NCBI GenBank assembly: GCA_023259175.1 | Contig: JAHFQV010000013.1 | Location: forward strand, 1 to 56,029 | Length of the DNA: 56,029 nucleotides | Origin: Oxalobacteraceae bacterium | GTDB lineage: Bacteria > Pseudomonadota > Gammaproteobacteria > Burkholderiales > Burkholderiaceae_D | Direction: 5' to 3' | In this document: positions 1-56,029 of the stretch, piece after piece | Layout: every line of letters starts with the position of its first letter | Numbering within the stretch: the first letter of the stretch is position 1 | The notes under the pieces: model-generated | What the model saw: only the letters and a program-made list of their open reading frames with translations | What the model was told of the DNA's origin: nothing | The model's database searches: none | Made by a program: the position numbers and the translations under genes

Positions 1-866
1 AAAATTAAATCGGAATTGGCAGGTATCAAGCCATTGCCGACATCGCGTGCGCCGTAAGCGAGTGCTGCGGGAATAATCAAAGTACGCTTGCCGCCCACTT
101 TCATTCCTAAAACACCTAGGTCCCAGCCACGGATAACTTCACCGCCGTTGATGGTAAAGCTAAAAGCTTCGCGCTTGCGCGAGCTATCAAATTCTTTACC
201 TTTTTGATTTTTTGCTTTTGTGTCGCGTAACCAGCCCGTGTAATGTACCGTGACTTTTTGTCCCGATTTTGCTTCATCACCCTTGCCGACTTTTTTATCG
301 ATTTTTTGGACTTCGGGCATACTGACGACATCGAGCAGTTCTACATCAAAAACCAAATCGGAATTAGCCGGAATTAAACCATTACCGACGCTACGTGCGC
401 CATAGGCGAGTGCAGCCGGTATCATGAGGGTACGCTTGCCACCGACCTTCATGCCGGCGACACCTTGTTCCCAACCTCGAATAACGCGTCCTTCGCCCAG
501 ATTAAAATTAAATGGTCCTCGACCGATGGAGCTATCGAAGGCCTTACCATGTTGGTCGGCCGCTTGTGGGTCGAGTAGCCAGCCGGAATAATGCACGATA
601 ACTGTTTTACCCGGCAGCGCTTCTTTACCCTGGCCGACGAGGGTGTCGATTTTGCCTAATTCACTGAGTGCGGGTGCGACGGCGACTATGCTTGCGGCTG
701 GTAGTGACGGTGCTGGTGCTGGTACTTGTTGGGTTTCTGCTTGTGCTGGTTCTGGCTTTTTTTGTTCTTGGGTAAAACTTGGATTTGCGTAGGCGGGGTA
801 GGCCATAAGTGAAAATGTCGCTAGGCCTAATAGCGTAAAGCGTAATGATTTAGCTGAGGCGTGCAT
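1..866 (-). CDS. Tandem FKBP-type peptidyl-prolyl cis-trans isomerase, partial (3' end outside window)
   Basis: Prolyl isomerase that catalyses cis-trans isomerisation of Xaa-Pro bonds, probably in the periplasm. The protein starts at the ATG at 866 with a signal peptide ending around AYA, followed by a Pro/Ala/Gln-rich linker. Two successive FKBP domains follow, each with the HYSGWL or HYTGWL strand, an FDSS element, VIRGW, GMKVGGKRTL and AYGAR. The domains are so alike that the DNA shows an internal duplication with a period of about 360 bp (near 1-330 and 350-690). The second domain runs off the window edge, so the C-terminus is not seen. Bacterial FKBPs usually carry one catalytic domain; two in tandem is less common. 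The family call is secure, the substrate is unknown. Confidence 0.9.
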   Translation of the reverse strand, partial: MHASAKSLRFTLLGLATFSLMAYPAYANPSFTQEQKKPEPAQAETQQVPAPAPSLPAASIVAVAPALSELGKIDTLVGQGKEALPGKTVIVHYSGWLLDPQAADQHGKAFDSSIGRGPFNFNLGEGRVIRGWEQGVAGMKVGGKRTLMIPAALAYGARSVGNGLIPANSDLVFDVELLDVVSMPEVQKIDKKVGKGDEAKSGQKVTVHYTGWLRDTKAKNQKGKEFDSSRKREAFSFTINGGEVIRGWDLGVLGMKVGGKRTLIIPAALAYGARDVGNGLIPANSDLI

Positions 867-906
867 CGCGTTTGAGGTCCTATGGGTGAGATGGTGTGTA
901 ATCGAT

Positions 907-1176
907 TTATTTATTTATTTGTGCTTTGCGTATTTTCGCTTCGAAAGCAAGGTCAAACTGGCTGGCTTTTTTAGGCGCTTGTTTTTGTACATTATTAACA
1001 AACTGCACAAATGCGTCAATCTCTAAAGGTGGACATAGGACATTGGGTGTTTCGGTGTCGTTTGCTAGCACCAAATAAAACAGGCCGTCGCTGGTACTGA
1101 CCATGGAATAGGGCAGTTTTCCGCTACGCTCTTTTAAGCGTAAGACCGCATTGCTTGCTTTGGTTGAACGTGCCAT
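907..1176 (-). CDS. Small uncharacterised protein (89 aa)
   Basis: I do not recognise a named family. The 89-residue product has a basic N-terminus, a central hydrophobic strand pattern (LFYLVLAND), a Pro-rich CPPLEIDAF segment and a Lys/Ala-rich C-terminus. No signal peptide or membrane segment is visible, so it is probably cytoplasmic. It is encoded on the same strand as the FKBP gene, about 40 bp upstream of it, and diverges from mmsA across 106 bp. Codon use is like its neighbours. A real gene is likely because the frame fills the gap cleanly, but the function is unknown. Confidence 0.6.
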   Translation of the reverse strand: MARSTKASNAVLRLKERSGKLPYSMVSTSDGLFYLVLANDTETPNVLCPPLEIDAFVQFVNNVQKQAPKKASQFDLAFEAKIRKAQINK

Positions 1177-1282
1177 AAAGGTTTCAAAATATCCGGTTGA
1201 GTGATCTTCGCATGATAATCTATTGTGTCTTGTTTCACGAGTCGAATAGCAAGAAAATAGAAACGGAAAAGAAAGGGAGAAT

Positions 1283-2776
1283 ATGAATTTAGTGCAGCAC
1301 TATATCAATGGCGCGATTTGTGCCTCGACCAGTGGTCGTCAACAAGCGGTGTTTAACCCGGCGACAGGAGAGATTTGCGGCAATGTCGTTTTGGCCGATG
1401 AAGCTGAGGTTCATCAGGTAGTGGCGGCCGCGAAAAATGCTTGGCCCGCTTGGTCTGAAACGGCAGCACTTAAACGTGCACGCGTTTTATTTAAATTTAA
1501 GAACTTGCTGGAAGAAAATCAGCACATTATCGCGGCGCATATCACGCGTGAACATGGAAAAATTTTATCTGATGCCTTGGGCGAGGTGGCGCGTGGAATT
1601 GAAATCGTCGAATTTGCCTGTGGTATTCCACAACTCGCCAAAACGCAATTTTCCGACAATATTGGTGGTGGCATCGATCACTGGAATTTACGACAGTCTT
1701 TAGGCGTAAGCGTCGGTATCACACCCTTTAATTTTCCCTTTATGGTGCCGATGTGGATGGCGCCGCTCGCCATTGCGACTGGGAATACCTTTATTCTCAA
1801 ACCTTCGGAACGTGATCCTTCTGTTTCTCTGATATTGGCCGATTTGTGGCAACAAGCGGGTTTGCCCGACGGCGTGTTTAATGTAGTGCAGGGCGATAAA
1901 GTTGCGGTCGATGCCTTGTTGCAGCATCCCGATGTGGCGGCTATTTCCTTTGTTGGTTCCACGCCAGTTGCGGAAAGTATTTATCGACAAGCGACCCACC
2001 TCGGGAAACGTGTGCAAGCCTTGGGCGGCGCAAAAAATCATTTGGTAGTGATGCCCGACGCTGATCTTGAGCAAGCGGTCGATGCGTTGATGGGGGCGGC
2101 TTTTGGCTCGGCAGGTGAGCGCTGTATGGCGATTTCGGTGGCGATCGCCGTTGGGGATATCGGAGACCGTTTGCTTGAGCGTTTGCGACTACGGGTACAG
2201 GCGCTGAAGGTGGGTGATGGCTTTGATTCTCAGGTGGAAATGGGACCGGTGATTAGTGCTGCTCACAAAGAGCGTATCGTTCGCCTCATTGCCAGTGGAA
2301 TTGACGAAGGTGCGCAATTGATCGTCGATGGACGTGGTCTTCAGGTTGCGGGTCGTAAAGCAGGATTTTTTATCGGGGGCAGTTTATTTGACCATGTTCA
2401 GGAGGGCATGCAAATCCATCGTGAAGAGATTTTCGGACCTGTGCTTTGCGTCATGCGCGTTCCAGATTTTACCACTGCCTTAAACATCATTAACCGTCAC
2501 GAATACGGAAATGGGGTTTCCCTCTTTACTGCCGACGGTAATATCGCTCGCGAATTTACCCGTCGTGTCCAAATTGGCATGGTCGGGATTAACGTGCCTA
2601 TTCCAGTGCCGATGGCCTGGCATTCATTTGGTGGCTGGAAACGCTCCATGTTCGGCGACGTGCACGCCTACGGAGAAGAAGGCATACGCTTCTACACACG
2701 TTACAAATCCGTGATGCAGCGTTGGCCAGAATCCATCGCTAAGGGGGCGGAATTTGCTATGCCTGCGGTGAAGTGA
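1283..2776 (+). CDS. mmsA: CoA-acylating methylmalonate-semialdehyde dehydrogenase
   Basis: Oxidises (S)-methylmalonate semialdehyde with NAD+ and CoA to propionyl-CoA, or malonate semialdehyde to acetyl-CoA, in valine, thymine, beta-alanine or inositol breakdown. The 497 residues cover a full ALDH fold: the cofactor-binding segment with PFNFP and KPSERDPS, the Rossmann stretch [12 protein letters not shown], and the catalytic cysteine in [19 protein letters not shown] with GERCMAIS is typical of MmsA rather than other ALDHs. The ATG follows an AAAGGGAGA ribosome site. The gene stands alone, without mmsB or acyl-CoA dehydrogenase genes nearby, and ends before a bidirectional terminator. No odd residues noted. 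Confidence 0.93.
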
Positions 2777-2874
2777 GTGGTGGGTTTTGGTTTTCAATAT
2801 TTTTCGCTTTGCCTGTACAGGCATCCACGAGTCTGGTGGAAGTGGCTTAGCGAAGTTTTGATTTGTCTCTTAAT

Positions 2875-2906
2875 AAAAATGGCGAACCGAAGTTCGCCAT
2901 TTTTTT
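2875..2906. terminator. Bidirectional intrinsic terminator between mmsA and a convergent TonB receptor gene
   Basis: A perfect hairpin, GGCGAAC-cgaa-GTTCGCC, is extended by an A-tract on the left and a T-tract on the right. It can therefore end transcription from both sides. It sits between the convergent 3' ends of mmsA and the TonB-dependent receptor gene. Confidence 0.9.
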
Positions 2907-2924
2907 ACCCGATTACATCAAATT

Positions 2925-5816
2925 TTAGAATTTGATATTAGCTCCTAAAGAGAAGTAGCGACCAACCGCGTCATAATTTTGCGGGAAGGTGTTGCCACTG
3001 TTCGTTCCTGTGCCACTAATTGTTCCACCTACGATAGGCGGCTTCTTGTTCGCAGCGTTGGAGATACTCAAACTCAGATTGATGTTCTTGTTGAGGTTCC
3101 AGTTCGCGCTTAAATCGATATAGTTGTAAGCATCAATTTTCGCATAGGCTGGCAAGAAATCGGTACCACCTGGTTCTTCGATTACACCGCTAACATAACG
3201 CCAGTTGTAGCCGAAGCTGAAGTCGCCGACGTGCCAAGTACTGCGTTGGTTGAATTTGCGTTTGTAATTGGGCGCGCCGCAAGCAACACTGTAGTAACCC
3301 AAGCAGTCACGATCAACTGAAACGGGTGTTGGTTGGAAGTGGTTGGTTTTTACTTGGTTCATACCGAAATTTATATCGAGCTTACCCATGCTTGCATCCA
3401 AACCGAGATTGGATAAAGGCAATTGGTAGTAGACGTTTAAGTCGTATCCGCTGGTACCTTGTACTCCTAAGTTGGAAGAGGCTACGAAAACACCCTTTGA
3501 TTCCACGCCATTAAATGTACCATTGCCAGTGTTTCGGTAAATGAGTGCACAAGTGGAATTGAGGGCGTAACTTGGGTTAAATTTCGCTGAATAGCAACCA
3601 TCCAAAACGTCGGTTGTCGTAGGCGAAGAAATCGCTTTGGTGATGTCGATTTTGTAGTAATCCAAACTGATCATCAACTTTGCCATAGGTTCGATTACGA
3701 AGCCTATGGTTTTGGTTTTTGCTTCTTCAGGTCCGAGGTTAGGATTGCCTCCGGATAAGCGATTGATTTGACCCGCAGATGGTGCGTCGAGATTGCCAAT
3801 AGAACCCACGGGAACGCCAGTTAAACGGCACAGATTCGAGAGTGTTCCTGCGGTGTTCGCCTCACCGGCGTTAATGAGATTTTTTTGACATGGGTCGGTC
3901 GCCAAGTTGCTTAAGCCCGTGACTTGAGGTGCAAACAATTCATTCACGTTCGGTGCGCGTGTGGCTAACTGCACCATGCCGCGGAAACGCAATGATTTGA
4001 TCGGTTCCCATTCACCACCGTATTTATAGCTGCCGTAAGATTGTGACTTTTGTGCTGTTTCAAAGTTGGTGCTGCGATAGCCCAGTTCAAGGTTCAGGTG
4101 TCGTGCAAAGCTGACATCTTTCAAAATCGGGACGAGCGCTTCAAGTGCGTATTCACGCAATTTAAATGTGCCTGAGCGATCTGGGGTAGGTGCGCCCGTT
4201 CCCAAGACTTCGCCTTGCAACTGGGACGCAGCATCAGAACGTGTGGTGCCAGTTACTTTGCGTTGTTCCGCACTGATCGCTACATTAATGGGTTGGTGTG
4301 CCCAAGGGCTTTGTAAACTGCCCAGATCGCCGGAGACGGACGCTGCGCCTACGTCTTGCGTTACGCTTTGCATGAGTACAGCGCTCTGGTTGATAAAGGC
4401 TAATTGTTCAGGCGTAATCGATCCCGAAGCGCCAAAGACGTTGAGTGGTACGCATCCGTTTGCGCTATCTACGCACTTTGTTGTGCTAACAGCGTTCAGT
4501 GCTTGTTTTACCTTGGACAGGGAGCCCCAATTGCGACGGATTTGGACTTGGTCGGCGGAACCACTGCTCCAGTAGGCATCATAGTTCCAGTTACCGATCA
4601 GCTCACCTTTAAGACCTAAGGTGTATTGTAAAGTTTTGTTATCGAAATCATTGAAACGTGGGCCGAGTTCTACGAAGCGACGACCAATTGTGAGCGGAAC
4701 CACGGTAGCATTACCTACCACACAATCGCTGGCCGCGATACCGCGACGTTGGCAGAGTTGTGTGCGTGCAGCATCGGGAATGTAAGGGTTGCCGATGGGA
4801 ACGTTGTAGGTATTATTGAAGGTGCCGGATTCCGCGAGTGTGGAGGCTACTTTACTCGCTGTGTAGAATACTTCGGAATACACTTCAAAATTATCATTAA
4901 TACGATAATTGCCCAGCGCAGTGGCTTGAGTGCGTTCTAGGCCTGTTACGTAGTAATTGAGTGGATTGAAGTTATAGGGGACAACGGGCTGGATCAATTT
5001 TCCTGTTGCAGGGTCGATTTGCCAAGTTCCGGCTAAAGCGTCGGTGCCACCCGTGCCTTTAGGTGTTGACATGGCTGAAGGGATCGTTGTTCCCGATCCA
5101 GAGGGTTTTCCTGTTACTGAGTCAAACTGTGTCAAACCGTAGCTACGTTCACCTTGGCGTAAAGGGTCGCTTTTTGTTTTTCCTATGCTCAAGGCAACGT
5201 TACCACGACCTTCGTCTAGTGTTGCGCCCATCGTGACATCGGTGCGATAGCGTTTTGCATCAGAGTCGCCGCTGGAACCGTATGAGGAATTGACCTCGAA
5301 ACCTTTAAAATTTCTCTTGAGGTTAAAGTTGACTACGCCAGACACTGCATCCGCTCCGTACACAACAGAAGCACCACCGGTGACCAAGTCCACGCGGCTC
5401 AGTAGTGCGATAGGAATAGAGTTTGTATCGACCGTACCACCTAAGTCATAAGGTACCAAGCGGCGACCGTTGACCAATACGAGTGTGCGATTTGTGCCTA
5501 GGCCACGTAAATCGATGGTGGCTGCGCCGCCTGTGCCATTATTGGTGCCAGGTCCGATTGCGGGAACAGCGGCCGGTAAGCCTTTAAAGAATTCTTCGAC
5601 TGCGATCGGTTGAGATGTTTGAATCTCGGCGGCAGTGATGGATGAGATGGGACTGTTTGATGTCGTGCCTGGTGTAGTGATGCGGGTACCTGTGACTACG
5701 ACGGTTTCGACTTTCTTTTCCTGTGCCATACTAGGAAGTGCGCTTACACCCATGCCGACGACGACACCACCGGTAAACATGACGCGTAAAGAGCGGGCTA
5801 AAATTTTTTCTATCAT
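2925..5816 (-). CDS. TonB-dependent outer-membrane receptor
   Basis: Outer-membrane barrel with an N-terminal plug that takes up a large substrate with energy from TonB-ExbBD. The 963-residue precursor has a signal peptide ending near SMA/QEK, then a TonB box (ETVVVTG). The plug follows (about 45-170) with IDLRGLGTNRTLVLVNGRR, VDLVTGGASVVYGADAVSGVVNF, and then a long barrel ending in a C-terminal aromatic-rich strand with Phe two residues from the end. The Ser/Gly-rich plug with PSM-like leader resembles receptors in betaproteobacteria and sphingomonads that often handle sugars or peptides. No siderophore or sugar genes adjoin it, so the substrate is unknown. The ATG is preceded by AGGAG. Confidence 0.92.
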   Translation of the reverse strand: MIEKILARSLRVMFTGGVVVGMGVSALPSMAQEKKVETVVVTGTRITTPGTTSNSPISSITAAEIQTSQPIAVEEFFKGLPAAVPAIGPGTNNGTGGAATIDLRGLGTNRTLVLVNGRRLVPYDLGGTVDTNSIPIALLSRVDLVTGGASVVYGADAVSGVVNFNLKRNFKGFEVNSSYGSSGDSDAKRYRTDVTMGATLDEGRGNVALSIGKTKSDPLRQGERSYGLTQFDSVTGKPSGSGTTIPSAMSTPKGTGGTDALAGTWQIDPATGKLIQPVVPYNFNPLNYYVTGLERTQATALGNYRINDNFEVYSEVFYTASKVASTLAESGTFNNTYNVPIGNPYIPDAARTQLCQRRGIAASDCVVGNATVVPLTIGRRFVELGPRFNDFDNKTLQYTLGLKGELIGNWNYDAYWSSGSADQVQIRRNWGSLSKVKQALNAVSTTKCVDSANGCVPLNVFGASGSITPEQLAFINQSAVLMQSVTQDVGAASVSGDLGSLQSPWAHQPINVAISAEQRKVTGTTRSDAASQLQGEVLGTGAPTPDRSGTFKLREYALEALVPILKDVSFARHLNLELGYRSTNFETAQKSQSYGSYKYGGEWEPIKSLRFRGMVQLATRAPNVNELFAPQVTGLSNLATDPCQKNLINAGEANTAGTLSNLCRLTGVPVGSIGNLDAPSAGQINRLSGGNPNLGPEEAKTKTIGFVIEPMAKLMISLDYYKIDITKAISSPTTTDVLDGCYSAKFNPSYALNSTCALIYRNTGNGTFNGVESKGVFVASSNLGVQGTSGYDLNVYYQLPLSNLGLDASMGKLDINFGMNQVKTNHFQPTPVSVDRDCLGYYSVACGAPNYKRKFNQRSTWHVGDFSFGYNWRYVSGVIEEPGGTDFLPAYAKIDAYNYIDLSANWNLNKNINLSLSISNAANKKPPIVGGTISGTGTNSGNTFPQNYDAVGRYFSLGANIKF

Positions 5817-6262
5817 TAAAAACTCCTCGTGGGACTCATTGTTTTTGATAAAAACTGCAAATATTTTTTCATTTTCGGAAAATCGGTAATGCGGAGTAGC
5901 CCGGTTTCCTACTTCTATTTAACAGTCGTTTGTTGAATATCGATCGCTTAGATTGATGCTCGTCATTCTCTCCCTACCGCATAGCACGGCTTCGCACATC
6001 TTGATTATTTTTGTGTGCTTTTTTGGCTAACATTGAGCGCGGTGTTCATGAGAACATTGATGCAATCGGGTGTCAATCTCTGTTTGATTTGGTTGGAAGG
6101 AAAACAACAGCCATCTTAGATTTTTGAGATTTTTGTCGTTTTTCCTTTCATAAGAAAAGCTTTTGGGTGAAGCATAAAATTGCTTTTGATCTTTGCGATG
6201 CTTCATAGTCAGATGGCTATAAGCTTGTTATGCTATGCCTTTGCCAATTGCTTAGGTTTGTC
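5817..6262. other. Intergenic region between divergent TonB receptor and TSUP permease genes
   Basis: A 446 bp AT-rich stretch without a convincing gene. It must hold the promoters of both flanking genes. The clearest structure is an 8 bp inverted repeat, TGAAGCAT (6168-6175) and ATGCTTCA (6198-6205), just upstream of the permease gene. I could not assign a regulator. Confidence 0.4.
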
Positions 6263-7024
6263 GTGAATGATTTTTTGATTTTAGGTTTTGCCGCTTTTGC
6301 GGCTGGGTTTGTCGATGCGGTGGTGGGTGGGGGTGGCTTGATTCAGTTGCCGGCACTTTTTTCGACGTTACCTGGGAGTGCGCCTGCTAGTTTGCTGGGG
6401 ACGAGTAAATTGGCGGGGATTTGGGGTACTTCGGTGGCTGCGGCTAATTATATGCGTTCGGTTACTTTGAAATGGTCGGTGTTGTTGCCTGCAGCGGCAT
6501 TCGCTTTTGTTTTGTCCTTTGCTGGGGCGCAGGTAGTCACCCATTTGCCGCCCACTTATTTGCGTAAGGCGCTCCCCTTTATTTTGGCTTTGATCGCGCT
6601 CTACACTTTTTGGAAGAAGGATTTGGGTCAGCATTATCGCCCTTTGTATGAGGGGCGTAAGGAATTGGTGATGGCGTGCTGGGTGGCAGCGGCGATCGGA
6701 TTTTATGATGGATTTTTTGGGCCGGGGACGGGGAGCTTTTTTATCTTTGTGTTTGTGCGAATGTTTGGGTATGATTTCCTTAGGGCGTCGGCTTCGGCTA
6801 AAGTATTAAACGTTTCTTGCAATGCCGCTGCCTTGATCTCTTTTGGCGCAAGTGGGCATGTGATCTGGGTGTTGGGGTTGGGTATGGCTGTGTGTGGAGT
6901 TGCGGGCTCCTTGTGTGGTAGTCGTCTGGCGATTAAGCATGGCAGTGGTTTTGTACGCATCTTATTTTTGGTCGTGGTTTGTGTCTTGGTATGCAAGACT
7001 GCTTACGATGCCTTTTTGAAGTGA
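6263..7024 (+). CDS. TSUP (TauE/SafE, DUF81) family membrane permease
   Basis: Multi-spanning inner-membrane protein of a family that moves sulfur-containing or organic anions such as sulfite, sulfoacetate or taurine-related compounds. Both family repeats are visible: an N-terminal AAFAAGFVDAVVGGGGLIQLPAL and a second half GFYDGFFGPGTGSFF. About seven or eight hydrophobic helices are seen. I chose the GTG at 6263, preceded by an AGG six bases upstream; a frame-matched ATG at 6230 lacks a ribosome site and would put a Cys-rich tail before the first helix. The gene ends 22 bp before the first parS-like site. The substrate cannot be told from sequence. Confidence 0.85.
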   Translation: MNDFLILGFAAFAAGFVDAVVGGGGLIQLPALFSTLPGSAPASLLGTSKLAGIWGTSVAAANYMRSVTLKWSVLLPAAAFAFVLSFAGAQVVTHLPPTYLRKALPFILALIALYTFWKKDLGQHYRPLYEGRKELVMACWVAAAIGFYDGFFGPGTGSFFIFVFVRMFGYDFLRASASAKVLNVSCNAAALISFGASGHVIWVLGLGMAVCGVAGSLCGSRLAIKHGSGFVRILFLVVVCVLVCKTAYDAFLK

Positions 7025-7045
7025 GCGTGGTTAAGCTAAGGAATT

Positions 7046-7061
7046 TGTTTCACGTGGAACC
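7046..7061. promoter_or_regulatory. parS-like ParB-binding site 1
   Basis: TGTTTCACGTGGAACC matches 14 of 16 bases of the widely conserved chromosomal parS palindrome TGTTTCACGTGAAACA, including the CACGTG centre. It lies between the TSUP gene and the tail-anchored protein gene, about 3.5 kb upstream of parA. Confidence 0.75.
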
Positions 7062-7078
7062 TATAATGGAGGCGAGGC

Positions 7079-7738
7079 TTGGGCTTCGGGAGAAATATTT
7101 TGGATTATAGCGACGATAAAATTTATGTTCGCACCGAAATTGGTGAGGCCGAGATTCGAGAACGTCGTTTGCCTTTGAGTAAGAACGAGCAATTGGTTTT
7201 GGTTTCGATTGATGGCGAGAGTAGTTATTTGAAATTGGCGGCGAGCTTTTCCTATGATGAAAGTTCTTCGTTTGAGATGGCGATGCATACCTTGTTACGC
7301 CTGCGTTTGATTGAGGCACGAGGGAATGAGCAAACGGTTCCGGGTCTGACTGACTTCGCGAAGGCGGATATAGATGACTTTACCTCGTCCGATTTCTTTT
7401 CCTCGACTATGGAGACTTCGCCCTCGGGGGTGGTGGTGAATACGCGCACGCGCACCTTGCAGTCGGTGCGCGCGCGCGAGGAGGAGGAAATAGAGGCGAT
7501 GGATGTTGATATTTTCCTGCCTTTGGAGTTTGAAGATAAGCTGCGTAAGAAGAAGGCGAAGGCGCGTGCGCCACAAAAATTGGTGGAGGTTTATCCCCAG
7601 CCTAAAGCGGTGAAGAAAAAGAAGCGTAGAAAGAAAGTGGAAGTTCCGCCGGAGGCTAAGTGGAAGCTACCCTTGTATGTTGGGCTGATGTTGTTGGGGG
7701 TAGTGCTTTCAGGACTTGCTCTTTGGAAGATGAAATAA
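7079..7738 (+). CDS. Uncharacterised tail-anchored protein flanked by parS sites
   Basis: Function unknown. The 219-residue product has an N-terminal globular region (about 1-90; KIYVRTEIGEAEIRER, LSKNEQLVLVSIDG, then helices LLRLRLIEA) resembling small winged-helix modules seen in betaproteobacterial unknowns. An acidic Ser/Asp linker follows, then a very basic Lys/Arg stretch (about 155-190). A single C-terminal membrane helix (YVGLMLLGVVLSGLALW) ends two or three residues before the stop. This layout suggests an inner-membrane protein with a cytoplasmic domain. The TTG at 7079 has a strong GGAGG six bases upstream; an in-frame TTG at 7100 with GGGAGA is an alternative. parS-like sites sit just before and just after the gene. 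Confidence 0.65.
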   Translation: MGFGRNILDYSDDKIYVRTEIGEAEIRERRLPLSKNEQLVLVSIDGESSYLKLAASFSYDESSSFEMAMHTLLRLRLIEARGNEQTVPGLTDFAKADIDDFTSSDFFSSTMETSPSGVVVNTRTRTLQSVRAREEEEIEAMDVDIFLPLEFEDKLRKKKAKARAPQKLVEVYPQPKAVKKKKRRKKVEVPPEAKWKLPLYVGLMLLGVVLSGLALWKMK

Positions 7739-7754
7739 GGTTTCACGTGAAACA
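7739..7754. promoter_or_regulatory. parS-like ParB-binding site 2
   Basis: GGTTTCACGTGAAACA matches 15 of 16 bases of the consensus parS palindrome. It begins at the first base after the stop codon of the tail-anchored gene and lies upstream of the mnmG promoter. It is the best of the three sites. Confidence 0.9.
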
Positions 7755-7790
7755 AAGATTCGGAAGATTTACGTTTTATGTTGGCCGAAT

Positions 7791-7820
7791 TTCTTGAAGT
7801 CGAGGTTTTCGGATTATAAT
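7791..7820 (+). promoter_or_regulatory. Probable sigma-70 promoter of mnmG-rsmG-parAB
   Basis: A perfect TATAAT -10 box lies at 7815-7820. A weak -35 is TTCTTG at 7791-7796 with an 18-base spacer; TTGAAG at 7794 would leave only 15 bases. The predicted transcript would start about 30 bases before the mnmG ATG. Confidence 0.5.
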
Positions 7821-7858
7821 CGTGCCTCGCAATCTGTAATCCCACCTAGAGTCCCCTC

Positions 7859-9793
7859 ATGTTTTATCCTAAAGAATTCGATGTCATCGTCGTCGGCGGC
7901 GGTCATGCCGGTACTGAAGCTGCACTTGCCTCCGCTCGTATGGGGCAGGCGACTTTGCTGTTAACTCATAATATTGAAACTTTGGGGCAGATGTCCTGCA
8001 ATCCTTCTATCGGTGGTATCGGTAAAGGACATCTAGTGAGGGAGCTTGATGCGATGGGTGGGGCGATGGCGATTGCGACTGATGAGGCGGGAATACAGTT
8101 TCGTATTCTTAATTCGTCTAAAGGGCCAGCGGTACGGGCAACCCGTGCTCAGGCCGACCGGATTCTTTATAAGCAAGCGATACGTAGTCGTTTGGAAAAT
8201 CAAAAAAATCTTTGGATATTTCAGCAGGCGGTCGATGATTTGATGGTGGAAGGCGATCGTGTGGTCGGCGCGGTCACTCAGATTGGCTTGAAATTCAAAG
8301 CACGCGCCGTCGTGCTGACGGCGGGAACATTTTTGGATGGCAAGATTCATGTCGGGCTAAGTAATTTTTCAGCAGGCCGCGCGGGTGATCCACCTGCCAT
8401 TTCTTTGTCGCGTCGCTTGAAAGAATTAGCGCTACCGCAAGGACGTTTGAAAACCGGTACCCCCCCAAGAATAGACGGTCGCAGTATTGATTTTTCTCAG
8501 ATGCAGGAGCAGCCCGGCGATTTGGATCCGGTTCCTGTTTTCTCGGTCATGGGTCATGTGGGTATGCATCCACAACAAATGCCCTGTTGGATTACCCATA
8601 CCAATGAGCGTACCCATGACATTATTCGGGCAGGCTTAGATCGTAGCCCCATGTACACGGGTGTAATCGAAGGCGTGGGGCCGCGGTATTGCCCGTCGAT
8701 AGAAGATAAAATTCATCGTTTTTCGGGTAAAGAATCGCATCAAATATTTTTGGAGCCTGAGGGCTTAACGACCAAGGAATTTTATCCGAATGGAATTTCG
8801 ACCAGCTTGCCATTTGATGTGCAATTGGATTTGGTGCGCTCCATGCGTGGGATGGAAAACGCTTATATTTTGCGCCCTGGTTATGCGATCGAATATGATT
8901 ATTTTGATCCGCGTGGATTAAAAACCTCTTTAGAAACTCGGGCTATTCAAGGCTTGTTTTTTGCTGGGCAAATTAACGGCACAACCGGTTACGAAGAAGC
9001 CGCTGCACAAGGACTGCTGGCGGGTCTAAATGCGGCCTTGATGACGCAGAACCGCGACGCTTGGGTACCTCGCCGTGATGAGGCTTACTTGGGTGTCTTG
9101 GTCGATGATTTGGTGACTAAGGGCGTGCAGGAACCCTATCGGATGTTCACTAGTCGCGCCGAATTTCGCTTGAGCTTGCGCGAAGATAACGCGGATATGC
9201 GCTTAACCGAAATCGGTCGAAAGCTAGGTTGCGTTAGTGATCGCCAATGGCAGATGTTTGAGGAAAAACGAGAGGCAGTTTCACGTGAAATGGAAAGACT
9301 CAAATCAACTTGGGTGAATCCACGTATCGTGGCAGATGCTGAAGCCGAGCGTGTCGTGGGTAAAGCTTTGGAGCGTGAATACTCACTCGCTGATTTACTA
9401 CGTCGCCCGCAAGTGACTTACGAAGCCCTAATGAGTTTGACAGGCATCGACGGGCAGCCATTAGCGGGAAGCGCCGTGAGCGACCCGGCGGTGCAAGAAC
9501 AAGTTGAAATCCAAGTGAAGTACTCGGGTTATATTGGGCGGCAGGCGAAAGAGGTGGAGCGACAAGCCCATTTCGAAAACCTCAAGATGCCATTGGACTT
9601 TGACTATCTCGAGGTCAATGGGCTGTCGATTGAAGTCAAACAGAAACTCAATGCGCAGAAACCTGAAACGCTAGGCCAATGCGGTCGTATTTCGGGGGTT
9701 ACACCTGCAGCCTTGTCCTTGCTCCTAGTCCACCTTAAGAAGCGTGGCTACAAAGAGTTCGTGAACGACGAAAAATTGAGTGTGTCCGCATGA
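7859..9793 (+). CDS. mnmG: tRNA uridine-5-carboxymethylaminomethyl synthesis enzyme MnmG (GidA)
   Basis: FAD- and NADH-dependent enzyme that works with MnmE (not in this window) to install the (carboxymethyl)aminomethyl group on U34 of certain tRNAs in the cytoplasm. The 644 residues match the family length. Visible motifs are the FAD-binding [12 protein letters not shown] at the N-terminus, [43 protein letters not shown], and [20 protein letters not shown] helical C-terminal domain for MnmE and tRNA contact is present (YSGYIGRQ). It overlaps rsmG by four bases (ATGA), so the two are translationally coupled. A parS-like site lies within the coding region near codons 474-479. Confidence 0.97.
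9277..9292. promoter_or_regulatory. parS-like ParB-binding site 3, inside mnmG
   Basis: AGTTTCACGTGAAATG matches 13 of 16 bases of consensus parS, with the central GTTTCACGTGAAA intact. It encodes part of an AVSREM stretch in MnmG. It is a weaker candidate, supported by its closeness to parAB and the other two sites. Confidence 0.6.
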
Positions 9794-10443
9794 GGCAATC
9801 GGCTGTGTTTGATCGGGCGAGCTTGACTGCTAACCTCAAAGAGGGTGTGGCTGAGCTCGCGCTCGATCTGCAGGACGAGCAATTTGAGCAGATGATGGAT
9901 TATCTGGGTCTCTTGTTCAAATGGAATTCTGTCTACAATCTGACTTCCATCCGCGATCCACAGGAAATGGTGAAGCAGCACTTGCTCGACTCGCTCGCGG
10001 CGGTGTTTGCATTCGCGCATGCAAAGAATATTTTGGATGTAGGTTCCGGGGGCGGTTTGCCTGGTCTAGTGTTGGCGATTGTTTATCCGCAAGCGCGTGT
10101 GACCATGATCGATATCGTGCACAAAAAAACTGCATTTCTAACGCAGGTCAAAGCAGAATTAGGCTTAAAGAACGTGAGTATTCACACCGGGCGAGTGGAG
10201 CAATATCAGGTCGACACCCTATTTGATGTGATCACTTCGCGCGCCTTTTCTGAGCTCGCAAATTTTATCAATTGGTCGGGACATTTGCTGCAAGAAGGCG
10301 GGCAATTTATCGCCTTGAAGGGAGTCCGACCCGATGGGGAAATTGAGTGTTTGCCCGAGGGCTGGAAACTTGAGCAGATCAAAGCGATCAAGGTGCCAAT
10401 GTTGACGGTGGAGCGACATTTAGTGTGTGTTAATAAAAAGTAG
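9790..10443 (+). CDS. rsmG: 16S rRNA (guanine-527-N7) methyltransferase RsmG (GidB)
   Basis: Transfers a methyl group from S-adenosylmethionine to N7 of G527 in 16S rRNA; loss gives low-level streptomycin resistance in other bacteria. The 217 residues show the N-terminal [22 protein letters not shown] segment, the SAM-binding [15 protein letters not shown], the [11 protein letters not shown] strand and the FDVITSRAF motif typical of RsmG. It begins within the last bases of mnmG and leads into parA, the order common in proteobacteria. Confidence 0.96.
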
Positions 10444-10514
10444 TGCTAGGAAGAGTAAAACAAGCAAAAGTGAAACAAGCGCATTTTTCAGATAAAAACG
10501 AAAACGAAGAGTCT

Positions 10515-11297
10515 ATGGCCAAAATATTTTGCATTGCGAATCAAAAAGGTGGTGTTGGGAAAACCACGACTACGGTGAATCTGGCCGCGGGATTAGCCAA
10601 GCTTGACCAGCGTGTTTTATTGGTCGATCTCGATCCTCAAGGCAATGCGACCATGGGCGCGGGGGTCAATAAAGCCAAGTTGAGTTCCTCCGTTTATCAA
10701 GTGCTCTTAGGTATGGCGAAGGCGACTGATGCGATTGTGCGTTCGGATGCTGGGGCATTTGATGTGCTTCCGGCCAATCGCGAATTGGCGGGTGCCGAAG
10801 TCGAAATGGTCGAGCTGGAAAATAGAGATAAACGTCTGCGCTCAGCCTTAGACGAAGTGGGCGCTAACTACGACTTCATTTTGATCGATTGCCCCCCGGC
10901 TTTATCCATGCTAACTTTGAATGGTTTATGTGCCGCACACGGGGTCATTATTCCTATGCAATGTGAATATTACGCGCTCGAAGGCTTGTCGGATTTAGCC
11001 AATACGATCAAAAAAGTATCGGCGAATTTGAATCCTGATTTAAAAATCGTGGGTTTATTGCGGGTGATGTTTGACCCGCGCATGACGTTATCGCAACAAG
11101 TCTCGGATCAGCTCGAACAGCATTTTGGCGACAAAGTTTTTAAAACCTTGATACCGCGTAATGTCCGTTTGGCGGAAGCGCCTTCTTACGGTATTCCAGG
11201 CGTGGTGTTTGACCCTTCGTCAAAAGGCGCCCAGGCTTACATCGCGTTTGGTGCGGAAATGGTAGACAGAATTAAAGCATTGGATAAGAAAAAATGA
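10515..11297 (+). CDS. parA: Chromosome-partitioning ATPase ParA (Soj)
   Basis: Walker-type ATPase that binds DNA non-specifically and, stimulated by ParB, moves parS-bound origin regions apart. The deviant Walker A motif KGGVGKTTTTVN starts near residue 10, LVDLDPQGNAT is the A' motif, and ILIDCPPAL is Walker B. I chose the ATG at 10515 (GAAGAG upstream), giving a 260-residue protein beginning MAKIFCIANQ as in relatives; the longer frame from a GTG at 10443 adds 24 Lys-rich residues not expected in the family. parB overlaps its 3' end by four bases. Confidence 0.96.
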   Translation: MAKIFCIANQKGGVGKTTTTVNLAAGLAKLDQRVLLVDLDPQGNATMGAGVNKAKLSSSVYQVLLGMAKATDAIVRSDAGAFDVLPANRELAGAEVEMVELENRDKRLRSALDEVGANYDFILIDCPPALSMLTLNGLCAAHGVIIPMQCEYYALEGLSDLANTIKKVSANLNPDLKIVGLLRVMFDPRMTLSQQVSDQLEQHFGDKVFKTLIPRNVRLAEAPSYGIPGVVFDPSSKGAQAYIAFGAEMVDRIKALDKKK

Positions 11298-12187
11298 TCA
11301 AAAAGCAAAAAGGATTGGGGCGTGGTTTGGAGGCGCTGTTAGATGGTGGGGGTGATTTTACCGAGGCGGTGCCCACCGTGAAAGGCGCGCCAACGACGCT
11401 ACACGTTTCGCATATGCAAGCCGGTAAGTATCAGCCTAGGATACGTATGGACGAGGGCGCATTGGCTGAATTGGCCGCCTCGATTAAAGTGCAAGGCTTG
11501 ATGCAGCCGATTTTGGTGCGTCCGGTGGGGCAGCAAAACGGTCACACGCGTTACGAAATTATTGCCGGTGAGCGCCGTTATCGCGCATCACAAATGGCGG
11601 GTTTGCAAGAAGTCCCAGTCTTGGTGAAAGATGTCGATGATCAGGCGGCGGCTGCCATGGCCTTGATCGAAAATATTCAGCGCGAAGATTTAAATCCTTT
11701 GGAAGAGGCGCAGGGCATCCATCGCCTGATCACGGATTTTTCCTTTACCCATGAGCAGGCTGCGCAATCAGTGGGGCGTTCGCGCAGCGCGGTGTCAAAT
11801 CTCTTGCGCTTACTCAATCTCGCTCGCCCCGTGCAAACCATGTTGATGGCTGGGGATATTGACATGGGGCATGCACGCGCATTGCTGGCAGTCGATGCGG
11901 CCAATCAAATTCAATTGGCAAATCTGGTGGTCGCAAAACGTTTGAACGTGCGTGAAACCGAAAAATTGGTGACAAAAACCTCCGCAGAGTTGGCTTCACC
12001 CATCAAGTCGAGAGAGAAATCAGAAAAGTCGCGCGATATCACCCGTTTAGAGGAAGAGCTCTCGGATCTATTGGCCACCCAAGTGGTACTGAAAATGGGT
12101 AGCAAGGGACGGGGACAAATGCAGATTGATTTTGGCAGTTTAGATGCCTTAGATGGTCTGATTTCTCGGCTGAAAACAGGCCATTAA
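11294..12187 (+). CDS. parB: Chromosome-partitioning protein ParB (Spo0J)
   Basis: CTP-dependent DNA clamp that loads at parS and spreads to form the partition complex. The 297 residues show an N-terminal KGLGRGLEALL region that contacts ParA, the nuclease-like N-domain with the CTP-binding GERRYRAS and ENIQREDLNPLEEAQ motifs, a helix-turn-helix (FTHEQAAQSVGRSRSAVSNLLRLL) and a C-terminal dimerisation region. It is coupled to parA by an ATGA overlap. Three parS-like sites within 4.3 kb upstream fit its role. atpI follows after about 130 bp with its own promoter. Confidence 0.96.
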   Translation: MIKKQKGLGRGLEALLDGGGDFTEAVPTVKGAPTTLHVSHMQAGKYQPRIRMDEGALAELAASIKVQGLMQPILVRPVGQQNGHTRYEIIAGERRYRASQMAGLQEVPVLVKDVDDQAAAAMALIENIQREDLNPLEEAQGIHRLITDFSFTHEQAAQSVGRSRSAVSNLLRLLNLARPVQTMLMAGDIDMGHARALLAVDAANQIQLANLVVAKRLNVRETEKLVTKTSAELASPIKSREKSEKSRDITRLEEELSDLLATQVVLKMGSKGRGQMQIDFGSLDALDGLISRLKTGH

Positions 12188-12245
12188 TTAGATTTTAGGC
12201 CAGTAAATTGGCTAGGAATTAGCTCGCTTGCGCACGCGCAAACGT

Positions 12246-12273
12246 TTGACAAGCCTCGGCAATAGACTATACA
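12246..12273 (+). promoter_or_regulatory. Sigma-70 promoter of the atp operon
   Basis: TTGACA at 12246-12251 and TATACA at 12268-12273 with a 16-base spacer form a near-consensus promoter between parB and atpI. It lies downstream of the ATG at 12228, which argues against that longer atpI start. The predicted transcript starts about 12280. Confidence 0.7.
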
Positions 12274-12317
12274 ATCCTGTGCTCTGCGTAATATTTTCGT
12301 CTCTAAATAGGTTTTTT

Positions 12318-12686
12318 GTGAGTAATTCGAATAATCAGCCCTCAAAACCGATTTATAAGATCGTCCTGTTTCAAACTTTACTGGTGCTTCTATTTGCGGT
12401 CGCTGTGGCTGCATTTCAAGACCTGCACAAAGGTTTTTCAGCGGGATTGGGTGGCGCAATTGCCGCCATCGGAAGTCTCATTTATGCCATGTTGGTTGCC
12501 GACAAAACGGGCGATCCGACCACAGTGATGAAGGCACATTTTCGTGCTGAGATGGTCAAGATTTTTATTACGGCAGTCTTGTTTTTGTTGGTACTGCTCT
12601 TGTTTCACTCAGTCGCAGCATTGTGGCTGATCCTAGGTTTCGCAGTCGTGACCTTGTCTTATTGGTTCGCACTGTTTGTTGTTTAA
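12318..12686 (+). CDS. atpI: ATP synthase subunit I
   Basis: Small membrane protein that helps assemble the c-ring and is usually the first gene of the atp operon. Four hydrophobic helices are visible in 122 residues (FQTLLVLLFAVAVAAF; GLGGAIAAIGSLIYAML; MVKIFITAVLFLLVLLL; LWLILGFAVVTLSYWFAL). I chose the GTG at 12318, with AGG about seven bases upstream. A longer frame from 12228 would begin before the operon promoter and has an implausible Arg-rich leader. The sequence is poorly conserved, as usual for this family, so the call rests on size, topology and position. Confidence 0.85.
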   Translation: MSNSNNQPSKPIYKIVLFQTLLVLLFAVAVAAFQDLHKGFSAGLGGAIAAIGSLIYAMLVADKTGDPTTVMKAHFRAEMVKIFITAVLFLLVLLLFHSVAALWLILGFAVVTLSYWFALFVV

Positions 12687-12717
12687 CTTTAAATCCCGAT
12701 ACTCATTATTCGGATGA

Positions 12718-13530
<813 letters not shown>

Positions 13531-13604
13531 GAAAAATGAGTCGTAATTTGCTTCAACAGCAAGCAAGTATTGGTAGTCCGAGTTTAGGTTCAAGTTTGGT
13601 TTTA

Positions 13605-13932
<328 letters not shown>

Positions 13933-13980
13933 TTGCTCTAAGCCTAGGCAACTAGGGGAAACTTTTTTTAGGAGCAAACA

Positions 13981-14451
13981 ATGGACATTAACAGTTCTCT
14001 GCTTGGTCAAATGCTCACCTTCGCGGTTTTGGTATTCGCGACGATGAAGTTTGTTTGGCCAGCACTTAGAAATATGCTTGACGAACGCATCCAGAAAATT
14101 TCGGATGGTTTGTCCGCTGCAGACAAGGGCAAAGCTGCGATGGCTGACGCTGAGAAGCGCGTCGAAATCGAATTGGCAACTGCCCGTACAGAAGGTCAAA
14201 AGCGTATCAGTGAAGCTGAGAAGCGTGCGACTTTGCTCGCAGAAGAAATTAAGCAAAACGCACAAGCAGAAGCCGCACGTATCGTCGCGCAAGCCAATGC
14301 AGACGCAGCTCAACAAGTGACTAAAGCACGCGAAGAATTGCGCGCTCAAGTGGCTGGTTTAGCAGTGAAAGGCGCTGAGCAAATTTTGAAACGTGAAGTC
14401 AACTCAGAAGCGCATGCTGATTTGTTGAAACAACTCGCAGTCGAGCTGTAA
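13981..14451 (+). CDS. atpF: F0F1 ATP synthase subunit b
   Basis: Peripheral stalk subunit: one N-terminal membrane helix ([20 protein letters not shown]) followed by a long, highly charged coiled coil rich in Ala, Glu and Lys, ending at the delta-binding C-terminus. The 156 residues match the usual length. It is separated by only two bases from atpH, as expected for subunits made in fixed proportion. Confidence 0.97.
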
Positions 14452-14453
14452 TT

Positions 14454-14999
14454 ATGGCTGAACTCGCTACAGTCGCTCGTCCTTACGCTGAGGCTCTGTT
14501 CCGTGTTGCGCAGTCCGGCAACGATTCTGCCAAGCTTGCTGCTTGGTCGGAATTGGTTGCTGAGATGGCGCAAGCTGCGGCTCATCCAGATGCGATCGCG
14601 CTTGCTCATAATCCCAAAGTTTCTGCTGCAAAAACAGCAGAAATCTTTTTGTCCGTCTTGAAATCAGCGATCACTGATGAAGCGAAAAACTTCGTCAATA
14701 CGCTTGCTGAATATAATCGACTCACGCTATTACCTGAAATCGCTAGCCAGTTCCAAGTCTTGAAAAATGCTTTGGAAGGCGCTGCAAATGCGCATATTAC
14801 GAGCGCTTTTGCACTTACGGCTGAGCAGGTAAAGGAATTGTCGGTCACGCTCGAAAAGAAATTTGGTCGCAAACTGCATTCAACCGTGACAGTGGATTCT
14901 TCCCTGATCGGTGGCGTGCGTATTGTCGTTGGTGATCAAGTTCTGGATACCTCGGTTAGAGCAAAACTGCAAAAGATGCACGTCGCTTTGGTCGCGTAA
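14454..14999 (+). CDS. atpH: F0F1 ATP synthase subunit delta
   Basis: Joins the top of the F1 hexamer to the b stalk. The 181 residues show the N-terminal six-helix domain beginning [14 protein letters not shown] and the C-terminal conserved [38 protein letters not shown] region. It is in the standard operon position between atpF and atpA. Confidence 0.97.
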
Positions 15000-15046
15000 T
15001 TTAAACATACGCAGTCAAAAGTACTGAAACAATATTAGGAGTTAGT

Positions 15047-16588
15047 ATGCAACTCAACCCATCAGAAATCAGTGAGTTGATCAAGAGCCGGATTCAAGGC
15101 TTTGGTGACAGCGCTGAAGTTGGTAATCAAGGTACGGTTATTTCCGTTACCGACGGCATTTGCCGCATTCATGGCCTCTCAGACGCTATGCAAGGCGAGA
15201 TGCTGGAATTCCCAGGCAATACTTTTGGTCTGGCTTTGAACTTGGAACGTGATTCCGTTGGTGCCGTTATTTTGGGTGACTACGAGCATATTTCTGAAGG
15301 CGACACGGTTAAATGTACCGGTCGTATTTTGGAAGTGCCTATCGGTCCAGAATTGCGCGGCCGCGTGGTCAATGCCTTGGGTCAGCCTATCGACGGTAAA
15401 GGTCCGATCAACGCAAAATTAACCGCGCCAATCGAAAAGATTGCGCCAGGCGTTATTGCGCGTCAATCTGTTTCCCAACCATTGCAAACGGGCTTGAAGT
15501 CGATCGACTCCATGGTACCGGTAGGTCGTGGTCAACGTGAATTGATCATTGGTGATCGTCAAACGGGTAAAACAGCGGTCGCGATTGATGCCATCATCAA
15601 TCAAAAAGGTCAGGGCGTGACATGTATCTATGTCGCGATTGGTCAAAAAGCGTCTTCCGTTAAAAACGTAGTGCGTTCTTTGGAAGCGCATGGCGCGATG
15701 GAATACACCATCGTCGTTGCAGCCACTGCGGCCGAATCGGCTGCGATGCAATACGTGTCGGCTTACTCTGGTTGCGCGATGGGCGAATACTTCCGTGATC
15801 GTGGCGAAGATGCCTTGATCGTGTATGACGATTTGTCTAAGCAAGCGGTCGCTTACCGTCAAGTATCCCTGCTCTTGCGTCGTCCACCAGGTCGCGAAGC
15901 TTACCCAGGTGACGTGTTCTATTTGCACTCCCGTTTGTTAGAGCGCGCAGCACGCGTGAATCCTGATTACGTTGAAGCTTTCACCAAAGGTGAAGTCAAA
16001 GGTAAGACGGGTTCCTTGACCGCTTTGCCTATCATTGAAACCCAAGCGGGTGACGTTTCTGCTTTCGTTCCAACCAACGTGATTTCGATTACCGACGGTC
16101 AGATTTTCTTGGAAACTTCTTTGTTTAATGCCGGTATTCGTCCAGCGATTAACGCGGGTATTTCCGTGTCACGCGTCGGTGGTGCAGCGCAAACTAAAGT
16201 CATCAAGAACTTGTCCGGTGGTATTCGTACTGACTTGGCGCAATATCGTGAATTGGCTGCGTTTGCGCAGTTTGCTTCCGATTTGGATGAAGCGACCCGT
16301 AAGCAATTGGATCGTGGCGCGCGTGTAACTGAATTGTTGAAACAAGCGCAGTACGCACCATTGCCGATCTCCTTGATGGCGGCGACTTTGTTTGCAGTGA
16401 ACAAGGGCTTCTTGGATGATGTACCCGTGAAGAAAGTATTGGCTTTCGAAGCAGGCGTACATAGTTTCTTGAAGACTGGTCATGCGGCCTTGTTGCAAAA
16501 GATCGAAGAAACCAAGCAACTGGACAAAGATGGCGAAGCTGCCATGGCTGCCGCAATTGCTGATTTCAAAAAATCCGGCCAATTTTAA
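15047..16588 (+). CDS. atpA: F0F1 ATP synthase subunit alpha
   Basis: Non-catalytic nucleotide-binding subunit of the F1 hexamer. Full length at 513 residues. The P-loop GDRQTGKTA is near residue 170, [22 protein letters not shown] is the Walker B region, and the signature [14 protein letters not shown] is intact. An AGGAG precedes the ATG at 15047. Confidence 0.98.
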
Positions 16589-16617
16589 TTTACTGTAGCT
16601 AGAAGGAGTCAATACTC

Positions 16618-17487
16618 ATGGCTGCAGGCAAAGAGATACGTGGCAAGATCAAAAGCGTAGAGAATACGAAGAAGATCACGAAAGCGATGGAAATGGTCGC
16701 TGCATCTAAAATGCGCAAGGCGCAGGATAGAATGCGCGCTTCCCGTCCTTACAGTGAAAAGATTCGGAATATCACCGCTAACTTGTCACAAGCCAACCCA
16801 GAGTACACACATCCTTTCATGGTGGCCCAAGATCAAGCGAAGAAAATCGGCTTGGTCGTGGTCACCACGGACAAGGGCTTGTGCGGTGGCTTGAACACCA
16901 ACGTCTTGCGTTTGGTCACCAACAAGATGCGTGAACTCGAAGGTCAGGGTTTAAAAATTGAAGCGGTCGCAATTGGTAATAAGGGTCTCGGCTTTCTGAA
17001 TCGAGTGGGTGCGAAAGTAGTGTCGCATGCGACGCAACTGGGCGATACACCCCATCTCGATAAATTGATAGGCCCAGTGAAGTTACTACTGGATGCCTAC
17101 CAAGAAGGCAAACTCGATGCGGTTTATTTGAGCTATACAAAATTCATTAACACCATGAAGCAAGAGCCGGTGTTGGAGCAATTATTGCCTCTGACCGCCG
17201 ACAAATTGGCCGTAGAAAAAGGTGCCCATGCTTGGGACTATATCTATGAACCGGATGCAACGACGGTGATCGATGAATTGTTGATACGCTATGTAGAAGC
17301 CTTGATTTATCAGGCAGTAGCGGAAAACATGGCATCTGAACAGTCGGCACGTATGGTGGCGATGAAATCAGCAAGTGATAACGCAGGTAATGTGATCGGC
17401 GAACTGAAACTGGTTTATAACAAGACCCGTCAAGCCGCGATTACCAAAGAGCTCTCCGAGATCGTCGCCGGTGCGGCAGCGGTTTAA
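16618..17487 (+). CDS. atpG: F0F1 ATP synthase subunit gamma
   Basis: Central rotor shaft of F1. The 289 residues have the conserved N-terminal helix ([30 protein letters not shown]), the [11 protein letters not shown] loop and the C-terminal helix with [17 protein letters not shown] and [19 protein letters not shown]. The gap to atpD is unusually long and holds an inverted repeat. Confidence 0.98.
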
Positions 17488-17527
17488 TTGAAATACTAAA
17501 TAGCGTTCATTGGTTATAAAAGGATTG

Positions 17528-19097
<1,570 letters not shown>

Positions 19098-19105
19098 TGA
19101 GGACG

Positions 19106-19201
19106 CTCTCTTCCCTCTAACAGGGAAGGTGGGGATGAGCGCTACTTTAGATTCGTAACAAAAAGTAGCCACTCATTTTCTCCATCCCTTGGAAGAGAAA
19201 A
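19106..19201. repeat. Long imperfect inverted repeat between atpD and atpC
   Basis: Arms at about 19106-19148 and 19161-19201 pair with several mismatches (outer CTCTTCC with GGAAGAG, inner GCTACTTT with AAAAGTAGC), around a 12-base loop. The left arm holds a smaller nested palindrome, TTCCCT-ctaac-AGGGAA (19111-19127). The sequence differs from the atpG-atpD element, so it is a separate type. It may be a mobile palindromic repeat or an mRNA processing or stability element. Confidence 0.7.
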
Positions 19202-19236
19202 CGAAGAGAAAAGTCTACCAAATTAGAAGGTTAAAT

Positions 19237-19659
19237 ATGGCACATACTATTCACGTTGACGTGGTTTCAGCAGAAGAGAAAATTTTCTCTGGTGAAGCCA
19301 CATTCGTCGCGTTGCCAGGTGAATCGGGTGAATTGGGTATCTATCCAAAACACACCCCGCTCATCACACGTATTAAGCCAGGTGCGGTACGCATTAAAGT
19401 TGAAGGCTTGGCCGAAGACGAATTCGTCTTCGTCGCGGGCGGGATTCTTGAAGTACAACCAAACTCGGTGACGGTATTGGCCGACACCGCGATTCGCGGT
19501 GCGGATTTGGATGAAGCAAAAGCCGCCGAGGCTAAGAAATTAGCGGAAGAAGCTTTAGTTAATCGCGAAGCTGGGTTTGACTATGCGAAGGCTCAAGCCG
19601 AACTGGCCTCCGCAATCGCGCAACTGGCCGCGATTAGTAAGCTCCGTAGCAAGCACTGA
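19237..19659 (+). CDS. atpC: F0F1 ATP synthase subunit epsilon
   Basis: Regulatory subunit at the foot of the rotor that can inhibit ATP hydrolysis. The 140 residues show the N-terminal beta-sandwich ([55 protein letters not shown]) and the two C-terminal helices rich in Ala and Glu. The ATG at 19237 follows AGAAGG; the longer frame from 19189 would start inside the inverted repeat. Confidence 0.97.
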
Positions 19660-19704
19660 TCGGATAGCGTTTGATCTAGTAAATGCGCGCAGCATGGCAA
19701 AACA

Positions 19705-19735
19705 AATAGACAGCTTAGGCTGTCTTTTGTTTTTC
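19705..19735 (+). terminator. Intrinsic terminator of the atp operon
   Basis: AGACAGC-ttag-GCTGTCT (19708-19725) is a perfect 7 bp stem followed by a T-rich run. It lies about 50 bases after the atpC stop. Confidence 0.9.
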
Positions 19736-19793
19736 TGAGGGGTTTTACATATCAATGCCAATATTGTCCATAGTTCTAAAATACACCTAGAAT

Positions 19794-20348
19794 TTAATAA
19801 CGTGTACACAGAGCGTTTAATAATTCCCGACCTTCATCCCACATCCCTAAATTGCTCTCGGCATTGATGTGCCCAAGCTGCTTTACGAGTAGGAAACGGC
19901 TACCCCAAGCCCGTGCGTATTCGCCGGCACGGGGAGCGCTGATATAGGGGTCATTGTCGCTACAAACGACAGTACTAGGGAAGGGCAGCAAGTCGAGTGG
20001 CATTGGGCTAAAACCCGTGGCAGCTTTGGGGAAATTTTCGCCATCAGGGTCGGCAGGAGCCACTAATAGTGCGCCCAAAATCTTTCGTTGATTGTCCAGA
20101 GAAGTGCACCACCACCAGCGTAGGACAAGGGCACAGCCTGCACTATGAGCCACCAAAACCACAGGGCCTTCTAATTGCTTCACATGTTGTTCCAGCCCAA
20201 CTATCCAATCGTTACATCGCGGTGCATCCCATTCGCTTTGCATTACCCGCTGGTAGCGCCTATCGCTCGCTTGCCAACGGCTTTGCCAGTGCAGTGGATC
20301 GGAATTACCGATGCCGGGAACGATTAAAATGGGGAAGTCTTGGTTCAT
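19794..20348 (-). CDS. RBBP9/YdeN family serine hydrolase
   Basis: Small alpha/beta hydrolase of the RBBP9/YdeN type, cytoplasmic, with no signal peptide. The 184 residues show the family opening LIVPGIGNSDPLHWQSRW, the nucleophile elbow VAHSAGCALVL (Ser in AHSAG), the catalytic Asp region VVCSDNDPYIS and the final His in QLGHINAESNLG. Substrates of this family are poorly known. It is convergent with the atp operon across the operon terminator. Confidence 0.88.
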   Translation of the reverse strand: MNQDFPILIVPGIGNSDPLHWQSRWQASDRRYQRVMQSEWDAPRCNDWIVGLEQHVKQLEGPVVLVAHSAGCALVLRWWWCTSLDNQRKILGALLVAPADPDGENFPKAATGFSPMPLDLLPFPSTVVCSDNDPYISAPRAGEYARAWGSRFLLVKQLGHINAESNLGMWDEGRELLNALCTRY

Positions 20349-20457
20349 GGGCGCTCAAATTTAGGTAGGTGTTTGGAAGTGAGAATATACAAGTATTGTA
20401 AGCGAGGCGGAAACAAATTTAAGCGCTACAAACACGGGGTAGTTATGGTATTTACCT

Positions 20458-20692
20458 CTAGGGAAGCGCGGATTTATTCGATAAGCGCGAAACACCATTT
20501 TTTTAAGAACCTGAATTTTCGACCTTGTTCAACGAAAAAATGGAGTTTCCCTCCGGGTTCGGCACAAAAATTAAACTCATGGGCGATTTCGGCAGCAAAT
20601 TCCCTTGCTTGGCACTCCGCGGAAATGTTGCTACCAAACTCATCCCATTTTGGGCTCGAACGCGCATACCGAATAAGTCCGCGCTTCCCTAG
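20458..20692. mobile_element. MITE-like element, 235 bp, non-autonomous
   Basis: Terminal inverted repeats of 32 bases match at 29 positions (20458-20489 and 20661-20692). Each end starts CTAGGGAAGCGCGGA. The outer CTAG on both sides could be a 4 bp target duplication, as seen with IS5-type elements that favour YTAR targets. The interior has no intact transposase; a short open frame on the minus strand has no start codon. Family assignment is inference. Confidence 0.7.
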
Positions 20693-20836
20693 GATTAGAT
20701 GATTTGGATTTTCGCCTTATTGAGGTCCCGAGAGATTAGGGAGCAGCACTAAACCTTTTATCGAAATTCGATTTCCTGCACCGCAGCATACAATTTATGT
20801 TCATATAAAATGCATTAAGAACTATTATTTTGAAAG

Positions 20837-21006
20837 TTATGCACAATATTGGACATAACAAATAGTATTCTAAAATAAAATTAGCACGGGAGTGAAAAAT
20901 ATTTTCAGTTATAAATCAATTGCTTACATGGCATAATTAATTCAAGTTTTCGAAAACTGCCGTATGGAAACAAAATATGGGAAAATTATGCACAAAGTTA
21001 TCCACA
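20837..21006 (+). promoter_or_regulatory. Cluster of three DnaA boxes in AT-rich DNA
   Basis: Three exact matches to TTATNCACA lie in the same orientation: TTATGCACA at 20837-20845, TTATGCACA at 20986-20994 and TTATCCACA at 20998-21006. The last two are separated by three bases. The surrounding DNA is very AT-rich. This may be an origin-like region, a DnaA-titrating site or a DnaA-controlled regulatory region; the sequence alone does not decide. Confidence 0.6.
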
Positions 21007-21120
21007 GATTGATTTGATGCAAATGCGAAAAATATTTATGCGGAAAATTTCGATTTAGGGAACCAATAAATGAAAATATGTCTCTAAAAAACAAAAAATG
21101 GGAAGGTTTCCAAAAAGAAG

Positions 21121-21177
21121 TTGACACCAAAATTTATTGAGTGTTATATTCCAAACACTCGATTGGAATCGTTTCCA
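21121..21177 (+). promoter_or_regulatory. Sigma-70 promoter with LacI-family operator upstream of TonB receptor-halogenase unit
   Basis: TTGACA at 21121-21126 and TATATT at 21145-21150 (18-base spacer) form a near-perfect promoter. Directly downstream, TGGAATCGTTTCCA (21164-21177) fits the LacI/GalR operator pattern TGnAAnCGnTTnCA, placed over the predicted start site as expected for a repressor. Predicted transcripts would carry a leader of about 340 bases. No LacI-type gene is in the window. Confidence 0.75.
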
Positions 21178-21500
21178 TTTGAGCGCTGTAAAAGAACAGA
21201 TCGCTGTAATTCGGGGCAGAACATTTGCATGGATGTTTCTGCATACGCCACACTGTTTTTAGCTTGAAAAAGACGAGCGGTGTTTAGCTAGTGGATTGAG
21301 AGTGTCAATTGAAGTTGCAGAAGTAGGGGTTGAAAAAGGTGATGAGCGGGAGTAGAAATTCTCACCCGAGCAAGACAGCTCAGACCAAGCCATGAATAAA
21401 TATGACAGGAAAGCTCAATTTAAGAATTAAGTGATTGTGATTTAGTGCAAAATAAGCTCGCGCCCAGTGAGGTTTTTGCTTTACAAAACTAGGAGATCAA

Positions 21501-24203
21501 ATGTTCCATCCGAAGACCAAGCGCACACTCATTAGCATGGCCGTTGCCAGTGCTTGTGGTTTGATGAGTGTTCATAGTTTCGCTCAGCAGACGGCTACAC
21601 CCAATAGCACCGAAAAAGCGGACGATAAAAAAGCACAAGCAAAAAAAGACAGTGAACAAATTCAAGAGGTCCAGGTCACTGCAACACGTTACTCCACCTC
21701 GCTTCTAAAAACACCTCTGGCAGTGACCGCCTTTAGTCAAGACAGTTTGAGTCGCTTGGGTGTCACGAGTGCGAAAGATTTGGCGAACGAAGTTCCTAAC
21801 GTCACCATCGTACAAACCAATGATTCGGCCATTCAAGTAACGATACGCGGTATCACCTCGAGCAATACCACAGAAATTGGCGATCCTGCTGTTGGCTTCC
21901 ACGTCGATGGCTTGTATTCGCCACGCCCTCAAGGCGCGCAGGCTTTGATGTTTGACGTCGAACAGGTTGAGATTTTGCGTGGACCACAAGGTACTTTGTT
22001 CGGCCGTAACTCCACAGGTGGAACGATTAATGTGATCTCAGCAAAGCCGGATTTCACGGGTAATTATGGTCGCGCCGAATTTGAAATCGGCAACTACAAT
22101 AAACGCCAAGCGAACTTCGTACAAAATATTAAGATCAATGACCAATTGGCTATTCGTGCGGCACTGACGAAGGCAACGCGCGATGGTTATGCCAATCAAA
22201 TGCAAGATTTTAGTGAGGCCAATCTTCCATCAAAAGGATGGATACCCGATGGTATTCCTGACGTAATGCAGCGTTGGAATCGCAAAGTTGATCCGAAAGA
22301 TTATTACACCAATCAAAACGAATGGGCCGCTCGTTTGGCTGCGGTGTACAAGGTCAATAACGACTTGAAATTGCATGCAACCTATGAAGAATTCCAGGAC
22401 TCCGGTGCGGGCGGTACTGCATTTAAAGACTGCGATTCAACCGCGGGAACGCGCTACGCTTGCCCTAAAGATTGGGGACGTTTCGATCTAAAAATCAATG
22501 TCCCTGGCGTCACCGACATGAAGATTAAAACGGTGCGTGCGGGTGCCGATTGGGTCATTGCAAAAGATATGGAGCTCGACTATAACTTTGCCTATGCCGA
22601 TCAGCAGCGCAGCCAACTTTACGATGCGGACAAAGGCAATTCCGTCGCGCTACCTTTCCAAATTACCCAGGATCATCCAAGGATTGCCGGAGGAAACAAC
22701 TGGGGAACTTGGCCTTTGGCTGACCAATACCAACAAACGGTTGATTCTCAATACATCTCGACTGTTCATGAACTGCAATTGAAACAGCGCATTGGTGATT
22801 TGAAGTATGTGGGCGGACTCTTTTGGATGCACGAAAAGAATCAAATCAATTATGAAGTGGTTGATCTGTTCCGCGCACCGGTCGGACTAGCCTCAGGTTC
22901 CTATTACGCACAGCCTGATCGTCAGGTCGATGCAAAAGCGATCTTTGCCCAGGCCGATTGGGAGTTCGCGCCAAAATGGACAGGCACAGCAGGTTTGCGC
23001 TACAGCCGCGATAGTAAAACTGATAAAGATGGTTTGAATCTCGGCGGCTGGTGGGGTCAAAAAGAGTTTTATAACGGCGGCTACGATCCAGGTACACCAG
23101 GCACGCCAGGCTATCGCTTACCGCAAGGGCATGATCTTGACTACGGTCCAGGTGGTAGTGCAGCAGCCTATAAGCTCTATGGAAAACCAAGTAAGAATGA
23201 CCATTCAGAATCTTGGAGTAAGCTCACTTGGCGCTTAGGTTTGCAAACGCAAATCAACGACAACGAAATGGCCTATACCTCACTCTCATCGGGGTACAAA
23301 GCCGGTGGCTTCGGTGACAGAACTTTGCGTTGTGGTGGCGATGTGTCCGGACCGGGCGTGCGTAAATGCGCAGACGGACAGCCGAACACAGAAACCTTTT
23401 TGCCCTACAAACCTGAGTTGGTCACTAACTTTGAAATTGGCTACAAAGGCAAATTCCTTGACAAGAAATTGAGTGTTTCAGGTGTCGCTTTTGCGATGAA
23501 TTACAAAGATCAACAACTGACCAATACCTATTTTGTCAGCAAATACGTACCTGATAAACCCTGTAATTCCGATCAACCAAAATGCGATGTGTATGAAACC
23601 TGGCGCACCATTAACGTTGGTAATACCCAGATTCGTGGTTTGGAAATTGAATGGGATTACAAACCTTGGCCCGGTGCGAAAATCGGTGGCGCGGCGACCT
23701 TACTCGATACCAAAATTCATGACTTTGGCTCCTACAGTGACGACTACAACTGCGATGCGCGTATCGAATTTAAATTGCCGCTGTGCCCAGCGCAATACGG
23801 TGGTTTAGGTCCAGACAATGGTAAGCGTTTGTACGATGTGACGAACCATAATTTGCCGAATGCACCACGTAGCACTTTCATGCTGCATTTTTCGCAAAAA
23901 TTTGATTTGCCAAGTGGATTTTCACTCACACCTTACGTGAAAATGAACTGGCGCGACAAGGCATACTTTGACGTGCGTAACGACGAATTTGCTGTCATCG
24001 GTCGCTACCAAAAAGCTTACACCTTAGTCGACGCATCAGTCCGTTTAGACGCACCCGAGGATCAATGGCACGCAGAGCTCTTTGTGCGTAATGCCACCGA
24101 TAGTAAGGCGGCATACTGGCGCGGTGCAGGCGTAGGTGCACAAATGAATTACGCACCGGTCGAACCACGTATGTTTGGTGTTCGTTTTGGTATGAATTAC
24201 TAA
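21501..24203 (+). CDS. TonB-dependent receptor, likely carbohydrate-type
   Basis: Outer-membrane active transporter of 900 residues. A signal peptide ends near SFA/QQ, followed by a Lys/Asp-rich linker and the TonB box (IQEVQVTATR). The plug shows VPNVTIVQTNDSAIQVTIRGITS, VGFHVDGLY, VEQVEILRGPQGTLFGRNSTGGTINV. The barrel ends MFGVRFGMNY. The ATG has AGGAG six bases upstream. It is followed by a flavin-dependent halogenase gene, a pairing often found in carbohydrate-utilisation loci of Xanthomonas, Caulobacter and relatives, where LacI-type repressors control such receptors. Control by a LacI-type repressor here is inferred from the operator upstream. The sugar is unknown. Confidence 0.93.
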   Translation: MFHPKTKRTLISMAVASACGLMSVHSFAQQTATPNSTEKADDKKAQAKKDSEQIQEVQVTATRYSTSLLKTPLAVTAFSQDSLSRLGVTSAKDLANEVPNVTIVQTNDSAIQVTIRGITSSNTTEIGDPAVGFHVDGLYSPRPQGAQALMFDVEQVEILRGPQGTLFGRNSTGGTINVISAKPDFTGNYGRAEFEIGNYNKRQANFVQNIKINDQLAIRAALTKATRDGYANQMQDFSEANLPSKGWIPDGIPDVMQRWNRKVDPKDYYTNQNEWAARLAAVYKVNNDLKLHATYEEFQDSGAGGTAFKDCDSTAGTRYACPKDWGRFDLKINVPGVTDMKIKTVRAGADWVIAKDMELDYNFAYADQQRSQLYDADKGNSVALPFQITQDHPRIAGGNNWGTWPLADQYQQTVDSQYISTVHELQLKQRIGDLKYVGGLFWMHEKNQINYEVVDLFRAPVGLASGSYYAQPDRQVDAKAIFAQADWEFAPKWTGTAGLRYSRDSKTDKDGLNLGGWWGQKEFYNGGYDPGTPGTPGYRLPQGHDLDYGPGGSAAAYKLYGKPSKNDHSESWSKLTWRLGLQTQINDNEMAYTSLSSGYKAGGFGDRTLRCGGDVSGPGVRKCADGQPNTETFLPYKPELVTNFEIGYKGKFLDKKLSVSGVAFAMNYKDQQLTNTYFVSKYVPDKPCNSDQPKCDVYETWRTINVGNTQIRGLEIEWDYKPWPGAKIGGAATLLDTKIHDFGSYSDDYNCDARIEFKLPLCPAQYGGLGPDNGKRLYDVTNHNLPNAPRSTFMLHFSQKFDLPSGFSLTPYVKMNWRDKAYFDVRNDEFAVIGRYQKAYTLVDASVRLDAPEDQWHAELFVRNATDSKAAYWRGAGVGAQMNYAPVEPRMFGVRFGMNY

Positions 24204-24212
24204 GTGTAGATA

Positions 24213-24256
24213 GGAATAGAGCGTCGTAATTTAGAATTTCCGGGCGTCTCTATTCC
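24213..24256 (+). other. Hairpin just after the TonB receptor gene
   Basis: GGAATAGAG (24213-24221) can pair with CTCTATTCC (24248-24256), with partial pairing further in (GCGTCG with CGGGCGT). No T-tract follows, so it is more likely an mRNA 3'-end or stability hairpin than a terminator. Confidence 0.4.
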
Positions 24257-24330
24257 CTTAGTGCAGTAAAGAAGTAAGCAATCTTGTTGTAGTAAATATT
24301 TTGATTGAACCAAACCTCTTCCAGTCCTTT

Positions 24331-24380
24331 GAGCCCTTATACTCCAATATCGCTTGGAATTTGATGGGCTCTTTTTTTTT
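24331..24380 (+). terminator. Intrinsic terminator between receptor and halogenase genes
   Basis: GAGCCC (24331-24336) pairs with GGGCTC (24366-24371), with an inner CCAA/TTGG stem, followed by nine T. It ends only 17 bases before the halogenase ATG, so read-through from the receptor promoter would be partial, giving more receptor than halogenase transcript. Confidence 0.75.
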
Positions 24381-24397
24381 GCCAGGAAAATCTAGAA

Positions 24398-25900
24398 ATG
24401 AATCATCATCGCATCAAAAAAATAGTTATCGTCGGTGGTGGCACGGCAGGATGGATGAGTGCGGCTGCACTATCGCAATTACTACCGAAAAATTATGAAT
24501 ACCGCTTAGTTGAATCCGACCAAATTTCCACCATTGGTGTCGGTGAAGCGACTATACCCAGTATCCGAAATTTCAATATGCATTTGGGTATCGATGAAGC
24601 CGAGTTTCTAAGCGCCACCCAAGCAACTTTTAAGCTCGGTATCGAATTTGTCAACTGGGGGCGCGAAAACACACGCTACTTTCACGGCTTTGGTGCGGTG
24701 GGGCGTGACCAATCTACCGCCAATTTTTTCCACTTCTGGCTTAGGCTGCAGCAACTCGGCATGGTGGGTGATCTCGACCCCTATTCCATCAATACCGTCG
24801 CCAGCCAGGACAGCAAATTTAGTCTGGGTCGGCCAGATCTACCCAACTCCCCTTTGGCTGATCTGTCTTATGCCTATCATTTCGATGCTGGACTTTACGC
24901 GAAATTTCTACGAAGCTACGCCGAAAAGCGCGGGGTGATGCGTACAGAGGGTCGCATCGTGCAAACACTGCTGCGTGAAACCGATGGCTTCATCGAGGCA
25001 CTTGTGATGGAAAACGGCGAGAAAATCGAAGCGGATTTCTTTATTGATTGCTCTGGCATGGTTGGCCTTTTAATTGAAAAGGCGCTCAATACCGGCTACG
25101 AAAATTGGACGCACTGGCTGCCTTGCGACACAGCGATTGCCGTGCCCTGTGAATTGGGTGGCTCAACACAAGCCCATACCCGATCGACCGCCCACGCTGC
25201 GGGCTGGCAGTGGCGCATACCCCTGCAACATAGGATAGGCAATGGTCATGTGTTCTCAAGCCAATTTATGCAGCAGGAGCAAGCCCAAAACATCTTAATG
25301 AAAAACCTAGACGGCAAAGCCTTAGCTGAACCACGCACACTCCAATTTACAACTGGCAAACGCAAAAAAGCCTGGAATAAAAACTGCATTGCGATTGGAC
25401 TTTCAGGTGGATTTATGGAACCACTTGAATCGACCAGTATCCACATGGTCAAAACTGGATTGATGCGCTTGATCAGCTTTTTTCCAGACCGAGATTTCGA
25501 CCAAGTCGACATTGATCATTACAATCGCCTTACGGATAAAGAATACGCACAAATTCGTGACTTTCTCATCCTGCACTACAAGATCAATAGCCGTGGTGAT
25601 TCCGAATTTTGGAAATATTGCCGCGACATGTCGGTACCTGACAGTCTGCAAGGCAAGATCGAGTTATTTGCCAGTCATGGCCGTATCTTGCGCGAAAACG
25701 AAGAACTCTTTCCGGAAGACAGTTGGCTACAAGTGATGATAGGTCAAGGTCTCCAGCCAAGACGATATAACCCTGTGGTCGATCAGCGCAGCCTCGAGGA
25801 GATTGCCGGTTTCCTCGACAATACACAAAGGGTGATACGAAAATGCGTCGATGCCATGCCCAGCCATGCCGAATTCGTGAAATCCTATTGCGCTAAATGA
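24398..25900 (+). CDS. Flavin-dependent tryptophan-halogenase-family protein
   Basis: FADH2-dependent halogenase-like enzyme of 500 residues. Visible are the FAD-binding VGGGTAGWMSAAAL, IGVGEATIP, the lysine that forms or positions the halogenating species (TFKLGIEFVNWG), the diagnostic WxWxIP motif (GWQWRIPLQHR) and the glutamate in GGFMEPLESTSIHM. By these residues it should be catalytically competent. Homologues next to TonB receptors in sugar-use loci have no proven substrate, and many are annotated as tryptophan halogenases only by homology. A separate flavin reductase is needed but not encoded here. The ATG has AGGAAAA upstream. Confidence 0.9.
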   Translation: MNHHRIKKIVIVGGGTAGWMSAAALSQLLPKNYEYRLVESDQISTIGVGEATIPSIRNFNMHLGIDEAEFLSATQATFKLGIEFVNWGRENTRYFHGFGAVGRDQSTANFFHFWLRLQQLGMVGDLDPYSINTVASQDSKFSLGRPDLPNSPLADLSYAYHFDAGLYAKFLRSYAEKRGVMRTEGRIVQTLLRETDGFIEALVMENGEKIEADFFIDCSGMVGLLIEKALNTGYENWTHWLPCDTAIAVPCELGGSTQAHTRSTAHAAGWQWRIPLQHRIGNGHVFSSQFMQQEQAQNILMKNLDGKALAEPRTLQFTTGKRKKAWNKNCIAIGLSGGFMEPLESTSIHMVKTGLMRLISFFPDRDFDQVDIDHYNRLTDKEYAQIRDFLILHYKINSRGDSEFWKYCRDMSVPDSLQGKIELFASHGRILRENEELFPEDSWLQVMIGQGLQPRRYNPVVDQRSLEEIAGFLDNTQRVIRKCVDAMPSHAEFVKSYCAK

Positions 25901-25987
25901 TTTGAAGATGTAAATGAGTTGTGTCGATATCTTTGCCAATAAAGCGCCCTAGCCTATCAGCAAAGACAAGTCCAAAAAGGCTTTTTC

Positions 25988-26467
25988 TTAAGCAGGCGCA
26001 AACTGCGGCATAGCTTCATACACTTCTTCTTTTTGGGTTGATTCTAATCGCAAATTTTCAGCGCTTAAATTGACACCGCATTCAGAACAAATTTGCCCGG
26101 GGCGGGTGACTTTTCCGCACCCTAAATGGCGAATTTGTAGCGCTGATTTCTGATCGCTGGGCATCCATTCTTCACCATACCGCATTAATTCTAATGCGAC
26201 CGGTAATAGCGCGATCCCGGCCTTAGTGAGGCGGTACTTGTAGCGAACCGGTCGATCTTGATAAGGCACCTTGACGACGATACCGGCCGCCAACATGCGT
26301 TTTAAGCGATTCGTCAAAATATTGGTGGCGGCTTTGGTAGCTCTTTGGAGTTCATCAAATTTGTAGGAACGCTTGAAGAGCTCGCGCAAAATCAACAAAA
26401 TCCATTCATCACCAATGAGTTGTGCAGCACGAGCGATGGGGCAGCTCGAAGGGAGAGGGCTAGTCAT
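25988..26467 (-). CDS. HxlR-family transcriptional regulator
   Basis: Winged-helix regulator of 159 residues that often responds to aldehydes, quinones or redox stress. The N-terminus carries the family opening SSCPIARAAQLIGDEWILLILRELF with the cysteine used for sensing in some members. The HTH follows (FDELQRATKAATNILTNRLKRML) and the wing YQDRPVRYKYRLTKAG. The C-terminal tail has a cysteine cluster (GCGKVTRPGQICSECG) that looks like a small zinc ribbon. It is convergent with the halogenase gene and divergent from a small secreted-protein gene. The target is unknown. Confidence 0.88.
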   Translation of the reverse strand: MTSPLPSSCPIARAAQLIGDEWILLILRELFKRSYKFDELQRATKAATNILTNRLKRMLAAGIVVKVPYQDRPVRYKYRLTKAGIALLPVALELMRYGEEWMPSDQKSALQIRHLGCGKVTRPGQICSECGVNLSAENLRLESTQKEEVYEAMPQFAPA

Positions 26468-26853
26468 TATTCTTATCCTTTTTTTGTATAGGCCTTACGC
26501 AAAACATACGCTGGCTTGTTAGCGCTTGCCTGATCGAACCTAAGGACAAGCTTTGCATCCTCACCTAAACATCGCAATTTTGCCTAAGACCTCTGTAACA
26601 GTGTATGCACGCAAAATCCCGCATGTCACCGCACCGAACCCTGTCTCCATGCAGTTCGGTTTCCGCACAAATCAGATATACGCACAATTGAGCGCATATC
26701 GAATATATACATTCTACACACTTGCAATTTGAAAGTCTAGGATGTATTATTGGTTTGTTGCTTGCATTTTGCAAGTTGCCTTTCGAGTGGACTGTAAAAA
26801 CGAAGGCTATTGATGTCCTTCACATTTTCAACCATCAATCTAGGGAGTAAATC
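26468..26853. other. Intergenic region between divergent hxlR-type gene and small secreted-protein gene
   Basis: A 386 bp gene-free stretch. It should hold the promoters of both flanking genes. I see no strong hairpin, repeat or consensus promoter to report beyond an AGGGAG ribosome site before 26854. Confidence 0.35.
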
Positions 26854-27195
26854 ATGAAATCCTATCTATCTACCAGTCTAGTTGCGTTGCTTGTAACGGG
26901 ATTGGCAAACAGCCTTCCCGCAGACGCGCAAAACCTCGTTCCAAACAAGTTGACTAGCTTAGAAAACCAAGTTCAAAAGCCAAAAGAGTCAGGACTTGAC
27001 GCACATCATGACGACATGAAACGTGGACCTTTGGCCGATTTTTATGAACTTGTTGCGCAGTATCCACAACAAAAAGCAAAAACAAGTCTGCTAGAAAAGC
27101 AGGTATCGAATAAGCTAGCTTCTAAGCCGAAGAACGAATCGGAAAAAATCGACATCAGTGAAAGCGAGGTCATGTTAGTTGCAAAAAAGCCGTGA
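26854..27195 (+). CDS. Small secreted protein of unknown function (113 aa)
   Basis: No family recognised. It has a clear signal peptide (KSYLSTSLVALLVTGLANSLPADAQ) with likely cleavage after ADA. The mature part is about 87 residues, hydrophilic and rich in Lys, Glu and Ser, without cysteines. A strong AGGGAG precedes the ATG. The likely location is the periplasm or outside the cell. It lies between the hxlR-type gene and an EpsA/LuxR-type regulator, on the same strand as the latter, separated from it by 225 bp. Confidence 0.6.
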   Translation: MKSYLSTSLVALLVTGLANSLPADAQNLVPNKLTSLENQVQKPKESGLDAHHDDMKRGPLADFYELVAQYPQQKAKTSLLEKQVSNKLASKPKNESEKIDISESEVMLVAKKP

Positions 27196-27420
27196 ACCGT
27201 TGGAAAAGAAGTTTCTAGATAAGTTGTGAATCGCTAAAACAAAGAAGCATGCCATAACGAAAATGGCGGCAAAAATCTTGAAAGCGAATCACAGGCAAAT
27301 CGGGCAGCAAAAAACGCATGTAATTGTTTGCCATTTTGTGCGACAAACTATTCAAAATGTGATGCTGTATTCATAGTTTTAGCCTCGCCAAGGGGGGTAT
27401 CTTTATGTGGGCAATCCGAA

Positions 27421-28140
27421 ATGAATGATTTACTTGTATTGAACATGATAGAACAACTGACTCAGGTCAGAAATCAAACCGAGTTTTCAAGTTGGGTCGA
27501 AAATCAATTGCTGTGCGGCTGTTCGGCCAGCAGTGTGTTAATAGGATTCGGAAAAATGCTGTCTGAATATTCGATGACAGCGCATTATGTGAGTCCGGGT
27601 TTTCCAAAATCGCTCATCAAAACATTCGATATCCATGACCCGCATCTGGCCGTGCCTATGTTTGATGAATGGCGTCACCAACGTTCACCAGTGATGGCCA
27701 ATTTGAGCGAAGAAACGAGCCACGACATGCTGTGGCAAACAATGTTTAAGCAAAAGGGATATCGACAAGTCGCCGTTGCGGTGAATATGGATCAAAGAGA
27801 TGGCTCGACCACCTACATGTGTCTGACCGACTTAAAGTGCTACGAAGAAGACATGCCACTCGAGGTATTTCGAAAGCACTTCGCCATCATCGCGCCGATC
27901 TTGCACAGTGTCTTATCTCAGATCGAATATCAAACAAATCTGGAAAAGAAAGACAACAAGATCGCCAAGCTAACTCCACGTGAGAATGAAATTTTGCGTT
28001 GGATAAAGGAGGGAAAAACCAACTTCGAGATTTCCTGCATTCTGGGCATTTCATTTTCAACGATCAAAAATCATGTGCAGAAAATTTTGATTAAATTGGG
28101 TGTCAATAATCGCACTCAAGCGATTGCAAAATACAGCTGA
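27421..28140 (+). CDS. LuxR-type transcriptional regulator, EpsA-like
   Basis: Regulator of about 239 residues. The N-terminal half (about 1-170) is a ligand-type domain resembling EpsA and autoinducer-binding regulators; the C-terminal half has a GerE/LuxR helix-turn-helix (LTPRENEILRWIKEGKTNFE, then GISFSTIKNHVQKILIKLGVNNRTQAIA). I used the ATG at 27421. A short open frame, MWAIRNE, begins at 27405 after AAGGGGGG and ends at 27426-27428, so the regulator start may depend on coupling to it. It is convergent with the lipid cluster at 28.2-46.1 kb and is a candidate regulator of it. Confidence 0.75.
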   Translation: MNDLLVLNMIEQLTQVRNQTEFSSWVENQLLCGCSASSVLIGFGKMLSEYSMTAHYVSPGFPKSLIKTFDIHDPHLAVPMFDEWRHQRSPVMANLSEETSHDMLWQTMFKQKGYRQVAVAVNMDQRDGSTTYMCLTDLKCYEEDMPLEVFRKHFAIIAPILHSVLSQIEYQTNLEKKDNKIAKLTPRENEILRWIKEGKTNFEISCILGISFSTIKNHVQKILIKLGVNNRTQAIAKYS

Positions 28141-28166
28141 GCTGCATCAGAAAAACCCAGTCTGGA

Positions 28167-28199
28167 ACATGTAAGTTAGGTGTAACTTAGCTTACATGT
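28167..28199. repeat. Nested palindrome between convergent genes
   Basis: ACATGTAAG (28167-28175) and CTTACATGT (28191-28199) are perfect 9-base arms with an inner AAGTTA/TAACTT pair. No T-tract follows. It may act as a weak bidirectional terminator or a protein-binding site. Confidence 0.4.
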
Positions 28200-28233
28200 C
28201 CTGGCCGTGTGCTTTCCTATCTTAGCCTCAAGC

Positions 28234-29106
28234 TCAGCTTCCCTTCAAGCTATGACGTTTTCGATACGCGTCAATCAGCGTTAGAGAATCAATCGCCCAG
28301 GGATGAAAGCGCGGGTTGAAGTATTTCAAAAAAACGCTGAAGGTCTTGCTGAGTACGCCGCCGCGACCAAAAAGGTAGACCGCGAGACGAAGGTAGGTTG
28401 TCGGTCGCCACCACAGCTTATCGCGCCAAAAAGCATACAGCAGGCGCAAAGCGATACCGGGCAACATGACCACTAACAACAAAAAAACCATCCCAATTAC
28501 CAAACTAAGATAGCCACCCGAATAATAGCGAAACACGTCGTAGCAAACCGACTTATGTGCAAGCTCCTCAACCGCATGCCATTCCCATAATTTAAACATC
28601 TCGGCATCACTATCGCGAAACCAAGCCTCCGGTTCACTCAAACCGTACTGTGAAAAAGCGGCAGTCCAATGTTCGACCGCGACAAATAAAGCCAATAAAA
28701 AACGCCGTGGCAAGAAACGTACTATCGCAGAAAATAAATGCCGCTCCCAATCTTCTAATCGTTTAAAAAAAGGATACGCTGGATGCAAGCGATCCTGATT
28801 AAACTGTCCGTGATGGGTGCCGTGAGCACATTCTTGATCACAAAATAGATGCAATTCCCTTTGCAATTTGCTGTCCTCAATTTGTGCAATAAGCGGGCGT
28901 AAGCTGCGAATAGCACAAAACTCAATATTCGGTAGCAGGCTGGACATGGTATTCCAAAAATGGCTGCGCACCGCACTGCCGCCATTCCAAGATTTGACAT
29001 CACAATGGCTAAAATCAAAATCGGGAATGACGAATTCAAAGTGTTCCGGGCTAGTGCTCATGCTCGCTGTTTGCGACGTGCTAAAACTGAGTTCCTTGGT
29101 CTTCAT
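28234..29106 (-). CDS. PF10118-type predicted metal-dependent hydrolase or di-iron protein
   Basis: About 290 residues. Motifs match the PF10118 'predicted metal-dependent hydrolase' family: FCDQECAHGTHHGQFN, VEHWTAAF and WEWHAVEELAHKSVCYDVF. The spaced Glu and His residues on helices suggest a metal site of the ferritin-like kind, though the family is biochemically obscure. Two C-terminal hydrophobic helices (about 195-245) suggest membrane association. I chose the ATG at 29106 because it overlaps the stop of the upstream AlkB-like gene (ATGA); the longer frame from 29184 adds a Ser/Cys-rich piece inside that gene. It is the last gene of the minus-strand operon. Confidence 0.75.
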   Translation of the reverse strand: MKTKELSFSTSQTASMSTSPEHFEFVIPDFDFSHCDVKSWNGGSAVRSHFWNTMSSLLPNIEFCAIRSLRPLIAQIEDSKLQRELHLFCDQECAHGTHHGQFNQDRLHPAYPFFKRLEDWERHLFSAIVRFLPRRFLLALFVAVEHWTAAFSQYGLSEPEAWFRDSDAEMFKLWEWHAVEELAHKSVCYDVFRYYSGGYLSLVIGMVFLLLVVMLPGIALRLLYAFWRDKLWWRPTTYLRLAVYLFGRGGVLSKTFSVFLKYFNPRFHPWAIDSLTLIDAYRKRHSLKGS

Positions 29107-30173
29107 TGCTGCGCTCCATCTCGCGCAACGAGTCCAGCCGCAACTTGAAATTGAAGCAAACGCGGGTGAATTAGAGCACGCCAAAAAGGCGGAAACAGGC
29201 TCAGCAAAAAAAGCAAAGGGTAGCTGATCGGTAAGCGTGGGCTACCCGAAATACAAACAAGTTCGGCGTAACTCTTATGCGGATTGATATGGTGATCGGC
29301 GTGCTTTTGTACGCTTATAAGCACCAGATTACTAAATGGGAGATCGCAATCCCAGGCATGATGTTCGGTAACTCTAGCGAGCTTGCCCTGAGTATCTTCG
29401 CTTCGACGTAAACCGTAATGCCCGATATAATTCATCATCTCCAATACCAAAATCCCGATGCAAGATTGCACGATAAAAAAGCTGAGCGCAAGACCACCAA
29501 ATAAAAATAAAATCAGCAGCGCCCACGCCAAACTGAGTGCATAACCAAAGCTGTTTTCTAGCAGCGCCTTCTTGCGGAAATAGCTATTGCTCTGCGAAGC
29601 ATTTGCACCCCACCAACCGAACAGATTAACCGCAATGGCTTTCGGTAAGTAGGCATATAAAGATTGCCCGTAGCGGGCCGATGTTGGATCCTGTGGTGTA
29701 GCGACCAGCAGGTGATGGCTATGAATATGCGCTAATTTCGCACCGGTGTAACAACTGGTCGAAAAAAGACAAATTCCAAAAAAACGTTCAAAGCGGCTAC
29801 CGTGGTGTATCAATTCATGTGCAGGGTTTTGCGCATACAGTGCCGATAAAATGCCCGCATTAATCACACAAGCGACAAGCTCAATGGCATTGAGCGTATG
29901 GTTCCCCACGTACCATGCGAAGAAAAAAATCGAAAATACTTGTAGCGGCAAGCTTAGGAGAACCACCACCATTTCATTTAAAGAATGACGTGCATCGGCA
30001 TCCTCAAATTTGAGTATGCCGCGACTCCCCAAAAAATCCAAAAAAGGAATACAGCCAAAGATAAAAAACAAATTCGCCCAAACAAATTCAAGACCGCCAC
30101 TCTTTTGAGAAATACCAAAGAAAATGCCGTAGTGAATAATCGCAGGTAAAAAGAAAGCCCAATAGCGCCACAT
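29103..30173 (-). CDS. AlkB-like membrane di-iron fatty-acid desaturase or hydroxylase
   Basis: Integral membrane oxygenase of 356 residues with the histidine boxes of the AlkB alkane-hydroxylase and desaturase family: HELIHHG, HIHSHHLLVATPQDP, NYIGHYG, and KHADHHINPH. About six hydrophobic helices. It should insert oxygen into, or desaturate, an alkyl chain using electrons from a ferredoxin or rubredoxin. No rubredoxin is in the cluster, but a ferredoxin-reductase fusion is encoded at 38501. A paralogue lies at 39621. Coupled to the gene downstream by a four-base overlap. Confidence 0.88.
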   Translation of the reverse strand: MWRYWAFFLPAIIHYGIFFGISQKSGGLEFVWANLFFIFGCIPFLDFLGSRGILKFEDADARHSLNEMVVVLLSLPLQVFSIFFFAWYVGNHTLNAIELVACVINAGILSALYAQNPAHELIHHGSRFERFFGICLFSTSCYTGAKLAHIHSHHLLVATPQDPTSARYGQSLYAYLPKAIAVNLFGWWGANASQSNSYFRKKALLENSFGYALSLAWALLILFLFGGLALSFFIVQSCIGILVLEMMNYIGHYGLRRSEDTQGKLARVTEHHAWDCDLPFSNLVLISVQKHADHHINPHKSYAELVCISGSPRLPISYPLLFLLSLFPPFWRALIHPRLLQFQVAAGLVARDGAQQ

Positions 30174-30183
30174 AGCGAACCCC

Positions 30184-31131
30184 TTACAAGCCTATGCGTA
30201 GCAAACGCGTACTATGCTCTTCCTGAATTTGAGAAAGCAAAATGTGTACTTGTTCGGTTTCCGACACGTCGCGCATTTTGCGGCCAGCAAAAATATCGAT
30301 GTCGCCGATCACGTCCATGTACTGGTCCGCCACCAATTGATATAAATGGATGTAGTGTCGGATCGAGGACTCGAATACACTGCTCATCAAGCCATGGAAA
30401 TCATGGGCTAGCTTTTGCATGCGATTGCGGGTGTCGTCACCGAGTTTGGTATAGCGCTGAATGATCGCCTCCCCATAGCGCACATGATGCACTTCATCGG
30501 CAAAGGCGCCACGAATGAGTTGCGTTAAACTAGGATCAAACACCGACCAGTAGGCCGCTTCATAGCGATAAATCGGATAGGCCATTCCTTCCAAGACGAT
30601 ATTGTGCGCCATCATGGCGGCGGCAAAGTCGCCACGATCAACTTGTTCCTCAATGAGATGGTAGAAGGCACGTAATTCTTTGGTGGTCATGTCTTCCATC
30701 ATTTGATCGCGGTCTTCGGGTGATACGCCAAATTGGGCAAGACGCTCGGAAAATACTTCGTAGTGACGGGCTTCATCGACCGCTTGGGTCGCTAAAAAAA
30801 TCTGTGATGCTTCGTCGGGCGCATGCTGAATTAATTTCGCAATACCTTTATACGACACCCGTTCTGCCGTGAGAAAAGTGGCGATATCGAGCTTGTAAAT
30901 TTGATTGACTAATTTGTCGTCCAATACTGCAAAATGGGTGGGCGCGATTTCGCGACCTATACCATACTCCGTATCTTTCAAAGTACGCCAAGCGGCTCTG
31001 CCCAACCAATGTTGTACGTCGAAGCGATCTGGGTTCCAGTCATCGGCCACGAACTTATTCTGTTTGGCGGGGGCAGGTGTTGCCACGGCAGGGGGGGGCG
31101 ATGGCAGATCTAAAATGAGTGCGTCGTTCAT
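30184..31131 (-). CDS. Ferritin-like di-iron protein (R2/AurF-like oxygenase)
   Basis: Soluble four-helix-bundle protein of 315 residues. The carboxylate and histidine ligands for a di-iron site are visible: a first-helix Glu (FLTAERVSYKG), DEARHYEVFSERL, a third-helix Glu (HNIVLEGMAYPI) and FADEVHHVRYGEA. This pattern is shared by ribonucleotide-reductase R2-like oxidases, AurF-type N-oxygenases and related oxygenases. The N-terminus is Pro/Ala-rich. Its stop lies 10 bases upstream of the AlkB-like gene, and its start overlaps the permease stop. N-oxidation of an amine would fit the cluster but is speculation. Confidence 0.75.
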   Translation of the reverse strand: MNDALILDLPSPPPAVATPAPAKQNKFVADDWNPDRFDVQHWLGRAAWRTLKDTEYGIGREIAPTHFAVLDDKLVNQIYKLDIATFLTAERVSYKGIAKLIQHAPDEASQIFLATQAVDEARHYEVFSERLAQFGVSPEDRDQMMEDMTTKELRAFYHLIEEQVDRGDFAAAMMAHNIVLEGMAYPIYRYEAAYWSVFDPSLTQLIRGAFADEVHHVRYGEAIIQRYTKLGDDTRNRMQKLAHDFHGLMSSVFESSIRHYIHLYQLVADQYMDVIGDIDIFAGRKMRDVSETEQVHILLSQIQEEHSTRLLRIGL

Positions 31132-32456
31132 GCTCGATGTCCTTGGGTTTTGTTGTTCTTGAAGCGAAATAGAAAGAAATTAGTCACGACCAGCGCGCAG
31201 ACTTCACCAATCAATATGCCACGCATGACTTGATTTTCTGGCGAAAAAAACACGCCGCCTGCGATGATGAGTAAAAAAATGGCGGTGCAAAAAACCAAGA
31301 TGGGATGCATTGCATGACGCACCCCTCTGTGGTCTTTGCGCCGCCTGAAAACTAACCACGCAAGCAAAACACAGGCATAGATCAGCGCCAAATGGAAACT
31401 CAGCAATTGGCTAAGGCTGCTATTGAATGTTTCAAAGCTCATCAGGGGAGCGATGATAAGTACGCATGCCGATATAAAGAGCATCGCGTTTCTGGGGCTT
31501 AAGCGCTCGCCATGCAAACGCGCAAACCAAGCCGGAATTTCAGCCTCGCGTCCAAGGCTATAGAGTATCCGTGCAGCGCCAGAAAGACCTACGTTAAATG
31601 AACTTAATACCGCCAAAAGACTAATGATGACCACCAAGCCTTTGGCCAAGTTGGAATTTAAAACGCGCGCTAATTCCAAATGCGGTAGTGCAAAGTGGGC
31701 CAGTGCGCCAGTGGCAAAACGTGCCTCGAGCGCCATCGCAAATTGGGCGTAAATGCCCGCAATGACCACAACGGCCAGCATCAGTGCTATCGGCAAATTA
31801 CGTTGAAAAGATTCATGCCGCGTCACATGCAAGACCGCCCACTCGATGCCGATAAACAGAAACAGTGCGCGCGGAACGGCATTGAGAAAATCAATATCAT
31901 TTGCCGAGTTTGCTGCTGAGGCTGCTGTCGAGAGTGTCGACATTGTCGGTATTAGACTTGCTCCGTTTTGCGCCCAAATAGACAGCCAGCACATCATCAA
32001 CACCACACCCACCGTCATGAGAATTTGCAATTGCAAAGATAATTCATAACCTCTCAAATTGACGAACAATACAAAGCCTAACAAGATGAGCAGGGCGAAT
32101 CCAGCCAAGACGGGTGAAAATAGGCTCACCAACAGTAAATGGCACAAATAAATTTCCAAGCCGCCGATGAGTAGCACCATCAATACGTAGAACAAAGTCG
32201 CGGCAACGGAGAACCGATTTCCGAACGCATATTTGCTAAATGCGCGGATACCGATTGCACCGGGAAATTTGGACGAAAGTTCGGAGAAGCACAAAACCAC
32301 AACGGCCATACATAAGCCAGCAGCGATCAGTGACAGTAGAAGAGTGCTACCCCGCACAAAAGGAAACAAGGAAACCAAAATCGTGTTGCAACTGATGGTG
32401 ATCGCCATCCCAATTGCAATCGCCGATAGCTTCAAAATTTCCGACGCAGATTTCAT
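31128..32456 (-). CDS. APC-superfamily amino-acid permease
   Basis: Inner-membrane transporter of 442 residues with about 12 hydrophobic helices. The opening helix with Gly-rich unwound segment (ISCNTILVSLFPFVRGSTLL) and the SSFNVGLSGAARILYSLGREAEIPAWFARLH segment fit the APC amino-acid/polyamine family. It is the only small-molecule importer in the cluster and may bring in an amino acid or amine used as donor or building block. One base separates it from the SCP2-like gene and it overlaps the next gene by four bases. Confidence 0.82.
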   Translation of the reverse strand: MKSASEILKLSAIAIGMAITISCNTILVSLFPFVRGSTLLLSLIAAGLCMAVVVLCFSELSSKFPGAIGIRAFSKYAFGNRFSVAATLFYVLMVLLIGGLEIYLCHLLLVSLFSPVLAGFALLILLGFVLFVNLRGYELSLQLQILMTVGVVLMMCWLSIWAQNGASLIPTMSTLSTAASAANSANDIDFLNAVPRALFLFIGIEWAVLHVTRHESFQRNLPIALMLAVVVIAGIYAQFAMALEARFATGALAHFALPHLELARVLNSNLAKGLVVIISLLAVLSSFNVGLSGAARILYSLGREAEIPAWFARLHGERLSPRNAMLFISACVLIIAPLMSFETFNSSLSQLLSFHLALIYACVLLAWLVFRRRKDHRGVRHAMHPILVFCTAIFLLIIAGGVFFSPENQVMRGILIGEVCALVVTNFFLFRFKNNKTQGHRA

Positions 32457-32457
32457 C

Positions 32458-32805
32458 TCAAAGTCCCCACAAAATCAGGGCGATCGCATCGAGCTTGACC
32501 TGATCATTCATGGGGCCATAAATGGACAACAGGCCTTCGTTATTCGCTCGTATCCCGTTGACGCGTCCTGCAAAGAGTCCTTGCATAATGACGCTGTCGC
32601 CAATGATGCGCATGGTGCAGTCAAAGCTAGTATTGGGTTCGCAGACTTGGACTTCTTGAATTTTTCCATCCTCAATGGCTAAACGGTAGCGTGACTTGCT
32701 ATCGCTCTCCTCAAGTAAAACGTCGGTGTTCCAACCTTTCACGATGCGTTGTATGTGGGCGTTGTCGTTGACTTGCGTTTTAAATTCTTCGAGTAATTGC
32801 AGCAT
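32458..32805 (-). CDS. SCP2 sterol-carrier-like lipid-binding protein
   Basis: A 115-residue soluble protein resembling the SCP2 fold: alternating strands (SKSRYRLAIEDGKIQEVQV), TSFDCTMRIIGDSVIMQGLFAGRVNGIRAN, and a C-terminal LSIYGPMNDQVKLDAIALIL with the typical 'G.....LD.I' ending. SCP2 domains bind single lipid chains and often accompany lipid-modifying enzymes. No signal peptide, so cytoplasmic. It may shuttle acyl intermediates between the soluble and membrane enzymes. Confidence 0.7.
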   Translation of the reverse strand: MLQLLEEFKTQVNDNAHIQRIVKGWNTDVLLEESDSKSRYRLAIEDGKIQEVQVCEPNTSFDCTMRIIGDSVIMQGLFAGRVNGIRANNEGLLSIYGPMNDQVKLDAIALILWGL

Positions 32806-32852
32806 ATGAATTCCTAAAAGAGGCGCTAAAAGCGCTGATATGTTTTGACGTG

Positions 32853-33620
32853 CTAATGCGGCGATTTCGCAGATTTATCTGTTTTTGCTTCGACCTCAAT
32901 ACTGGATCGCCAAATCGCAGAAGCTTCTTCTATCCAATCGCTATCGTCTTGGTAGTAAAGTCTAGCTGCGCATAGGCGCTCGTCCTGATTATCTAAACCA
33001 GCAGTCGATGGGCTGGGCGCGCGGGGCGCTTGATGAACCGGACCGCCGCTGCGAAATAGCACATCCAAGATTAAGGCAGGCGGTGAAATGGTGTACCAAC
33101 GGCGCTCGTTCCAGTGATGATGCCCCATGTGCTGGTTCCGTACATAACGCATGATGGGACCCGGTTCATACGGTGAGTGCACCACCAAATGCCACCATTC
33201 GAACATTAGGTAGCCCAAGATCAAGCCAGTAGAAAGTGCCGCCGTGCGCGCTGCGTTTTGGGTAAGCAAAGCGTAAATCACGATGTTTAAAAAAAGCGCG
33301 GGCAGTGTGTACCACATCGGCGTAAACAATAAATCTAAGCGACGTGGTTTATCGTGATGACCCAAGTGCAAACGATACAACAAACGATACAGGGTTTTAT
33401 GTTTGGGCATCACACCGTGAAACACCCAAACATGGCTAAAGTATTCCTGCGGCAGATAGAGCAACCAGCCACAGGACAATAGGAGTAGCGCGTCCATCGG
33501 CTTGAGTTGGGTAAATGAGAACCCCATTCCAGCTAGGCAGATCAAACCGTAAAAAATGACGCTATGCTCGGTGAAATACGCCTGACGCAATTGGCTCAAC
33601 ATGGGCACACTACGGTTCAT
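32853..33620 (-). CDS. Sterol desaturase/fatty-acid hydroxylase superfamily membrane protein
   Basis: Membrane di-iron enzyme of 255 residues with His boxes HVWVFH, LHLGHHDKPRR, HLVVHSPYEPG and NQHMGHHHWNERR, and four or so membrane helices. The last box, with WYTIS, is typical of fatty-acid-hydroxylase-type proteins that act on long chains. It overlaps the aminotransferase-reductase fusion gene by four bases (ATGA), so both are made together. Substrate inferred to be a fatty chain. Confidence 0.82.
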   Translation of the reverse strand: MNRSVPMLSQLRQAYFTEHSVIFYGLICLAGMGFSFTQLKPMDALLLLSCGWLLYLPQEYFSHVWVFHGVMPKHKTLYRLLYRLHLGHHDKPRRLDLLFTPMWYTLPALFLNIVIYALLTQNAARTAALSTGLILGYLMFEWWHLVVHSPYEPGPIMRYVRNQHMGHHHWNERRWYTISPPALILDVLFRSGGPVHQAPRAPSPSTAGLDNQDERLCAARLYYQDDSDWIEEASAIWRSSIEVEAKTDKSAKSPH

Positions 33621-36307
33621 AGTTTCACTCCCGCCACATGTCTTTCCGAATTGTTTAAGTTCGTTAGATCGATTTCACTTTCCGTGGTCGCGATGCAGTC
33701 TGCAAAGCCGTGTGATAAAGCGAGACGATAAATGCGTTGCGCTTGTTCGTAAGGGATACGGTTGCCTAGGCTGTGTGACTGTTTCGCGCCGCTCATGGCT
33801 AGGGTGATGGTTTCAGACAAACAGGCCAGATTGAGCGTTTGATCGAAGCCTAGAATATTGGCGCGTCCAAACAAATAGGGTTCGACGAATTTTACGACGC
33901 CCCCTTCGAATACCAAAACGTCGGGGCGTTCGCTGCCTACGCTGCATTTGAGATCGGGCGGACGCGCAGCATCGCAAACCACGGACATTTCTTTTAACCA
34001 GGCCGGCTCGATAAAGCTCTTACCTTGGCTGGTTGCGGACAGTACGCCGTGTGCGCTGCGTATCACTTCTTCGATGTTAACCGAGATACGCACCGGTGGC
34101 GTGCCGGACAAACAAGCTTCGACTACGTCTTTAATTTCGCGATAATCGGGTTCGCGGTCGCGCAGTAAAATTTGATTACAAGTGCTGACCACGGCTAGAG
34201 GCGAATTGAGGTGGGTGCGCAAAAATTGGGCGAGACCGTTGCTGCTGCCTCTTTGCATTTGTAAGAGCGCCTGCGCATAAATTTCACCCGCGATTGAAGC
34301 TAAGGTATCTAAGGCCTGCGCGTTATTGGCATTACCCACCAAACTTAAATGGGCATAGTGATCGGCCAAATGAATGGCGGCAAGTCGTCCTACCGAACCC
34401 GCCGCACCGATCACCGCGACGTGGGTGTCAGGATGTCTTTGACCCGTCGCTAACAGTGCTTTATGCAGGCTTTCAGCACTGGCAATGGCGGTGAAGCTGT
34501 TACCGGTGGTAATTGGAATGCCCTCGTCTGCGATGTCCATGCCACCACGAGAAATGATGGAGGTAAACGCACCTAAACCAACGATGTCAGCACCTAAGGA
34601 TTTCGCGCATTCTATGTATTGTTGCAGCAAGCGTTGCCGATTGACTTTACTCAGGCGCATCATTTTTTCAGGTGGCAAGGGGCAAGCGATTAGCCATCCT
34701 TCTACATAGCCACCCAAAGCCGATTGTATTTTCGCCGCATGAAACACTGGCGCAGGCTCATAGCGTTTCGAGAACCAGCTTTGCATCCATGCTTGAAATT
34801 CACTTTTATGTGGCTCAACGAGCGCCAAAATTGAGCGCGGCATGATGTTGAGTAAATCTTCGTCAGAGGTGGGATGAATTAGAAAGGCAAAGCTGCCTAA
34901 TTTTTCCTGGGTCGGATGACTGAGATTTTTACTTTGCGTAACCAGACTAACCTCAGACAATTTTTTGCTGGCATAATCGAGTTCGCTAGGGTCACGCTTG
35001 ATCAAGTAGGAAAATAGCGCGGAGAACTGTTTGCAGCGTATCAGGGAAGCGCATTCTTCGAGTGCATTGATTAAATGATCGATGTGTTCTTTTTCGATGA
35101 TGAGCGGTGGTTCTATGCGGAGTAAATCCTGGCGATTAAAAAGCGGTGCAACGATGACTTTCGATACATTCACCAAGAAGCCGCAGATCAATGGCACGAT
35201 GTAGCCTTGCACGCTGGCATGGGCTAGGAAATAGCTTTCAGCACCAGAAAAAGCTTTGATACGCAGACTATGCATCAGCCCTAAACCCTGATGCTGCGCG
35301 AAGACATCGGGATATTTTTCGACCAATGCATCTAAGCGATGACCGAGATAAGGGCCGATTTCACGCACATGCTTGAGCAAGGCATGATCATTTTCTTTCA
35401 GCTTCTTAATGGTTGCCAAAGCAGCGCGGCTGGCTAATTGGTTGTTTGCGAAAGTCGAACTATGGTAGTAGCCGAATTCCTCAGTCCAAGCTTTACGGGT
35501 ACAAAGCGTGGCACCAATCGGCATTAAACCGCCGCCCAATGCTTTGGCTAGACAGAGAATATCGGGCTTTACGTTGGCAAAACGTTTGATTGAAAAGAAC
35601 TCACCGAGTCGTCCAATACCCGTTTGAATTTCATCGACGATTAACATTGCACCGTGGTGTTGGCATAGTTCCGCAATCCGTTGCACATAGGCGACGCTCA
35701 AGGGCTGCATACCGCCTTCACCCAAAACCGTTTCCAGAATGAAGCCTGCAATTTCTCGCTCTTTAAATGCTGCCTCTAGCGCGCCGAAATCTTCCGGTTC
35801 GACTTTGATACTGTCCTCGGTATTGATGAGGAAGGGCTCGCTATACACGGGATTGCCGGTCACAGCCAGCGCGCCAGAAGTTTTACCGTGAAAGCCCAAT
35901 TGCAAACTGATGATAGTGCTGCGACCGGTCGCCGCTTTCGCCATTTTCAATGCAGCCTCGACCGCTTCCGCGCCACTATTACTTAACACTGCGTGGGCGA
36001 ATTGGTATTCTGGTTCAAGCTCGACTAAGACTTTCGCCAGATCAATCGCACCGCGTGTGTAAAACGGCTGCACCATGGAAGGTTCACCATCGCAATCGAT
36101 GATGGCTTGACGTATTTCTTTAGGATCGTGGCCGAAGGGTACCGCACCATATTGCGCAAGAAAATCGAGATACGGTGTCGATTGCTCATCATACAAATAG
36201 ACACCATCACCTTTGATCATGGTTTTGTCGAATTGTATGTGCTTGAGTAAGAAGGCACGCTCTGGATTGAGGTGACAGCGTAATGGGGATTTCATAGAGG
36301 CACTCAT
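33617..36307 (-). CDS. Fusion of class III PLP aminotransferase and acyl-ACP-reductase-like domain
   Basis: An 896-residue two-domain enzyme and the likely core of the cluster. Residues about 1-430 are a class III (omega/acetylornithine type) aminotransferase: SNSGAEAVEAALK, LIVDEIQTGIGR, and the PLP lysine (about 255) in CLAKALGGGLMPIGA. Residues about 470-885 resemble cyanobacterial acyl-ACP reductase (AAR): GLGAFTSI, TGNSFTAI, Rossmann VAVIGAAGSVG (about 630-640), FEGGVVKF and LNLACLSETITLAM, whose Cys (about 829) aligns with the AAR acylation cysteine. Inferred reaction: acyl thioester to aldehyde to amine in one protein. Start at 36307 overlaps the upstream stop (ATGA). The AAR half is judged from motifs only. 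Confidence 0.85.
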   Translation of the reverse strand: MSASMKSPLRCHLNPERAFLLKHIQFDKTMIKGDGVYLYDEQSTPYLDFLAQYGAVPFGHDPKEIRQAIIDCDGEPSMVQPFYTRGAIDLAKVLVELEPEYQFAHAVLSNSGAEAVEAALKMAKAATGRSTIISLQLGFHGKTSGALAVTGNPVYSEPFLINTEDSIKVEPEDFGALEAAFKEREIAGFILETVLGEGGMQPLSVAYVQRIAELCQHHGAMLIVDEIQTGIGRLGEFFSIKRFANVKPDILCLAKALGGGLMPIGATLCTRKAWTEEFGYYHSSTFANNQLASRAALATIKKLKENDHALLKHVREIGPYLGHRLDALVEKYPDVFAQHQGLGLMHSLRIKAFSGAESYFLAHASVQGYIVPLICGFLVNVSKVIVAPLFNRQDLLRIEPPLIIEKEHIDHLINALEECASLIRCKQFSALFSYLIKRDPSELDYASKKLSEVSLVTQSKNLSHPTQEKLGSFAFLIHPTSDEDLLNIMPRSILALVEPHKSEFQAWMQSWFSKRYEPAPVFHAAKIQSALGGYVEGWLIACPLPPEKMMRLSKVNRQRLLQQYIECAKSLGADIVGLGAFTSIISRGGMDIADEGIPITTGNSFTAIASAESLHKALLATGQRHPDTHVAVIGAAGSVGRLAAIHLADHYAHLSLVGNANNAQALDTLASIAGEIYAQALLQMQRGSSNGLAQFLRTHLNSPLAVVSTCNQILLRDREPDYREIKDVVEACLSGTPPVRISVNIEEVIRSAHGVLSATSQGKSFIEPAWLKEMSVVCDAARPPDLKCSVGSERPDVLVFEGGVVKFVEPYLFGRANILGFDQTLNLACLSETITLAMSGAKQSHSLGNRIPYEQAQRIYRLALSHGFADCIATTESEIDLTNLNNSERHVAGVKL

Positions 36308-36744
36308 TTCGTCAGATAGCTGAAAATGACAGCGCAACTACCGAGCGTAGCGCTGATTAACATGGATATTTTGTAGCGAAAAAAAAGCGCGCCTTTTTCA
36401 GAGTCCAAGGCGAAAAAGACGCGCGGCCAAATCACAAAACTGCCATACAAATGCATCGCTAACATGCCGACCCATGTCCCCATTTTCAGCATGAAGCTGG
36501 TGGAGTTGAGATTGATACCCTGATGGAGGGCTAAGGCGGTGCCAGAGACCATGGTCAGGAAAATCAATGCGTACAGTAGCGGCGCAGCGCGGGTACCTTG
36601 TGCTTGCATCAGCTCGGCATAGCCATTGCCCGCACGCGAGCGATACATCGGGAACAGTAAAACCAGATTAAAGTACATGGCACCCAACCATGAGAGCATG
36701 GAGAAGACATGAACCAGTACGATGATTTGCCAAAAATTGATCAT
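36304..36744 (-). CDS. Small CopD-like four-helix membrane protein
   Basis: A 146-residue inner-membrane protein with four hydrophobic helices. The first (IIVLVHVFSMLSWLGAMYFNLVLLFPMY) has the His and Trp-Leu-Gly pattern of CopD/DUF2269-type membrane proteins, some of which bind haem or copper. It sits between the rhodanese-ThiF gene (four bases) and the aminotransferase-reductase gene (four-base overlap), so it is clearly part of the operon. A possible role is a redox or structural partner of the membrane oxygenases. Function not known. Confidence 0.55.
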   Translation of the reverse strand: MINFWQIIVLVHVFSMLSWLGAMYFNLVLLFPMYRSRAGNGYAELMQAQGTRAAPLLYALIFLTMVSGTALALHQGINLNSTSFMLKMGTWVGMLAMHLYGSFVIWPRVFFALDSEKGALFFRYKISMLISATLGSCAVIFSYLTK

Positions 36745-36747
36745 GAC

Positions 36748-37905
36748 TTAAATACCGCACATGTAAGCATCTATCGGTTTGATCACAATTTCGTCGGCAT
36801 GGTGGCCGCATAAACAGCCCGGCGCCTTGTCAATTTCTAGCAAGGAGACGTCGTTATTGAGGGCATCAAAGCGCAACATCTTGCCGACCAAATTGCTGCC
36901 GATATTGAGTAAAAGTTTGATCGCTTCCACCGCCTGCAAGACACCGATAATGCCCGGCAAAACACCGAGTACACCGGCTTCTGCACAGGAAGGTGCCATT
37001 TCGGGTGGCGGTAACTCGGGGTAAATGCAACGATAGCAGGGCGCATCGGCAGCACCACCGAAGCTGGTGACGTAACCTTCAAAGCGATACACCGCAGCGT
37101 GGACATTGCGAATGCCGAGCTTGACGCAGGCATCGTTGATTAAATAGCGGGTTTTGAAATTGTCCGAACCGTCGAGTACCAGATCATAATTTTTCAAAAT
37201 ATCGAGTGCATTGGTCTCATCTAAAAAGTGCGGATGCACTTCAACTTTGACCATAGAATTGAGACGCTTAATCGAAGCGGCGGCGGAATTGACTTTGAGT
37301 TCACCTAATTGATCTTCGCCGTGAATGATCTGCCTTTGTAAATTGCTGCTTTCGACCACGTCTGCATCGACGATGCCGAGAGTACCGACACCCGCAGCGG
37401 CCAAATACAGTGCCGCTGGCGAACCTAAGCCGCCAACGCCAATCAGTAACACGCGACTTTTCATCAAGCGCAATTGACCCGCTTCGCCCACTTCCGGTAC
37501 CAGTAAATGACGAGCGTAGCGTTCTTTCGCCGCGCTATTGAGTTGTTGTGGGATTTTGATTTCGAGTGCGCTTTCTTTCCAGTTTTTGTAGCCACCGCGC
37601 ACGCTATACACTTTTTCGTAGCCCAGATTTTTCAGGCTTTCCGCCGCAAATAAGGAACGCAAGCCGCCCGCACACATGACGGCGATGGGGCGGGTTTTAT
37701 CGTCGATTAATTGATGTACTTTCAGTTCGAGCTGGCCTCGTGCCAAGTGTTTGGCAGCCGTCGGTGTGCCGTCTTTGAGTTCATCGGCATCACGTACATC
37801 GAGCAAAATGGCATCCTCATCCATCACCATTTGCAAGGCTTGAATCGGCGAGATTTCTTTTAATGTTTCGCGTAAATAGGCGGCGCGGCCTTCATATCCA
37901 CTCAT
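36748..37905 (-). CDS. Rhodanese-ThiF/MoeB fusion: E1-like activator of a ThiS-type carrier
   Basis: A 385-residue enzyme with a rhodanese domain first (about 1-115; active-site Cys about 78 in VMCAGGLRS) and an E1-like adenylyltransferase domain second (about 120-385): RHLLVPEVGEAGQ, GVGGLGSPAALYLAAAGVG, SNLQRQ, DGSDNFKTRYLIND, and zinc cysteines CYRC and CLCG. In MoeZ/MOCS3-type proteins the rhodanese usually comes last, so this order is reversed. It should adenylate the C-terminal Gly of the ThiS-like protein encoded immediately upstream and load sulfur on it. Start at 37905 has GGGGG before it; the frame extends to 37920. Confidence 0.85.
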   Translation of the reverse strand: MSGYEGRAAYLRETLKEISPIQALQMVMDEDAILLDVRDADELKDGTPTAAKHLARGQLELKVHQLIDDKTRPIAVMCAGGLRSLFAAESLKNLGYEKVYSVRGGYKNWKESALEIKIPQQLNSAAKERYARHLLVPEVGEAGQLRLMKSRVLLIGVGGLGSPAALYLAAAGVGTLGIVDADVVESSNLQRQIIHGEDQLGELKVNSAAASIKRLNSMVKVEVHPHFLDETNALDILKNYDLVLDGSDNFKTRYLINDACVKLGIRNVHAAVYRFEGYVTSFGGAADAPCYRCIYPELPPPEMAPSCAEAGVLGVLPGIIGVLQAVEAIKLLLNIGSNLVGKMLRFDALNNDVSLLEIDKAPGCLCGHHADEIVIKPIDAYMCGI

Positions 37906-37906
37906 C

Positions 37907-38188
37907 TTAACCCCCGGCAAAAGCGGTCATGATTTCTAAGCGCGACTGCTCAGAAACCGGGCTATGAACACCACCCGTTTGACGGATATGTTTGCCGTCG
38001 AGGTAAATGTTGATGTAACGCTTGGGCTCGCTGTGGTCGGCTTCGAGTAAGCGTTCAGACATTTGCGGATCGAGCGTATTGAGCTGCAACAAGGCATCAA
38101 GCACGGTATCTGCCTGGAAGGAAACCTGGGCCACGCCACGGGCGAATTTGCGCAGTGGGACTGGTAGATTGACATGTACGGTCGTCAT
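37907..38188 (-). CDS. ThiS/MoaD-family ubiquitin-like sulfur carrier
   Basis: A 93-residue beta-grasp protein ending in the required Gly-Gly (MTAFAGG). This end is adenylated by an E1-like enzyme and turned into a thiocarboxylate that delivers sulfur. Visible: the N-terminal strand VHVNLPVPLRKF, the central helix (TVLDALLQLNTLDPQMSERL), RYINIYLDGKHI and SRLEIMTAFAGG. The ATG at 38188 has GGAG six bases upstream; the frame extends to 38200 without a ribosome site. It is the first gene of the minus-strand operon, one base from its partner rhodanese-ThiF gene. Confidence 0.87.
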   Translation of the reverse strand: MTTVHVNLPVPLRKFARGVAQVSFQADTVLDALLQLNTLDPQMSERLLEADHSEPKRYINIYLDGKHIRQTGGVHSPVSEQSRLEIMTAFAGG

Positions 38189-38500
38189 AGTTTGCTCCAT
38201 TTAAGCTGAAAATAAACCGGAAATTCGCTGAGAAAATACTTCCCCGTGATTAAGGTCCTAGGCGGGGGGGGCTGGCCTTGTTATCGAAAAATGTCGCAAC
38301 AAGGCTTACGGGTTTGGATTATCAATCAAGCATTCAGAAGACGAAATAGTGCGAATGACCATTGCCGTTGAACCGGGGCTTTCGGCATGAGCCGTTCGGC
38401 TTATTGAGTTGCCTCTTCACTAAAGCTAATCTTCCGCCATTCCTATCGCAGCTTTTTCTGCTGTTTCTAATGTTGGATGACTTTGGCGTTTGGAGATTTG
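38189..38500. promoter_or_regulatory. Divergent promoter region of the lipid cluster with an 8 bp inverted repeat
   Basis: This 312 bp gap separates the two operons and must hold both promoters. It contains a perfect inverted repeat, GCCTTGTT and AACAAGGC (38275-38305, 15-base spacer), which could be a regulator site, and a hairpin AGCC-gttc-GGCT near 38390. I see no clear -35/-10 pair. Confidence 0.45.
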
Positions 38501-39613
38501 ATGTTCGGTCTGTTTACCAAAAAACCTAAACCCGCCACGCTCTTGACGGTGCGCATGACGCATGCTGAGCAGGCACTGCAAATCAAACGCGGTGCGACCT
38601 TGCTTGATGCGGTGTTGCAGCAGGGTGTGATGGTGCCGTTTAATTGTCGCGTCGGTGCTTGTAAAACCTGTCAAATTCGGGTGCTGGAGGGGCAGCCGAA
38701 ATCCCTGATTGAGCGCGAATATGTGTTTGGAGTTGAGGAAATAAAACAGAATTATTACCTCGCTTGCCAGACCCGTGTGGAGACCGACATGCTCATTGAG
38801 TGGCACACCATGTCCACCAATAGCACAACACAAAAATTGCCTGCACAGTTGTATTCGATAGAGGCTAAAACGGCGCGTATTTTTCGCATTTCGCTGCGAC
38901 TGAGCCAGGCTGCAACTTGGCGTGCAGGGCAGTTTGCGAAGTTGCTACCGGCGGGGTTTGCGATAGAGCCGCGCTGCTACTCCATGGTGAATGAAGCGCA
39001 GCAGGGCGACTTGATGAGTTTCGACATTACCTACTATCCCGGGGCTGCGGTTTCTACCTGGTTGGTTGATACCAAAAATCTCGGTAAGACGATACAGATC
39101 GAAGCACCTTTTGGTGATTTTGGTCAGCAAATTTACGACCCGATTCGACAAGAAACGCCCTTGTTATGTATCGCTGGCGGCAGCGGTTTGGGATCAATTA
39201 GCGGCATCATACGACAAGCTTTGCAGGCAAAAAATTCTCCGCAACGTCCGATTGTCTTGGTGGTCGGTGCGCGTGAGCAAAGTGAGCTCTACGAAATTGC
39301 CGAATTGCGTGCGATGGCGGCCGAGGCGCATTCTGCCCTACATCTAGAAGTGGTTTTGGATCGTGAGCCTAACGAAAGTAACTGGCGCGGTCGTCGTGGC
39401 TACATCGCCGAACACTTGTCGGATATTTTGCAAGAACTGAAGCAAAACCATGCGCGTTTTGTAGGCGATACGCAAAGTTGGCAAGCCTTGTTATGTGGGC
39501 CGCCACCTTTGGTCGATAGTGCGCTTCATTGTTTGCAAGAAATGGGAATGCCGCGCGCGCAAATTGGCTTTGATAAGTACGAGCAAAGCGTCACGAACTT
39601 GGTCTCCAACTAA
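38501..39613 (+). CDS. Ferredoxin-flavodoxin-type oxidoreductase (2Fe-2S ferredoxin plus FAD/NAD(P) reductase)
   Basis: Single-polypeptide electron donor of 370 residues. The N-terminal 2Fe-2S domain has plant-type cysteines (FNCRVGACKTCQIRVLEG, then LACQT). Next come an FAD domain (CYSMVNEAQ) and an NAD(P) domain (CIAGGSGLGSISGI, LLCGPPPLVDS). This arrangement moves electrons from NAD(P)H to oxygenases and probably serves the AlkB-like and ferritin-like enzymes of the cluster. The ATG at 38501 has GGAGA five bases upstream; an earlier frame from 38477 has none. Eight bases separate it from the AlkB-like gene that follows. Confidence 0.87.
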   Translation: MFGLFTKKPKPATLLTVRMTHAEQALQIKRGATLLDAVLQQGVMVPFNCRVGACKTCQIRVLEGQPKSLIEREYVFGVEEIKQNYYLACQTRVETDMLIEWHTMSTNSTTQKLPAQLYSIEAKTARIFRISLRLSQAATWRAGQFAKLLPAGFAIEPRCYSMVNEAQQGDLMSFDITYYPGAAVSTWLVDTKNLGKTIQIEAPFGDFGQQIYDPIRQETPLLCIAGGSGLGSISGIIRQALQAKNSPQRPIVLVVGAREQSELYEIAELRAMAAEAHSALHLEVVLDREPNESNWRGRRGYIAEHLSDILQELKQNHARFVGDTQSWQALLCGPPPLVDSALHCLQEMGMPRAQIGFDKYEQSVTNLVSN

Positions 39614-39620
39614 TCTAGAA

Positions 39621-40826
39621 ATGAGCTCAAATTTCATCGCAAATATGTATAAATATCTCAAACATTCCATCCTCACTTGCATCATCGTGCCTTGTGCGAT
39701 TTTGACGGTATTGCTCGCGCCTCAATGGGCTTTTTTCGTGCCTGTCGTCATTACTTTGGTCAACATGGCGGGCGATAATTTTACGCCACCCGATCGGACT
39801 AATCCCGACTACAGCCAACTTTGGATACTCGATAGTTTCGTTTATCTGTATGTGCCGATTATCAGTTTTTATTTGTTTAGTTTGCTGTGGTTGATAGCCC
39901 CAAATGATTTTCTCGGTTTTTCGGCGGCCATGTCTTCCCTTTTTCCTGTCGATTTATTGGTAATTAAAAAAGCAGCTGGCCTGCGCGGCATGGTTTCCGG
40001 CGCGTTTGCGGTGGGCTATGTGCTCTCTTCAAATCATTTGTATGCCCATGAATTAGTTCATAGAACCACCGACAAAATCGCCATGCTGACCGGGCGCTAT
40101 TTATTGGCGATGACGGGCGATGCCCAGTTTTCGATTTCGCATGTGTATTGTCATCACAAAAATGTGGGTACGCATTTAGATGCTGCGACTGCACGTCGCG
40201 GTGAATCGGTATATCGCTTTTTTATCCGTTCTACACTGGGGCAATACCAAGAGTCTTGGGAAGTTGAAAGTCAACGTTTGCGCAATCGTGAATTGCGGAT
40301 TTGGTCTTGGCATAATCGGGTGTTGACCGGTTTCGCTATGACTTTGGCTTTTTACGCGCTCTGGGCGTATGCGGCGGGATGGTTGGGTGTAGCGATCTAC
40401 ACTGTGGTGATTATCAACGCTAAATTTTTATTTGAAACCATCAATTACATCGAACATTACGGTGTAGTGCGGGTACCTGGCACGCAAGTTTTACCGCGTC
40501 ACAGTTGGGACTGTGACGCACGCATTTCGTCTAATGCATTACTCAATCTTTCGCGGCACGCTGACCATCACGCCAATGCGCAAAAGCGCTATTGGGAGTT
40601 GGAAACCTATGACACCAGTCTGCAACTGCATTACGGCTATATCAGCACCATCGTGGTGGCCATGATTCCGTTCTGGTGGCATCGCTTCGCCGCACCACAG
40701 CTTATCGAATGGGATCGGTATAGCGCAACACCTGCGGAAAAACAACTCGCACAACAAGCCAATCTAGCGAGTGGTCTTCCACTTTTTCTTTCGCCATCTA
40801 AACAAGGGGACATCAAACATGCTTAG
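39621..40826 (+). CDS. AlkB-like membrane di-iron alkane hydroxylase or desaturase (second paralogue)
   Basis: Integral membrane enzyme of 401 residues with the His boxes HELVHR, HVYCHHKNVGTHLDAA, NYIEHYG and SRHADHHANAQKRYWELE, as in AlkB. It is distinct from the paralogue at 29103-30173. Its neighbour is the ferredoxin-reductase, its probable electron donor. The ATG at 39621 is eight bases after the previous stop without a strong ribosome site; an ATG at 39645 is possible. The end overlaps the transporter start by eight bases. Confidence 0.87.
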   Translation: MSSNFIANMYKYLKHSILTCIIVPCAILTVLLAPQWAFFVPVVITLVNMAGDNFTPPDRTNPDYSQLWILDSFVYLYVPIISFYLFSLLWLIAPNDFLGFSAAMSSLFPVDLLVIKKAAGLRGMVSGAFAVGYVLSSNHLYAHELVHRTTDKIAMLTGRYLLAMTGDAQFSISHVYCHHKNVGTHLDAATARRGESVYRFFIRSTLGQYQESWEVESQRLRNRELRIWSWHNRVLTGFAMTLAFYALWAYAAGWLGVAIYTVVIINAKFLFETINYIEHYGVVRVPGTQVLPRHSWDCDARISSNALLNLSRHADHHANAQKRYWELETYDTSLQLHYGYISTIVVAMIPFWWHRFAAPQLIEWDRYSATPAEKQLAQQANLASGLPLFLSPSKQGDIKHA

Positions 40827-43800
40827 CAAATACATAGAAAAAATCATCCGATGGCGCTCGCTCGTCATCGTGATGACGATACTGACCACCTTATTCATGC
40901 TATCGCAAATGCGCAATTTGAAGGTGATCGTCGATCCCAATCAAATGCTGCCGCAAACCCATCCTTATGTGGTGGGTACTAATTTGGCTGAAAAAGTGTT
41001 TGGCTCCAATTATGTGTTGGTGGTCGCTGTGTCACCGAAAAATGGCGACATCTTTCAACCCGCGGTCTTGGAACGTGTGCGTGTCATCTCTGAAGGTTTG
41101 CAAAAGCTGCCGAATGTGAAACCAGAAACCTTGATGAGCATTAGCGCTAAGCGTGCCAAAGGGATTTCAGGCCAAGAAGACAGTCTAGAAGTGAAGCCAC
41201 TCTTGCATGGCGCAAGCATCAATGCCGAGTCAATTGCCAAGCTTAAAACGGCGCTGGAACGTAACCCTATCTACAGCGGGGTTGTCGTTTCCGAAGCCAA
41301 GGATATGGCGGCCATTAGTATCGCGGTCGAAAAGGGCCCTAAGGGCTTTACACCTACCTTAGAGGCGACTTACGAATTGATTAAAGCCAACGCCAGTGAC
41401 GATATCGTGGTGGCCGTGAGTGGCTCGCCTATGTTCGTCTACTACATTGAAAAATTCACCAAGAGAATGGGGATACTATTTCCACTCGCCTTGCTCATCG
41501 TCGGACTACTTCATTTGGAAGCTTTCCGTACATGGCAAGGCTTCTTTTTGCCGCTAGTGACGGCGATTTTGTCGGTGCTGTGGGGGCTAGGCATGATGGG
41601 TATCGCCAAAGTGCCCTTGGATCCATTTAACGTCACCACGCCGATATTAATTTTAGCGGTGACGGCAGGCCATGCAGTGCAATTACTCAAGCGTTTTTAT
41701 GAGGAATTTGAGCTGGCTATTCGCCGTGGCGCTAACCCAAAAGACGCAAATCGCGAAGCCGTGGTGCAGTCGATGTCGAAAGTCGGCCCTGTGATGCTGG
41801 CGGCCGGTCTGGTCGCGGTGATAGGTTTCTTGTCTTTGATGTCCTTTGACATCGTTGCGATTCGCAATTTTGGCATCTTCACGGCGCTTGGCATTTTCTC
41901 TGGCCTGATCGTTGAAATGACTTTCATTCCCGCCGTCCGCTCCTGGATCAAGCCGCCCAAAATGCGTACTACACCCATGCGTTTTGACGTGCTTTCGCCA
42001 GTGATTTCACGGATTAAAGCAGCGGTGCAAATAAGACGTGCGAAACAGGTATTTCTATTTTTTGTCGCGCTCGTCGGCGTCTCTGCGTATGGCGTAACGC
42101 AACTGAAAGTGGAAAATTCGAATAAGAGCTTTTTCGCCAGCAATCTGCCTTTTCAAGCGGACGATCGCCTCATCAATGAGAAAATGGCTGGCACGAATAC
42201 GCTCTATGTCGTCTTTGAAGGTCGCGAGCAAGATGTCATTAAAGATCCGAAGATTTTGCAATTGATGGAGCAAACCCAGCGTTTCTTGGAAACCCAGCCT
42301 GGTATTGGTAAAACTATTTCTGTCGTTGATTTGGTTCGCCGCATGAATCAAGCTATGCATGCCGACCAAGCAAAAGAGCTGAGCATTCCCGACAATCGCG
42401 ATTTGATCTCGCAATATCTTTTGCTTTACTCATTGTCTGGTGAACCCGCTGACTTTGATCGTTACGTTGATTACGGCTATCGCACCGCCAATATTACGGC
42501 CTTTGTAAAGCACGACAACAGTCGTGAAATTCAAAAAGTGATTGCGAACACACGTGAATTTCTCCAAGCGCATAACGACCCGCGCATCAGCATTCATTTC
42601 GGCGGTAGCGTTCCGCAATCGACGGCCTTGTCTGAATCCTTAGTGAACGGAAAATTGCGCAATATTTTGCAGATAGGCGCGGTGATTTTCCTCGTGTCGG
42701 CCTTGGTGTTCCGTTCTATTCTTGCCGCGGTATTGATCGTGACTCCTCTGGCTATTACCGCTGTGGTGAATTTCGGCATGATGGGTTTGACCGGTATTCC
42801 GCTCAATACCCCCAATGCGATTACCGCTCCAATGGCCATCGGTATCGGTGCCGATTACGCGATTTATTTACTCTATCGGATACGTGAAGAGCTCAGAGTT
42901 CACCCAACGTTTGATGGTGCGATTGACGCGGCTTTGGATTCAGCAGGGCGTGCCATTTTGTATGTTGGTACTGCGATTGCCGGTGGTTACTCGGTCTTGA
43001 TGTTATCGCGTGGCGCCAATATCCATATTTGGTCCGGCATATTGATTGATCTATCGATGATCGTGAGTGTTCTGACGACGCTTCTGCTCTTGCCACCTTT
43101 GATCAAATTGATCAAACCACGTTTTTTGCAGGCTGAGGAAGTGTCCGCGAATAAAATGCAAGCAACGGTAGTGTCGAGCTTTGTCTTGGTCTGTGCGGCG
43201 GCATTGGCGATGTCCTTGTTTTCCAGTCGCAATGCGCATGCCGACGGCATTGACGCCGACCGTATCATGGAGCGCAATTTCATCGCTAATCGTTTTGATG
43301 ATTCTAGTTCCAATGCCATTTTTCAGCTCATCAATAAAAATGGCGAGCGTCGTGTGCGAGAAACTTTTGGTGCGACTAAAGCACAGGGAAAAACCCTGGA
43401 CACGAAACGTATGACGCGTTTTATGTCGCCATCGGACATCAAAAATACGGTGACGCTCTTGGTTGAGCATAGTGATGCGGACGACGATATGTGGATTTAT
43501 CTTCCGGCATTGAAAAAGACACGGCGTATTGCGTCTTCTAACAAAAGCGAAAGTTTTGTCGGAACCGATTTGTCCTATGGCGATGTGATTGGTCATAAGG
43601 TCGCCGATTGGAGTCATAAAATTGTGCGCCACGAAAATGTGGCGGGTGCGGATTGCTTCGTTGTTGAATCGCTGCCGAAGAACAAAATCGTGGCCGATAA
43701 TTCGGGTTACGCGAAACGCGTGATGTGGATCGATCCGCAGTCTTTCCTCTCTTTGAAAACCGAGTTTTACGACAATAATCAACAATTGCTCAAGGTGTCT

Positions 43801-43977
43801 ACCCTGAGTCATTTAGTCAACGTGGATGCATCCAAACAGCGTTGGCAGCCGATGAATATGGAAGTGCAAAACGTCCAAACTGGGCATCGCACTTTGATTG
43901 AGTGGAAGGGATTTAAGGCTAATCAAGGTGTGAAGGATGATTATTTCACCCAGCGCTATTTGGAAAAAGAGGAATGA
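40819..43977 (+). CDS. MmpL/RND lipid exporter fused to LolA-like outer-membrane lipoprotein-sorting domain
   Basis: A 1052-residue fusion. Residues about 1-770 form an RND/MMPL permease: an N-terminal helix, a periplasmic domain, and two membrane bundles with GADYAIYLLYR and ILYVGTAIAGGYSVLML. At about 780-810 a second hydrophobic stretch ends in an AHA-like site, then about 810-1052 resembles the LolA-like 'outer membrane lipoprotein-sorting' domain (RFMSPSDIKNTVTLLVEH, DMWIYLPALKKTRRI, SESFVGTDLSYGD). These are usually two neighbouring genes. The fusion puts a lipid-binding domain in the periplasm next to the pump. The ATG at 40819 has AAGGGGA upstream; the longer frame from 40771 lies inside the previous gene. 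Confidence 0.85.
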   Translation: MLSKYIEKIIRWRSLVIVMTILTTLFMLSQMRNLKVIVDPNQMLPQTHPYVVGTNLAEKVFGSNYVLVVAVSPKNGDIFQPAVLERVRVISEGLQKLPNVKPETLMSISAKRAKGISGQEDSLEVKPLLHGASINAESIAKLKTALERNPIYSGVVVSEAKDMAAISIAVEKGPKGFTPTLEATYELIKANASDDIVVAVSGSPMFVYYIEKFTKRMGILFPLALLIVGLLHLEAFRTWQGFFLPLVTAILSVLWGLGMMGIAKVPLDPFNVTTPILILAVTAGHAVQLLKRFYEEFELAIRRGANPKDANREAVVQSMSKVGPVMLAAGLVAVIGFLSLMSFDIVAIRNFGIFTALGIFSGLIVEMTFIPAVRSWIKPPKMRTTPMRFDVLSPVISRIKAAVQIRRAKQVFLFFVALVGVSAYGVTQLKVENSNKSFFASNLPFQADDRLINEKMAGTNTLYVVFEGREQDVIKDPKILQLMEQTQRFLETQPGIGKTISVVDLVRRMNQAMHADQAKELSIPDNRDLISQYLLLYSLSGEPADFDRYVDYGYRTANITAFVKHDNSREIQKVIANTREFLQAHNDPRISIHFGGSVPQSTALSESLVNGKLRNILQIGAVIFLVSALVFRSILAAVLIVTPLAITAVVNFGMMGLTGIPLNTPNAITAPMAIGIGADYAIYLLYRIREELRVHPTFDGAIDAALDSAGRAILYVGTAIAGGYSVLMLSRGANIHIWSGILIDLSMIVSVLTTLLLLPPLIKLIKPRFLQAEEVSANKMQATVVSSFVLVCAAALAMSLFSSRNAHADGIDADRIMERNFIANRFDDSSSNAIFQLINKNGERRVRETFGATKAQGKTLDTKRMTRFMSPSDIKNTVTLLVEHSDADDDMWIYLPALKKTRRIASSNKSESFVGTDLSYGDVIGHKVADWSHKIVRHENVAGADCFVVESLPKNKIVADNSGYAKRVMWIDPQSFLSLKTEFYDNNQQLLKVSTLSHLVNVDASKQRWQPMNMEVQNVQTGHRTLIEWKGFKANQGVKDDYFTQRYLEKEE

Positions 43978-45224
43978 AGAAAACCCGTACTGCATTCGTC
44001 TGCTGCTTGACATCTTTGCTGGCGACGATGGGCTGCGCGCAAGAACAGCAGGCGAGCGCCATTGTCGTCAATGGTGATGGCGCATTGAGCGCGGGACTGT
44101 GGTCGGGCAATCGCTTATTAGATGAGCGCGGTACGAATTTGCACAGCGCACTACTCTTGAATGGCGGCGTGAAACTCGATGCGCAATGGCGTTTGAAAGC
44201 CAGTGTTTTGGCAGAACGTTTCCCCAGTGTGAGGGGTGATCAATGGCAATCGGCACAACGCGAATTGAGTTTGCAATGGGAGGGCGATAGTAGCGATGTG
44301 AAGCTCGGTACCCAGTTATTTTCGTGGGGGCGTGCCGACCGTATCAATCCTACCGATAACCTCAGTGCACGCAATTACACCTTGGGTCTTGCCAGCGATG
44401 ATGAGCAAAGAATAGGCAGTCCTGCACTCAGTTGGAAGCAAGAGCTCGCTGGACAAACGCGGGTGCTGGCGGTGGTGCAGCACTTTCGTCCCGGTGTGGG
44501 ACCCAATGATTTGAATGAGGCGGCTTTGCCTTGGGCCGCGCAGAGTAGAAATACCGACGTGGCGATCAAATTAGATCACAGCGGTGATGCACTTGATTGG
44601 TCCTTGTCGTATTTCAAGGGCAGCGAAAAAAGCCGCTCTTTGCAATGGCTGCGCCGTGCGGGACAAATTGTCGGGGTGGCGCGTGGATTTGCCCCAATGA
44701 GTGCCTTGGGTGCTGATGCTGCCATGACGCAGGGCGCGTGGACATTGCGCACGGAGTTTGCCGCTTTACGTTTTGCATCAAATGCCCATGCCGACATGGG
44801 ACGGCAAGACCATTATTTTGGCGTGCTGGGTTTGGAGCGTAATTTGCCCGCCAGCGCGAGTTTTGGGATGCAGTATTTTTTTAGGCGCTTTGAAGACGAT
44901 ACGGCTGCCAGTTTTTCCAATCCAGTTTTGCAGGCCCGAGCGCAGCGTTTGCAGGTGGCAAATAATCAGTTGCATCGCTATCAGGACGGCCTAAGCCTGC
45001 GTTACGCGCAAAGAATTTTGAACGATCAAATCGATTACGAAATCGTCGCCGTAGTGAATTTTAAAGACGGTGATTATGCTTTAAGACCGCGTCTTAATTG
45101 GCGTATGAACGATAGCCTGAAATGGCAAGTTGGATGGGATGTTCTGCATGGCTCCACACAAAGTTTTTTTGGTAGTCTGAAAAAAAACACGCTGGGCTTT
45201 GTTGAATGTGTTTATGTTTTTTAG
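43974..45224 (+). CDS. Outer-membrane beta-barrel protein (DUF1302-like)
   Basis: A 416-residue precursor with a signal peptide (AFVCCLTSLLATMGCAQ) and a mature domain of alternating strands ending in Val-Phe, the usual C-terminal signal of outer-membrane barrels. The SWGRADRINPTDNLSARNY segment is typical of barrels encoded after MMPL-RND and LolA-like genes. It overlaps the transporter gene by four bases. It may pass the exported lipid to the outer membrane. Function inferred from context. Confidence 0.72.
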   Translation: MKKTRTAFVCCLTSLLATMGCAQEQQASAIVVNGDGALSAGLWSGNRLLDERGTNLHSALLLNGGVKLDAQWRLKASVLAERFPSVRGDQWQSAQRELSLQWEGDSSDVKLGTQLFSWGRADRINPTDNLSARNYTLGLASDDEQRIGSPALSWKQELAGQTRVLAVVQHFRPGVGPNDLNEAALPWAAQSRNTDVAIKLDHSGDALDWSLSYFKGSEKSRSLQWLRRAGQIVGVARGFAPMSALGADAAMTQGAWTLRTEFAALRFASNAHADMGRQDHYFGVLGLERNLPASASFGMQYFFRRFEDDTAASFSNPVLQARAQRLQVANNQLHRYQDGLSLRYAQRILNDQIDYEIVAVVNFKDGDYALRPRLNWRMNDSLKWQVGWDVLHGSTQSFFGSLKKNTLGFVECVYVF

Positions 45225-45257
45225 GTAGGAAGAATGCGACCCTAGGAGTATCAAATC

Positions 45258-46127
45258 ATGCAAGTACCCCACAATATTATTTCGCTCAAAGAGCGCGTCG
45301 TGAAAGAAATCAAGGCTAATTTTGCAGAGCATGCTCCGGAAAATTGCAGTCTTTTGCTCGATAGTACGGGCCCTAGTTTTACACGACAATACATCGTTCT
45401 CAATGCCATCGGCCTAGAGCGTTTGAAATCCTATGGCGAGATTCATGCCTTCTCCGGTTCGGTCTACGCCTTGTTCGGTTTCATGGCGTTTACGACTGGC
45501 GCTAATCGGGTCAGCATCGACTCCTTGTGCCAGCCCGAGGCTGAAAAAGTCTTTCGCGACCAACACCATCAGGGTGCATTTTCGGGTTTGCGTTCGCTCG
45601 CGAAACTCGCTTCGGGTCAGTCTGCTTTTAATTCGGTTGAACCTTTGATTGCGTCGCTAGAGTATATGTTTGGTGATTTTGTTGATCAGCCATTTTCATC
45701 ATTTGCCGACAATATTCATATTTATTTGGCGAAGTCCAAAGATGAGCCTTTACTGATTTTGTCAAATAATGCGCGCTGCTCTCCCGAGTTGCAGGCACTT
45801 AGGAATGCACCGATTAAACAGGTGATTGCGATGGCCGCGAATGTACCTTTTGTGTACGGTGGCGTGCAACAAGGTACCCCCTATTTTGATCCTGTGTACA
45901 CCAAGCATTATGTGAATACGCTAAAGCAAATTACGGCAACTGATAAACCGACTTTGATTTCTACGCCTTGGCGTTCAGGGAAAAAAGAGAATCGGCACTA
46001 CCTGAATTGCTATCCCAAAGGCAATGCGCGCTGGCTGATGCTGAAAGACTTTACACGGTTAGTCAGTGGCCGCCGCAATATCGCTTGGAGTCGCGATATT
46101 TATACGGCGTTTAAGGTGGCCGCTTAG
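45258..46127 (+). CDS. Patatin-like acyl hydrolase or transferase (tentative)
   Basis: A 289-residue cytoplasmic protein without clear signal. Its layout matches patatin-like lipases: an oxyanion-type loop (LLDSTGPSFTRQYIVLNAIGLERL), then a nucleophile elbow HAFSGSVYALFGF with Ser about 68, then a VYGGVQQGTPYFDPVY segment like the catalytic aspartate region. The elbow is SGSVY rather than GxSxG, so the protein may be weak or act as a transferase. It ends the plus-strand operon, 33 bases after the outer-membrane gene. I would not exclude another alpha/beta family. Confidence 0.5.
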   Translation: MQVPHNIISLKERVVKEIKANFAEHAPENCSLLLDSTGPSFTRQYIVLNAIGLERLKSYGEIHAFSGSVYALFGFMAFTTGANRVSIDSLCQPEAEKVFRDQHHQGAFSGLRSLAKLASGQSAFNSVEPLIASLEYMFGDFVDQPFSSFADNIHIYLAKSKDEPLLILSNNARCSPELQALRNAPIKQVIAMAANVPFVYGGVQQGTPYFDPVYTKHYVNTLKQITATDKPTLISTPWRSGKKENRHYLNCYPKGNARWLMLKDFTRLVSGRRNIAWSRDIYTAFKVAA

Positions 46128-46175
46128 GCTCATTTGAACGATTTTTTTATTCATACCGCCGCTGATGTAGCATTC

Positions 46176-46378
46176 AGGGCGATTGCATGAAGCCAGATCA
46201 AAGCAAAAAACCCCTCAACACGGAGACACAGAGAACTCCATGAGAAATTCATCAAGAATCAATGATGAATCCAAAACATAGTCCAAAATCCACTTCTCTT
46301 GATTTTCCTCTGTGTCTCTGGTCGCAGCATGCTGCTTACCTGTGTTGAGGGGTTTTAATTCATTCATGCGATCGCCCT
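46176..46378. repeat. Dispersed inverted-repeat element, copy 2, with bracketing repeats
   Basis: The inner arms (46205-46234 and about 46305-46357) match the atpG-atpD element: AACCCCTCAACAC, GGAGACACAGAGA and their complements. The right arm is interrupted by about 20 bases holding the palindrome GCAGCATGCTGC. The centre differs in sequence. Outside it, AGGGCGATTGCATGAA (46176-46191) and TTCATGCGATCGCCCT (46363-46378) form a 15 of 16 inverted repeat, enclosing the whole element. It lies between convergent genes. Confidence 0.75.
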
Positions 46379-46390
46379 GTCCGCCTAAGC

Positions 46391-48028
46391 TTATTTCACC
46401 TCACGTACTTTGCCGAAAGCTTCGCCTTTTTTCCAGGCGGGCATTTTGGCTGCATCTGCCACAGCGCGACCCAAGTTTAAGGTGAATTGAGCTTGTTCGG
46501 TCATGCCGGATAAGTCCCAGCTGGGGTCGTATTCATCGCTGACTTGATGGTAGCGTAGCTCGTAAGCCTGCGCTTTTTTGCTCGACGCTTCGGGGTCTTT
46601 GATGTAGTTGTGTCCGGCTTCGATAGAAAACGCAGGTACCCCGGCTTTGGCGAAATTAAAATGGTCTGAACGGAAGTAACCACCGGCCAAATCAGGCTCT
46701 GCATCGGCGATACGCAGACCCATCTTTTTGGCGACTTGGGCGGCGATGGCGGCGAGTTCGGTGCGTTCGCTACCTTGGGTTCCGATGTCGTGAGTGCGAC
46801 CTACAAAATTAAGGCTATCGAGGTTTAAGTTGGCGGCGGTTTTGTGCAGTGGCCAGAGTGCTTGTCCTGCATAGTAGGCACTTCCTAACAGGCCTTGTTC
46901 TTCTGCTGCGACCCACAGAAACATTTGACTGCGTTTAGCGGGGTTTTGTACGGCCGCTTTTGCCATTGCCAGCAGCGCCGCTGTTCCCGAGCCATTGTCG
47001 ACCGCGCCATTGTAGATGGTGTCGCCAGTGGTAGCTTGTGTGCCTTGTTTGCCCAAGTGATCCCAATGTGCACTGTAGATGACGACTTCATTCTTTAAGA
47101 CGGGATCGGATCCAGGAACAATGCCAGCGATATTGTATTGATCAACATCGCGAATGGCGGCCTTGGCTTCGCCTTGAATTTTGGCGTTGAGCGCGACCGG
47201 TTTAAAATCGCGTTTTTCCGCGGCGGCGCGTAAAGCGTCAAGGTCTTGCCCTGCTTTTGAAAATAATTGGCGTGCCGTGTCTTCGCTCATCCACCCTTGA
47301 ATTGGATTGCCTGCGTTATTGCCTTTGATGAGAAATTTTTCGCTAGTTCCGCCCACTTGTACCACTGACCATCCGTAGCTGGCCGAGGGCGTCGTGTGGA
47401 TCAATAAAACACCGGCCGCGCCACGGCGTTTGGCTTCTTCGTATTTGTAAGTCCAGCGACCATAGTAGGTGAGGGCTTTGCCGCCGAATAAGTTGGGTTC
47501 CTCTTTGCTCGCTTGTGGGTCATTCACCATCATGACTAAGAGTTTGCCTTTGAGATCCATACCTTTGTAGTCATCCCAATTTTCTTCCGGTGCAGAAATG
47601 CCGTAGCCGACGAAGACGATGTCGTGGTCAAACTGATGGCTTGCGCCCGCATCGCCCGGTGCCCAGACCCAGTCTTTGCCAAATTCGATGGACATATCCT
47701 GATCGCCCGCGTGCAGATGGACGCTACTTTCTGCCGGTAAGGCTTTGACACCCGCGATTTTGACGAGTTGCCGATAGCTATTGCCGTTACCGGGTTTCAG
47801 GCCTAACACCTGCGCTTGGCTTTCTAAGTATTGCACTGTGAGATCGCCGCCACGTTGGCCGGTGCCACGTCCTTCAAATAAGTCAGACGAGACCAAAGCA
47901 AGATGTGCACGTAGCGCGCTTTCTTCTACTTGTGCTGCGGCTTTCGAATGGGTTTGGCTTGAGGCGAATGTGGGCGCAGAAAGCGCGAACGGTAAGCATA
48001 GGCCAATAACAATGGGATGGACTTTCAT
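46391..48028 (-). CDS. M28-family zinc aminopeptidase, secreted
   Basis: Periplasmic or extracellular co-catalytic zinc exopeptidase of 545 residues. A signal peptide (IVIGLCLPFALSAPTFA) is followed by a protease-associated domain (KGAAGVLLIH region) inserted before the catalytic core. Zinc ligands and catalytic residues: SAHWDHLG, GAVDNGSGTAALL, AAEEQGLLGSAYY, YFRSDHFNFAKAGVPAFSIEAG. It probably trims peptides from the N-terminus as a nutrient supply. Alone between a repeat and a signalling gene. Confidence 0.92.
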   Translation of the reverse strand: MKVHPIVIGLCLPFALSAPTFASSQTHSKAAAQVEESALRAHLALVSSDLFEGRGTGQRGGDLTVQYLESQAQVLGLKPGNGNSYRQLVKIAGVKALPAESSVHLHAGDQDMSIEFGKDWVWAPGDAGASHQFDHDIVFVGYGISAPEENWDDYKGMDLKGKLLVMMVNDPQASKEEPNLFGGKALTYYGRWTYKYEEAKRRGAAGVLLIHTTPSASYGWSVVQVGGTSEKFLIKGNNAGNPIQGWMSEDTARQLFSKAGQDLDALRAAAEKRDFKPVALNAKIQGEAKAAIRDVDQYNIAGIVPGSDPVLKNEVVIYSAHWDHLGKQGTQATTGDTIYNGAVDNGSGTAALLAMAKAAVQNPAKRSQMFLWVAAEEQGLLGSAYYAGQALWPLHKTAANLNLDSLNFVGRTHDIGTQGSERTELAAIAAQVAKKMGLRIADAEPDLAGGYFRSDHFNFAKAGVPAFSIEAGHNYIKDPEASSKKAQAYELRYHQVSDEYDPSWDLSGMTEQAQFTLNLGRAVADAAKMPAWKKGEAFGKVREVK

Positions 48029-48097
48029 AGGTCTCCGTGGTTTTTTTGAAATGGAAAATGGGCGAAATCCCGAGTACGTCGGGATTAGCTGTCGGGA

Positions 48098-51000
48098 TTA
48101 TAAATCTCTTCCGTGCGACCAGTCGAGATTGATCGTGGAGGGCAGGGAGGTGCGTATCGATAGATGTCCGCTGCGGACGTGTTCTTCGATTTCTACGGCG
48201 AGTTTGCCTTGATGGGTGGCGGGGTAAGATTCGCCCAATAAGAACAGTCCAACCCAAGCATCACGTCCCGCATGTTTGGCCGCGTATAAGCATTGGTCGG
48301 CAATGTCCACCACTTGTTCCCAAGAATAGCGTTCCAGTGCGTCGGGCATGAAGGGGAAGGTGCATAGACCGATGGAGCAGCTGCGATGGAGCCGCGCGCC
48401 GCCGTTAAAAATGAAGGCGTGTGCGGAAAATTGAGCACGAATACGCTCGGCTAAGACTTCTGCTTCCACATGATTGGTTTCGCGCACGACGATCAAAAAT
48501 TCTTCGCCGCCCCAACGTATGATGGTATCGCTCTCGCGTATCAATTCCTTCAAGATACGGGCGGTTTGGCGTAAGACTTCATCGCCCGCAGAATGGCCGT
48601 ATTCATCATTGATGGTTTTGAAATGATCGATATCGACCATCATGAATACAATATCGTTTTTGTGCTGTGCGCGATTGATGGGAAAGGACGCAATATTTTG
48701 ATAAGCGCGGCGCACTCTGGCAATGTCCTCGTCTATGCACAGATAAAGATAACGTCGGTTGTGTAAGCCGGTTAGGTAATCGGTCAGGCTTTTTTCTTCT
48801 AATAGTTTTTTCGATTGTTCTAGTTCTTGAGTCCTTTCCAAAATCAGGCGAGCCAACAATTTATTATTGTTTTGCAAGCTCCATAAACGCCAGCGTAAGA
48901 GTGCCATTACCAGCGCAGTAAAGAGCGCAAGATAGAGCAGGTAAGCCCACCAAGTTTGATACCAAGCCGCTTTAACTACGACATCGAGCACTAAATGCGG
49001 TTCGGTCCAAACGCCACGACGATTGCTGCCGCGTAGGTGTAAGCGATATTTTCCCGGCGGTAGATTGGTGTAGGCAGCGAGGCGTCGAAGTTGGTCGGTT
49101 TCTATCCAGTCTTTATCGTAACCTTCGAGTTTGTAGGCATATAAATTGTGTTCAGAGTCTGAAAAATCGAGCGCAGAAAATTCGACCGCGATACTATTGG
49201 CATCGGGCGTGACGATGAGTTTTTCTTTGGCCGGTGCGACGAAATTGCTATGGTTGGCAGCGACTAATTTTCCGCCGATTTGAATATTGCTCACCACGAT
49301 GGGGGGGCGATACGTGTATTCACGTAAAAGTTCGGGGCGCACCATCGTTAAGCCACCAACACCCCCAAAGAGTAAATGCCCTCTTTGCGTGCTGATCCCG
49401 GCATTTGACCAATAGCCGCTAATGGCCACGCCATCCCTTTCCGTGAGGGGGAAAACCTGAAATGTATGCGGGTCGACTTTGGCTAATCCATCGTCGGTAC
49501 TGACCCAGATATAGCCACCTTTGTCTTCTAAAACTTTGTTGATCAGCTCGTTCTGCAGGCCTTCATTTTTTCGGAAATGTATAAAGGTGGGATTGGCTAA
49601 GCCTTTCGGTTCTTTCAATAAATCGATGCCGCCGCCCTGAGTTGCAATCCACAACCAGCCGCGCGAGTCGAATAAGAGCGAGGCGACGTTAACATGGGTT
49701 AAGCTCCCATCTTGTTTAGGAATCGGTTTGTAGTTGATGGCACTTTGTTTTTCTAGATCAAAGCGGTAGATGCCATCTTGGGAAGTAGCGATCCAAATGC
49801 TGCCATCGGGTGCTAGCTTCATATCGGTTACAAATTTTTTCGCAACCACCGCGGCCCAGGTCGCGGGTGCGGAAGTATCGTGGGCCATATCGGCTAAATC
49901 TTTTTCCCAAATCCCTTCGTTGCCAGCAAAAATCAATTTGCCTTGCAGTTCCAGCATACTCGCCACTCTCAGCACGGGATTGCGTGGGGCGAGTGTTAAG
50001 TGACGTATAAAAGAAGCTTTCGGGTCGCTAAGGTACATACCGCGGTCAGTTCCGATGAACACTTGGTTATGGCTGGTCAAAAGAAAGGAAAAGATGGCGT
50101 TGGGCGGGAGCGCGGTTTCGTTGTCTTTATCATTGGCTGGGATCACTTCAAAACGTTTGCTATCACGCCTTAAAATGCTTAAACCCTGATTTTGCGATCC
50201 TACCCAAAGGCTACCGTCGGGGAATTCAAACGCAGAAAAAAAGTCGATTCCGGCCAAGCCGTGTACTGGATTTTCTGCGCCAAATAGGCTGACAAAGGCG
50301 TGCGATGAGGGGTCGTGAATGTTAAGGCCGCGCTGACCACCGACCCATATCAAGCCAGAACGGTCAAAGAAGATTGACCAGATTGAGTTGTCACTAAGAC
50401 TGCTGGGGCGATTCGGTTCATGAAGTAGGCGTTTGCTTTCAAAGTTGCGGGTGTCGATCACCAAAATCCCTTTGCCATAGCTGCCCAACCACATTTGATT
50501 GTCGCGAGTTGAACCCATCGTATAAATGTATTCGCGTAGTGGTTCTAGTGCCGATGTTTGCTCGTTGCGTAGCAATAAACGATGCGGCGTGAGATTTTCT
50601 GGATTGAAGTAATAGGCACCCGAGTCGAAGGTGCCGACCCAAATTTTGCCATCTTGACTGCTATTGACGTGCATGACCCTTTGGCCTTTACCGGGATCGG
50701 TCGGCAATACAATACGGGTAAATTGAGCGCTCTTATCATCCCTGACGGCAAGACCTTTACTGGTGCCAACCCACAACTTGCCGCTAGTATCATGGTAAAC
50801 GGCGCGAATAAAATCGCTCTGCAAACTATTCTCGTCGTTGGCACGTGAATAATAGCGTTCGAATTTTCCGGTGTCGGGGTCAAAGTGATTAAGACCTGCT
50901 CGAGTGGCCAGCCAAAGCCCATTTTTGCCATCGCCACAAATGGCCAGTACGGTCTTTTGGCTTAAGCCAGTTTCGCTTTCTTCGTAACGTTCAAAGTTAT

Positions 51001-51445
51001 CGTGATGCGGGTCATAGCGTGCTAAGCCGCCACCATTGGTTCCTACCCACAAATTGCCCTTAGGGTCGAGATAAAGCGCGAGCACATAATTGTCGGGCAA
51101 GCTGTGTTCATTGCCCAATTGTGGGAGGTAATTGCGGAAATGATAGCCATCCCAGCGCGCTAAGCCTCCCTGCGTTCCGACCCAAATAAAGCCGTCGCGA
51201 TCCTGCATGATGGCAGTTGCGCTGTATTGCGGCAAACCTTGTTGGGTCGAGATGTGCTTGAATACGGTGTCACCAATGTTCGACCATTGCACGGTCTCTT
51301 TGTTACTGAAGTCATTGAGGACTTGCGCGCCGACCGAGGCAAAATTAAGCCCCAAAAGCAGCAGCAAACACCAAGCAGCATGTCGCGCAATGCTGCGGTG
51401 CAAAATACAACACCAAAAACGGCTGAGCTGAGCTGGTGATGGCAT
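48098..51445 (-). CDS. Two-component-propeller receptor with C-terminal GGDEF diguanylate cyclase
   Basis: A 1115-residue membrane sensor that should make cyclic di-GMP. A signal-like helix opens the protein. About 14 WVGT/W(I/V)GG-type repeats form the periplasmic two-component-regulator propellers, followed by a Y_Y_Y domain (LYAYKLEGYDKDWIETDQ... PPGKYRLHLRGSN), a membrane helix (WWAYLLYLALFTALVMALL), a coiled coil and the cyclase. The GGEEF active site (RWGGEEFLIVV) is intact. RESD five residues before it is a product-inhibition I-site. The ligand is unknown. Divergent from an HD-GYP phosphodiesterase gene. Confidence 0.93.
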   Translation of the reverse strand: MPSPAQLSRFWCCILHRSIARHAAWCLLLLLGLNFASVGAQVLNDFSNKETVQWSNIGDTVFKHISTQQGLPQYSATAIMQDRDGFIWVGTQGGLARWDGYHFRNYLPQLGNEHSLPDNYVLALYLDPKGNLWVGTNGGGLARYDPHHDNFERYEESETGLSQKTVLAICGDGKNGLWLATRAGLNHFDPDTGKFERYYSRANDENSLQSDFIRAVYHDTSGKLWVGTSKGLAVRDDKSAQFTRIVLPTDPGKGQRVMHVNSSQDGKIWVGTFDSGAYYFNPENLTPHRLLLRNEQTSALEPLREYIYTMGSTRDNQMWLGSYGKGILVIDTRNFESKRLLHEPNRPSSLSDNSIWSIFFDRSGLIWVGGQRGLNIHDPSSHAFVSLFGAENPVHGLAGIDFFSAFEFPDGSLWVGSQNQGLSILRRDSKRFEVIPANDKDNETALPPNAIFSFLLTSHNQVFIGTDRGMYLSDPKASFIRHLTLAPRNPVLRVASMLELQGKLIFAGNEGIWEKDLADMAHDTSAPATWAAVVAKKFVTDMKLAPDGSIWIATSQDGIYRFDLEKQSAINYKPIPKQDGSLTHVNVASLLFDSRGWLWIATQGGGIDLLKEPKGLANPTFIHFRKNEGLQNELINKVLEDKGGYIWVSTDDGLAKVDPHTFQVFPLTERDGVAISGYWSNAGISTQRGHLLFGGVGGLTMVRPELLREYTYRPPIVVSNIQIGGKLVAANHSNFVAPAKEKLIVTPDANSIAVEFSALDFSDSEHNLYAYKLEGYDKDWIETDQLRRLAAYTNLPPGKYRLHLRGSNRRGVWTEPHLVLDVVVKAAWYQTWWAYLLYLALFTALVMALLRWRLWSLQNNNKLLARLILERTQELEQSKKLLEEKSLTDYLTGLHNRRYLYLCIDEDIARVRRAYQNIASFPINRAQHKNDIVFMMVDIDHFKTINDEYGHSAGDEVLRQTARILKELIRESDTIIRWGGEEFLIVVRETNHVEAEVLAERIRAQFSAHAFIFNGGARLHRSCSIGLCTFPFMPDALERYSWEQVVDIADQCLYAAKHAGRDAWVGLFLLGESYPATHQGKLAVEIEEHVRSGHLSIRTSLPSTINLDWSHGRDL

Positions 51446-51810
51446 AAAAATGACGAGAGCGTGTGAGGTTTCATTGTCGCCGATTTTTTAAAGATTGGGC
51501 GTGTGCAACTTGCCGAGCGGATAAATAATCTTGGTCTTGTGGTGGGGCTTACAAAAAAAAGCCTATGTTTCGGGGGAGAAATTTTGGATTGACCTGAGAA
51601 TGTCGTTTTTTAAGCACACCTGCAGTGTTGTATGTACAACGGGAGTTCAGAAATTTGTCTGTCAGAACCGACAAAACTCGGCTTTCCGACGAAAGCAAAC
51701 GACATTTCAATTATTTTGACTTATACTAAAAGAATTGACTAAGAGAAACTTTTTTGCTGTCGTTCATCAGTTTGCCGTATTAATAACCCACTTTTTGGAT
51801 CATATACGCA
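51446..51810. promoter_or_regulatory. Divergent promoter region between diguanylate cyclase and HD-GYP genes
   Basis: A 365 bp gap without a convincing gene. It holds two small inverted repeats: the 14-base palindrome GTTGTAtgTACAAC at 51627-51640 and TTTGTC/GACAAA at 51654-51675. TTGACT occurs twice near 51716 and 51735, and TATACT lies near 51722. No clear promoter could be fixed. Confidence 0.4.
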
Positions 51811-53070
51811 ATGACACAAGTGACTCCCCATTATGTAAAGCCTTCCCAATTACGCATTGGCCTCTACATTTACTTAGACCTAGGATGGATGGATCATCCG
51901 TTTCCTGTCAGTAGTTTTGAAATCCGCAATCAGGATCAAATCAATAAACTATGTGGTTTAGGTTTAGATCAAATCCGCTATTCGCCGGAAAAAAGTACGC
52001 CAGAACCGAACCGGATTGAATCTGAACTCAGTGACTATCAGGTTCGTCCGCTTCCCCAGATTGTCGTAGCACTGAGTGCGACGCAAATGCGTGAGCAGCA
52101 GCTTGGCTTACAGCAAGCGAGTTTTTTACGGTGTGAACGCTTGTTTTCACAGTCTCTGCAGGACTATAAACGTATCGCTGAAAATTTACATTCCGCTCCG
52201 GAACATGCCTGTGAGTTGGCTAAAGCCGCTGTGCATCAACTTTTAGATGGCATACTTCAAGAAGATGAAGCCGCGATTCGTTTGCTTTCCGAGAAAAACG
52301 GTGAAAAATCAGCGCTCCATGCGGTCAACGTTACCTTAATTTCCCTGCTCTTAGGTAAGGCCTTGGAGTTGCCGAAAGAAGAGATGGCGGAACTGGGCTT
52401 GGGTGCCATGCTGCATGATATGGGTAAGCTCGATTTACCGGAGCGCCAGCGTTGGTTGGACGAATATAGTTCACCAGCGGAAAGGCAGCTTTATCAGAGC
52501 CATGTGGTGCACGGTGTCAGTATGGCGCGCAAGATGGCTTTGTCGCATAGTGCGACCTTACTGATCGCGCAGCACCATGAATTTGCCGATGGAAGTGGTT
52601 TCCCCAGTCAAGTAATGAACGAGAAAATGACGGGTTTGAGCCGTATTATTTCCGTGGTCAATCGCTTCGATAACCTATGCAATCCAGGTCACGCCGGTGT
52701 CGCATTGACACCGCATGAAGCCCTGTCACAGCTCTTTACCAAATACAAGGCACAGTCGGATACCCGAACCTTAACCGCCTTTATCAAAATGATGGGAATC
52801 TATCCCCCGGGTTCGGTGGTGCAATTAAGTGACGAACGTTACGCCATGGTCGTGTCGGTCAATTCGGCCAAGCCCATGAAGCCGCGCGTCATTATTCACG
52901 ACCATAAAATTGCGCCGGATGATGCCGTGATTTTCAATCTAGAGGACGACGCGCAGATTGGCATTCGGCGCAGTCTAAAACCGCTGCAACTGCCTAAATC
53001 GGCCTATGATTTTTTAACCCCACGCCACAGGCTCAGCTATTTTTACGAACCCACCAGCTTGCATGCTTAG
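51811..53070 (+). CDS. HD-GYP cyclic di-GMP phosphodiesterase with DUF3391 domain
   Basis: A 419-residue cytoplasmic enzyme that should degrade cyclic di-GMP. The N-terminal part (about 1-130) is DUF3391-like (QLRIGLYIYLDLGWMDHPF). The HD-GYP domain carries HAVNVTLIS, the metal-binding HDMGKLDLP, HVVHGVSMAR and HHEFADGSGFP (family HHExxDGxGYP, with Phe for Tyr). All expected ligands are visible, so it is probably active. It diverges from the propeller-GGDEF gene, giving a synthesis and breakdown pair. Confidence 0.92.
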   Translation: MTQVTPHYVKPSQLRIGLYIYLDLGWMDHPFPVSSFEIRNQDQINKLCGLGLDQIRYSPEKSTPEPNRIESELSDYQVRPLPQIVVALSATQMREQQLGLQQASFLRCERLFSQSLQDYKRIAENLHSAPEHACELAKAAVHQLLDGILQEDEAAIRLLSEKNGEKSALHAVNVTLISLLLGKALELPKEEMAELGLGAMLHDMGKLDLPERQRWLDEYSSPAERQLYQSHVVHGVSMARKMALSHSATLLIAQHHEFADGSGFPSQVMNEKMTGLSRIISVVNRFDNLCNPGHAGVALTPHEALSQLFTKYKAQSDTRTLTAFIKMMGIYPPGSVVQLSDERYAMVVSVNSAKPMKPRVIIHDHKIAPDDAVIFNLEDDAQIGIRRSLKPLQLPKSAYDFLTPRHRLSYFYEPTSLHA

Positions 53071-53236
53071 GCGAGAAGATGTCGCGCTTCCTTAAAGTGA
53101 TAAGCCGATCTGTTTAGCCTGTGAAATACTAAACACGACAAGATCGGCAGCGACTCCGCGCATTTTGAGTGATTCGAAAATAAAATTCGCTCAAGACACT
53201 TACTCGTCAATCATCGCTTGATGATGGAGATCCAAT

Positions 53237-54307
53237 TTGAATGTAACTAAGCAAATCCCAAATAAACAAATCCCAAATAAGCAAATCCCAAAAATGCTAA
53301 CCCCAAGCTCGGCCCCAGCGGTCGTTGTGGCAGACATCGGGGGCACGCATGCACGTATTGCCTTGGCGGGTTTGCCGGTGGCGGGCGATATCGGCAATAC
53401 CATCGCGCTGCAAGCCTTTGAAGCTATGCAGTGTGCGGATTTTTCTAGTTTGCCTGCGCTAATACAGCACTACCAGGCCTTACATCCCGCTGCGGCCTCC
53501 TTGCCCTGGGTGCTGGCAGTGGCGGCACCGGTCGTGCAGGGTGATGTGGTGGCGCAAGCGAATCTGCCTTGGCCAGTCGGGCACGGTGATTTGCGTGCGT
53601 ATTTTCCGATGCTACGGATGAATTTGCTGAACGACTTTGTCGCCTTGGCACATGCCGTTCCCTTGATCCAAGCGCAGCAGCTCACGCAACTCTGTGGTCC
53701 GATTTTGCCCATTACCAGTCTAGGCCCGGTGTTGGTGATAGGCCCAGGCACGGGATTGGGGGCGGCGATTTACTTGCCTGGCTCGCCTTCGCGCGTGTTA
53801 GCGAGCGAAGCCGGACATGCCGCACTTGCGGCTTGCACCGATCTTGAGATCGAACTCCTACGCCAACTAAAGCGACGTTGGTCCCATGTGGATGTGGAAC
53901 GTATTTTGTCTGGGCCGGGTCTGTTAAATTGTTACCAGGCGCTGTGCGAAATTGAAGCGCAAGTTCCCAAGTATCAGCGACCTGCCGAGCTGGCACGCGC
54001 CGCAATGCAAGGCGAAGACGCATTAGCGCAACGCTGCCTGTCGATTTTCTGTGCTTGGATGGGCAGTGTGGTGGCGGATTTAAGCATCGTGGTCGGTGCG
54101 CAGCGGGTGATTTTAGCGGGCGGAATTTCCTCGCAAATCCTAGGGTTTTTGAGTGCCAGCGATTTTGCCGCACGCTTTGTCGATAAGGGTGTCATGCGCG
54201 AGGTGATGGCGACTATTCCGGTGCAGGTGATCGATCATGGACAGTGGGCTTTGTTTGGCGCGGCGCAATGGTATACAGAAAATAAATTTGATGTACAACC
54301 GAGGTAA
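53237..54307 (+). CDS. glk: Glucokinase
   Basis: ATP-dependent phosphorylation of glucose to glucose 6-phosphate in the cytoplasm. The 356 residues match the E. coli Glk-type family with VVVADIGGTHARIALA, GPGTGLGAA, the Glu-x-Gly-His SEAGHAAL and the ERILSGPGLLNCYQAL and LAGGI motifs. The first codons encode a QIPNK repeat from a 15-base minisatellite. The TTG at 53237 has GGAGA six bases upstream, while the ATG at 53294 has none, so the repeat is likely part of the protein. Seven bases separate it from the asparaginase gene. Confidence 0.93.
   Translation: MNVTKQIPNKQIPNKQIPKMLTPSSAPAVVVADIGGTHARIALAGLPVAGDIGNTIALQAFEAMQCADFSSLPALIQHYQALHPAAASLPWVLAVAAPVVQGDVVAQANLPWPVGHGDLRAYFPMLRMNLLNDFVALAHAVPLIQAQQLTQLCGPILPITSLGPVLVIGPGTGLGAAIYLPGSPSRVLASEAGHAALAACTDLEIELLRQLKRRWSHVDVERILSGPGLLNCYQALCEIEAQVPKYQRPAELARAAMQGEDALAQRCLSIFCAWMGSVVADLSIVVGAQRVILAGGISSQILGFLSASDFAARFVDKGVMREVMATIPVQVIDHGQWALFGAAQWYTENKFDVQPR
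53251..53295 (+). repeat. 15-base minisatellite (three units) in the 5' end of glk
   Basis: Three imperfect copies of a 15-base unit, (G/A)CAAATCCCAAATAA, starting at 53251, 53266 and 53281. Each adds QIPNK to the predicted N-terminus (the last copy reads QIPKM). A change in copy number would not shift the reading frame. Confidence 0.85.
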
Positions 54308-54313
54308 AAGCGT

Positions 54314-55309
54314 ATGATTTCTCGTCGTATTTGGTTGAAAACAGCATTGGCCTCAGGTTCGGCTTTGGCCTTGCCCGCAGGGTTTGCAAACGCAAGATCA
54401 TTTGGCAAAGTCGTTTCTACTTGGGATTTTGGGGTCGGTGCGAATAACGCGGCATGGCAAGTTTTGCGGGCAGGCGGTAGCGCCTTAGATGCGGTCGAGG
54501 GTGGCGCACGTTGGGCCGAAAGTGAGCTGTGCAATGCCACGGTCGGGCATTGTGGCAATCCAGATCGCGATGGTTATTTAACGCTCGATGCCAGCATCAT
54601 GGATGGTGATGGTCGTTGTGGTGCTGTGGCCGCGCTTGAAGATATTGCGCATCCCATTTCTGTCGCGCGGCAGGTCATGGAAAAATCCCCGCATGTGCTG
54701 TTGGTCGGCGCGGGCGCGCAGCAATTTGCAATAGCTCAGGGATTTGAAAAGACCGCACTATTAACAGAATCTGCAAAAAAAGCCTGGCAAACATGGCAGC
54801 GCGAATCGAAATATCAGCCCACCATTAATCCTGAACGCGCATCCAAAGCCTTACCCGGCGATAAAAATAATCATGACACTCTGGGGATGTTAGCGATCGA
54901 TCAAAGCGGTAAACTCGCCGGCGCCTGTACCACCAGTGGCATGGCTTGGAAAATGCGAGGCCGTGTCGGGGATAGTCCTATCATTGGTGCGGGCTTGTAT
55001 GTCGATAACGAAGTCGGTGCCGCCACCGCATCGGGCATGGGGGAAGAGATGATACGTAATGCCACCAGCTTTTTAGTCGTTGAGCTGATGCGGCAAGGGA
55101 AATCGCCCCAAGAAGCCTGCCTCGCCGCGCTAGAACGTATCGTCAAAAAACGTGAAGAAGCCAGCAAAAATCTTCAAGTCTGCCTGCTTGCCTTAAACAA
55201 GCACGGCGAAGTTGGTGCTTACGCTTTGCACCAAGGTTTTGTTTATGCTTTGTGTGAGCACGACAAAGATGCGCGTTTGATCGACGCGTCTTCTGTTTTT
55301 TCATCTTAA
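54314..55309 (+). CDS. N4-(beta-N-acetylglucosaminyl)-L-asparaginase (glycosylasparaginase), Tat-exported
   Basis: Ntn-hydrolase that splits the GlcNAc-asparagine bond of N-linked glycans. The 331-residue precursor starts with a twin-arginine signal (SRRIWLK, then ALASGSALALPAGFANA). The autocleavage site lies in NNHDTLGMLAID, the Thr of HDT becoming the N-terminal nucleophile. GACTTSGMAWKMRGRVGDSPIIGAGLY contains the substrate-binding residues. It is placed between glk and cutC, seven bases after glk, which suggests use of sugar from glycoproteins. Confidence 0.9.
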   Translation: MISRRIWLKTALASGSALALPAGFANARSFGKVVSTWDFGVGANNAAWQVLRAGGSALDAVEGGARWAESELCNATVGHCGNPDRDGYLTLDASIMDGDGRCGAVAALEDIAHPISVARQVMEKSPHVLLVGAGAQQFAIAQGFEKTALLTESAKKAWQTWQRESKYQPTINPERASKALPGDKNNHDTLGMLAIDQSGKLAGACTTSGMAWKMRGRVGDSPIIGAGLYVDNEVGAATASGMGEEMIRNATSFLVVELMRQGKSPQEACLAALERIVKKREEASKNLQVCLLALNKHGEVGAYALHQGFVYALCEHDKDARLIDASSVFSS

Positions 55310-55345
55310 GTTCACTCATTTACGACCCTTGATAAAACCAAAAAA

Positions 55346-56029
55346 ATGCAAAACAAAGTCATCGTTGAAATTGCCGCCAACTCCTTGGCATCAGCCTTAG
55401 CGGCGCAGCGCGGCGGTGCTGATCGGGTAGAACTCTGTGAGTATTTGGAGGGCGGCGGTGTCACGCCTTCTTTTGGCAGCATTGCGATGGCGCGCGCCAA
55501 ACTTAATATTCCTGTGCATGTCTTAATCCGGCCACGGGTGGGTGACTTTACGTACACAGAGCAAGAAGTCGAGATCATGCTGCGCGATATCGGTGCCTGC
55601 CAACAATTGGGTTGCGACGGTGTCGTGATCGGTGCGCTCACAGCCCACGGTGAAATTGATGTTAGCCTATGCCAAGAGTTGATTAAAGCCGCCGCCGGTA
55701 TGCGGGTGGTGTTTCACCGTGCCTTCGATTGCGCCAGCGATTTTGAGACGGCATTTCAATCTCTTCGTGACTTGGGTGTGAATGGCTTACTCACCTCCGG
55801 CCAAGCCGCCAGCGCGGCCGAAGGCAGCCAACAGATCGCACAATGCCTCGCCCAAACATCGGCGCTAGAAATCATCGCCGGAGCAGGTATCAACGCCAAC
55901 AATGCCACCGCATTGATTGCAGCAACGGGCGTAGCTGCTGTGCATGCGTCGGCAAAAGAGCTCATCGAATCCACCACACCTCTACGACCGATAAAAGGCT
56001 TAAGCGGACAGCATTGGCAAACCAACGAA
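55346..56029 (+). CDS. cutC: CutC-family protein, partial (3' end outside window)
   Basis: TIM-barrel protein first linked to copper balance, though its biochemical role is unclear. The frame from the ATG at 55346 shows VEIAANSLASALAAQRGGADRVELCEYLEGGGVTPSFG, VHVLIRPRVGDFTYT, GCDGVVIGALT, MRVVFHRAFD and GLLTSGQAASA, all typical of CutC. It has no stop before the end of the window; 228 codons are seen, close to the full family length. It follows the asparaginase gene by 36 bases. Confidence 0.92.
   Translation, partial: MQNKVIVEIAANSLASALAAQRGGADRVELCEYLEGGGVTPSFGSIAMARAKLNIPVHVLIRPRVGDFTYTEQEVEIMLRDIGACQQLGCDGVVIGALTAHGEIDVSLCQELIKAAAGMRVVFHRAFDCASDFETAFQSLRDLGVNGLLTSGQAASAAEGSQQIAQCLAQTSALEIIAGAGINANNATALIAATGVAAVHASAKELIESTTPLRPIKGLSGQHWQTNE

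Follow-up and report, generated by a model that had tools for sequence, protein, structure and literature searches.

The window, a 56,029-nt stretch of contig JAHFQV010000013.1 from an Oxalobacteraceae bacterium, carries on its minus strand a run of ten genes that are nowhere more than 47 bp apart (given the ATG start that we chose for the PF10118 protein), one of which fuses an aminotransferase (TA) to an AAR-type (acyl-ACP reductase) domain (Table 1). All ten are kept together in 5 of 5 orthologous loci, the window included: two from Undibacterium, two from Massilia and one from Trinickia. The frame of the fusion is uninterrupted from either possible start, and its ATG overlaps the stop codon of the preceding gene. 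Since full-length orthologues with 68-83% identity occur in four further genomes, we regard the fusion as a real, conserved gene.

Table 1. Operon genes, domains of the fusion and flanking genes (positions within the window; L-numbers denote comparison loci).
Feature	Position	Strand	Basis or remark
ThiS/SAMP-like protein, 97 aa, C-terminal AFAGG	37907..38200	-	PF02597 E 3.3e-6, 28 bits (cut-off 22.5)
MoeB-type E1-like adenylyltransferase, N-terminal rhodanese domain	36748..37920	-	PRK08762 512 bits (cut-off 449)
Small protein weakly like UPF0093, 146 aa	36304..36744	-	PF03653 below cut-off; membrane character judged by eye
TA-AAR fusion (TamH-type)	33617..36307	-	896 aa from ATG; 906 aa from TTG at 36337
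Class III aminotransferase domain of fusion	35051..36220	-	PF00202; PLP Lys255 (codon about 35543-35545)
AAR-type thioester reductase domain of fusion	33638..34891	-	GxxGxxG loop 634-640 (about 34388-34408); Cys829 (about 33821-33823)
Fatty-acid-hydroxylase-like protein	32853..33620	-	PF04116 30.7 bits, just below cut-off 31; orthologues found
SCP2-like small protein, 115 aa	32458..32805	-	via L059 homologue; no direct Pfam match
APC-family amino acid permease	31128..32456	-	PF13520 E 6.9e-24; 28% to L059 permease
VlmB-like ferritin-type di-iron protein	30184..31131	-	PDB 6d9f 'Putative VlmB homolog' E 5.5e-20
Membrane desaturase/hydroxylase family protein	29103..30173	-	PF00487
PF10118 protein, probably ferritin-like	28234..29061	-	ATG start chosen by us
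LuxR-type regulator	27328..28140	+	beyond operon 3' end, opposite strand
Ferredoxin-NAD(P)H reductase (Fer2-FAD-NAD)	38477..39613	+	divergent gene set; orthologues found
Second membrane desaturase/hydroxylase	39495..40826	+	PF00487; orthologues found
MMPL transporter with LolA-like domain	40771..43977	+	at L013-L015, absent at L016
DUF1302-like protein	43974..45224	+	below cut-off; at L013-L015, absent at L016
Patatin-like protein	45258..46127	+	below cut-off; at L014-L016; L013 stretch ends there

The SCP2-like protein was recognised through a homologue with 33% identity at the locus L059 (13544-13912), which itself matches PF02036 (E 9e-5). The LuxR-type regulator lies in the same place at L013-L015; at L016 the only relative (39%) is located elsewhere. 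A Trp halogenase and a TonB-receptor-like ORF (21501-25900) were left out of the cluster because none of the ORFs in the L013-L016 stretches matches them. A phage link of the fusion was also rejected: viral contigs gave one pattern match and no relative.

The fusion and its described relatives

The original prediction had read the fusion as a class III PLP aminotransferase followed by an AAR-like reductase, and all six motifs that it quoted are present, with CLAKALGGG placing the PLP lysine at Lys255, GAAGSVG starting at residue 634 and ACLSETI supplying Cys829 (896-aa numbering). The aminotransferase assignment is borne out by PF00202 (E 1.4e-74). For the C-terminal half, Pfam returned no family above its cut-off; the AAR assignment is upheld instead by the NCBIfam models for acyl-ACP reductase (TIGR04058, E 4.3e-15) and PigE (NF053554, E 5.3e-49), by the PDB chains 4ppm (PigE, E 1e-28) and 6jzq (cyanobacterial AAR, E 3.3e-12), and by the combination of a GxxGxxG loop with a putative catalytic cysteine. 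That Cys829 occupies the AAR acylation position agrees with the 6jzq alignment, in which it falls on catalytic Cys294 (residue counted by hand), and with its invariance in 14 of 14 reductase domains; in the same alignment the first two loop glycines are also invariant and the third varies. The predicted structural match to AAR came out in part: an AlphaFold2 model of the reductase domain built with five close orthologues was poor (pLDDT 55.5, pTM 0.46), and although the top six Foldseek chains retrieved with it were all AAR (E 8e-9 to 4e-8), TM values of about 0.3-0.4 make the fold comparison weak, so the assignment rests on the sequence matches. Together, the domain matches and the position of Cys829 back the proposed thioester-to-amine logic, and the fusion is very probably an amine-forming enzyme.

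Two other claims, that TamH uses a different type of reductase and that no such fusion had been described, are contradicted by the literature. PtTamH, from the tambjamine YP1 system of Pseudoalteromonas tunicata, has the same domain order as the fusion, with an N-terminal class III PLP transaminase and then a thioester reductase classed as AAR (27-28% identity to cyanobacterial AARs, GxxGxxG, putative catalytic Cys887), according to excerpts of the published study (PMC9594044). Together with TamA it converts dodecanoic acid to dodecylamine in vitro, using TamA-bound acyl-ACP; with C12-CoA no amine was obtained, as far as these excerpts go (PMC9594044). PtTamH differs in being 941 aa long with its PLP lysine at 340, compared with 896 aa and Lys255 here, and in its setting: pyrrole genes belong to the tambjamine system, whereas none was seen among the neighbours of the fusion that were scanned, and the TamA (ANL-ACP) partner, which goes with the tam cluster and not with the enzyme as such, was not found near the fusion. 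Two ACP and two AMP-binding sequences, used as tblastn queries without a positive control, brought up neither an ACP nor an adenylating enzyme in the window, L013-L016 or L059.

PigE of prodigiosin synthesis, whose relationship to AAR has been reported, likewise has both domains and an AAR-type cysteine (Cys296) in reverse order (PMC8341465), and the whole fusion matches 4ppm in three stretches (E 5e-92). It was active in cell lysate; once purified, it formed no product when supplied with NAD(P)H (PMC8341465). The reductase-first order and branched thioester substrate of PigE set it apart from our fusion, in which the aminotransferase is N-terminal and which misses the PigE equivalog cut-off (466.8 of 850 bits). 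Cyanobacterial AAR, which shares the sequence family and the cysteine position and came first in Foldseek, differs as a stand-alone enzyme feeding ADO for alkane formation, and its equivalog cut-off is missed as well (TIGR04058, 55.9 of 449.7 bits). Judged by sequence, the fusion is a diverged further member of an already described enzyme type. What looks new is its neighbourhood, a conserved operon that pairs the fusion with a VlmB-like enzyme and a sulfur-carrier pair; neither this operon nor a ThiS/MoeB pair with VlmB is described in the open-access literature among the matches listed.

The putative di-iron proteins and sulfur-carrier pair

The match of the VlmB-like protein to 6d9f spans residues 18-314 and by homology places it in the VlmB family, as a putative di-iron oxidase. 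A tblastn search with Streptomyces VlmB also finds it in the window (E 1e-19), and its identity to VlmB proteins from Streptomyces, of which four were compared, is 22-23%. Six residues (E90, E120, H123, E181, E213 and H216) are invariant in 9 of 9 sequences and are the putative di-iron ligands. The closest relative found outside the clade (47-50% identity) sits with VlmA and VlmO, and related fusions adjoin azoxy-type VlmA and VlmO in Paraburkholderia phymatum and in another genome of the same order; one VlmA/VlmO-linked fusion, at L059, is placed beside the window fusion in our tree, unsurely (83/83, on a long branch). Such a link is not general, because 10 of the 17 loci with aminotransferase-then-reductase fusions show none of VlmA, VlmO or VlmB in the stretch read; a VlmB-like gene occurs in 6 and VlmA plus VlmO in 2. 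A VlmB-like profile matched two of 399 genomes of the order (E ≤ 1e-15), both with a fusion nearby, but this co-occurrence is not an independent draw: the profile drew on genes that had come to notice as neighbours of the fusion, and the two genomes that it matched are part of it.

The azodyrecin and valanimycin clusters resemble the operon in having a VlmB-family di-iron oxidase and a desaturase and, for azodyrecin, a proposed aldehyde-to-amine step (PMC9379638, PMC11705231, in excerpts); for azodyrecin, a putative dehydrogenase, a transaminase, a VlmB homologue and a desaturase have been proposed for the same logic (PMC9379638). According to those excerpts, the clusters differ in using a separate dehydrogenase and transaminase and in encoding VlmA, VlmO and VlmH/R (PMC9379638, PMC11705231), which were not found here: VlmA (PF09924), the hydroxylamine aminoacyltransferase, gave no match in the window, L013-L016 or the window's own genome (assembly 95.8% complete); VlmO, the membrane protein that forms the hydrazine, and the flavin N-hydroxylase pair VlmH/VlmR gave no tblastn match in the window or L013-L016; and the same 95.8% complete genome matches neither DUF4260, a weak VlmO model, nor a VlmO profile. 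The classical azoxy route is thus incomplete at this locus. Comparison of the UPF0093-like protein with VlmO gave a probability of 0.1%, from very shallow profiles of low power, and so lends no support to a role as VlmO equivalent. An APC permease adjoins VlmB in three of the four Streptomyces loci examined (of 11 matched), two of the three being near-identical; unlike the operon, none of these four azoxy loci has an annotated ThiS/MoeB pair.

In the operon, that pair comes first in 5 of 5 loci, and the C-terminal AFAGG of the ThiS-like protein and the active-site motifs of the MoeB-rhodanese are present in every one. It has the predicted make-up of a sulfur-carrier system, namely a carrier ending in GG and an E1-like enzyme with Cys motifs and a rhodanese Cys. 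Because the genome encodes, outside the operon, a further ThiF/MoeB homologue (42%) and two more members of the ThiS family, the operon pair appears to be extra.

The PF10118 protein has invariant residues E47, E77xxH80, E130 and H162xxxE166xxH169, and a seventh His has been named for N-oxygenases (PMC12154687, in excerpt). Sequence searches found no PDB relative; with a model of pLDDT 88, Foldseek put ribonucleotide reductase subunits and R2-like oxidases at the top, with no E below 0.001 and 0.03 as the best value. Its HxxxExxH motif is suggestive, but the protein is kept as no more than a candidate AurF-type N-oxygenase.

A proposed pathway and its alternatives

The fusion is probably a TamH-type fatty-amine synthase that would supply the amine for a nitrogen-oxidised lipid. 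An acyl thioester would acylate Cys829; since the window yielded neither an ACP nor an adenylating enzyme, this thioester is probably acyl-ACP from fatty-acid synthesis. The GxxGxxG loop would hold the NAD(P)H that reduces the thioester to an aldehyde. The N-terminal aminotransferase would take over this aldehyde and, using its PLP at Lys255 and an amino-acid donor, convert it to a primary amine. The amine would then probably be N-oxidised by the VlmB-like enzyme, with the PF10118 protein as the candidate second N-oxygenase; the membrane desaturase/hydroxylase enzymes and the ferredoxin reductase may modify the product, and the MMPL/LolA system, where present, may export it. The ThiS and MoeB-rhodanese proteins could serve either in sulfur addition or as an activation module. 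An N-oxidised lipid of some kind is a rather likely product of the operon; an azoxy bond specifically is doubtful.

The reading that survives best beside this one, though tentative, is a sulfur-containing N-oxidised lipid, in which a ThiS thiocarboxylate loaded by the MoeB-rhodanese would sulfurate an oxidised fatty-amine intermediate, for example at the oxime or hydroxylamine level, to give a thiohydroxamate-like or similar group. The leading position, intact motifs and extra status of the pair speak for it, whereas no dedicated sulfur-transfer enzyme was recognised in the operon, and proteins of the E1-rhodanese type are also used in tRNA thiolation and in making Moco, according to published abstracts, so that a housekeeping role is conceivable. 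It is unlikely that the fatty amine is itself the end product, or part of a membrane amine lipid, with the di-iron enzymes acting on chain C-H bonds only: several C-H oxidising families do surround the fusion, and the fusion at L027 adjoins phosphatidylserine-decarboxylase and CDP-alcohol transferase genes, but among solved structures the di-iron protein is closest to a VlmB homologue, and its closest relative found outside the clade has the VlmA/VlmO company described above. A more speculative idea, to which we give little credence, is that the ThiS-like carrier, activated by the MoeB-rhodanese, replaces the tRNA-dependent VlmA/VlmO; its activated C-terminal glycine or thiocarboxylate would capture an N-hydroxylated fatty amine, and the VlmB-like and PF10118 proteins would finish an N-N or N-S lipid.

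Transaminases work in both directions and thioester reduction can in principle be reversed, which would allow the fusion to run backwards in amine breakdown, deaminating a fatty amine and oxidising the aldehyde to a thioester. This is very improbable, given that the operon content and the transporter genes look biosynthetic and that the synthetic direction has been shown for PtTamH and, in lysate, for PigE (PMC9594044, in excerpts; PMC8341465). Least credible is a plain TamH/PigE orthologue of a tambjamine or prodiginine (pyrrole) pathway: NCBIfam does rank PigE first and the domains follow the TamH order, but it is disfavoured by the shortfall in score, by tblastn finding no TamA-like enzyme or ACP in the window, by the Pfam scan of the neighbours (part of the window's ORFs), which showed no family of a pyrrole pathway, and by true PigE-type loci, which look quite unlike this one.

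The genes that accompany the fusion in the operon point to an undescribed natural product. TA-AAR fusions occur outside pyrrole antibiotic pathways too: two adjoin azoxy-type genes in Proteobacteria, and five belong to the conserved cluster that also encodes a VlmB-like enzyme and the sulfur-carrier pair. These fusions are candidates for the production of fatty amines from acyl-ACP, and the operon offers a defined place to seek new nitrogen-oxidised lipids and new N-N or N-S chemistry; should the carrier idea prove true, a ubiquitin-like protein would act as the carrier for N-heteroatom bond formation.

The transaminase-reductase fusion

The fusion of a class III aminotransferase (TA) to an acyl-ACP-reductase (AAR) family domain is encoded by an intact ORF whose ATG shares four bases with the stop codon of the preceding gene. 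Residues 1-420 are the aminotransferase (PF00202, E 1.4e-74; PLP lysine at position 255). The C-terminal half matches the acyl-ACP reductase model TIGR04058 (E 4.3e-15) and a family model of the reductase half of the prodigiosin enzyme PigE; among solved structures, it matches chain 4ppm of PigE (E 1e-28) and, at E 3e-12 to 1e-10, those of cyanobacterial AAR. These matches confirm the fusion proposed in the original prediction, all of whose named motifs are present; the profile search it suggested matched both halves, the second through TIGR04058, with no Pfam family above cut-off. Cys829, correctly placed at the AAR acylation site, aligns with AAR Cys294 (counted by hand along the alignment), and this cysteine is invariant in 14/14 aligned reductase domains. 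A motif script found it in 14 of 17 TA-then-reductase proteins and in all three PigE-type proteins; it is also there at L057 and L058, as seen by eye in the printed sequences, and the L056 ORF, as read, stops short of its position.

The original prediction also held that TamH has a different reductase type and that no such fusion was described. Both claims fail, because two published enzymes are of the same two-domain kind. The tambjamine enzyme PtTamH is described as a transaminase followed by an AAR-type reductase, the order of the window protein, and is active with NADH and TamA-bound acyl-ACP, giving a C12 amine, while C12-CoA is not used (PMC9594044). PigE has the reverse order, with a reductase related to AAR; the thioester was converted by lysate with PigE but not by purified PigE with NAD(P)H (PMC8341465). 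The window protein is 35-38% identical, across most of its length, to three Rhodobacterales fusions (L018, L019, L023), 32% to that of L059, and 27-28% to Undibacterium (genomes G018/G034) and Photobacterium fusions. Judged against these fusions, it is a new, diverged member of an enzyme kind already in print.

A genome-contig scan with the full protein found five loci. Four encode orthologues along the full length (in Undibacterium flavidum, Trinickia terrae and two Massilia), which form a clade with the window protein in each of the two trees, TA and reductase (support 100/100 in each); the fifth, L017, has an aminotransferase match only. The reductase domain was matched (E <= 0.001) in 5/98 relative genomes, the window's own included; only one other, G023, was close, and it is probably the U. 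flavidum genome, since its protein gives identical figures against the window. Across the order, the reductase-domain profile matched 12/399 genomes at E <= 1e-20, again counting the window's own. Some of these are not TA fusions: among the loci examined, L060 and L061 had no Pfam and no aminotransferase match, and either hold a different type of AAR protein or were read as too long an ORF.

Assembly lines may contain AAR-like domains as well: a Foldseek search with the reductase model placed carmabin-pathway 'TAD' entries (9e50/9e4x/9e4s), one of which names a disulfide at Cys2238, amid the AAR chains and directly after them.

The ten-gene operon

Coordinates of the window features and of loci compared
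Feature	Coordinates	Strand	Content
TA-AAR	33617-36307	-	896 aa
VlmB-like di-iron protein	30184-31131	-	
Halogenase region	21501-25900		ORF we take to be TonB-dependent-receptor-like, then tryptophan halogenase (PF04820, E 3e-190)
Paraburkholderia phymatum STM815 pBPHY01	L024:10261-21800		TA-AAR near VlmO (47%), VlmA (42%), VlmH-like (36%); P450-like and GST-like ORFs (labelled by eye)
G137 (same order)	L059:380-15532		TA-AAR, VlmA, VlmO, VlmB-like, FAD-binding monooxygenase-like, APC permease, SCP2, fatty acid hydroxylase, MMPL
G034 (Undibacterium genus)	L027:7381-17860		TamH-like fusion, two PPDK_N/PEP-utilizer proteins, CDP-alcohol phosphatidyltransferase, phosphatidylserine decarboxylase
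Leisingera sp. M658 plasmid	L021:7458-14041		1395-aa TA-AAR with ~500 extra C-terminal residues; adjoining LolA-like and MMPL export genes, pabB, adenylate-forming enzyme
G360	L060:8284-10476		AAR-like domain in C-terminal half of 725-730 aa ORF
G409	L061:7984-10161		As L060

The operon comprises ten minus-strand genes with gaps of <=47 bases, several overlapping, in the order ThiS-like, MoeB-rhodanese, UPF0093-like, TA-AAR, fatty-acid-hydroxylase-like, SCP2-like, APC amino acid permease, VlmB-like di-iron protein, PF00487 membrane enzyme and PF10118 protein. All ten are found in 4/4 orthologous loci, as are two divergent genes, one for a ferredoxin reductase and one for another PF00487 enzyme. 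MMPL-LolA transporter and DUF1302-like genes occur in three of the four (not at Trinickia), and a patatin-like gene in three, the L013 stretch ending before its place. ORFs of the halogenase region had no match among those of the orthologous stretches examined.

All five ThiS-like proteins have AFAGG at the C-terminus, and all five MoeB-rhodanese proteins have intact E1 and rhodanese motifs. Elsewhere in the window's genome are a further ThiF/MoeB homologue (42%) and two ThiS-family genes, so the operon pair is an additional one. The PF10118 protein was confidently modelled as a helical bundle (pLDDT 88). Its best structural matches, none with E below 0.03, are R2-like oxidases and subunits of ribonucleotide reductase; its conserved HxxxExxH pattern makes it a candidate N-oxygenase.

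Azoxy-type genes

The closest solved structure to the di-iron protein is the 'Putative VlmB homolog' 6d9f (E 5.5e-20, residues 18-314). The di-iron protein shares 22-23% identity with four VlmB proteins of Streptomyces, and its six putative metal ligands are invariant (9/9). A review describes the VlmB reaction as conversion of a hydrazine into an azoxy group (PMC11705231). Eleven Streptomyces plasmid records were matched; in three of the four loci examined, an APC permease follows VlmB, the two adjoining as in the window operon, although L064 and L067, two of these three, hardly differ (their VlmO proteins are 99% identical).

We surveyed 22 loci by tblastn (E <= 0.001): 17 TA-then-reductase, three PigE-type and two without aminotransferase. 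VlmB-like genes occur at six of the 17, the clade of five and L059; VlmA and VlmO occur together at two, L059 and L024, and ten gave no match to VlmA, VlmO or VlmB. L024 carries a VlmH-like gene too (E 3e-53), but gave no VlmB match. VlmH similarity alone is not telling, because weak matches fall in two PigE-type loci too. The L059 VlmA is 39% identical to a Streptomyces VlmA, and the L059 VlmO retains D51, H82, H110 and D114 (first-row numbering), named as iron-binding in the review (PMC11705231). By gene content, L059 appears to hold a near-complete azoxy-type set, L024 looks like an aliphatic azoxy cluster supplied by a fused amine synthase, and L027 appears to be a different amine-lipid cluster within the genus Undibacterium.

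VlmA, VlmO, VlmH and VlmR (Streptomyces or L059) and the L059 flavoprotein had no match in the window or the four orthologous loci, so the window cluster is not a standard azoxy cluster; what it has instead are the ThiS-like, MoeB-rhodanese, UPF0093-like and PF10118 proteins. The window's genome gave no match to PF09924, DUF4260 (which matches even the L059 VlmO only at E 0.005) or a VlmO profile, the latter searched with no positive control genome. In a profile comparison of low power, the UPF0093-like protein was not VlmO-like.

Proposed pathway

Homology and conserved residues suggest how TA-AAR most likely works: the acyl group would be transferred to Cys829 and reduced by hydride to the aldehyde, which would be transaminated at Lys255 to a fatty amine. 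From the neighboring genes, the VlmB-like enzyme would N-oxidize this amine, PF00487 and PF04116-like enzymes with the ferredoxin reductase would desaturate or hydroxylate the chain, and MMPL-LolA, where present, would export the product. The ThiS/MoeB pair may add sulfur, or may activate an oxygen or acyl group where azoxy pathways employ aminoacyl-tRNA and VlmA. An open-access literature search gave no description of an operon of this type among the matches listed, and its gene content points to a variant uniting TamH-type amine formation, a VlmB-type oxidase and a sulfur-carrier pair.
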